Under the pieces are notes generated by a model. It was given only the letters and a program-made list of their open reading frames with translations. It did not search any database and had not been told where the DNA came from. From an uncultured Deferribacterales bacterium (GTDB lineage: Bacteria > Chrysiogenota > Deferribacteres > Deferribacterales > Mucispirillaceae), in assembly GCA_947853665.1 (NCBI GenBank), contig CANTXF010000040.1, positions 1 to 32,809 on the forward strand: a DNA stretch of 32,809 bases, written 5' to 3'. The translations under genes were made by a program, and so were the position numbers. Shown piece after piece: positions 1-32,809 of the stretch (position 1 is the first letter of the stretch; the number at the start of each line of letters is the position of its first letter).

Positions 1-587
1 GAAACGGTTACAGTTTTGCTCACCGTGGCGGATAAGCCGCCGGGCAGCGTTATAGTGCAGGAAACCTCGTAAGTTCCGGCGGAGGCGTAGGTGTGGGTGG
101 GGCTAGCTTCATCGGAAGACGCTCCGTCTCCGAAAGACCAGCTGTAAGCCGGATCATCGCCTGCGTTTTCCGCGGCGGAGGAAAAATCCGCTTTCAAACC
201 GTCGACAGTATAGCTGAAATCTATACCCGGAACGGGAGGGACGGACTCGCCGCCGTTTGCGTAAACTACCACAGTTTTCTTTACCGTGGCGGATGAGCCG
301 CCTGGCAGCGTTACGGAGCAGAAAACCTGATAAGTCCCCTCGGAAGCGTAGGTATGGGCGGGGCTTGCTTCATCGGAAGACCCTCCGTCTCCGAAAGACC
401 AGTTGTATTCGGGATCTGCCCCGGCGTTTTTCACCACGGAATAAAATTTAACGGTAAGGTTATCGGCGGTATAAGTAAAATCCACGCTTGCGGGAAGAAC
501 CGCAACGCCTTTTTCCGATAAGCCGCCGCCGCAGCCCGCGAGAAAAAGAACGGTAAAGATATAAAGCGGAAATATTATATTTTTCAT
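1..587 (-). CDS. PKD-repeat lipoprotein, N-terminal part (runs off window)
   Basis: The reading frame opens with ATG at 587 and stays open to base 1, so at least 195 residues are present and the C-terminus lies outside the window. Residues 1-18 are a hydrophobic signal peptide ending in the lipobox LAGC (Cys19), followed by a short Gly stretch, so the protein should be a lipoprotein. Two Ig-like PKD domains follow, each with the hallmark WSFGDG and an HTYAS.GTY strand. They are about 87 residues apart (the DNA repeats with a 261-base period, for example 110-119 and 371-380). PKD domains usually mediate protein-protein or surface interactions in secreted proteins. The catalytic or binding part, if any, is off-window. 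The ribosome binding site is weak, so the start is chosen by the signal peptide. Substrate and function unknown. Confidence 0.85.
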   Translation of the reverse strand, partial: MKNIIFPLYIFTVLFLAGCGGGLSEKGVAVLPASVDFTYTADNLTVKFYSVVKNAGADPEYNWSFGDGGSSDEASPAHTYASEGTYQVFCSVTLPGGSSATVKKTVVVYANGGESVPPVPGIDFSYTVDGLKADFSSAAENAGDDPAYSWSFGDGASSDEASPTHTYASAGTYEVSCTITLPGGLSATVSKTVTV

Positions 588-793
588 GTGATTACCCGAT
601 CAACAAAATCCGCCGGCATGATAAACGGGGAATATCGGCAAACAGCCGCCGGGGCGGTAAACCGACCGCAAACCGGCGGATACTGGAAATATATTTAAGG
701 TATATCAGTAATCCTATGGAATTACTAGGAGAAAATGAAAAAACGCGGAATAAGAGCGGTTTTACCGGAAGGACAGAGCAAACGGCCGGTTTT
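588..793. other. Intergenic gap with an inverted repeat
   Basis: There is no supported gene between the end of yejF and the PKD lipoprotein start. The stretch contains a perfect 8-bp inverted repeat, TCCGCCGG at 609-616 and CCGGCGGA at 673-680, enclosing a smaller CCGCC/GGCGG hairpin. It therefore probably forms a structured leader of the PKD gene. I see no convincing intrinsic terminator for the yej operon here and no clear promoter. Confidence 0.4.
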
Positions 794-2383
794 TCAGATA
801 ATATAAGCGGCTTTTACCAGCTCTTTCGTATATTCCGCTTCGGGGCTGTTTATTATCCGCACGGAAGGCCCACGTTCGACCACCGCTCCGTCCTTCATTA
901 TTATAACTTCGTCGCAGGCGGAAGAAATAAGGCTCAGATCGTGGGTAACTATTATATACGATATGCCGTTTTTTTCCCGGAGCCCGTTAAGCAGGGCCGT
1001 TATCTGTATTTTAGTCTGCCTGTCCAGGGACGACGTGGGCTCGTCCAGTATTATAACGTCCGGCCGCATTATAACCGCTCTGGCAATAGCAAGCCTCTGC
1101 CTCTGACCGCCGGAAAATTCGTGGGGATACCGGTTTTTCATATCCGGCCTCAGCCCGGTTTCCATTAAAGCCCTGTCAACGGCTTCCGCAGTTTCTTTCC
1201 TGTCTTTCATACCGAAAGCCCTGAGCCCTTCGGATATTATCATTTCCGCCGTCATTCTTGGGTTAAGGCTGCCGTACGGGTCCTGAAAAACGGCCTGGAT
1301 ATGCCTCCTTTCGAGGCGCTCCTTCTCTCCTTTAAGGGAGCTGAAAGAAACGCCTTTGAGGATAACCTCTCCCTCATGCTCCGCAAGCCCCAGCAGAGCT
1401 TTTATAAGGGATGTTTTTCCCGAACCGGATTCCCCCGCCACTCCCAGGCTGGAGCCTTTTTCCAGCGTGAAAGAAACGTTTTTCACAGCGCGCTTTTCCA
1501 GCCTCGGAGAACCGAACAGGGATTTTTTACCTTTATAAACGACGCTTATATCAATGGCTTCAAGCGCCGCTTCACCTGTCCGGCGGACTTTCGGAGGCTC
1601 CGCCAGGTATCCGGTCGTGAGCATTCGGGTGTATTCGTCCCTCGGGCGCTCGAAAATATCCTCCACACTGCCGGACTCTATTATGCGGCCGTCTCTGGCG
1701 ACCACGGCCCTGGCCGCGTACCGCCGGACCACGCCCATATCGTGAGTTATGAGGAGGACGGTCATGCCGAATTTCCTTTTAAGCTCTTCCAGCAGGTCCA
1801 GTATCTGAGCCTGAACGGTAACGTCGAGAGCCGTCGTAGGCTCGTCCGCAATCAGCAGCTCCGGCCCCGACGCAAGAGCCATGGCTATCATTATGCGCTG
1901 GCGCTCTCCGCCGGAAAATACGTGGGGATAGTCGTTCAACCGGCTTTCCGCGTTCTTTACGCCGCAAAGCCTCAAAAGTTCAAGAGCTTTCGCTCTTGAG
2001 GCCGCGGGCTTCTCCCTGCCGGATACCCGTATCCTCTCGGTTATCTGATCGCCTATCTTATGCAGCGGATTAAGGCTTGCCATAGGCTCCTGAAAAATAT
2101 AGGCTATTTTCCCGCCCCTCAGCCGTCTGAGGCTTTTTTCATCGTCGTAGTCCACTTCCTCCCCGTTAAAATAAACGGAGCCTCCCTTTTTAACGGCCCC
2201 GGAGCTTTTTAAAAGCCCCGTAACGGAAAGCGCGCACACGGATTTTCCCGAACCGGACTCGCCGACGATCGCCAGGGTTTCGCCTCTCTCCGCCTTAAAG
2301 GAAAAATCCTTTACGGCCTCGGTAACTCCTTCCTCCGTGTCGAAATGTATACGCAGCCCGGTCACTTCAAGGATATTGTCCAT
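794..2383 (-). CDS. yejF: YejF-like peptide ABC importer, tandem ATPase subunit
   Basis: Cytoplasmic ATPase of an oligopeptide importer of the Yej (microcin C / peptide) type. The protein holds two complete ABC cassettes in one chain, like E. coli YejF (about 529 residues). Cassette 1 has Walker A GESGSGKS at about 41-48, signature FSGGERQ at about 156-162 and Walker B ending in ADEPT near 180. Cassette 2 has GESGSGKT at about 317-324, FSGGQRQ at about 423-429 and LDEPT near 447. All catalytic motifs look intact. It is the last gene of the long operon and starts 9 bases after yejE. A GTG at 2386 directly before the ATG at 2383 is an alternative start; the ATG is better spaced from GAGGG. With YejA, YejB and YejE it should complete a type I importer. 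Confidence 0.93.
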
Positions 2384-2392
2384 CACTCGCCC

Positions 2393-3424
2393 TCATTTCA
2401 GGAAATTAGGGTCGAAAGCGTCTCTCACGCCTTCCCCGATAAACACCAGCAGACTTAACACGGACGATATTACGACAAAGGCCGATATGCCTATCCAGGG
2501 GGAATGTATATTGCTTTTGCCCGCCGCGAGCAGTTCCCCCAGCGACGGGGACCCAGGAGGCATACCGAAGCCCAGAAAATCCAGAGAGGTAAGCGCGGCG
2601 ATGGAACCGCTCAGTATAAAGGGCAGAAAAGTCAGCGCCGCCGTAAGAGCGTTAGGCAGAATATGCCTGAACATAAGCGCGGAATTTTTCACTCCCAGAA
2701 CCCTGGCCGCCTGCACGTATTCCAAATTGCGCCCTTTAAGAAACTCGGCCCTTACCACTCCAACAAGTTTCATCCAGCCGAATACGGTCATAAGAAAAAG
2801 CAGCGTCCAGAAGCCGGGGCTTATTATGCTGCTGGCCATTATAAGCAGATAAAGCATTGGTATACCCGACCATATCTCCATAAAGCGCTGGCCGAACATA
2901 TCCACACGGCCTCCGTAATATCCCTGCAAAGCTCCTGCGGCCACGCCTATTACGGAAGTAAAGAGAGTGAGCAGCAGGCCGAAAAAAACGGATATTCTGA
3001 AACCGTATATGAGCCTTGCGAACACGTCCCTCCCTCTGTCGTCCGTTCCAAGGGGGTTTTGCATGGAAGGAGGCGACGGGGGAGGCGACGGCAGGTTATA
3101 TTCTATCGTGTCGTAGGAATATCTTACGGGAGGCCACACGGCCCATCCGTTTTCCCTTATTTTTTCCTCCATGAAAGGGTCTTTGTAATCGGCCTCGGAA
3201 TCGAAAAACCCGCCGAAGCGGCTTTCGGGATAGCTTATGAAAACGGGGAAAAAATATTCGCCGTCATATTTCATTATTATAGGCTTGTCATTGGCTATAA
3301 GCTCCGCCAAAAGGCTGGCGGCAAAAAGAAAGAGAAAGATGAAAAGCGAATACCCGGCTCTTTTGTTGCGCATGAAACGGGCCGCGCGGCGTCTTGCAAG
3401 GGGCGAAAAAAGCATATCAGGCAT
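2393..3424 (-). CDS. yejE: YejE-like peptide ABC importer permease
   Basis: Inner-membrane permease of the Yej peptide importer, 343 residues against about 341 in E. coli. The N-terminus has the cytoplasmic RRRAARFMRNKRAGY stretch followed by one transmembrane helix, then a periplasmic segment, and from about residue 125 the BPD_transp_1 region with several helices. The sequence NPLGTDDRGRDVFARLIYG is the typical entry to this domain. The EAA-type loop is seen in the ARVLGVKNSALMFRHILPNA stretch, which contacts the ATPase. The gene overlaps the 3' end of yejB by 8 bases, which suggests translational coupling. The 343-residue length and the extended Yej-type N-terminus favour YejE over a DppC/OppC-type permease. 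Confidence 0.93.
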   Translation of the reverse strand: MPDMLFSPLARRRAARFMRNKRAGYSLFIFLFLFAASLLAELIANDKPIIMKYDGEYFFPVFISYPESRFGGFFDSEADYKDPFMEEKIRENGWAVWPPVRYSYDTIEYNLPSPPPSPPSMQNPLGTDDRGRDVFARLIYGFRISVFFGLLLTLFTSVIGVAAGALQGYYGGRVDMFGQRFMEIWSGIPMLYLLIMASSIISPGFWTLLFLMTVFGWMKLVGVVRAEFLKGRNLEYVQAARVLGVKNSALMFRHILPNALTAALTFLPFILSGSIAALTSLDFLGFGMPPGSPSLGELLAAGKSNIHSPWIGISAFVVISSVLSLLVFIGEGVRDAFDPNFLK

Positions 3425-4523
3425 CCTCCGCGCTTTTGAAGGATATTCTGGGGTCCACGAGAACGTAAGTAAGGTCGCTTATAATATTAAGCAGCAGGCC
3501 CAGCAGGGTAAAAATATAAAGAGTGGCGAACATCACCGGGTAATCCCTGTTTATGGCGGCCTCAAAACCCATAAGCCCCATTCCGTCGAGAGAAAAAATC
3601 ACCTCAATAAGCAGCGAACCCGTAAAAAACATCGATATGAAAGCCGCAGGAAATCCCGATATGACTATAAGCATGGCGTTCCTGAAAACGTGGCCGTACA
3701 GTACGCGGTTTTCCGTAAGCCCCTTGGCCCTGGCAGTTATTACGTACTGCTTGCGCAGCTCCTCCAGAAAGGAGTTTTTAGTAAGCAGGGCGAGGGAGGC
3801 AAACCCGCCTATCACCATGGAAATCACGGGCAGGCACATATGCCAGAGATAGTCGCCGATTTTGCCCGGCAGGCTCATTTCCGAAAATCCGTCGGAAACA
3901 AGGCCCCTGAGAGGAAAAATGGAAAAATAGCTGCCTCCGGCGAAAAAAATAATTAAAATAACGGCGAAAAGGAATACCGGCACAGCGCCGCCCAATATCA
4001 TAAAAAACGAAGTCCAGGCGTCGAAAGGCGTGCCGTGCTTAACCGCCTTCCTTATACCCGCCGGGATGCCGATAAGGTATATCAGCAAAGAGCTCCATAT
4101 TCCCAGCGAAGCGGACACGGGGAGCCTCTCCTTTATCATTTCCACGACGGTGCGGTCTTTAAAGAAACTTTCCCCGAAATCGAAGCAGAGAAATTTCTTT
4201 ATGGTGACGAAATACCTTTCAAGCAGAGGTTTATCGAAACCGTAAAGCTTCTCTATTTTTTTTATAAGCTCCGGGGAAATGTTTTCTCCGCCTTTATATT
4301 TATCCATTATCCCGTCGCCCTCGCCCGCTATCTGCGGCCCGCCTGAAGCGTCCTCCTGACGCAGGGCCATTTCCTCCGCGGACTGGCCCTGGCCGGTGAT
4401 CTTGGCTATCATTGCCTCAACCGGCCCTCCAGGAGCCGCCTGAACGAGAAAAAAGTTAAGCGTAACAATCCCCAGGAGAGTGGGGACGATAAGCAGAAGC
4501 CTTTTCAGGATATAGGAGGCCAT
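3417..4523 (-). CDS. yejB: YejB-like peptide ABC importer permease
   Basis: Second inner-membrane permease of the Yej importer, 368 residues (E. coli YejB about 364). It starts with the MASYILKRLLLIVPTLLGI helix typical of DppB/OppB/YejB proteins. Residues of roughly 45-95 form the acidic, Gly-rich periplasmic insertion that marks YejB, ending in LYGFDKPLLERYF. The transport domain follows, with the coupling-loop segment ITARAKGLTENRVLYGHVFRN near 250 and a C-terminal DPRISF motif. It begins one base after the yejA stop and overlaps yejE by 8 bases. Its position directly behind the binding-protein gene is the usual yejABEF order. Confidence 0.93.
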   Translation of the reverse strand: MASYILKRLLLIVPTLLGIVTLNFFLVQAAPGGPVEAMIAKITGQGQSAEEMALRQEDASGGPQIAGEGDGIMDKYKGGENISPELIKKIEKLYGFDKPLLERYFVTIKKFLCFDFGESFFKDRTVVEMIKERLPVSASLGIWSSLLIYLIGIPAGIRKAVKHGTPFDAWTSFFMILGGAVPVFLFAVILIIFFAGGSYFSIFPLRGLVSDGFSEMSLPGKIGDYLWHMCLPVISMVIGGFASLALLTKNSFLEELRKQYVITARAKGLTENRVLYGHVFRNAMLIVISGFPAAFISMFFTGSLLIEVIFSLDGMGLMGFEAAINRDYPVMFATLYIFTLLGLLLNIISDLTYVLVDPRISFKSAEDA

Positions 4524-4524
4524 A

Positions 4525-6339
4525 CTATCTTTTTACCGCTTTGTTTATTTTCGCGTCCTTTTCCTTATCGAGCCACCAGCCGCCGAAGCCCAGGCTGTAT
4601 TCGGGAGCCTTGTCCGGCTTGCCGAACCTGTCCCAATAAGCTATGCGCCATCTGTCGGAATATCCTGCGGGGATAACGTACCAGCCGTTTTTAAGAACCC
4701 AGTCGAGCGCCCTTACCCTTTCGGTAAGCTCCTGCCTGTTCGCGGCGTTTATCACCATATCGACGAGCCTGTCCACCGCGGGGTCTTTTATGGAGGAATA
4801 ATTCCTGCCGCCTTTTTCAGACGCCGCCTCGGAGCTCCACATACCGCGCTGCTCGTTGCCCGGGGATTCGGACTGGCGCACCATGGAGTATATCATCATA
4901 TAATCCTTGTTCCGCACCCGCTCCACGTATTGGGCGGAATCCAGAAATTTTATCTCGAAAGCTATCCCTATGCGTTCAAGAGCCTTTTTAAAGGGCAGCA
5001 GGTCTCCCTCGACAGATTTGGACGAAATAATTATTTCAAGAGAAAGCGGCCTGCCGTTTTTATCCGCCATCACCCCGCCGGAATATTCGTATCCGGCTTC
5101 CCTGAGGATGGAAACGGCCTTCATCAGGTTCGCCCTGTTGTTCCCGTCGCCGCCGGAAGAAGGATAGGCGAAAGGCCGGGACAAAAACTCGTCCGAAGCG
5201 TCGGGCATGGCTTTTTTTACAACGGCGGCCTCCTCCGGGGAAAGGACGCTGCCGCTTGCCAGCGGCGAATTTGAAAAATAGCTGTCATACCGCCTGTCCT
5301 GGCCGAAATATATGTTTTTATTGAGCCAGTCGTAATCGTAGGCGTAATTAAGAGCCTTTCTTACCAGTATATCGTCGAGAGGCTTTACGGCGGAATTCAT
5401 GAATATGCCTTTCATGCCCTGTCCGTTTTTATGGCGTATCTCCTCCTTTTTTATAAAGCCCATATCGAAATAACGCCCCTCGTATCCTCTGTACCACCGT
5501 TTGCCGGAGCTTTCGCCGGTAAGGTCGAAAAGCCCCGCCTTAAAAGCCTCGAAAGCGACCGTCTGATCTCTGAAATATTCGAAGGTTATCCTGTCAAAAT
5601 TATTCTGCCCTTTCATACACGGCACGTTTTCGCCCCAGTAATCCCTGACCCTTTCAAAGACCACGCGCTTTCCGGCTTCATACTCCCCTATTCTGTAAGG
5701 CCCGCTCCCTAAAGGCGGCTCCAGCGTCGATTTGGATAGATCGCGCTTTTCCCAGTAATGCCGGGGTATTACCGTAAGCTGACCGGCGATAAGGGGCAGC
5801 TCCCTGCTGAAGCTGCCCTTTTTAAAAGTAAATTTTACCCTGTTCTTTCCCAGAGCCTCCGCCTTTTCTATAAGCTCGTAATAATTTTTATAGAAAGGGC
5901 TTACCTCGGTTATCTTATAAAAGCTGAAAACAACGTCGTCGGCCGTTACGGCTTTTCCGTCGTGCCAGCGGGCTTCCGGCCTCAGGTCGAATATCACCCA
6001 GGAATAATCCTCGGGATACTCGATGGTCCGGGCCAGCAGGCCGTAATAAGTACCGGCCTCGTCAAGGGAGCTTTTAAGCAGGGTGTCGTACATATATCCA
6101 GACGCTCTGAAAGCCACGCCTTTAACGGCAAAGGGGTTGAAGCTGTCGAAAGTTCCGTACATCGCCCTGCGGAATTCGCCGCCTTTCGGGGCGTCGGGCA
6201 CGGTATAATCGAAATGGGTAAAATCAGGGCCGTATTTTATCTCCTCGGTAAGAGAAACGGCGTGAGTCCTTATTACTTCCGCCTCCGCCGGCAGGGTAAA
6301 AAGGAAAAACAGAATAGGTAAAACGGCTTTTACAATCAT
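4525..6339 (-). CDS. yejA: YejA-like periplasmic peptide-binding protein
   Basis: Extracytoplasmic solute-binding protein (SBP_bac_5 family) that would deliver peptides to YejBEF. It is 604 residues, the same length as E. coli YejA. Residues 1-20 form a signal peptide ending in LPAEA, with no lipobox Cys, so it should be soluble in the periplasm. Typical family features are the ARWHDGKAVTADDVVFSFYK motif near 120, the RDYWGENVP segment near 235 and the RKALNYAYDYDWLNKNIYFG stretch near 330. The start codon overlaps the M16 protease stop as ATGA, so peptide-binding protein and protease appear to be translationally coupled. I infer that the peptides it binds are products of that protease. Confidence 0.93.
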   Translation of the reverse strand: MIVKAVLPILFFLFTLPAEAEVIRTHAVSLTEEIKYGPDFTHFDYTVPDAPKGGEFRRAMYGTFDSFNPFAVKGVAFRASGYMYDTLLKSSLDEAGTYYGLLARTIEYPEDYSWVIFDLRPEARWHDGKAVTADDVVFSFYKITEVSPFYKNYYELIEKAEALGKNRVKFTFKKGSFSRELPLIAGQLTVIPRHYWEKRDLSKSTLEPPLGSGPYRIGEYEAGKRVVFERVRDYWGENVPCMKGQNNFDRITFEYFRDQTVAFEAFKAGLFDLTGESSGKRWYRGYEGRYFDMGFIKKEEIRHKNGQGMKGIFMNSAVKPLDDILVRKALNYAYDYDWLNKNIYFGQDRRYDSYFSNSPLASGSVLSPEEAAVVKKAMPDASDEFLSRPFAYPSSGGDGNNRANLMKAVSILREAGYEYSGGVMADKNGRPLSLEIIISSKSVEGDLLPFKKALERIGIAFEIKFLDSAQYVERVRNKDYMMIYSMVRQSESPGNEQRGMWSSEAASEKGGRNYSSIKDPAVDRLVDMVINAANRQELTERVRALDWVLKNGWYVIPAGYSDRWRIAYWDRFGKPDKAPEYSLGFGGWWLDKEKDAKINKAVKR

Positions 6340-9146
6340 TCCGCTTCCTCCGGCCCGTAGACGGCGGTAAAGGAATCGTAGCCTTTAAGGGTGTCCGCGA
6401 TAAATTTATTAATATCCTCCACGCTCTGGCTTTCGGCTATTTTCTCAAGCTCCCCCGCGGATAAGGGCTTTCTGCCGGAAAGCATATCGTGGGCTATGGA
6501 GGGAGCCCAGTATTTATTTTCGCGGGCGGAGGATTCAAAAGCGTTTTTCTGGGCTTTTTTGGCCGCTTCAAGCTCATCGGCGCTTATGCCGTTCTTTATG
6601 AAGCCGTTTACCACTTCGATAGTTTTATTCAGTATTTCTTCCTTTCTTTCCGGGTCGCAGGTAAAGGATATTCTGCCGGTAAAATCCGTAACGGGGAAAT
6701 CGGAATAACGCAGAATAAGGTTCACGGAGTAAACTCCGCTCATTTCTTCCCGCACGGCCTGACGCAGACGGATACGGAGGGCGTTTCTCACGGGGAACAT
6801 TTTATACCTGCCCAATTCGTCGTTTTTTACGCGCTTATCCATAAAAATACTTAGCTCGGATTTATTTTCCACTTCGCCCTTTCCTTCGGCAAAGCCGTTT
6901 CTTATCTCAAGGCCGCGGCTTTTAACGGACGCTTTTTTGCCGGAGGGTTTAAGGGAGCCAAGATATTTAGCGCCCAGCTCTATTATTTTGTCGGGGTCAG
7001 CGTCGGCGGAAAAAACGAAAACAAAATTTTCCGGGTCCGAAAAACAGTCTTTATACATTTTCATAAGCCTTTCGGACGTAGCCGCCGTCATGTCCCCGGC
7101 AAGCAGATACGTTCTTCTGTAAGCGTCGTTATACATATCGGGGGCTATTTCTCTGAAAAACCTTTTTTTCCTGTCGGCTCCGTCTATTTTTATCTCGTTC
7201 TCAAAGCTTCTCCCAACGGCGGCAAGAACGTCCGGGTCGATATAAGCGTCGGTAAAATATTTATGCAGAAGCTGAAAAAAAGATTCTATATCCCTCGTAT
7301 CGCCCATGCCGTCGAAATCGAAAGTATATTCCGACGCTTTAAGCGAAAGCGCCGCCTGCTTACCGCTCATAAAAGCGTTTAGCTGCCTTTTTGAAACGTC
7401 TTTAAACCCGCTTGATGAAACGGCCTTAGCCATTACGGGAAAGAGGCGGGCTTCCTCGTCCCCCAGGCCGGACAGACCGCCCTTTTTTCTTGCCGCCATG
7501 ACGAAACGGTTTTTTTCCTCTCCGTTTCTTTTAACCACCAGCTTTACGCCGTTATCGTAAACGGCTTCCGCCGCGTCGATATTGTCGATATTCCTTCTGG
7601 ATTTCAGGACGCCGCTTTTTATGCCGCCTTTTATGAGATCGACCGCCTTAACGTCGTTTTTCTCGGCGGCGATCTCCGCCCCGGCAACGTCGGCCAGCAA
7701 TTTTTTAAAGGAAGCGGCGTCTATATTTATATTTTTCCTTTCCTTATCAGGCACGGTAACGGTAAGCAGCACGGAGCCGGAGGATACCATACCGGCGAAA
7801 GCCCTGTTAAAGCTCACGAGGTTAACGCCGTCAAAAAACCTTTTGAAAAGCTCCGCGTCCTGGGAGAATTCGGTAAGATAGCCGCCGAAATTGTCGTATT
7901 CGCATATACCTTCGGCATATTTTGCCGAGGGATATTTAAAATCGGGAGAAGCGGCCCTTTCAAGAAAGGTCATCCTGCCGTCGCGAAACTCTTTAAGCTC
8001 GTTCAGATAAAAACCGTGCCTTTTGGCCCTTTCTATTTCCGAAACGAATTCCCTGAGGGATTCGCCGAAAGCGCCTTCCTGAAATGACGCGTTGAAAACG
8101 GACATTCTGAGGCCGCCGTTCGTCTGAGACACGCCGGAACGGAACGAGAGCAGGCCGCTTTTCTTTTCGTTTATTTTAAGAGACATACGGCTGTTAAGCA
8201 TGGCGGAAGTCCCCTCCTGGAGAGAGAGCTTCTTAAAGCCTGCGAAATCGGACGGCCGCTCGCCTTTCTCAAAAAAAACTATCGACGCGGAAACGCCTTT
8301 CGCCTCCGGGTCGCTTATGACGTTGACTCTTACGCCTTCGGTAAGAGGCACGGAGGAATCGGCTTTTTCGGGAGTATCGCGTTTTTTCATGGAAGAAAAA
8401 TACTTTTCGATGAGTTCCTTTGCTTTTTCCGGCTCGATATTGCCGACGACCACAACGGACATATTGCCGGGAACGTACCATTTTTTATAATATCCCTCGA
8501 GAAGGGCTTTATCCGCGTTTTTTATTATATCTACGGAGCCTATCGGGTCTCTGTCGGGATAAAGCGAGCCTGCAAGCAGGTATTTTCTCGACTGAGAGCT
8601 TATGCGCTTGCGCAGGTCGCTGCGCATACGCCATTCCTCTATTATAACGCCTTTTTCGCTTTCGATGTCCGCTTCGTTAAAAAGTATGCCGTCGGCCCAG
8701 TCCCTCATGACAGCGAAGGCCTTTTCCAGCAGCGCCCGGTCCGAAGCCGGAACGGTAAGCTGGTAATTGGTATTTTCCGACGACGTGTAGGCGTTGCTGT
8801 CCTTGCCGAAAACGAGGCCCGCGTCCTCCATATATTTTATCACGCTGTTGCCGGGGAAGTTTTTAGTCCCGTTAAAAGCCATGTGCTCCACAAAATGGGC
8901 TATTCCAAGCTCTTTATCAGTCTCGTTAAGGGAGCCGCTGCGCACGTTAAGGCGGAACTCCACCTTATCGGAGGGAAAATCGTTGCTGCGTATATAGTAA
9001 GTAAGCCCGTTGTCAAGGCGGCCCGTAACGATTTTATCGCTGAAAGGAATGGAATCCGCCGCGTAAACGGCCGCCGAAATCAATGCGAGCTGAAAAGCCG
9101 TTAAAATAAAGAGAAGCAGTTTTTTCAGAGCGATCGTCATTTTCAT
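6336..9146 (-). CDS. Periplasmic M16 zinc protease, PqqL/FusC-like
   Basis: A full-length two-lobed M16 (inverzincin) protease of 936 residues, similar in size to E. coli PqqL and Pectobacterium FusC. The signal peptide spans roughly residues 1-30 and ends in VYAA. The inverted zinc motif HFVEH lies at 84-88 within AHFVEHMAFNGT, as in PqqL. The third ligand is a Glu in EKGVIIEE around 164-171. The C-terminal half (about 500-936) is the second, noncatalytic M16 lobe. Family knowledge: PqqL and FusC are encoded beside TonB-dependent receptors and cut imported proteins in the periplasm. Here the gene sits 16 bases behind tonB and overlaps yejA by 4 bases, so it links outer-membrane uptake to inner-membrane peptide import. 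The cleaved substrate is not known. Confidence 0.92.
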   Translation of the reverse strand: MKMTIALKKLLLFILTAFQLALISAAVYAADSIPFSDKIVTGRLDNGLTYYIRSNDFPSDKVEFRLNVRSGSLNETDKELGIAHFVEHMAFNGTKNFPGNSVIKYMEDAGLVFGKDSNAYTSSENTNYQLTVPASDRALLEKAFAVMRDWADGILFNEADIESEKGVIIEEWRMRSDLRKRISSQSRKYLLAGSLYPDRDPIGSVDIIKNADKALLEGYYKKWYVPGNMSVVVVGNIEPEKAKELIEKYFSSMKKRDTPEKADSSVPLTEGVRVNVISDPEAKGVSASIVFFEKGERPSDFAGFKKLSLQEGTSAMLNSRMSLKINEKKSGLLSFRSGVSQTNGGLRMSVFNASFQEGAFGESLREFVSEIERAKRHGFYLNELKEFRDGRMTFLERAASPDFKYPSAKYAEGICEYDNFGGYLTEFSQDAELFKRFFDGVNLVSFNRAFAGMVSSGSVLLTVTVPDKERKNINIDAASFKKLLADVAGAEIAAEKNDVKAVDLIKGGIKSGVLKSRRNIDNIDAAEAVYDNGVKLVVKRNGEEKNRFVMAARKKGGLSGLGDEEARLFPVMAKAVSSSGFKDVSKRQLNAFMSGKQAALSLKASEYTFDFDGMGDTRDIESFFQLLHKYFTDAYIDPDVLAAVGRSFENEIKIDGADRKKRFFREIAPDMYNDAYRRTYLLAGDMTAATSERLMKMYKDCFSDPENFVFVFSADADPDKIIELGAKYLGSLKPSGKKASVKSRGLEIRNGFAEGKGEVENKSELSIFMDKRVKNDELGRYKMFPVRNALRIRLRQAVREEMSGVYSVNLILRYSDFPVTDFTGRISFTCDPERKEEILNKTIEVVNGFIKNGISADELEAAKKAQKNAFESSARENKYWAPSIAHDMLSGRKPLSAGELEKIAESQSVEDINKFIADTLKGYDSFTAVYGPEEAE

Positions 9147-9162
9147 AAAACCCCATATTTAT

Positions 9163-10050
9163 TCATTTTTCATCAAGTCTGAAATTAAGAGAAACCACCA
9201 TGCCGACTTTCACCGGCCTGCCGTCCTTTTTTGCCGGGCTGAACCGCCAGGCGGCCACGGCGGTAAGGGCGGAATTTTCAAAAACGTTTTCGGGCACGGC
9301 CTTGATCACCTTAGGTTCTGCCACCCGGCCTTTTTCATCAAGAACGAAGCTCACCGTTACCGAGCCTTCTATCCTCATTTTTCTGGCGTATTCGGGATAT
9401 TTAGGCCTGGCGCTTTTTATGGATTTAGGCCTGCCGTCTACCTCTTTAAGAGAATACACCCCGTCGGCTCCCCCGCTTGAAGCTGCGGAACCCTGGCCGG
9501 AGCCTCCTCCTGCTCCCGTGCCCGTCTGCTTGCCTTTGGCCGATACGGCGGCGGATGCGGCTTCGGCCGTTTCCGCGCCATTCTCATCCTTTACGGCGGT
9601 CTTATCAGCGGATGTTTTTTCCGGCTCTTTATTATCCGCGGCGGCTTCGGCCGTTTTCTCCGCTTCCTGCGGAGGCTTATTTTCCGCCGGTTGTTTTAAA
9701 GACGCTTCCTTTACCGCCGGGGGCGTTTTTTTCACAGGCTTTTCAGGCTTTTCGGCCTTTTCGGCGCGGTCCCGGTTCTTTTTTCTGTCAGGCTCCTTCG
9801 CGCGTTTTGCAGACGCCGCCTTTTCCGCCCGGCTTTTTTCCGCCCCGGTTCTCGCGGCGGAATTTATATCGGCGCTCGCCGTCTCTATGCCTTTAGCGGC
9901 TTTACCCGCCCCCGGGTCCGCGTGAATAACGGACATGGAAAGAACGAGCTTTTCGCCGTCCTCCTTTTTATAGACCGCGTGCCCCAGCCACAGGAAAGCC
10001 CCCGCAAGGGCTACGTGCAGGATAACGGACTGCAAAAGCGCCTTTTTCAT
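9163..10050 (-). CDS. tonB: TonB family energy transducer
   Basis: Inner-membrane protein that transmits proton-motive force to the outer-membrane receptor, 295 residues. Residues 6-25 are the single N-terminal helix. It contains the SVILH pattern matching the SxxxH of E. coli TonB that is needed for coupling to ExbBD. A long charged linker rich in Ala, Lys, Glu and some Pro spans about 60-205 and would cross the periplasm. The C-terminal TonB domain starts near 215 with RPKYPEYARKMRIEGSVTV and ends with an AAWRFSPAKKDGRPV stretch. It begins 4 bases after exbD. Its presence inside the receptor operon implies a dedicated Ton motor rather than use of a general housekeeping TonB. Confidence 0.94.
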   Translation of the reverse strand: MKKALLQSVILHVALAGAFLWLGHAVYKKEDGEKLVLSMSVIHADPGAGKAAKGIETASADINSAARTGAEKSRAEKAASAKRAKEPDRKKNRDRAEKAEKPEKPVKKTPPAVKEASLKQPAENKPPQEAEKTAEAAADNKEPEKTSADKTAVKDENGAETAEAASAAVSAKGKQTGTGAGGGSGQGSAASSGGADGVYSLKEVDGRPKSIKSARPKYPEYARKMRIEGSVTVSFVLDEKGRVAEPKVIKAVPENVFENSALTAVAAWRFSPAKKDGRPVKVGMVVSLNFRLDEK

Positions 10051-10054
10051 AGCG

Positions 10055-10435
10055 TTATTTTATCTCCGTTTTAAGGCTTACCTTTTCAAACCCTTTGGAG
10101 TTCAGAATCCCCATAAGAGCCGCAAACGGCTGTATTTCCGCGCTTTTATCCGCCCACACGCTTATAGCGTCGCTTTTCGGGTCGAGCTTTGCAAGAACCT
10201 CTTTTATGCCTTCAAGGTCGGTTTTTCTGTTTTCATAATAATATTCGCCTTCGGCGCTTATGGTTATCACGACGGGCTCCTCCCCGCGCTCCGTACCGGA
10301 GGCGGCTTCCGGCAGCTTTACCGGTATGGCCCCGGTTTTTATAAAGGTGGCCGTGGCAAGCACTATCGTAAGCAGCACCAGCATAATGTCGATAAAAGGC
10401 ACTACGTTTATGGAATCAAAGCTTTTTTCTCTCAA
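10055..10435 (-). CDS. exbD: ExbD-like Ton motor subunit
   Basis: Small inner-membrane protein (126 residues) of the ExbB-ExbD-TonB motor. One transmembrane helix lies near residues 12-33. The proton-path Asp sits in PFIDIMLVLL (Asp16), equivalent to Asp25 of E. coli ExbD. A periplasmic domain follows, ending with the usual short beta-alpha-beta fold. The start is TTG, with GGAGG six bases upstream inside the exbB 3' end. The two genes overlap by 20 bases, so they are almost certainly co-translated. Confidence 0.92.
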   Translation of the reverse strand: MREKSFDSINVVPFIDIMLVLLTIVLATATFIKTGAIPVKLPEAASGTERGEEPVVITISAEGEYYYENRKTDLEGIKEVLAKLDPKSDAISVWADKSAEIQPFAALMGILNSKGFEKVSLKTEIK

Positions 10436-10847
10436 GCTCCGCCTCCTTTACGAGAATCAGCTCGTTTACCTTTCTGTGCAGAAAGTTATAGAGAATAATA
10501 GCGGGAATGGCCGTAACAAGCCCGGCGGCGGTGGCTTTAAGGGCGAGGGCAAGCCCCGTCATTATGCCGCTTACGTCCACTCCGCCGCCTTCGCCCATGA
10601 CGTAAAAGGTAAACATTATCCCTAAAACGGTGCCGAGAAGCCCCACATAGGGCGCGTTGCTGCCTATCGTGGCTATTATGTGCAGCCTTCGGGTAAGATC
10701 CAGCTCGTAAAGCTCCAGACTGTCGTAATCGCCGGGATTAACGCGCTTATAAAACCTGCACCGCTCTATGGCCACAGCCACGGCTATAACGCTCATAATC
10801 CCCAGCACGGCGATAATGCCGTAATCGATAAGATATTTAGAAGCCAA
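10416..10847 (-). CDS. exbB: Short ExbB/TolQ/MotA-type Ton motor subunit
   Basis: Proton-channel subunit of the Ton motor. At 143 residues it is the short ExbB form known from epsilon-type bacteria such as Helicobacter, lacking the long N-terminal extension of E. coli ExbB. Helix 1 spans about 8-27. The core MotA/TolQ/ExbB motif is in SNAPYVGLLGTVLGIMFTF (about 63-81) and GLALALKATAAGLVTAIPA (about 97-115). The start is TTG one base after the preceding gene's stop, with GGAGG seven bases upstream. It overlaps exbD by 20 bases. Confidence 0.92.
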   Translation of the reverse strand: MASKYLIDYGIIAVLGIMSVIAVAVAIERCRFYKRVNPGDYDSLELYELDLTRRLHIIATIGSNAPYVGLLGTVLGIMFTFYVMGEGGGVDVSGIMTGLALALKATAAGLVTAIPAIILYNFLHRKVNELILVKEAELERKKL

Positions 10848-10848
10848 T

Positions 10849-12090
10849 TCAGCGCCTCCGTCCGTTATTAAGTATTAAAACCGCCGCAAGACCGTAAATT
10901 CCGGTTAAGAGTATGATAAAAGACGCGCCGTACGGCGGGCGGCGGTTCCCCGATCTTACCGAAATTATAAAATAGGCCGCCGCGAGAATAAGAGAAAAAA
11001 CGAAAGCCGCCGCGGGCTTTTCGCTTAAAGATGCCTTCAGAGGAAAAGAAGGCGCGTTTTTATCGTCGTATATATAAAAAGGAAAAATCACGTGGAAAAC
11101 GGCCTTCATGCCGCTTTTCATGCTGTCATCCGACAGGGACGAATAAACGGCCCTTTCCGTAAAATCCCAGCCGGCGGCGCTTACGCGCTCCGTGGAGCCG
11201 TCCGAAACCTTTGCGGTAATATAGAGAGGGTCGGCGCTTATCCTCAGCGTGTCCGCGTAAGGGTTATAATTTCCGGCAGGCACCTTTCTTACGGAATAAT
11301 CCTCTTTCATAAGGGCGTATATGCCGCCCTCCCTCGTTATTATAAAGCAATAATACCTTACACCCGGCTTTTCGTTCGCATATATATGCACGATCTCCCC
11401 GTTTTCCGGGCCGAAACCCGTTTTAACGACCTCAGGACGGCCCTCCGCCTGATAGACCCTGAAAAGAAATCCGGACGAATCCGCAACAAAATATCCGTAA
11501 TCCGTCTGCTTGCGGGGGTCGGTATTCCCGCCTATGACCTTCGCCGGGAATACGAAGCCCTTTTCCCTGAGAGCGCCTGTAAAAAGCTCCGATTTTTCCT
11601 CGTCAGTTTCGATGGAGGAAGCGTTTATAAATTCCATGCGTTCCTTTATCCTGAAAAGCTCCCCCGGAAACTCCAGCGAGGCGGAATCGCTTTTAGTATC
11701 GTAAAGCGGGTAAAGACCTATCCTTGTGCCGGAGTGGTTTATGTCCGACGGGCGCACGCTTATAAAATCCGTTTCCTTCTGGACGGTTTCAAAAGGAACG
11801 AAAACTCCTCCGATAATATCCGGATATTCGCCTTTCATCTGAAGATCGCGGTAATAAACGAACGGGGCCAGCTTCTTAAATTCGTTAAGGTCGTAAATAT
11901 TTCCCACCCTGTCGCAGTAAGAAGTGTCTTTCCCGCTTTTAATCATAATAAAATCCTCTATCACCGGGCTGAAAAACACGTTCGGCGCATAGGGCTTTTT
12001 AACGGCGGCTATCCCGTAGAAATAGGGCATAAAATACGCGAAAGACATAACGCCTATCATTATGACGGCAAATCCTGACAAAACCCTCAT
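10849..12090 (-). CDS. DUF4857-like membrane protein of the ABC transporter block
   Basis: 413 residues from the ATG at 12090. This start forms an ATGA overlap with the upstream permease and has a GGGAGG site 8 bases before it; longer in-frame starts would run far into the permease gene. One N-terminal helix (about 3-24) is followed by a periplasmic domain of about 300 residues, then two C-terminal helices (roughly 355-373 and 385-402). The N-terminal part, with VFFSPVIEDFIMI, a LNEFKKLAPFVYYRDLQ stretch and a PDIIGG motif, resembles my memory of the DUF4857 family found in Bacteroidota next to ABC ATPase/permease pairs. It is probably an accessory subunit of the ABC transporter encoded just upstream. 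Its biochemical role is unknown. Confidence 0.75.
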   Translation of the reverse strand: MRVLSGFAVIMIGVMSFAYFMPYFYGIAAVKKPYAPNVFFSPVIEDFIMIKSGKDTSYCDRVGNIYDLNEFKKLAPFVYYRDLQMKGEYPDIIGGVFVPFETVQKETDFISVRPSDINHSGTRIGLYPLYDTKSDSASLEFPGELFRIKERMEFINASSIETDEEKSELFTGALREKGFVFPAKVIGGNTDPRKQTDYGYFVADSSGFLFRVYQAEGRPEVVKTGFGPENGEIVHIYANEKPGVRYYCFIITREGGIYALMKEDYSVRKVPAGNYNPYADTLRISADPLYITAKVSDGSTERVSAAGWDFTERAVYSSLSDDSMKSGMKAVFHVIFPFYIYDDKNAPSFPLKASLSEKPAAAFVFSLILAAAYFIISVRSGNRRPPYGASFIILLTGIYGLAAVLILNNGRRR

Positions 12091-12752
12091 CTGCCGCCTC
12101 CCGCCCTGTAACCGGACGCCGGATAAAAAACCGAGGCTAAAGACAGCAGCGCAGGCGCAAAAGCGATAAAAGCTCCCCAGCAAGACGGGCGGTAAACCGA
12201 AACCCCGAAAAACGCCGCGCCTCCGCAAAGCAGCAGGGCTAACCCGGCCCTGCCTCCCCAGGAAGGCTCCAAAGCGACGGAAGCGGCCGCGGAATATAGA
12301 AAGACCGAAAAAAACAGGCTGTATATCATTACGGACGGTATCCTGCCCCATAAATCGTAAGGAAAGAAAAAAGACGCCGACAGCATAACGCCCGCCGTGT
12401 CGAACAGCCACAGAAAGCATACGGATGAAAGGCCGAAAAGCAGCATATAAAGGAGGGTAAGGTCTTCATTCTGAGGCAGATGGCAGGATATGCGGAAACG
12501 CCTGCCGGAGGACTCCGGATAAAACTGCAAAAAACCCAGTATAAAGGCGGAAGCGGCAAGGGGAACGGATATCCTGTCGAAGAAAAAGGCGTTCCTCTCT
12601 ATAATATCCAGCCATAAAAGAGCCGGTTCCTGCATTATAAAGCCCACCCTGACCCTGAAATACGAATACAGAAGCACCGCGGCGTTTACGGCGAAAGCCG
12701 CCGCGAGAGCCCGGCGGAGCTTTATGCCTTCTTTATAAAAAATGCTTTTCAT
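12087..12752 (-). CDS. ABC transporter permease (six-helix, unassigned family)
   Basis: 221-residue hydrophobic protein with about six predicted transmembrane segments, starting near residues 18-36 and 50-70. The start at 12752 is preceded by GGAG and lies 14 bases after the ATPase stop; an upstream in-frame ATG at 12887 would overlap the ATPase gene by 120 bases and adds only basic, non-membrane sequence. The N-terminus MKSIFYKEGIKLRR with cytoplasmic basic residues is usual for ABC-2-type permeases. I infer that it is the membrane partner of the neighbouring ATPase. No substrate can be read from the sequence. Export of a molecule from the cytoplasm is more likely than import because no binding protein of its own is encoded. 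Confidence 0.78.
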   Translation of the reverse strand: MKSIFYKEGIKLRRALAAAFAVNAAVLLYSYFRVRVGFIMQEPALLWLDIIERNAFFFDRISVPLAASAFILGFLQFYPESSGRRFRISCHLPQNEDLTLLYMLLFGLSSVCFLWLFDTAGVMLSASFFFPYDLWGRIPSVMIYSLFFSVFLYSAAASVALEPSWGGRAGLALLLCGGAAFFGVSVYRPSCWGAFIAFAPALLSLASVFYPASGYRAGGGR

Positions 12753-12766
12753 TATCAGCTCCAAGC

Positions 12767-13663
12767 CTAATATTTGCCCGTTACGGCGATAAAGGCGTCT
12801 TCTAGAGAAACGTCTCTCTGATAAAAATCGCCGCTCCCCATTCTGCCGGAGAAAAACTCCCCCGCCTTTTCGGGAGGCACGGAACATATTATATCTACGG
12901 AATCGTTATTAACCGACACATCCATAACCGAAGGGTCGCCTTCTATGAGCCTGCGGTCCGAACCGGCCGGAAACCGGTAGCAGTAAATGTCTTTTTTTAT
13001 GTCGCCGAGAGGGGCGGCCTTTACCACCTCGCCCTTATTTATTATCACGGCGTAATCGACGAACCTTTCAAGATCCTGCACTATGTGGGAAGTTATGAGA
13101 ACGGTTTTGCCGCCTTCTCTTACGAACTCGTTAAGGCGGTCTATAAAAAGCCTTCTGTATCCGGCGTCAAGCCCCATCGAAAAATCGTCGAGGATAAGAA
13201 CTTCCGCCCCTTGAGCCATAAGGGCGGCAAGCACCACCTGCGAACGCTGGCCGCAGGACATATTTTTTATCTTCCTGCTTTCGGGAAGCCCCAGCTTTTC
13301 CATAAAATATCTGAAAATCCCGCCGTCCCACCGCGGATAAAAGCTTTTATAAAACTTTTCCGTCTGGGCGATCGTCATAAAGTCGTAGGCGAGATGCCCT
13401 TCGTGAAGGAGCCCGGTTCTGCGCTTTGTTTCCGGGGACATACGCGAAACATCCTCTCCGAAAACGCGGCACACTCCCCCGGAAGGCTTGAGAAAGCCCA
13501 TAACGATATTTATGGTGGTGGTTTTACCCGCGCCGTTTTTTCCGAGAAGGCCGTACACCCTGCCTTTTTCCATACTGAAGCTGACGCCTTTGAGCGCTTT
13601 GGCGCTTCCGTAGGAATGTTCGAGATTTTCGACGGATATTACCGTATCCGCGTCAGAATTCAT
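12767..13663 (-). CDS. ABC transporter ATPase with divergent signature motif
   Basis: 298-residue ABC ATPase of the ABC-2/CcmA type. Walker A is GKNGAGKT (41-48). The signature is MSCGQ (135-139) instead of LSGGQ. Walker B is VLILDDFSMGLD, with Asp160 where the catalytic Glu normally sits. The H-loop His is in LITSHIVQDLE. The C-terminal 80 residues form an accessory domain. The start ATG overlaps the TonB-receptor stop by 11 bases, so translation is probably coupled. The LDDFSMGLD variant may be a family trait of transporters paired with DUF4857 proteins; I recall similar sequences in Bacteroidota but could not check. The Asp may slow ATP hydrolysis rather than abolish it. Confidence 0.9.
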   Translation of the reverse strand: MNSDADTVISVENLEHSYGSAKALKGVSFSMEKGRVYGLLGKNGAGKTTTINIVMGFLKPSGGVCRVFGEDVSRMSPETKRRTGLLHEGHLAYDFMTIAQTEKFYKSFYPRWDGGIFRYFMEKLGLPESRKIKNMSCGQRSQVVLAALMAQGAEVLILDDFSMGLDAGYRRLFIDRLNEFVREGGKTVLITSHIVQDLERFVDYAVIINKGEVVKAAPLGDIKKDIYCYRFPAGSDRRLIEGDPSVMDVSVNNDSVDIICSVPPEKAGEFFSGRMGSGDFYQRDVSLEDAFIAVTGKY

Positions 13664-16175
13664 ATTTTACTCCGAACCACGCCTGTATGCCCAATTCGTA
13701 ATCGGTATTCGACGCCGCGTAGTATTTTTTTCCTATTTTGTTTTTGGTGTTGAGGAGGTTGTAAACCTCCGCCTGAACGGTTATTTTATGGCCGAACCAT
13801 ACGGGCTGTATCCATTCGAGGCCCATATCCACCGTAAAATTGTTTCCATATTCCACGTCTTCGTAAGCCGACGTGGTGGCGGTTACGGTGCTTCCGGTAA
13901 CGGGGTCTACGTAAGTGTATCCGTAGCTGTCGTCGTATATCTGTTCCACCGCCTTGTAGGGCGACTTATATTTAAGCATGAGCGAAACGCGGAGACGGTC
14001 GAAAAAAAGCCCGGTATAAGCCAGATTTACCGTAACAGGCCTGCTGAAATTGTCCTTGGGGAGCTGCCACGCGTATATTTGCCTGCCGTTGTAATATATT
14101 ACGTTGTCCATATCCTCCAGGTCGAAGGAATCTTCGTAAGTATTGTTGGAAGTCTCCGACATCTGCCACGTCAGGTTCGCCATTACCCGGTGGCTTCCCC
14201 AGCTTTTGGTCCACTTAAGCTGCACAGAGCGGTAAGTGCTTTTGCCGTTATTGTTAAAGGAATAATACATTACGCCGTCTTCGGCCAGCCTGCTCCTTGA
14301 AAGAGCCACCATATCCCTGCTGTGGCGCTCAAGATATTTAAGGTCCACATAGCTGCCGAATATCCTTTGGGTAACGCCCCCCATATATTCGTCGGAATAG
14401 GGAGTCCTCAGCCCGGAATAATTATAGGAGGATTTTGAGCCGTCGGAGCTGACGCTCCAGGGCTGGACCACGTTGTTATATGTCCAGCGCTTTTCCGTGT
14501 AGGAAGGGGCCCGGCCCTCCCGCAGCTTGTATGCAAGCAGTGGGGCGGAATAATATCTGTTGTACCCGCCCGTAAGTATAGTAAGGCCGTTGCCGAATAT
14601 ATCCGCGCTTATCTGGGTTCTCGGAGCGGCGTTAAAATTTTTCATATAGTCGTCGTAGCTTAGCCGCGCCCCGGCCCTCAGCTCAAAGCGGAATATTTTA
14701 TATTTATCCTCTATATAAGCGGAGGCCGCGTTGACAAGGGCGTTCACGTCGGAAGCGGGCGTTACGGTACGTCTTGAAAAATACTGGTCCCCGTCCACGC
14801 AGTCGAAAGCGTCCGTGCAGATAACGTCCGGGGAGCGGGTGGCGTCCATATACGTGGCGGAATCCTTCAGCCTTCTGTAACGGCCCTGAACGAAAGAATA
14901 GGAAGCGCCGTAGCTTACGTTGTGTTCGCCGAAAAATTCCAGCGGTTTTATATCGTGGTCGAAGGAAATTTTTACGCTCTGCTCCTCCTTATCTATGCTG
15001 CCGAAGCCTCCTTCCATGCTCAGATCGTTATCGGCGCCGGAATATATCCCCCAGGGCTTATAGCTGGTCGTAGCCCACGATCTGTAAGAATCGGGAGCCC
15101 TTTTGCTGTTTTCCGACCAGGAATAATCCAGATGGGCCTTTATCTTATGGCCGCCGAACTCGTTTACGTAATTAGCCGAACCAAAATAGCCTCCCCCTTT
15201 GATGCGGAATTCGCTGTCCTTAGTGTTTTTCAAAAAATACTGGTTATTATGGGGAGAGTACGAAAAAGACGTGTCTATATAGCTGGAGCCGCTGATATTA
15301 TACATACCTTTAAGATAGTACGTTTCTGAAAGCCTGCTTTGATTTTCCCAGCCCTGGAAAAACCTTACCGGCAGCACGGACCAGTTTCTGTTATAGCTGA
15401 GCAGAACCCCGCCCCTGTCCGTTACGGGTATGTCGAGAGCCGCGCTCAGAAAATGCTTTTCAAAACGCAGCTGCTTGCCCATATCCCCGCCGTCGAAAGA
15501 CGCTTTATCCTCATCGCTCACAAAAAAATGCGTAAGAGGGTCCCCCGTTCCCTTATAAGAGAAATTTCCGCCCAGTTTAGTGCCGGGCTTCCTCGTATGC
15601 ACGTCCACAACGCCGCCGGTAAACCCGTCGTAAGCGGCGGACACGTTGCTGTCGTACACGGTTATATCTTCCACAAGCCACGAATTTATAAAAAACTTCT
15701 GCGGGTCCCCCGCCACGTCGTTCGCCAGGTTGGGATTGTCGGAAGCAGGGTCCAGAAGGCTGGAATTGCTCATGCCGTCGATAAGGAACAGATTGTCGTA
15801 ATAAGCCGCGCCGGATATGGATATTTTCGCCGGGCTTATTTCCCCGGCGCTTTCCGCGCTTCTGTAATCCTCGCTGAACTGGACCCCGGGAGCTACGGTG
15901 AGAATATCCGTAATGCCGCCGTTGCCGGAAGGCACGTTTTCTATTATTTCCCTCGGTATTTCCGTTTTGCCCGGGGTTTTGCCTTCGTTTATGGTCTCCA
16001 CAACATCCATATCTTCCATGATAAAAACGTCTTCAAGGCCGTCCGCTCCGGAGTTTTCCTCCTCACCCGCGGCGGGCTGGGAAGGGCTTTCCTCCGCCCT
16101 TACAGAAGACGCCGGAGAAAGTAAAAAAGACGCGCTTATAAACAAAAAAAATAAAAACCTGAAATAAGCTGCCAT
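13653..16175 (-). CDS. TonB-dependent outer-membrane receptor
   Basis: 840-residue receptor. The signal peptide (1-27) ends in SSVRA. An acidic linker, possibly carrying a TonB-box-like segment in DVFIMEDMDVVET, leads to a plug domain of roughly 70-210 with ENVPSGNGGITDILTVAPGV and the LFLIDGMSN motif. The rest shows the alternating aromatic strands of a 22-stranded barrel and ends in KYEF, with the terminal Phe needed for barrel assembly. Two Cys in ICTDAFDC, in a likely surface loop, could form a disulfide. The gene lies between a large lipoprotein and the transporter genes, as in SusCD/RagAB-like or Fus/Pqq-like loci. The ligand is not evident; the Fur-like promoter suggests an iron-containing or iron-related cargo. 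Confidence 0.94.
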   Translation of the reverse strand: MAAYFRFLFFLFISASFLLSPASSVRAEESPSQPAAGEEENSGADGLEDVFIMEDMDVVETINEGKTPGKTEIPREIIENVPSGNGGITDILTVAPGVQFSEDYRSAESAGEISPAKISISGAAYYDNLFLIDGMSNSSLLDPASDNPNLANDVAGDPQKFFINSWLVEDITVYDSNVSAAYDGFTGGVVDVHTRKPGTKLGGNFSYKGTGDPLTHFFVSDEDKASFDGGDMGKQLRFEKHFLSAALDIPVTDRGGVLLSYNRNWSVLPVRFFQGWENQSRLSETYYLKGMYNISGSSYIDTSFSYSPHNNQYFLKNTKDSEFRIKGGGYFGSANYVNEFGGHKIKAHLDYSWSENSKRAPDSYRSWATTSYKPWGIYSGADNDLSMEGGFGSIDKEEQSVKISFDHDIKPLEFFGEHNVSYGASYSFVQGRYRRLKDSATYMDATRSPDVICTDAFDCVDGDQYFSRRTVTPASDVNALVNAASAYIEDKYKIFRFELRAGARLSYDDYMKNFNAAPRTQISADIFGNGLTILTGGYNRYYSAPLLAYKLREGRAPSYTEKRWTYNNVVQPWSVSSDGSKSSYNYSGLRTPYSDEYMGGVTQRIFGSYVDLKYLERHSRDMVALSRSRLAEDGVMYYSFNNNGKSTYRSVQLKWTKSWGSHRVMANLTWQMSETSNNTYEDSFDLEDMDNVIYYNGRQIYAWQLPKDNFSRPVTVNLAYTGLFFDRLRVSLMLKYKSPYKAVEQIYDDSYGYTYVDPVTGSTVTATTSAYEDVEYGNNFTVDMGLEWIQPVWFGHKITVQAEVYNLLNTKNKIGKKYYAASNTDYELGIQAWFGVKYEF

Positions 16176-16194
16176 GAAAAATTAAAACCCCGGT

Positions 16195-16237
16195 AAAAAT
16201 TAAAGAAAGGGGGAGGGGAGAGCCTTTCTCCCCTCCC
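16195..16237 (-). terminator. Intercistronic hairpin between lipoprotein and receptor genes
   Basis: A perfect 10-bp stem, GGGAGGGGAG (16211-16220) with CTCCCCTCCC (16228-16237) and a 7-base loop, is followed on the minus strand by a broken T-rich tract (CCTTTCTTTAATTTTT). It could be a leaky terminator or an RNA-stability element that makes the lipoprotein more abundant than the receptor and downstream genes. It fills the only sizeable gap inside the operon. Confidence 0.65.
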
Positions 16238-16254
16238 GGCCGCAATAAAAAGTG

Positions 16255-19200
16255 TCAGTCTTTATAAAACGGCGTAAGGTCTTCCGTATCCGGTTTGCCG
16301 TCCCCGTCTATATCGTCGTCAAGAACGTAGCCGAATTTGTCGATGTCGGCCTGAGTCGCCCAGGGAGCGAAGAAATCAGGCTTGCCGTCCTTATCGAAAT
16401 CGGACACGGCTATATAGCCGTTGCTGCTGTCCACCTTATACGAGGTAAGCCCCTCGGCTATTGTTCTTACTCCGTCGTGCCTGTCGGCAGTGTTGGAAAG
16501 CAGGGACATGGTTTTTTCATAAGCCTCGTCCACAAAGTCAAGCGCCGTATATTTCTCGATTATATCCAGAGCCTTTTCCTTTCTGTCGGACTGGCTGTTT
16601 ATCAGATCAAGCGGTTTTTCCGCACTGACAAGCGCGGCGCGGGCGCCGTCGTAATCGAACATGGCTTCGTAAACGCCCGCGATATCCCGGAAGCGGGAAA
16701 CGGACGTTTTATAGTAATCCTCACTCGCGGCGCTTTCATACATGGAAACAAGCCTGCTCTCCGCCTTCGCAAGAAGATCGCGGGCCGTCGCAGCGTAATC
16801 GGGCCGTTCCATAACTACCGCGTCGTAGGCGCGAAAAACATCCAGGCTGAAAAGATGGCCTTCCGGAGCGGAAGCTATAAGGGACATACCCGCCGATTCG
16901 CCGTACCATTTCTCATACAGATCGCCGAAGCCGAATTCCCTGGCATAGTAAGCGAGAGCGGAGCAGTTAAGGTATTTGACAAAATTATCGGACAGATTAT
17001 CGTTAAAACTTTTGGCGGCTTCAAGCACTTCCCTGGCTTTATCCTTATCCCCCAGTTTATCGTAGTAATAAGCCACCGCCGTGTATCCGTCTCTTGAGTA
17101 TTTGCCGGTATAACCGCTGAAAGTGCTCATTTTATCGGTTTTTGCCTGGCTTTCCGTAAAGTCGCTGAAAATAAAATTAATTCCGCTGGGCTCCGGCCTG
17201 GTGAGCTGATAGGCGGCGGCGTCCTTAACTTTGCCGTAAGCGTAGTCGAGAGCCTGGCGGGCAAGGTCGTTATTTCCCGCCTCGATAGCCTGCCTGGCCA
17301 TTCCCCCCGTTTTATAGGAAGCCGTGCCGACAAAAGCGTAAACAAGCTGTTTGCTGCCCACCACGTTGGAATAGGTTTCGTCGACGGGAGAAATGCTTTC
17401 ATAAAGATTTTTAGCGTCGTCGAAGGAAGAACCTGCGGCCGTGCTGAACATTATATCGGCAACGACGTCGCCCTTCGTCCTTTTGCCCGAAGCGTCGCTG
17501 CCCATTTTATCAAGAAGCGCGCTGCCCGACTCAGGGCTGATAAGCAAATAAGCGCCTACCGCCCCGTATTTGAGCTGGGTCCTCAATCCGGAGGCCAGCC
17601 CGGCGGGATAGCCTGCGGCTTCTTCCTTCGCTACTACGGACAGAATCTTATCGTATATCTTAAGCGCTTCAGCCTGCGCCTGCTCTTTATAGGAAGCGTC
17701 GGCGGCGGCCGCTTCGGCGTAAAACATCATGGCGTGGGAATAATACATAACGGCGGAATTAGCCACGGTATTCATGGTACTCTTAATGCCCGCGTCATAA
17801 TATTTGTTATAATATTCGCCTGTGGAATCGGTAAAAACGGGAAGAAGGTTCATCAGCGCCCGTATATCGCCGGAATCCAGATATTCTTTGAGTATGCTTG
17901 TGCTTGAAGTATAAGCACCCATTTTGGACAGAAGCTGCCCAAAAACGGTCTGCGGCTTGGAAGCGGCGTTTATCAAATCCCCGGTAATAAGCTTATTCAC
18001 TTCCAGAAACTTATCGGCGGCCCCGCTTTGTGAAAAAGCTCCCGCTACCGACACGTATATATTGATAAAATCGGCGTCTACCGTAAAACCGCCGTTTCTT
18101 ATGGATTCAAGCTCGCCGTAGGCTTTCTGGGCATACTCAAGGCCCGTGTTCCTGTCGCTTAGAGAGGCGCCTTCGGATATTCTGACGTGAGCCTTCGCCC
18201 TGTTAAGGGAGCTTCTTACATACACGTCCGCAAAGGTTTCGGCTTTATCTATAAGGTTGAATTTCGCATAAGTCCTTATTATGTTAAGATATATATCGTC
18301 GTTTACGCTGTCGTTGAGCACCCTGGCCGTAAGGGAGCGCGCTTTATAGTTTCTGTCGGCGTCGGAGTTGAAATAATATTCCAGACGTTTTTGATTATCC
18401 CCGCCTAAAGGCTCGGAAAGAGGAACGCTGGCTATGTAAACGTCCTCGCTGATCATTTTATCGAGAATATTTTTAAGCTCCTCCCCGGCGGAAGCGAAAA
18501 GCGCGCCCAAATTCGCCTGAAAAACCGCGCTTTCAGTATCGAAAGTGGCGTACTGTCCCAGAGAAGCGTCGTATGAAGCTATATATCTTGCTATCTGGTT
18601 TACCGTAAATTCGTTAAGGGGGATAACGGCGCCGGCGAAGGTTTTAAGAGAACCGGCGAGAAAGCCTATATTGGAGACAGCGTTGGCCGAAAGGGCGGAA
18701 ACCTCCGTCCCCAGAAGGGACGCGTAGGACTTTAAAAACATATTCGTCAGCTCGTATGAGGAAATGCTCTCCACAAGGCCCGCTATATTTTCCGAGCTCA
18801 TGGACGCAAAGGCCTGGGCGGCCGCTTTCATTTCCGCTGCGGAAGCCGCGTCGGAAGCGAAAATCTCACTTAAAACGGCGTCGCTGGAGAACCCCCCCCC
18901 GTTTTTAGCGACAGCCCCGGCTATTTTTCCGATAGGGTCGTCTCCGCCTATCGCCATGGCCGCTTTCACTACTAAAAACGCCTGTTTTAAAATCTCGCCG
19001 CTGCTTTCAGGATCAGCCTGAATATCGGCAGGGTTAAGCCCCAATGCGGAAGCTAGAACTTCAGCCGCTTCATCCGCCGTATGGCCGGAGTCCATAAGGG
19101 ATTTCATAAGCGAAGTAAGAGGCGTTACATTTACGCCGGAATAATTCCCGTCCGCCCCGGCGGCGAAGGCGTCGGCGGGAGACGTAAGGGATATGCCGGA

Positions 19201-19530
19201 ATAATTTATACCGTAGGCCGTATCCGTCCCGCCGGTCGATTTAATGTGATATCCGGAAAGATCGGCGGAATTGGAAACTGTCATGGAAAAGGTGCCGTCC
19301 TGGGCGCTCCACGCCTGACAGACCGAATTGAAATTAACGCCGCAGAAATTGGCGGTCTCCCCGGACGGGGAAATGAGCGTAAGCCTGGCCTCCTCTATGG
19401 CCGGGTCGCTTATTTTGCCGGATATGGTAACGGCGGACGAAGGAACGACGCCGCCGGAACCGCCGCCCGAGCTGCTTGAACAGGCCGTCACAGCGGCCAG
19501 CGCCGCGGCAAGCATAAGATACTTCCTCAT
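16255..19530 (-). CDS. Large repeat-rich lipoprotein, first gene of the import operon
   Basis: 1091 residues. Signal peptide 1-16 ends in the lipobox VTAC (Cys17), followed by a Ser/Gly linker. Residues about 34-125 look like a beta-sandwich of the carboxypeptidase-regulatory kind, then an Ala-rich helical region. From about 380 to 1030 there are helix pairs reminiscent of TPR/SEL1 solenoids. The C-terminus has Asp-rich calcium-binding loops, DFDKDGKPDFF and DDIDGDGKPDTEDLTP, like thrombospondin type 3 or EF-hand loops. A GGAGG site lies 4 bases before the ATG. By analogy with SusD/RagB lipoproteins beside TonB receptors, I infer that it is surface-exposed and captures cargo; no direct homology to those is claimed. 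A G9 tract encodes Gly211-213. Confidence 0.85.
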   Translation of the reverse strand: MRKYLMLAAALAAVTACSSSSGGGSGGVVPSSAVTISGKISDPAIEEARLTLISPSGETANFCGVNFNSVCQAWSAQDGTFSMTVSNSADLSGYHIKSTGGTDTAYGINYSGISLTSPADAFAAGADGNYSGVNVTPLTSLMKSLMDSGHTADEAAEVLASALGLNPADIQADPESSGEILKQAFLVVKAAMAIGGDDPIGKIAGAVAKNGGGFSSDAVLSEIFASDAASAAEMKAAAQAFASMSSENIAGLVESISSYELTNMFLKSYASLLGTEVSALSANAVSNIGFLAGSLKTFAGAVIPLNEFTVNQIARYIASYDASLGQYATFDTESAVFQANLGALFASAGEELKNILDKMISEDVYIASVPLSEPLGGDNQKRLEYYFNSDADRNYKARSLTARVLNDSVNDDIYLNIIRTYAKFNLIDKAETFADVYVRSSLNRAKAHVRISEGASLSDRNTGLEYAQKAYGELESIRNGGFTVDADFINIYVSVAGAFSQSGAADKFLEVNKLITGDLINAASKPQTVFGQLLSKMGAYTSSTSILKEYLDSGDIRALMNLLPVFTDSTGEYYNKYYDAGIKSTMNTVANSAVMYYSHAMMFYAEAAAADASYKEQAQAEALKIYDKILSVVAKEEAAGYPAGLASGLRTQLKYGAVGAYLLISPESGSALLDKMGSDASGKRTKGDVVADIMFSTAAGSSFDDAKNLYESISPVDETYSNVVGSKQLVYAFVGTASYKTGGMARQAIEAGNNDLARQALDYAYGKVKDAAAYQLTRPEPSGINFIFSDFTESQAKTDKMSTFSGYTGKYSRDGYTAVAYYYDKLGDKDKAREVLEAAKSFNDNLSDNFVKYLNCSALAYYAREFGFGDLYEKWYGESAGMSLIASAPEGHLFSLDVFRAYDAVVMERPDYAATARDLLAKAESRLVSMYESAASEDYYKTSVSRFRDIAGVYEAMFDYDGARAALVSAEKPLDLINSQSDRKEKALDIIEKYTALDFVDEAYEKTMSLLSNTADRHDGVRTIAEGLTSYKVDSSNGYIAVSDFDKDGKPDFFAPWATQADIDKFGYVLDDDIDGDGKPDTEDLTPFYKD
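18892..18900 (-). repeat. G9 homopolymer tract inside the lipoprotein gene
   Basis: Nine consecutive C on the plus strand (G on the coding strand) encode Gly211-213 in frame. Tracts of this kind change length by replication slippage, and gain or loss of one base would truncate the lipoprotein and could be polar on the operon. It is one of only two G/C runs of eight or more that I saw in the window. Confidence 0.9.
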
Positions 19531-19577
19531 ATAACCTCCATTAAATAAAAATCGTTTATGTTAAAAATAACTGACAC

Positions 19578-19606
19578 GTATTACAGCTAACGATAATCAA
19601 TGTCAA
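19578..19606 (-). promoter_or_regulatory. Sigma70-like promoter of the import operon
   Basis: On the minus strand TTGACA (19601-19606) is a perfect -35 box. A 17-base spacer separates it from TAATAC (19578-19583), a weak -10 box. Transcription would begin near 19571, giving a leader of about 40 bases before the lipoprotein ATG. The good -35 with a poor -10 fits a regulated promoter. Confidence 0.6.
19586..19604 (-). promoter_or_regulatory. Putative Fur box overlapping the operon promoter
   Basis: The minus-strand sequence GACATTGATTATCGTTAGC matches the classic 19-bp Fur consensus GATAATGATAATCATTATC at 14 of 19 positions. It covers the spacer and part of the -35 box, where a bound repressor would block RNA polymerase. 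This suggests induction under iron limitation. It is one AT-rich site scored by eye. Confidence 0.5.
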
Positions 19607-20075
19607 TAAATTTTTGATTATAAATATCAATAAGCATACGGCACGTTAAGCAAAACAACGCATAATTAAATAATAATTATAATTTTACCGCGGAGCTTAA
19701 ATTTTAAAGAAATCCGGCGTTTTGATTTGATTTTACATAAAAAGAGATCACGAACGAACGTTCCGGAAAAAAACGCGCCTTTTCCGCGGCGGCTTTCGCA
19801 GCCCTTTCCTTTGCCTGCCCGTAATATGAGCCGCAAACCATGCCGTAAACCGATGATAATATTTAAAAAAAGAGTACCGGGAAGGGCCGGGGCCGCGCTT
19901 ATGCGGGGAGGGGCGGCAAAGGGCAGCCAAAGATAGCGCCGCGTTATAATTGCCGGCGGCTTATAAAGAGCGCCGCTTCTCCGGGCGCGTCGCCATGCCG
20001 GACGGCGCGGCAGTCCGTAAAAGCCGGTAAAAGATAATTCCGGCGTTTTTCCGGGAAAGTATATAAAAAGGCTTT
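19607..20075. other. Gene-poor intergenic region
   Basis: About 470 bases with no supported gene. The part next to the operon promoter (19607-19740) is very AT-rich and could hold upstream activator or additional regulator sites. The rest is GC-rich, and short open frames here lack ribosome binding sites and family resemblance. Confidence 0.5.
20015..20044 (-). terminator. Weak candidate terminator after the radical SAM gene
   Basis: On the minus strand GCCGG (20040-20044) pairs with CCGGC (20023-20027) over a 12-base AT-rich loop, followed by TTTTA. The stem is short and the T-run brief, so this is only a possible site. Confidence 0.25.
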
Positions 20076-21047
20076 TTATTTATCTTTAAGCGCGTCCAGG
20101 GAAACGTGGCTGTAATAATCCTCCCCGTTAAAGGATTTCGCCACGATCTCTTTTCTTTCCATAAGATATTTGAGGCAGATCTCCGTTTCCCCCGCGCTTA
20201 CGCCGAACACCCCGGCAATATCCCCCACGGTGCATGGGCGCAGCTTTAAAAGGGCCGTTATCCTTTCGTAAAGGCGGCCGTTATTATAAACCCCGTTTTT
20301 AACTCCGCTGAAACTGCCGGTTATTTCCGCCGGGATCCCTTTAGAGACAAGGTACTCCGCGGCTTTTTCCAGGGCTTTTCTGCTTACCGGCCTGGCGCCG
20401 CTTCCGGCCGGGGGCCTCGTTACTGTGCCTAGCTGTAATTTCGTAATACGCACATCATGGAAAAGGGACGCCAGATCGAACATATCCTTTTCCGAATCGT
20501 TTATACCCTCGCATAAAAGCACCTCGAGAAGCAGCGTGCCTTTATAAGCGTTGCAGAATTTTACTAGGTTTATCTTAATATCCAGAGGGATAAGGTCTTT
20601 ATGGATCCTGTCTATTTTCCTCATGGTTTCGGCCATTACCGCGTCCAGGCTGGGAACGACTATATCGAACCTCAAAAGGGTGTCGAACACGTCCCTGTCG
20701 AACAGCATGGAGGAATTTGTAAGAATGGCCACGGGCTTTCCCGCCGAGTATTCCCTTATACCGTCCAGAATATAGCCCAGCCTGGAATTCAGCGTAGGTT
20801 CCCCGGCTCCCGTAACGGTTATAACGTCCGTAATATCCCTGAATTTTTCAAAATTATCCCTGAATTCGGATATTATATCGTCGGCGGGCGAATATTCCGA
20901 CCGTTTGAGGGTCATCATCTTCGTCCTTCCGGCCTCGCAGTATATGCAGTCCATAGAGCATATTTTGGAAGGCACCACGTTTACGCCGAGAGAACGCCCA
21001 AGCCTTCTGGAGGGAGCCGGGCCGAACAAGTATTTTAAATTTTCCAT
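20076..21047 (-). CDS. Radical SAM protein, COG0731 type, with C-terminal winged helix
   Basis: 323 residues. The radical SAM cluster motif is CSMDCIYC (Cys30, Cys34, Cys37, spacing CxxxCxxC), preceded by the family-typical FGPAPSRRLGRSLGVNVVP. TVTGAGEPTLN near 80 is the GGE-like SAM-binding motif. Residues beyond about 245 form a winged-helix-like tail (TVGDIAGVFGVSAGETEICL). Family knowledge: COG0731 groups wyosine-synthase-like radical SAM enzymes, but bacterial members have no assigned substrate, so I do not name a reaction. An AAGGAG site precedes the ATG. It is divergent from the small gene at 21078 with only 30 bases between, so its promoter probably lies inside that gene's 5' end. Confidence 0.88.
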   Translation of the reverse strand: MENLKYLFGPAPSRRLGRSLGVNVVPSKICSMDCIYCEAGRTKMMTLKRSEYSPADDIISEFRDNFEKFRDITDVITVTGAGEPTLNSRLGYILDGIREYSAGKPVAILTNSSMLFDRDVFDTLLRFDIVVPSLDAVMAETMRKIDRIHKDLIPLDIKINLVKFCNAYKGTLLLEVLLCEGINDSEKDMFDLASLFHDVRITKLQLGTVTRPPAGSGARPVSRKALEKAAEYLVSKGIPAEITGSFSGVKNGVYNNGRLYERITALLKLRPCTVGDIAGVFGVSAGETEICLKYLMERKEIVAKSFNGEDYYSHVSLDALKDK

Positions 21048-21077
21048 TCAAGTTCTCCTTAATTTGTCCGATATAAA

Positions 21078-21416
21078 ATGCGTATGGAAAGCAGACGAAA
21101 AACCATAGACGCAATTTTGGAAGAGTTTTTAAAAAGCGAAGTAGCCGCCACCGACCAGCGGATAATGTCCATACGCAGTTTTATGGAAGCTCTCCAAAAA
21201 GAGGTGGCCGCCTATACCGCCTCCCCCGCCGGCGAAACAAGCCCGGTGGGACGCGCGACCCTGGCCAAGCTGATAGACGATATGGCCGACATTTACAGCC
21301 AGGAGCTTTCACAACTGGCCGTAAAAAGAAACCGGATATACGCTCACCTTACCTCCGTGCATATAGCCGCGTGCAACGGCGAATCCGCCAGAAGCAAGGG
21401 CTTTTACCTTAACTGA
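21078..21416 (+). CDS. Small hypothetical protein
   Basis: 112 residues, largely helical and charged, with no signal peptide, membrane helix or motif that I recognise. Codon usage (frequent ATA for Ile, GCC for Ala) matches the neighbours, which supports a real gene. There is no clear Shine-Dalgarno before the ATG at 21078 or the in-frame ATG at 21084, so the start is uncertain. It ends tail-to-tail with the HPt gene, overlapping it by 8 bases. Confidence 0.55.
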   Translation: MRMESRRKTIDAILEEFLKSEVAATDQRIMSIRSFMEALQKEVAAYTASPAGETSPVGRATLAKLIDDMADIYSQELSQLAVKRNRIYAHLTSVHIAACNGESARSKGFYLN

Positions 21417-21753
21417 CGTTCCCGGCCGTCCTGCCGTGCCAGGCTTTGATCTCCCCGGCCTCTTTCTCCAGTTCGCAGAATGTTCCCGCGTAATCGTAGG
21501 CGGCCCCGGTTTTCGCGCCGCTTTCTATCATGCGGCATAATTCCGCCAGACGGTCGAAGCCCAGATTGGCGGCGGAGCCTTTCAGCTTATGGCCGGAAAC
21601 CTGCATGGCCTCCATATCCCCGGCTTTAACGGCCGAAGCTATATTCCCCACGGCTTCGTCAAGGGATTCGGCGAACATATCGAGCAGCATCCGCATGGAC
21701 TGCATATCTATGCCTATGGCCGCCGCCGCTTTCTCCGCATCGTAATCCTTCAT
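21409..21753 (-). CDS. Stand-alone HPt phosphotransfer domain protein
   Basis: 114 residues from the ATG at 21753, which has GGGGAG five bases upstream; an in-frame ATG at 21768 has no such site. The whole protein is one HPt four-helix bundle with the phospho-accepting motif SGHKLKGSAANLGF (His55 in this numbering) and the following LAELCRMIE helix. Such proteins relay phosphate between a hybrid histidine kinase receiver and a response regulator. No kinase or regulator is encoded nearby, so it is an orphan whose partners lie elsewhere. Confidence 0.88.
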   Translation of the reverse strand: MKDYDAEKAAAAIGIDMQSMRMLLDMFAESLDEAVGNIASAVKAGDMEAMQVSGHKLKGSAANLGFDRLAELCRMIESGAKTGAAYDYAGTFCELEKEAGEIKAWHGRTAGNVS

Positions 21754-22003
21754 TAAGCTCCCCCGCATATCCGTTTGCTTTAACGTACCATTTTTCCGCA
21801 GGTCAAATCAAGGAAAGTTATACGCCTACATGCCCCGGCGGGGATAAAAAATGCCGGTAACGCCGGTAACGGCGGGAGCAGGCGCTTCCGTTCAGTGAAA
21901 AACCCCGCGCGCATAATCCCGGCAGACAAACGCCCCGCCAGTTTTGGAGCAAGCTTGGATCAGAAAAACGGGAGCGGACCTATTTATTTCCGCTCGTTTT
22001 AGA

Positions 22004-22335
22004 GCAAGCTCGGAATAGAAAGTCTGCACTGATAAAGCAGACGTTTTCTGTCCACCAACGTCTGCAACAAAAACGGGACGTGTTCAATTTGATCACGTCG
22101 TTTTCTGTCCACCAGCGTCTGCTTCGGCCAAGGCGGCGAAAGGGTTTTTATAATAGAGCGACTTGTGCCCGGCAATAAAGGAGCTTGCCCGGAGCGTTCG
22201 GCAAGCCGCTGTCTGAATGGGGCTTTTGCCCCATGAGTTCGGCTTGCCGCTCAGGGGAAGATCCTTTATGTATTGACGGCACGGAGCAATATTTTAAAAT
22301 CCCTTGCGCCGTGTTCAACCTTAACACCAATAAGG
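22004..22335. repeat. Tandem direct repeat, copy 1 (about 334 bp period)
   Basis: Starts at GCAAGCTCGGAATAGAAA and runs through CTTCGGCCAAGGCGGCG (22122), TTTTTATAATAGAGCG (22145) and TATTGACGGCAC (22271). Each of these recurs 333-345 bases later. Copies are clearly related by eye but diverged, so the duplication is not recent. Bases 21769-22003 just before it hold no supported gene. Confidence 0.85.
22177..22267. other. Structured module within repeat copy 1
   Basis: Outer arms AAAGGAGCTT (22177-22186) and AAGATCCTTT (22258-22267) pair with one mismatch and enclose two internal hairpins, GCTTGCC/GGCAAGC and GGGGC(TTTT)GCCCC, giving a branched RNA- or cruciform-like fold of about 90 bases. 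Confidence 0.55.
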
Positions 22336-22348
22336 CAGATGTTTTACA

Positions 22349-22672
22349 GCAAGCTCGGAATAGAAAAGCGGGACGCGCAATACTTATCGCGCATCGCTTT
22401 CTATCCACCAACATTTGCATTTATCAGGCAAATGTTTTCTATCCGCCAGCGTCCGCTTCGGCCAAGGCGGCGGAAGGGTTTTTATAATAGAGCGGCTTGT
22501 GCCCGGCAGTAAAGGAGCTTGCCCGGAGCGTTCGGCAAGCCGCCGTCTGAACGGGGGCTTTTGCCCCATGAATCCGGCCTGCCCCGGGGGAAGCTCCTTT
22601 ATCTATTGACGGCACTCAAGCAATATTTTAAAAACCCTTGCGCCGCGTTCGGCATCGGCATCAATAAAACAA
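22349..22672. repeat. Tandem direct repeat, copy 2
   Basis: Second copy of the unit, with its conserved blocks at 22349, 22456, 22479 and 22604. Its 3' end fades out about 130 bases before the AI-2E-family gene. Open frames across it have no family resemblance and appear to be chance readings of the repeat. Confidence 0.85.
22511..22600. other. Structured module within repeat copy 2
   Basis: The outer arms AAAGGAGCTT (22511-22520) and AAGCTCCTTT (22591-22600) are perfectly complementary here and enclose the same GCTTGCC/GGCAAGC and GGGGGC..GCCCC hairpins as copy 1. Confidence 0.6.
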
Positions 22673-22800
22673 ATATTTCGCAGCCGCCTTGGGAGCCGGA
22701 CCCGTACACCGGGGAAAGGGCGCATAGAGATAAGTTATTGTGGACAAACGGCGCGGCCCGTTTTAAAATCTTACGAAAAAACAATAACGGAGCGCGGCAG

Positions 22801-23910
22801 TTGAAGATAACGGAAATAAATTTCAGCATAAAGAATATAGCCGTATTCGCCGGGCTGGTCGTGCTGGCGTCTATGATATATAAAACCGGGGACATAATAC
22901 TTATGTTCCTCGCCTCGGTCTTAATAGCCTATATCCTTAACCCGGTAGTGAACTTTTTTGAGCGGCTGCGCGTCGGCCGTACGTTGGGAGTGTTCATACT
23001 GGTGCTTATTACCGGGGCGGTTCTGCTTCTGCTGCTGGGGCTGGTGCTGCCCGTAATAATAGAAGACACGGTATATTTCCTCAACAACGTGCCGGACTAT
23101 GTGAGCCGCTTTTTCGCCTTTACGGAAAAAGTCCTTACCCGCCTTGGGGTGGAAGTATCCCTGGAAAGCGTCAGAGCGTTCATAATAGAACGTATCGGCA
23201 TGATAACCAAATACGCCCTGAACACCGTAACTACGGCGGCGGCCTCCGTAAAAGGTATAGTAATGCTTATTTTAAACCTTGTGCTTATACCGGTTCTGGT
23301 ATTTTTCCTGCTTAAAGATTTTCCCAAGGTGAAAGAATTTACCAACGCTCTCGTCGAGCGCCTTCACCTCCAGACCTTTATGGCTCATCTGGCCGAATTT
23401 GAAACGCTTATCGGAAGGTACTTCCGAGGGATGTTTTTCGTCGGGCTGGTGCTTAGCGCCCTTTACATAACGGTGCTTCTCATAATAGGCGTAAAGGGGG
23501 CCGTGCTTCTCGGTCTGCTTACAGGCATGGGCGGCATGATACCCTACGTTGGCTTCACGGTGGGGATAATAGTATCCGTGACCCTTGCCGCCGTGCAGTT
23601 TCAGGATTTTATGCACCCGCTCTACGTCGTGCTTGGCTTTACCGTTGTACAGATCCTTGAAAGCACGGTGATAACCCCGAAAATAGTAGGCGACAGCATG
23701 GGCCTTAATCCGGTGCTGGTGATCTTCGCCCTGATGATGGGCGGGGCCCTTTTCGGGCTTATAGGCATGATAATAGCCCTTCCCATAGCGGCCTTTATAA
23801 AAATAATGCTCAATAAGTATTTTTTCAAAAAAGAACCGGAAGGGGAAAACGCAGGGCCGGAAACGAACGGCGGCAAAGATCGCGACGACAACGACGTTAA
23901 AAAAATATAG
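22801..23910 (+). CDS. AI-2E family (PerM/TqsA-like) membrane transporter
   Basis: 369 residues from TTG at 22801, which has GGAG eight bases upstream; the longer in-frame ATG at 22519 would translate the repeat region and adds nothing related to the family. The protein has about seven to eight transmembrane helices arranged as in AI-2E exporters: two or three N-terminal helices (LASVLIAYILNPVVNFFERL), a soluble middle segment (about 90-150), then the C-terminal block with GLLTGMGGMIPYVGFTVGI near 240 and a GLNP-containing loop near 305. The charged tail is Lys/Glu rich. Members export autoinducer-2, sodium or other small molecules; the substrate here is unknown. Confidence 0.85.
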   Translation: MKITEINFSIKNIAVFAGLVVLASMIYKTGDIILMFLASVLIAYILNPVVNFFERLRVGRTLGVFILVLITGAVLLLLLGLVLPVIIEDTVYFLNNVPDYVSRFFAFTEKVLTRLGVEVSLESVRAFIIERIGMITKYALNTVTTAAASVKGIVMLILNLVLIPVLVFFLLKDFPKVKEFTNALVERLHLQTFMAHLAEFETLIGRYFRGMFFVGLVLSALYITVLLIIGVKGAVLLGLLTGMGGMIPYVGFTVGIIVSVTLAAVQFQDFMHPLYVVLGFTVVQILESTVITPKIVGDSMGLNPVLVIFALMMGGALFGLIGMIIALPIAAFIKIMLNKYFFKKEPEGENAGPETNGGKDRDDNDVKKI

Positions 23911-23942
23911 ATATTATCAAATAAGTTCTTGTATAATCTATA
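23906..23942 (+). promoter_or_regulatory. Promoter and possible operator of the IclR gene
   Basis: A perfect -10 box TATAAT lies at 23932-23937, about 50 bases before the IclR ATG; no good -35 box is visible. It is flanked by an imperfect inverted repeat, TATAGATATTAT (23906-23917) and ATAATCTATA (23933-23942), where the regulator could bind its own promoter. Confidence 0.4.
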
Positions 23943-23989
23943 ACAATATTCTATATTTCTGTAAGTCAGAACAAGAGGAGAGGTTTATT

Positions 23990-24775
23990 ATGGTTTTTAA
24001 GCCCAACGTCAAGTCCATACAATCGGTACATCACGCGCTGCAGCTTTTCGAGGTATTCAGGACAAGCTACAAACAGGAAGAATTCGGCGTTACGGAGCTT
24101 TCAAAAACCTTAGGGCTCCACAAAAACAACGTTTTCAGGCTTCTCGCCACCCTCTCCTCCTGCGGCTATATAGAGCAGAACCCGGCTACGGAAAACTACC
24201 GGCTGGGTATCGGCATATTTAACCTTGGGCAGAAATTTATAAATAAACTGGGCTTTTTAAAACTGGCCCGGCCTTTTATGGAAAAAATCGTTACGGAAGT
24301 CCGGGAAGCCGTCTATATAGGCATACTGCGGGACGGCAACGTTATATATCTTGATATTGTGGAGGCGGACCATCCCGTGCGCGTGGTTTCAAGGGTGGGA
24401 AAAGACGTTCCCGCCTACTGCACCGCCATAGGCAAAGTGCAGCTTGCCTACTCCTCCGAGGAAGAGACTAACCGCATATACATGGGGGCCAGGCTCAAAA
24501 AATACACGGAATACACCATAACATCCCTGCCGGAGCTTAAAAAGCACCTTAAAGAAGTCGCCGTAAACGATTACGCCATAGACAACCAGGAATTTGAAAA
24601 AGAAGTCCGCTGTATGGCCGTGCCCGTAAAAGACTATCTTGGCGTGCCCGTAGCCGCCATAAGCGTGGCAGGCCCCACTTACAGAATGAGCGAAGAACGC
24701 CTTATGGACGAAATACTGCCTGTGGCCCGCAAATACGCCAGAGAAATATCGAAGCGCCTGGGATACCAGAGCTGA
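23990..24775 (+). CDS. IclR family transcriptional regulator
   Basis: 261 residues, the usual family length. The N-terminal winged helix-turn-helix is seen at about 31-60 (FGVTELSKTLGLHKNNVFRL), followed by the linker helix and the C-terminal effector domain with AYCTAIGKVQLA near 142 and the PVKDYLGVPVAAISVAGP segment near 215. AGGAGAGG precedes the ATG at a good distance. IclR regulators sense small metabolites and often control adjacent catabolic genes. Here the next genes are a Cdd1-like protein and a flavin protein, so no clear pathway is indicated. A possible operator lies just upstream. Confidence 0.93.
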   Translation: MVFKPNVKSIQSVHHALQLFEVFRTSYKQEEFGVTELSKTLGLHKNNVFRLLATLSSCGYIEQNPATENYRLGIGIFNLGQKFINKLGFLKLARPFMEKIVTEVREAVYIGILRDGNVIYLDIVEADHPVRVVSRVGKDVPAYCTAIGKVQLAYSSEEETNRIYMGARLKKYTEYTITSLPELKKHLKEVAVNDYAIDNQEFEKEVRCMAVPVKDYLGVPVAAISVAGPTYRMSEERLMDEILPVARKYAREISKRLGYQS

Positions 24776-25068
24776 AAAGGAACGCCCCCTCCGGAAAGGA
24801 CGCGGTCATAGGGGATCTTACGCGCATACCGGGGGTAGGCAAAAGCATAGCGCAGGATCTGTACGATATGGGCTTCCGCTCGGCGGAGGAGCTGAAAAAC
24901 GCTTCCCCCGCAAAGATGTATGAAGACCTGTGCGTCCTTAAAGCCGCCCGTGCGGATATGTGTATGCTTTACGTTTTCCGGTGCGCCGTTTATTTTATAA
25001 CGGAGCAAAAGCACGACCCGGAGTTGCTTAAATGGTGGAGCTGGAAAGAAAAGAAATACATATCCTAA
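24772..25068 (+). CDS. Cdd1-like helix-hairpin-helix protein with non-AUG start
   Basis: About 98 residues. The helix-hairpin-helix core is DLTRIPGVGKSIAQDLYDMG, followed by AEELKNASPAKMYEDLC and the strongly family-like CMLYVFRCAVYFI and DPELLKWWSWK. This matches the short Cdd1 family (named 'pathogenicity locus'), typically 90-100 residues. The first ATG (24868) lies inside the HhH core and cannot be the true start. No in-frame ATG, GTG or TTG was found between the upstream gene's last codons and the core. CTG at 24772 overlapping the IclR stop (CTGA) gives the expected length, so I use it provisionally. HhH domains bind DNA without sequence specificity; the role is unknown. Confidence 0.75.
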   Translation: MKRNAPSGKDAVIGDLTRIPGVGKSIAQDLYDMGFRSAEELKNASPAKMYEDLCVLKAARADMCMLYVFRCAVYFITEQKHDPELLKWWSWKEKKYIS

Positions 25069-25074
25069 AAAAAT

Positions 25075-25833
25075 ATGCGCAGAAAAGACAAAGAAATAAC
25101 CGATAAAAAAATAATCGAAAAAATTTTAACCGCTTCCGGCTTTGTGCGTCTCGGTTTTTTCCGGAACGGAAAGCCGGGGATAAAGCCCGCCGTTATTAAA
25201 GCTCTGCGGCCCGGCGGCTTTTCGGTAAGCGAAAGCGGCTTTTCAGGCCCGGCGTCCTTTCAGGCGGATATATGCGCCGGTATAAGGGAAGGCGCCGCAA
25301 TATGCTCCTATTCCACAAAATATATGTCCCTTTACGGAACGGGGCGGCTCGAAAACGGGGAATTTTTTACGGAGACCGTGTCCGCTAAAGCATCCGCCAT
25401 GACGGAAGCGGAGATCGCGCCTTACGCCGGGGCTTCCCGCTTTGCGGAAAGCCTTTCCTCCATACCAGCAGGTATTAGGGACATAAGGCTAGGAATCCCC
25501 TGCGGGGAGGAAATATACATAGTCCCCGTAAATCACGCGGAGATCAACGGGGCAGTTTATTTCCACTCTGCCGCGGAAGGGCGTAAAACGGAGCTTCTGC
25601 GAGAAAATCCCGAAATAATAATCGAGGCGGAGGCCGTTGACCCGGATAAAGGCGGGATAAGCTGGGCCTTATGGGAAGCGTCCGCCAGCGCAGTAACCCG
25701 CCCGGAGGAAAAAACCGCCGCCATGACGGCCATAGCCTGTAAATTCAGCGGGGGATATTACGAATTTACCCCCGAATCCCTTAAACGGGTGGAAATAGTA
25801 AGGCTGGATATAAAAGCTCCGCAGAGGATATAA
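25075..25833 (+). CDS. NimA/PNPOx-like flavin protein with duplicated split barrel
   Basis: 252 residues. The first residues MRRKDKEITD and the block YIVPVNHAEINGAVYFHSAAEGRKTELLRENP (given in parts: YIVPVNHAEI, YFHSAAEGRK) are typical of NimA-like FMN-binding split-barrel proteins, which usually have about 150-170 residues. Here the family N-terminus is followed by a first barrel-like segment (about 20-115) and then a second, more canonical one (about 135-250). NimA-type proteins reduce nitroimidazoles or act as flavin oxidoreductases; no substrate can be assigned. It starts 6 bases after the Cdd1-like gene without a Shine-Dalgarno, so translation may depend on coupling. Confidence 0.82.
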   Translation: MRRKDKEITDKKIIEKILTASGFVRLGFFRNGKPGIKPAVIKALRPGGFSVSESGFSGPASFQADICAGIREGAAICSYSTKYMSLYGTGRLENGEFFTETVSAKASAMTEAEIAPYAGASRFAESLSSIPAGIRDIRLGIPCGEEIYIVPVNHAEINGAVYFHSAAEGRKTELLRENPEIIIEAEAVDPDKGGISWALWEASASAVTRPEEKTAAMTAIACKFSGGYYEFTPESLKRVEIVRLDIKAPQRI

Positions 25834-25896
25834 AAGCAGACTTACTTTAAGATTTTCTTCTCTGATTGCCGCCGCTTTGCAGCTCCTGAAACCATG

Positions 25897-25920
25897 CGCC
25901 GCCTCACGGCGTTATTTTTA
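25897..25920 (+). terminator. Intrinsic terminator after the flavin protein gene
   Basis: The stem CGCCG (25897-25901) and CGGCG (25907-25911) with loop CCTCA is followed by TTATTTTTA. The stem is short but the T-rich tail is good. It would end the AI-2E/IclR/Cdd1/NimA block. Confidence 0.5.
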
Positions 25921-25988
25921 ATTTCAAATATACTTTCACTTTAATGCGCGTTACGCCCGGGTACACACGGCGCGCTTCCGATTATCGG

Positions 25989-26017
25989 TTGAAATATTCA
26001 CGCGGCCGTTATATAAT
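25989..26017 (+). promoter_or_regulatory. Strong sigma70-like promoter
   Basis: TTGAAA (25989-25994), a 17-base spacer and a perfect TATAAT (26012-26017). Transcription should start near 26024, some 300 bases before the lipoprotein ATG at 26325. Confidence 0.65.
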
Positions 26018-26023
26018 TTCAGC

Positions 26024-26324
26024 CGGATTTCAGCGGCTGTACCTTAACGCAGAAAATCATGGGAAATAATTATAACGGCGGTTTCGCGGCGTAAAAAACG
26101 AAACGCGCGTTTGTTTGTTGCCCGTCGTTTAATAACCGGCCCGAAACATCGCGCCGGCGCGCGGCAGAGCGGCTTAAGTCTTCCCCCTCGTATAGCGCCC
26201 TGCCCGGCCTTTGCGGCGCGATTCCTTACGCCGGGCGCAAACGGCTCCGTTATAAATATTTCCCCCAGATTTATATTGCTCCGCGTAAAGGCGCCGCCGC
26301 AAATATTTTTATATGAGGTGAAGG
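26024..26324 (+). other. Long structured leader or non-coding transcript
   Basis: About 300 bases between the promoter and the next start codon with no supported gene. It starts with a hairpin, CAGCCG (26020-26025) and CGGCTG (26034-26039), and contains further GC-rich inverted repeats such as GCCCGGC/GCCGGGC around 26203-26250. It could be a regulatory 5' leader or a small RNA. GGTGAAGG precedes the ATG at 26325. Confidence 0.4.
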
Positions 26325-27366
26325 ATGAAAAAAATACGCGTACTATTGCTTGCCGCGGCCATGATCTCCTCGTGTTTTATCTATGGCTGTGAAGATTCGT
26401 CGGGAGGCGGAGACGTATCCGGGAACATAATCCCGGGGGGGGAACAACGGCGGGGGCACGGCCTCTGGGAACATCGACGAGCTGTATCCCAACTTTAAAG
26501 TAGGGCTGGCCCGGTTCGTAGCGGAGAACGGCACGATAACCCAGGAAGAAAAAACCTTTATCATAGAAAGCCTGGCGGGCATCAGGGCTCTTTTCAATAT
26601 AGAGCATTTCCGCTCTCAGGTAAGAAGCAACTGGGATACTTTCAACAGCAAGGACGAAGGCTCCTACGTTACATTTGAAGCCGGGTCGGGCAGCGCCAAA
26701 AAGACCTATACAGGGGTTTTCGGTCCGACCTATGGAGCACCCGACGGTATTCCCGACGGCGGATGCTACCAAACAAACCAATATTGGCCCGATATAAAGC
26801 CATGCGGCTCCTATCTGGGGCATGCTAACGGCGGCCTGTATTATTTTCTCTCCGACAGAGACCAGAACGCCGAAGAATACAGAAATTTCGCCAATTATGA
26901 AGCGTCTTTTGCAAAACGCGGATTTAAAGACCTCCTCGACCGGGACAGAATGATGGAGCTATTCGATAAAACCGAATACAATCTGATTTTTACTAAAAAA
27001 GAGTTGGGGGCGGCTAAGGAGCTGGCGTCTATAGGCCCTTACAGATATCTTATGGATCTGAACAACGAAACGCTGAAGAACGACCAGATACTGTGGTTTC
27101 CAAACAAACACTGGATAAACGACAACTGGGCCGGATACAAACCGGCACTTGTAATGCACGGAATCATGCATAACCTCGGATTTAACCACTATCAAACCAC
27201 CAGCGATTTTGGGACGAATATCACCGCCGAAACGGCTATTACCCAATATATCGCAAGCGAGCTGCCCAAGCTGATAAACAAACAGGGCGATTACGCGGAC
27301 GATGCAACCCAGAAGATTTATAATGATTTATTGACCCACTACAAAGCAAAATACGGCGGGTTATAA
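26325..27366 (+). pseudogene. Frameshifted lipoprotein with metzincin-like motif lacking the catalytic Glu
   Basis: ATG at 26325 follows an AAGG site and opens a signal peptide with lipobox candidates ISSC (Cys17) and IYGC (Cys22), then a Gly-rich linker. As written, the frame breaks at a G8 run (26435-26442) and stops soon after. Removing one G joins it to a long frame ending at 27366, giving about 346 residues. The joined protein continues through a Gly/Asn linker into DELYPNFKVG and a globular domain. Near its C-terminus it has HGIMHNLGFNH (27157-27189), the metzincin zinc pattern HExxHxxGxxH with Gly (GGA) in place of the catalytic Glu (GAA). It may be a decayed protease, a phase-variable gene in its OFF state, or a sequence error at the G run combined with a true pseudoenzyme. 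Confidence 0.75.
26435..26442 (+). repeat. G8 homopolymer tract at the frameshift
   Basis: Eight G in a row in the linker just after the signal peptide. Seven would keep the lipoprotein frame open. The location near the 5' end is typical for slippage-controlled surface-protein genes. Confidence 0.9.
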
Positions 27367-27396
27367 AAAAACGCCTCCCCCTTGCCGGGGGAGGCG
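27365..27396 (-). terminator. Strong intrinsic terminator of the ferric-reductase-like gene
   Basis: A perfect 10-bp GC-rich stem, CGCCTCCCCC (27372-27381) with GGGGGAGGCG (27387-27396) and a 5-base loop, is followed on the minus strand by seven T (27365-27371). It overlaps the stop codon of the convergent lipoprotein pseudogene. Confidence 0.9.
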
Positions 27397-27426
27397 CGCA
27401 AAAAACCTGCGCTTAAGAGCCTGATA

Positions 27427-28752
27427 TTATCTCATATCGAAATTATCGTAATGAAGCGTTATTCCGCTTCCGTTTCTACGCAAAGCCTTTTTAAGATAAT
27501 CGCCGAACGCCGACGGCCCGCAGTACCAGAGGCTGGCGCCGGCAAAATCCCCGGCTTTTTCCCTTATTCCGTCCATATTGAGCCTGCCAGCTGCGGAAGT
27601 GTCTATATAATGGAACTTTACCCCGGCTTTGGCGCACAGCTCGTCAAGAAGGGGTTTAAGGGGGCTTTCTCCCCTGGCGCTGAAAAAGAAATCCACAGGC
27701 GACGACGCTCCGCCGCAGGCGGCCAGATATTCAAGGCGGGACATGAAGGGCGTAACGCCTATTCCCCCTGCTATCCACACCTGCCGGGGCTTTCCGTCGT
27801 CAAAGGTAAAGCTGCCGTAAGCGCCTTCTATAATGACATTTTCTCCCACTTTTATCATGTCCGGGAGTTTTTTTGTAAAATCGCCCAGCTCCTTTATAAG
27901 AAAGCGTATTTCTTTCATTTCCTTATCGTAGGAAGCTATGCTGAAAGGATGCGGCTCGCCTCCCGAAGCGAATTTAAGGAAAACATACTGGCCCGCTTTA
28001 TACCTGAACGCGCCTTCGGGCAGAGCAAGGCTTATATCCAGTATGCCGGTTTTTTTATCGTATTTCATTTTGCTTAACCGGGCGTTGACTCTGCGGCTCC
28101 TGCCCGCAAGCTGAAGCAGGTCGAAAACGGCGGCGGCGCTTCCGATAATGAGCATGGCCACAAGAAGCATACTGCCGAAAGAGCCGAACCACTGCCCTTT
28201 TATCTGTATGGTGGCCCCGTGGAAAACTATAACGAGAAAAAGCGCGGGGATAATTTTATGAATAAGCCTGAATATATGATACGGTATCTTTTTAAACAGC
28301 GAAATAAGCAGAACGGCTATTATTATATAAAAGGCGATTTCCGCCATATCGTTGCCGAAGCCGTAAAGAGCCTTTTCAAACTCGGAATACGGGCTTACGC
28401 CGCCGGATTTTATTTTAGGCGGGGCAAGGTTTAAGGCTACAAGAACGGCGGGGCCTTCCTTAACGGCCCAATGTATTATGGAAAACACGAAAGCCCATAT
28501 ACCTATCCATTTGTGGGCGTAATAGGCCTTGTCCAGACCTCCGGCAAAATCGTTTATTCTTGCGGATCTTACGGATAATATCATGCTTATGACCATATAA
28601 GCCATAGCGACGGACCCGGTAAGATATAAAAGCTGTTCCTTAATATTCCAGAATCCCGGATTATTTATAACGCTCCGGAAAGACGGCGAAAAAATAAACA
28701 CCGCCAGGCCGTAAAGCAGCCCGACGAGCCAAAGTTTTTTTACAGTCCCCAT
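27427..28752 (-). CDS. Ferric-reductase-like flavocytochrome
   Basis: 441 residues. The start at 28752 has GGGAG seven bases upstream; an ATG at 28785 lacks a site. Residues about 5-220 hold six transmembrane helices with paired His on the middle helices (YAHKWIGIWAFVFSIIHW and IFRLIHKIIPALFLVIVFHG), which should bind two hemes as in ferric reductase / NADPH oxidase domains. The C-terminal half is a ferredoxin-reductase module: FAD-binding YKAGQYVFLKF and PHPFSIAS, then the NAD(P)-binding WIAGGIGVTPFMSRLEYL and WYCGPSAFGDYL. It would move electrons from cytoplasmic NAD(P)H across the inner membrane to an external acceptor. Iron is a plausible acceptor given the iron-linked operon nearby, but that is inference. 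Confidence 0.9.
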   Translation of the reverse strand: MGTVKKLWLVGLLYGLAVFIFSPSFRSVINNPGFWNIKEQLLYLTGSVAMAYMVISMILSVRSARINDFAGGLDKAYYAHKWIGIWAFVFSIIHWAVKEGPAVLVALNLAPPKIKSGGVSPYSEFEKALYGFGNDMAEIAFYIIIAVLLISLFKKIPYHIFRLIHKIIPALFLVIVFHGATIQIKGQWFGSFGSMLLVAMLIIGSAAAVFDLLQLAGRSRRVNARLSKMKYDKKTGILDISLALPEGAFRYKAGQYVFLKFASGGEPHPFSIASYDKEMKEIRFLIKELGDFTKKLPDMIKVGENVIIEGAYGSFTFDDGKPRQVWIAGGIGVTPFMSRLEYLAACGGASSPVDFFFSARGESPLKPLLDELCAKAGVKFHYIDTSAAGRLNMDGIREKAGDFAGASLWYCGPSAFGDYLKKALRRNGSGITLHYDNFDMR

Positions 28753-28846
28753 AAAAACTCTCCCGTGCAATATATTATGCTCCATAAGACGCGGGTCTTG
28801 AAAAAGGGTTACATGAATAAAAACGGTTTAAAACGGGAGCGTCCGG

Positions 28847-29156
28847 TTGCAGTTGCAAAAAACGGCCGCATTATACGCATACTGGGATAAAAACACGGCG
28901 GACGATAAATGCACCCTTTATTTCCGCGCGGCTGAAGACGCAGCTATAATAAACCCCCTGACAGGCGAAGCCGTAAGCGGCGATCTGCAGCTTGGCTGCG
29001 GATTAACGGAGCTTCCTCGGGGCGGTTAAGGAAGGCTGCAGGCTCGTCGGCTGGATGTTAGAAAAAGATTATTTTAATATATTGCTCCCTTATCCGGGAA
29101 CATATGAAATAAACCGGCAGGAACGGTTATCGCCCGTATGGGAGGAAGAGCCGTAA
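28847..29156 (+). pseudogene. Small frameshifted open reading frame
   Basis: A TTG at 28847 with GGAG seven bases upstream opens 60 codons, ending at a TAA near 29029. Deleting one G from the GGGG just before that stop would join it to the downstream frame (EGCRLVGWMLEKDYFNILL through WEEEP), giving a protein of about 100 residues with neighbour-like codon use. No family is recognised. It may be a decayed small gene, or a chance pair of open frames in this 420-base gap. Confidence 0.4.
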
Positions 29157-29178
29157 CCCGGCCGCGTGAAAAAGAGCG

Positions 29179-29205
29179 AAAAAAAGCCGGGGAGAAACCC
29201 CCGGC
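29179..29205 (-). terminator. Strong intrinsic terminator of the TPR-HD-TlpA-PPase operon
   Basis: The 7-bp stem GCCGGGG (29186-29192) with CCCCGGC (29199-29205) is followed on the minus strand by seven T (29179-29185), immediately after the pyrophosphatase stop codon. Confidence 0.9.
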
Positions 29206-29209
29206 GGAT

Positions 29210-30850
29210 TTACTTGTTAAGCTCCTCCAGTATCCTTAAAACCTCCGGCAGAAGCTGCTTTTTCCGGGAAAGTATCCCCGGAAGGAAAAAGGCGTTGTCC
29301 GAAAGCCGCTTATAGGAAAAGATATTTTCCCCGGGTTCAAAACCGCTTGTGATAAGCACGCTCTCCTCTTTTATAATATCCGTTACGAGGAGCATCATCC
29401 AGTCCAGATTGTTTGCGCTTTTGACGGAAAGAAGCTCCTCCGCCAGGCCGGATTTAACGTTGTCCAGCTCCTGAAGGGTAACGGTTTCCACCTGGCTGAT
29501 ACCTACCCGCACGCCGTATTCCTCAAATATTTTAAAATCGCCGGAAAGGATCTCGCCGGGAGTTCTGGTGGAAAGCCCGTTCGTAGCTGAGAATATGGCC
29601 ACGCCGTATTCTTTGGCGTCCACGCCGCAAATATCCTGAAGCTCCGAAACGGCGGCGTGATCCTCCATGGTGGTGGTGGGGGATTTCATAATAACGGTGT
29701 CGCTCAGTATTCCGCCGAGAAGAAGCATGGCGTATTTCTGCGGTATCTCTATGCCGGAAGCCTTATAAAGCTGATAAACAAGCGTGCAGGTGCTTCCTAC
29801 GGGTTTAGCGTAAAAATATACCGGATTTACCGTTTTTATCGTGCCCAGCCGGTGGTGGTCTACTATTTCCACAATTTCCGCCGTTTCCGCACCGTCTATG
29901 GCCTGGTTCATTTCGTTATGGTCCATAAGAATAAGCTTGCGGCGGTGTTTTTTAAGCATATCCGTGCTTGTGATCACGCCGGCCAGCCTGCCGCTTTCCA
30001 CAACGGGAAGGGATTTCGCGCCCGACTCCCGGAGCTTGTCGGAAACGGCGTCCAGATAATCGTCCGGCGAGAGAGGCTCCGTTTTCGTCATCAGTTTCCA
30101 TACGGGCGTGGCCATTTCCACGCAGCGTATCGTCTGGGCGGAATCGAAGGGCGATGCGAATACCCAGCCCTTAAAGCCGTTAAAATCCATATTGCCGTAT
30201 TCTTCCGGCTTAAGGCCAACGATAACGACGGCGGGATAATTTTTCTTAAAAACGTCCGCCAGGATATTTTTACGGTTTCCGGTGATAAGCACCGTGCCCG
30301 CCTCGTCCATAGCGGCAACGTGGGAGTGGAAGGATTCGTAAGCCATGGTGGCCACCACTATGGAAGCCTTGAATTCCTCCCTGTCCCCTTTATTAAGGAT
30401 GTCGGCCTTAAGGGAGCGTTTAAGAGTGTCGGAACGCAGGGTAAAAACGGGCTTTGCCGCTCTGTCGTCCCGCAGGAAAAGCTCCGAAAGCTCCGATATT
30501 CCCGCCATTCCCTTATACACGCCGTCTCCGTCCACTACGGGCGTTACCCGTATGCCGTGCTGCTGTATGAATTTAACAACCTTGGAAACAGGGTCGTCCT
30601 CTTTTACGGTAAGAGTTTCCGACGTCATACAGTCGGCCACTTTAGGGTATATGTCCTTCATAAAGGGCGGCACGGCCGCGGCCGCTCTTTCGAAAATATA
30701 TTTCGTCTGGTCGCTCAAAGCGCCGCAGCGGACGGCCTCGTAATCGTATCTGCCGCCGTCGGTAACGGATTTAAGATAAGCGTAGCAGGCGGCGGACGCA
30801 ACGGAGTCCGTATCGGGGTTTTTATGGCCGCAGATAAATACCTTTTCCAT
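29210..30850 (-). CDS. Manganese-dependent inorganic pyrophosphatase with CBS and DRTGG domains
   Basis: 546-residue family II pyrophosphatase that hydrolyses pyrophosphate in the cytoplasm. The metal-binding DHH-type motifs are GHKNPDTDS (8-16), DHN (310-312) and VDHH (330-333), and the C-terminal DHHA2 domain has SRKKQ with the substrate-binding basic residues. Inserted between the first motif and the rest are CBS domain 1 (about 72-125), a DRTGG domain (about 138-235) and CBS domain 2 (about 245-300). In the family the CBS pair binds adenine nucleotides and tunes activity. The gene starts one base after the tlpA-like stop, with GGGAGAGG in the preceding gene's tail. Confidence 0.95.
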   Translation of the reverse strand: MEKVFICGHKNPDTDSVASAACYAYLKSVTDGGRYDYEAVRCGALSDQTKYIFERAAAAVPPFMKDIYPKVADCMTSETLTVKEDDPVSKVVKFIQQHGIRVTPVVDGDGVYKGMAGISELSELFLRDDRAAKPVFTLRSDTLKRSLKADILNKGDREEFKASIVVATMAYESFHSHVAAMDEAGTVLITGNRKNILADVFKKNYPAVVIVGLKPEEYGNMDFNGFKGWVFASPFDSAQTIRCVEMATPVWKLMTKTEPLSPDDYLDAVSDKLRESGAKSLPVVESGRLAGVITSTDMLKKHRRKLILMDHNEMNQAIDGAETAEIVEIVDHHRLGTIKTVNPVYFYAKPVGSTCTLVYQLYKASGIEIPQKYAMLLLGGILSDTVIMKSPTTTMEDHAAVSELQDICGVDAKEYGVAIFSATNGLSTRTPGEILSGDFKIFEEYGVRVGISQVETVTLQELDNVKSGLAEELLSVKSANNLDWMMLLVTDIIKEESVLITSGFEPGENIFSYKRLSDNAFFLPGILSRKKQLLPEVLRILEELNK

Positions 30851-30851
30851 T

Positions 30852-31352
30852 TTATCTGGCCTCTCCCGAAGCCATCTCCGCCATTCTGCGCAGCATGGGC
30901 CCGGATATTATGCCCTCGGCGATATTGGCGAGCTGGCCGTCCCCGTTATATATAAAGCTTGTGGGAATTTTCGATACGTTATACCGCCTTTGCAGAGCGG
31001 GAGAGGCAAGATACACGGGATAAGTTATGCGGTACCTGTTTACGAAATCTATCGCGTCCTCTTTGCTGTCGTCGATGGAAAGGCCCACTATTACGAAATT
31101 CTTATCTTTAAAATCCTCGTAAACGGAAACGAAATCGGGAGTCTCCGCCTTGCAGGGCGGGCACCAGGAAGCGAAGAAGTTTATTATCATCAGCTTCCCC
31201 TTATACTTTTCTTTCAGTTTGTCGTAGCCTGCGGCGTCCATTACCTCCAAATCGGTTATAATAGGCTCGGCGTAAGGCTCTTCCTTCTTTTTGCCGCAGC
31301 CGGAAAAGGCCAGGGCTCCGCACATAAGGGCGGCGATAAGCAGTTTTTTCAT
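30852..31352 (-). CDS. TlpA/ResA-like thioredoxin-fold lipoprotein
   Basis: 166 residues. The signal peptide ends in the lipobox FSGC (Cys19), placing the protein in the periplasm tethered to a membrane. The thioredoxin fold contains INFFASWCPPCKAETPDF with the redox pair Cys64/Cys67 (CPPC, as in TlpA/ResA) and the cis-Pro loop KIPTSF near 131. Such proteins keep cytochrome c or other periplasmic cysteines reduced. The ATG overlaps the HD-domain gene stop as ATGA, so the two are translationally coupled. No cytochrome biogenesis gene is nearby, so the redox partner is unknown. Confidence 0.93.
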   Translation of the reverse strand: MKKLLIAALMCGALAFSGCGKKKEEPYAEPIITDLEVMDAAGYDKLKEKYKGKLMIINFFASWCPPCKAETPDFVSVYEDFKDKNFVIVGLSIDDSKEDAIDFVNRYRITYPVYLASPALQRRYNVSKIPTSFIYNGDGQLANIAEGIISGPMLRRMAEMASGEAR

Positions 31353-31960
31353 GTCGGTTCTATACTCCCGTTAAGCAGTTGGCAGTCTTTTATCAGAAAA
31401 GGCAGTATTCTGTCCACAAAATAAGTTGACGAATAAAGTCCTATATCGGATACCTTTTTAAGGATGACCCTGTATTTGTCGAGAAAAGGGTCGGTATTGG
31501 CCAGCTTTACCTCCTGTATGCACTCCATAAGAGCGTCGATATTATCGGCGCAGGTAAGTATGCGGCCTTCAAGAGAGTCGTCCTTTCCGTCGAAAATTAT
31601 CTTCCTGTAAACGCTCTGAAAAGGCTCGTCTATTCCGGAGAGGAGCTGGCTTTCCACAAGGGCCACCTCCACCCTGTCGAGGGCTTTTTTAGTGTCCTCG
31701 TTTATGTTTTTCGTGGTGCTTATAACGTCGCCTACGAGAGCTTCGGGAGTGTCGTGGTTAAGGGCTTTGCGGTAAAGGCTTTTCCAGTCCACCATGCCGC
31801 CGCCTTCCTCCTCTATCACTCCGAGAAGCTGGGCTATCTGGCACACCATAAAGGAATGTTCCGCGACGGACGGCCTCTGGTGAAGAAACTCGTTGGCCCA
31901 GCGACCGATATTATTCAGTTTTCTGGCGTTGAGCAGGAGCCTGCCCGGGTTTTTATCCAT
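31349..31960 (-). CDS. HD-domain 5'-nucleotidase, YfbR-like
   Basis: 203 residues. The metal-binding HD pattern is well kept: His35 in VAEHS, His69-Asp70 in NHDTPEAL, Glu73, and a distal Asp in CADNIDAL (Asp139). Their spacing, together with the GRW near residue 20, closely matches E. coli YfbR, a 5'-deoxynucleotidase that removes phosphate from deoxynucleoside monophosphates. It starts 5 bases after the TPR gene, with GGAAGG upstream, and overlaps the thioredoxin-like gene. Some HD proteins of this group have other nucleotide substrates, so exact specificity is not certain. Confidence 0.88.
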   Translation of the reverse strand: MDKNPGRLLLNARKLNNIGRWANEFLHQRPSVAEHSFMVCQIAQLLGVIEEEGGGMVDWKSLYRKALNHDTPEALVGDVISTTKNINEDTKKALDRVEVALVESQLLSGIDEPFQSVYRKIIFDGKDDSLEGRILTCADNIDALMECIQEVKLANTDPFLDKYRVILKKVSDIGLYSSTYFVDRILPFLIKDCQLLNGSIEPT

Positions 31961-31965
31961 TTTTT

Positions 31966-32718
31966 TCAGCCTTCCCTGCCGTCCAGAAACTGCTGCAGCT
32001 CCTGATTATGGGGAAACAGTATAAGAGCCTCCCCGGCGACTTCCCGCGCCTTTTCCTCCGCTCCGGCGTAATAAAGGGCCTTTACGAAACGCTGGAGAAA
32101 AACCCAGTCCCTTACCCCGTTTTCGTATATCCGCGTGTAAAGGGCGGCCGCTTCGGAAAAATTGCCCTTGTTAAAATTAAGATAGGCAAGCTGCTGCCTG
32201 GCTTCGTCATAACCGGGGTTCAGCTCCAAAGCCTTTTCCAGATCGGCGGCGCAGCTTTCGTCGTCGCCCATGTGGTATGACGTAAGCCCCCGGTTATAAT
32301 AAGCGGCGGCAAAATCCGGGCTGGATTTTATAAGGGCGGTAAAAACTTCGTAAGCCTTTTTCATGTCGCCCCGCTGAAAATGTATGGTCCCCAGTATAAA
32401 GCGGGATCTCTGATGCTCCGGGTTAAGGTCGATGCTGCGCTGAAGCTCCGCAATGGCGGAATCAAGTATCATCAGACGCGAATACACAACGCCCAGCCTG
32501 TAATGATACATGGATTTATCAGGCTCAAGCTCCACGGCTTTTTTAAGGTTTTCACAGGCGTCCGTAAGCCTTTGCTGGTCGCTGTACGCTATGCCTATAT
32601 GATAATACGCCATACCGGCCTCCGGGCCGCCCTCGTCGATATACTCTCTTAAATATCTTACGGCGGCGTAAAGGTCCCCGGCAAGATAAAGGTCTATGCC
32701 TTCCCGCAGCTTGTCCAT
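31966..32718 (-). CDS. TPR-repeat protein
   Basis: 250 residues made of about six to seven tetratricopeptide repeats from residue 4 on, each with the W/Y..G....G..A pattern (for example AYYHIGIAYSDQQRLTDACE and AYYNRGLTSYHMGDDESCAA). No signal peptide or transmembrane helix, so it should be cytoplasmic. TPR proteins are scaffolds for protein partners; none can be named. AAGGAG precedes the ATG. It is the first gene of a four-gene operon and its 5' leader carries a strong hairpin. Confidence 0.88.
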   Translation of the reverse strand: MDKLREGIDLYLAGDLYAAVRYLREYIDEGGPEAGMAYYHIGIAYSDQQRLTDACENLKKAVELEPDKSMYHYRLGVVYSRLMILDSAIAELQRSIDLNPEHQRSRFILGTIHFQRGDMKKAYEVFTALIKSSPDFAAAYYNRGLTSYHMGDDESCAADLEKALELNPGYDEARQQLAYLNFNKGNFSEAAALYTRIYENGVRDWVFLQRFVKALYYAGAEEKAREVAGEALILFPHNQELQQFLDGREG

Positions 32719-32725
32719 AATATAT

Positions 32726-32761
32726 TCTCCTTACGGAGATTCCTTCCTGGAATCTCCGTAA
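32726..32761 (-). promoter_or_regulatory. 5' leader hairpin beside the TPR-gene ribosome binding site
   Basis: A perfect 13-bp inverted repeat, TTACGGAGATTCC (32731-32743) and GGAATCTCCGTAA (32749-32761) with a 5-base loop, ends directly at the GGAG of the Shine-Dalgarno (32727-32730). A competing hairpin, TCTCC (32735-32739) with GGAGA (32726-32730) over the loop GTAA, would hide the Shine-Dalgarno. The last 48 bases of the window show nothing else I can support. Confidence 0.6.
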
Positions 32762-32809
32762 ACACGCTCGGAAAAATCTCAGGTTTCCTCGCTCACTAAA
32801 GCCCAAATT

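Follow-up and report, generated by a model that had tools for sequence, protein, structure and literature searches.

A G9 tract in a lipoprotein gene as a probable member of a genome-wide set of candidate phase-variation loci in Mucispirillaceae

Introduction

Most knowledge of phase variation comes from a small number of host-adapted genera and chiefly concerns surface antigens and DNA modification. Phase-variable repertoires differ between related species, so that conservation of a tract in orthologues is no strict requirement. The tracts of Campylobacter jejuni are about nine bases long, and this bacterium lacks mutS and mutL. In Neisseria meningitidis, the porA, opc, and fetA promoters possess poly-G or poly-C tracts between their -35 and -10 elements, and the length of the tract sets the spacing of these elements.

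For C. jejuni NCTC11168, 29 loci with poly-G/C tracts of at least seven bases are reported (PMC4965091). The genome studied here resembles that of C. jejuni in possessing many poly-G tracts of about nine bases in a small host-associated genome, mostly within genes and with a frameshift (here a predicted one) as the consequence of slippage. It differs in belonging to another phylum, in having at least 64 tracts of nine or more bases, in having kept mutS1 and mutL, and in that a large share of its tracts belongs to molybdopterin reductases or to a stereotyped promoter. Placement of a homopolymer between -35 and -10 elements is shared with porA, opc, and fetA of N. meningitidis, whereas here one near-identical promoter recurs several times in a genome, in most cases ahead of a lipoprotein gene. 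In Helicobacter pylori, a G-repeat in the mRNA leader of tlpB is read by the small RNA RepG (PMC8295292). The likeness to our data is one of position: a chemoreceptor gene has a variable-type G run in its leader. The runs found here (L057, L060) differ in lying at Shine-Dalgarno distance. The closest match to the gene arrangement of our locus is, in the words of a citing article, a Mycoplasma surface lipoprotein that is encoded in an ABC-transporter operon and switched by a localized frameshift (Theiss and Wise 1997, cited in PMC2831843). Organism and proteins are unrelated; here a TonB and ABC cluster of a Gram-negative bacterium is concerned, and its switching is predicted.

Homopolymer phase variation is thus already known, and the sequences point to the phylum, the target class, and the stereotyped form of the promoter as the elements that would be new. 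We found no reports of phase variation in Mucispirillum, Deferribacter, or their phylum, nor of phase-variable molybdoenzymes or respiration, in the open-access literature searched, where absence is no proof; in a 2025 review on the topic (PMC11868660), none of the words Mucispirillum, Deferribacter, and reductase appears.

Results

The G9 Tract of the Window and the Downstream Import Cluster

The window, by which we mean the whole stretch of 32,809 nucleotides that was analyzed, belongs to a 2.43 Mb draft genome (68 contigs) from a Mucispirillaceae genus other than Mucispirillum, a third genus of this family. The tract and its gene are located as follows.

18892..18900, (-) strand: G9 tract, codons 211-213 (Gly-Gly-Gly), in frame in this assembly (from the sequence)
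16255..19530, (-) strand: lipoprotein gene, 1091 aa, at the head of an import cluster

The + strand of the window reads C9 at 18892-18900, which corresponds to G9 on the coding strand with its start exactly at codon 211. An earlier note on this DNA had placed the tract in frame at codons 211-213 of the first gene and had claimed that a slip truncates the lipoprotein; sequence and frame bear out the former, and the computed mutation products agree with the latter, since a one-base slip yields a product of 219 or 221 aa instead of 1091. In the mechanism that we propose, slipped-strand mispairing during replication would change the number of G residues, and any length change not divisible by three would end translation of the 1091-aa lipoprotein at 219 or 221. 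The population would consequently be a mix of lipoprotein-plus and lipoprotein-minus cells.

The protein carries the lipoprotein signal MRKYLMLAAALAAVTAC and matched no Pfam family. Its homologues across the order share 25-35% identity, and the gene for a TonB-dependent receptor adjoins the lipoprotein gene in relatives too. A run of at least six at the position of codons 211-213 was absent from all homologues that we compared, and the window tract is therefore lineage-specific. Judged by the criteria for in-gene SSR contingency loci, the homopolymer extends far beyond chance and a change in its length alters the product, while the tract is not kept in orthologues; from a comparison of sequences, this last point would count against a phase-variable role. 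The case for the tract at 18892-18900 consequently depends on its membership in a genome-wide set, and not on conservation of the tract itself.

Downstream of the lipoprotein gene, the following features were found.

16211..16237 (16237-16211), (-) strand: terminator-like hairpin with an 11-bp stem in the lipoprotein/receptor gap (consensus scan only)
13653..16175, (-) strand: TonB-dependent receptor with Plug domain (domain match)
9163..13663, (-) strand: ABC ATPase, 266-aa protein, DUF4857 protein, ExbB, ExbD, TonB
794..9146, (-) strand: M16 peptidase, SBP family 5 binding protein, two permeases, double ATPase (peptide/nickel-type ABC importer)

Whether the tract would switch the entire cluster is a separate matter. 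An early stop would leave about 2.6 kb of untranslated message, and polarity could then lower expression of the receptor, TonB, and ABC genes. Such an effect would be in keeping with the arrangement of all genes in a row on one strand, and with a scan for a single promoter type that revealed no sigma-70-like promoter on that strand between the lipoprotein and receptor genes. Against it, the terminator-like hairpin, a possible attenuator, suggests that the receptor genes are already partly uncoupled. With this hairpin behind the lipoprotein gene, the downstream effect of a slip could be none, partial, or polar. We therefore regard a switch of the whole cluster as a tentative and somewhat doubtful add-on to the main explanation, not as an alternative to it, and have graded it separately; any influence on the downstream import genes would be a predicted part of that explanation. 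In sum, the phase variation proposed in the earlier note gained support, as did its link to lipoproteins in a widened form, but the proposed control of the whole import operon is unproven in view of the hairpin and of the homologues that have no such tract.

Genome-Wide Excess and Placement of Long G Runs

The genome contains 69 G9 words in 64 runs of at least nine (60 G9, 3 G10, and 1 G11), compared with 0.16-2.4 such runs expected by extrapolation from runs of 4-6, the G3-G6 baselines being drawn from about 0.5 Mb in stretches around tracts. Shorter runs are represented by 11 of exactly G7 and 9 of exactly G8, while runs of six occur at 40 per 0.5 Mb. The run lengths are bimodal with a peak at nine, and the long runs are not the tail of the ordinary ones; a peak of this kind is what an equilibrium length of slippage would give. 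The exact length of nine in 60 of the 64 assembled tracts was, on the other hand, counted against the phase-variation reading. Taken by itself, the window has five overlapping G7 words and no excess over dinucleotide shuffles (mean 12), but such shuffles retain the GG steps that the runs contribute. Of the genomes in the order, most contain 0-3 G9 words.

Tracts within genes have their G residues on the coding strand in a ratio of 34:3, as compared with 234:169 for G5-6 runs (p=3e-5), and tracts are over-represented between genes (p=8e-6); both tests employ our own ORF calls trained on codon usage and treat the tracts as independent. About 20 of the in-gene tracts preserve the reading frame, and about 14 coincide exactly with a change of coding frame. 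The halves of these frame-broken genes, which were searched separately and unrepaired, belong to six molybdopterin reductases (L055, L056, L072, L079, L086, L088), a Big_2-domain lipoprotein (L058), a sulfatase-family protein (L076), and a glycosyltransferase (L095), among others. In-gene tracts, which often stand right after the signal peptide or lipobox, would act as translational on/off switches.

Lipoproteins, redox proteins (respiratory reductases), chemoreceptors, and envelope-sugar enzymes are the classes whose genes bear tracts. The expectation that long G/C runs cluster in surface genes thus holds for lipoprotein and envelope-sugar genes and widens to redox and chemotaxis genes. Many equally long runs in housekeeping genes had been named as contrary evidence; among such genes, no long G run was seen in the ribosomal and tRNA-synthetase ones of this genome. 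About 12 intergenic tracts without evident target count against the phase-variation reading.

Tracts in Promoter Spacers and at Shine-Dalgarno Positions

Eight of the 31 intergenic tracts lie in the spacer of a sigma-70-like promoter (at least 10 of 12 consensus bases matched), compared with 2.6% of random intergenic positions (p=1e-6). The promoter at L078 is a perfect match, TTGACA-15-TATAAT, with C9 within the spacer. A pattern search detected the C-tract promoter five times in this genome and 3-13 times per genome in nine Mucispirillum genomes. The 30 other genomes searched, which comprised a 57%-complete Mucispirillum, four members of another genus of this family, and 25 genomes from other families, had none; with the pattern reversed as a control, there were 0-1 matches.

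L205-L234: poly-C-spacer promoters
L053:4515-4523: poly-C-spacer promoter
L063, L078, L094, and L100, each 4997-5005: poly-C-spacer promoters

These promoters are strikingly uniform, reading TTGACATTCCCCCCCCC(A/G)TGATA(T/A)AAT, with a spacer of usually 15 bp and often an extended -10 element; their consensus form is TTGACATT-C9-[A/G]TGATATAAT. The downstream genes are mostly 25-50 bp away, and 19 of 28 encode a lipoprotein signal as judged by eye. As in the porA/opc type, these tracts, which are others than that of the window gene, stand between near-consensus -35 and -10 elements with a gene start near downstream, and changes in their length would tune transcription. Behind a TTGACA-16-TATTAT promoter with C9 in its spacer (4997-5005), we also noticed a nitrous-oxide-reductase-like gene (L052:2244-4829, (-) strand); searches of other Mucispirillaceae yielded no NosZ, which leaves no conservation of this promoter tract to compare.

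In five cases, the end of a G9 run is placed 5-10 bases upstream of a start codon.

L057, L060, and L096, each 4997-5005: Shine-Dalgarno G9 runs
L059:8756-8764: Shine-Dalgarno G9 run
L086:1381-1389: Shine-Dalgarno G9 run
L116: likewise a Shine-Dalgarno G9 run

Two of the five precede chemoreceptor genes (L057, L060). From their position, these tracts possibly form a class that would tune translation, although normal Shine-Dalgarno sites are G-rich in any case.

Molybdopterin Reductases and Comparison With Mucispirillum

The genome encodes about 26 molybdopterin oxidoreductases (28 domain matches), and 12 of these carry G9 or G10 near the N-terminus (p=3e-13, hypergeometric, with approximate gene numbers). 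In 11 of the 12, the tract directly follows a twin-arginine signal and lipobox (SRRxFxK...LYGCSKDDGGEIIYGGG), while that of L080 is inside the signal; six tracts are in frame and six out of frame.

L054, L055, L056, L070, L072, L079, L080, L081, L083, L086, L087, L088: tract-bearing reductases of this genome
L117, L128, L130, L185-L190, L193: tract-bearing reductases of Mucispirillum (G8-G10)

At the homologous position, G8-G10 runs are present in four genes of a single-contig Mucispirillum genome (G002) and in six of another (G008); no such run was present at the reductase starts that we sampled in the family's other genus, in two further Mucispirillum genomes, and in two outgroups. The Mucispirillum stretches possess about 30% G+C, and a G9 run there is thus very unlikely to arise by chance. 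With one genome per species, variation in tract length was seen between species only, at two orthologous tracts other than that of the window: G8 vs G9 in the reductase pair L189/L193, and C8 vs C9 in the promoter pair L232/L234.

Discussion

With a probability of roughly 0.8, we consider the G9 tract of the window to be a contingency (phase-variation) locus, one of about 64 G9-G11 tracts. Slippage within populations, its rate and reversibility, and the switching of expression are what we infer from the anatomy described above.

Mutational bias might instead lengthen G runs to about nine at any site that tolerates them; the window tract would then lie in a Gly loop of the lipoprotein and have no role in switching. 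The absence of the tract from the homologues of the window lipoprotein, the intergenic tracts without evident target, and the peak at nine, which could itself be a mutational equilibrium, would all fit such neutral growth. It does not account well for the strand bias, nor for the excess in promoter spacers and right after lipoboxes, the use of the same reductase site in two genera about 20% apart in G+C content, and the presence of the tract in 12 of about 26 reductases (p=3e-13, with approximate gene numbers); we therefore judge it unlikely. That homopolymer length errors in sequencing or assembly produced the G9 runs and the frame breaks, as a draft genome of 68 contigs with 60 of 64 runs at exactly nine might suggest, is very improbable, since independent Mucispirillum genomes, including a single-contig one, show the same tracts at the same positions and the same promoter motif, and most genomes of the order have only 0-3 G9 words.

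Mismatch repair was likewise considered. The genome contains mutS1 (TIGR01070, 900.6 bits, full length) and a MutL domain, and in this respect does not follow the Campylobacter type, in which mutS and mutL are absent; PF05188 (MutS_II) gave no match in this genome or in Mucispirillum. Loss of mismatch repair as a cause was rejected on account of the intact mutS1 found with full-length TIGR01070. Since mutS1 and mutL are present, slippage gets no help from repair loss, which we counted against phase variation.

If the tracts are phase-variable, a wider reading, towards which we lean with some reserve, is that Mucispirillaceae randomize their anaerobic respiration and envelope in this way. The members of an expanded family of Tat-exported lipoprotein reductases, each with a G tract of its own at the same N-terminal place, would flip independently, and lipoproteins would be governed by one stereotyped poly-C-spacer promoter, and chemoreceptors by poly-G Shine-Dalgarno sites. 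Single cells would then differ in the electron acceptors that they can use. A genome-wide set in the Deferribacterota, comprising Mucispirillum and an uncultured sister genus of gut bacteria, would extend phase variation to this phylum, and respiratory reductases would become a switchable class, a form of bet-hedging on electron acceptors.

Further Homopolymers in the Window and in Other Genomes

Apart from the G9 tract at 18892-18900, the only G/C run of at least eight in the window is a G8 tract at 26435-26442.

26435..26442, (+) strand: G8 tract directly after the signal peptide of a second lipoprotein gene (from the sequence)
26325..27366, (+) strand: frame-broken lipoprotein gene with the G8 tract; ATG at 26325, halves in different frames in this assembly

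The statement that the sole other long G run of the window sits in a lipoprotein gene proved correct, and this run breaks the frame of its gene. The downstream half of the gene contains an HxxxHxxGxxH-like stretch and matches Astacin weakly, below threshold (E 0.04).

In a genome of the same order and another family (G037; L115, L118, L120, L122, L124, L126), we counted 417 G9 words; single runs reach about 23 G and few are exactly nine. Either this genome is even richer in poly-G, or its assembly has produced an artefact. Within the gene family of the window lipoprotein, an independent homopolymer was noticed in a distant homologue, where C10 (L042:1553-1562) encodes part of a proline linker a short way behind the signal peptide.
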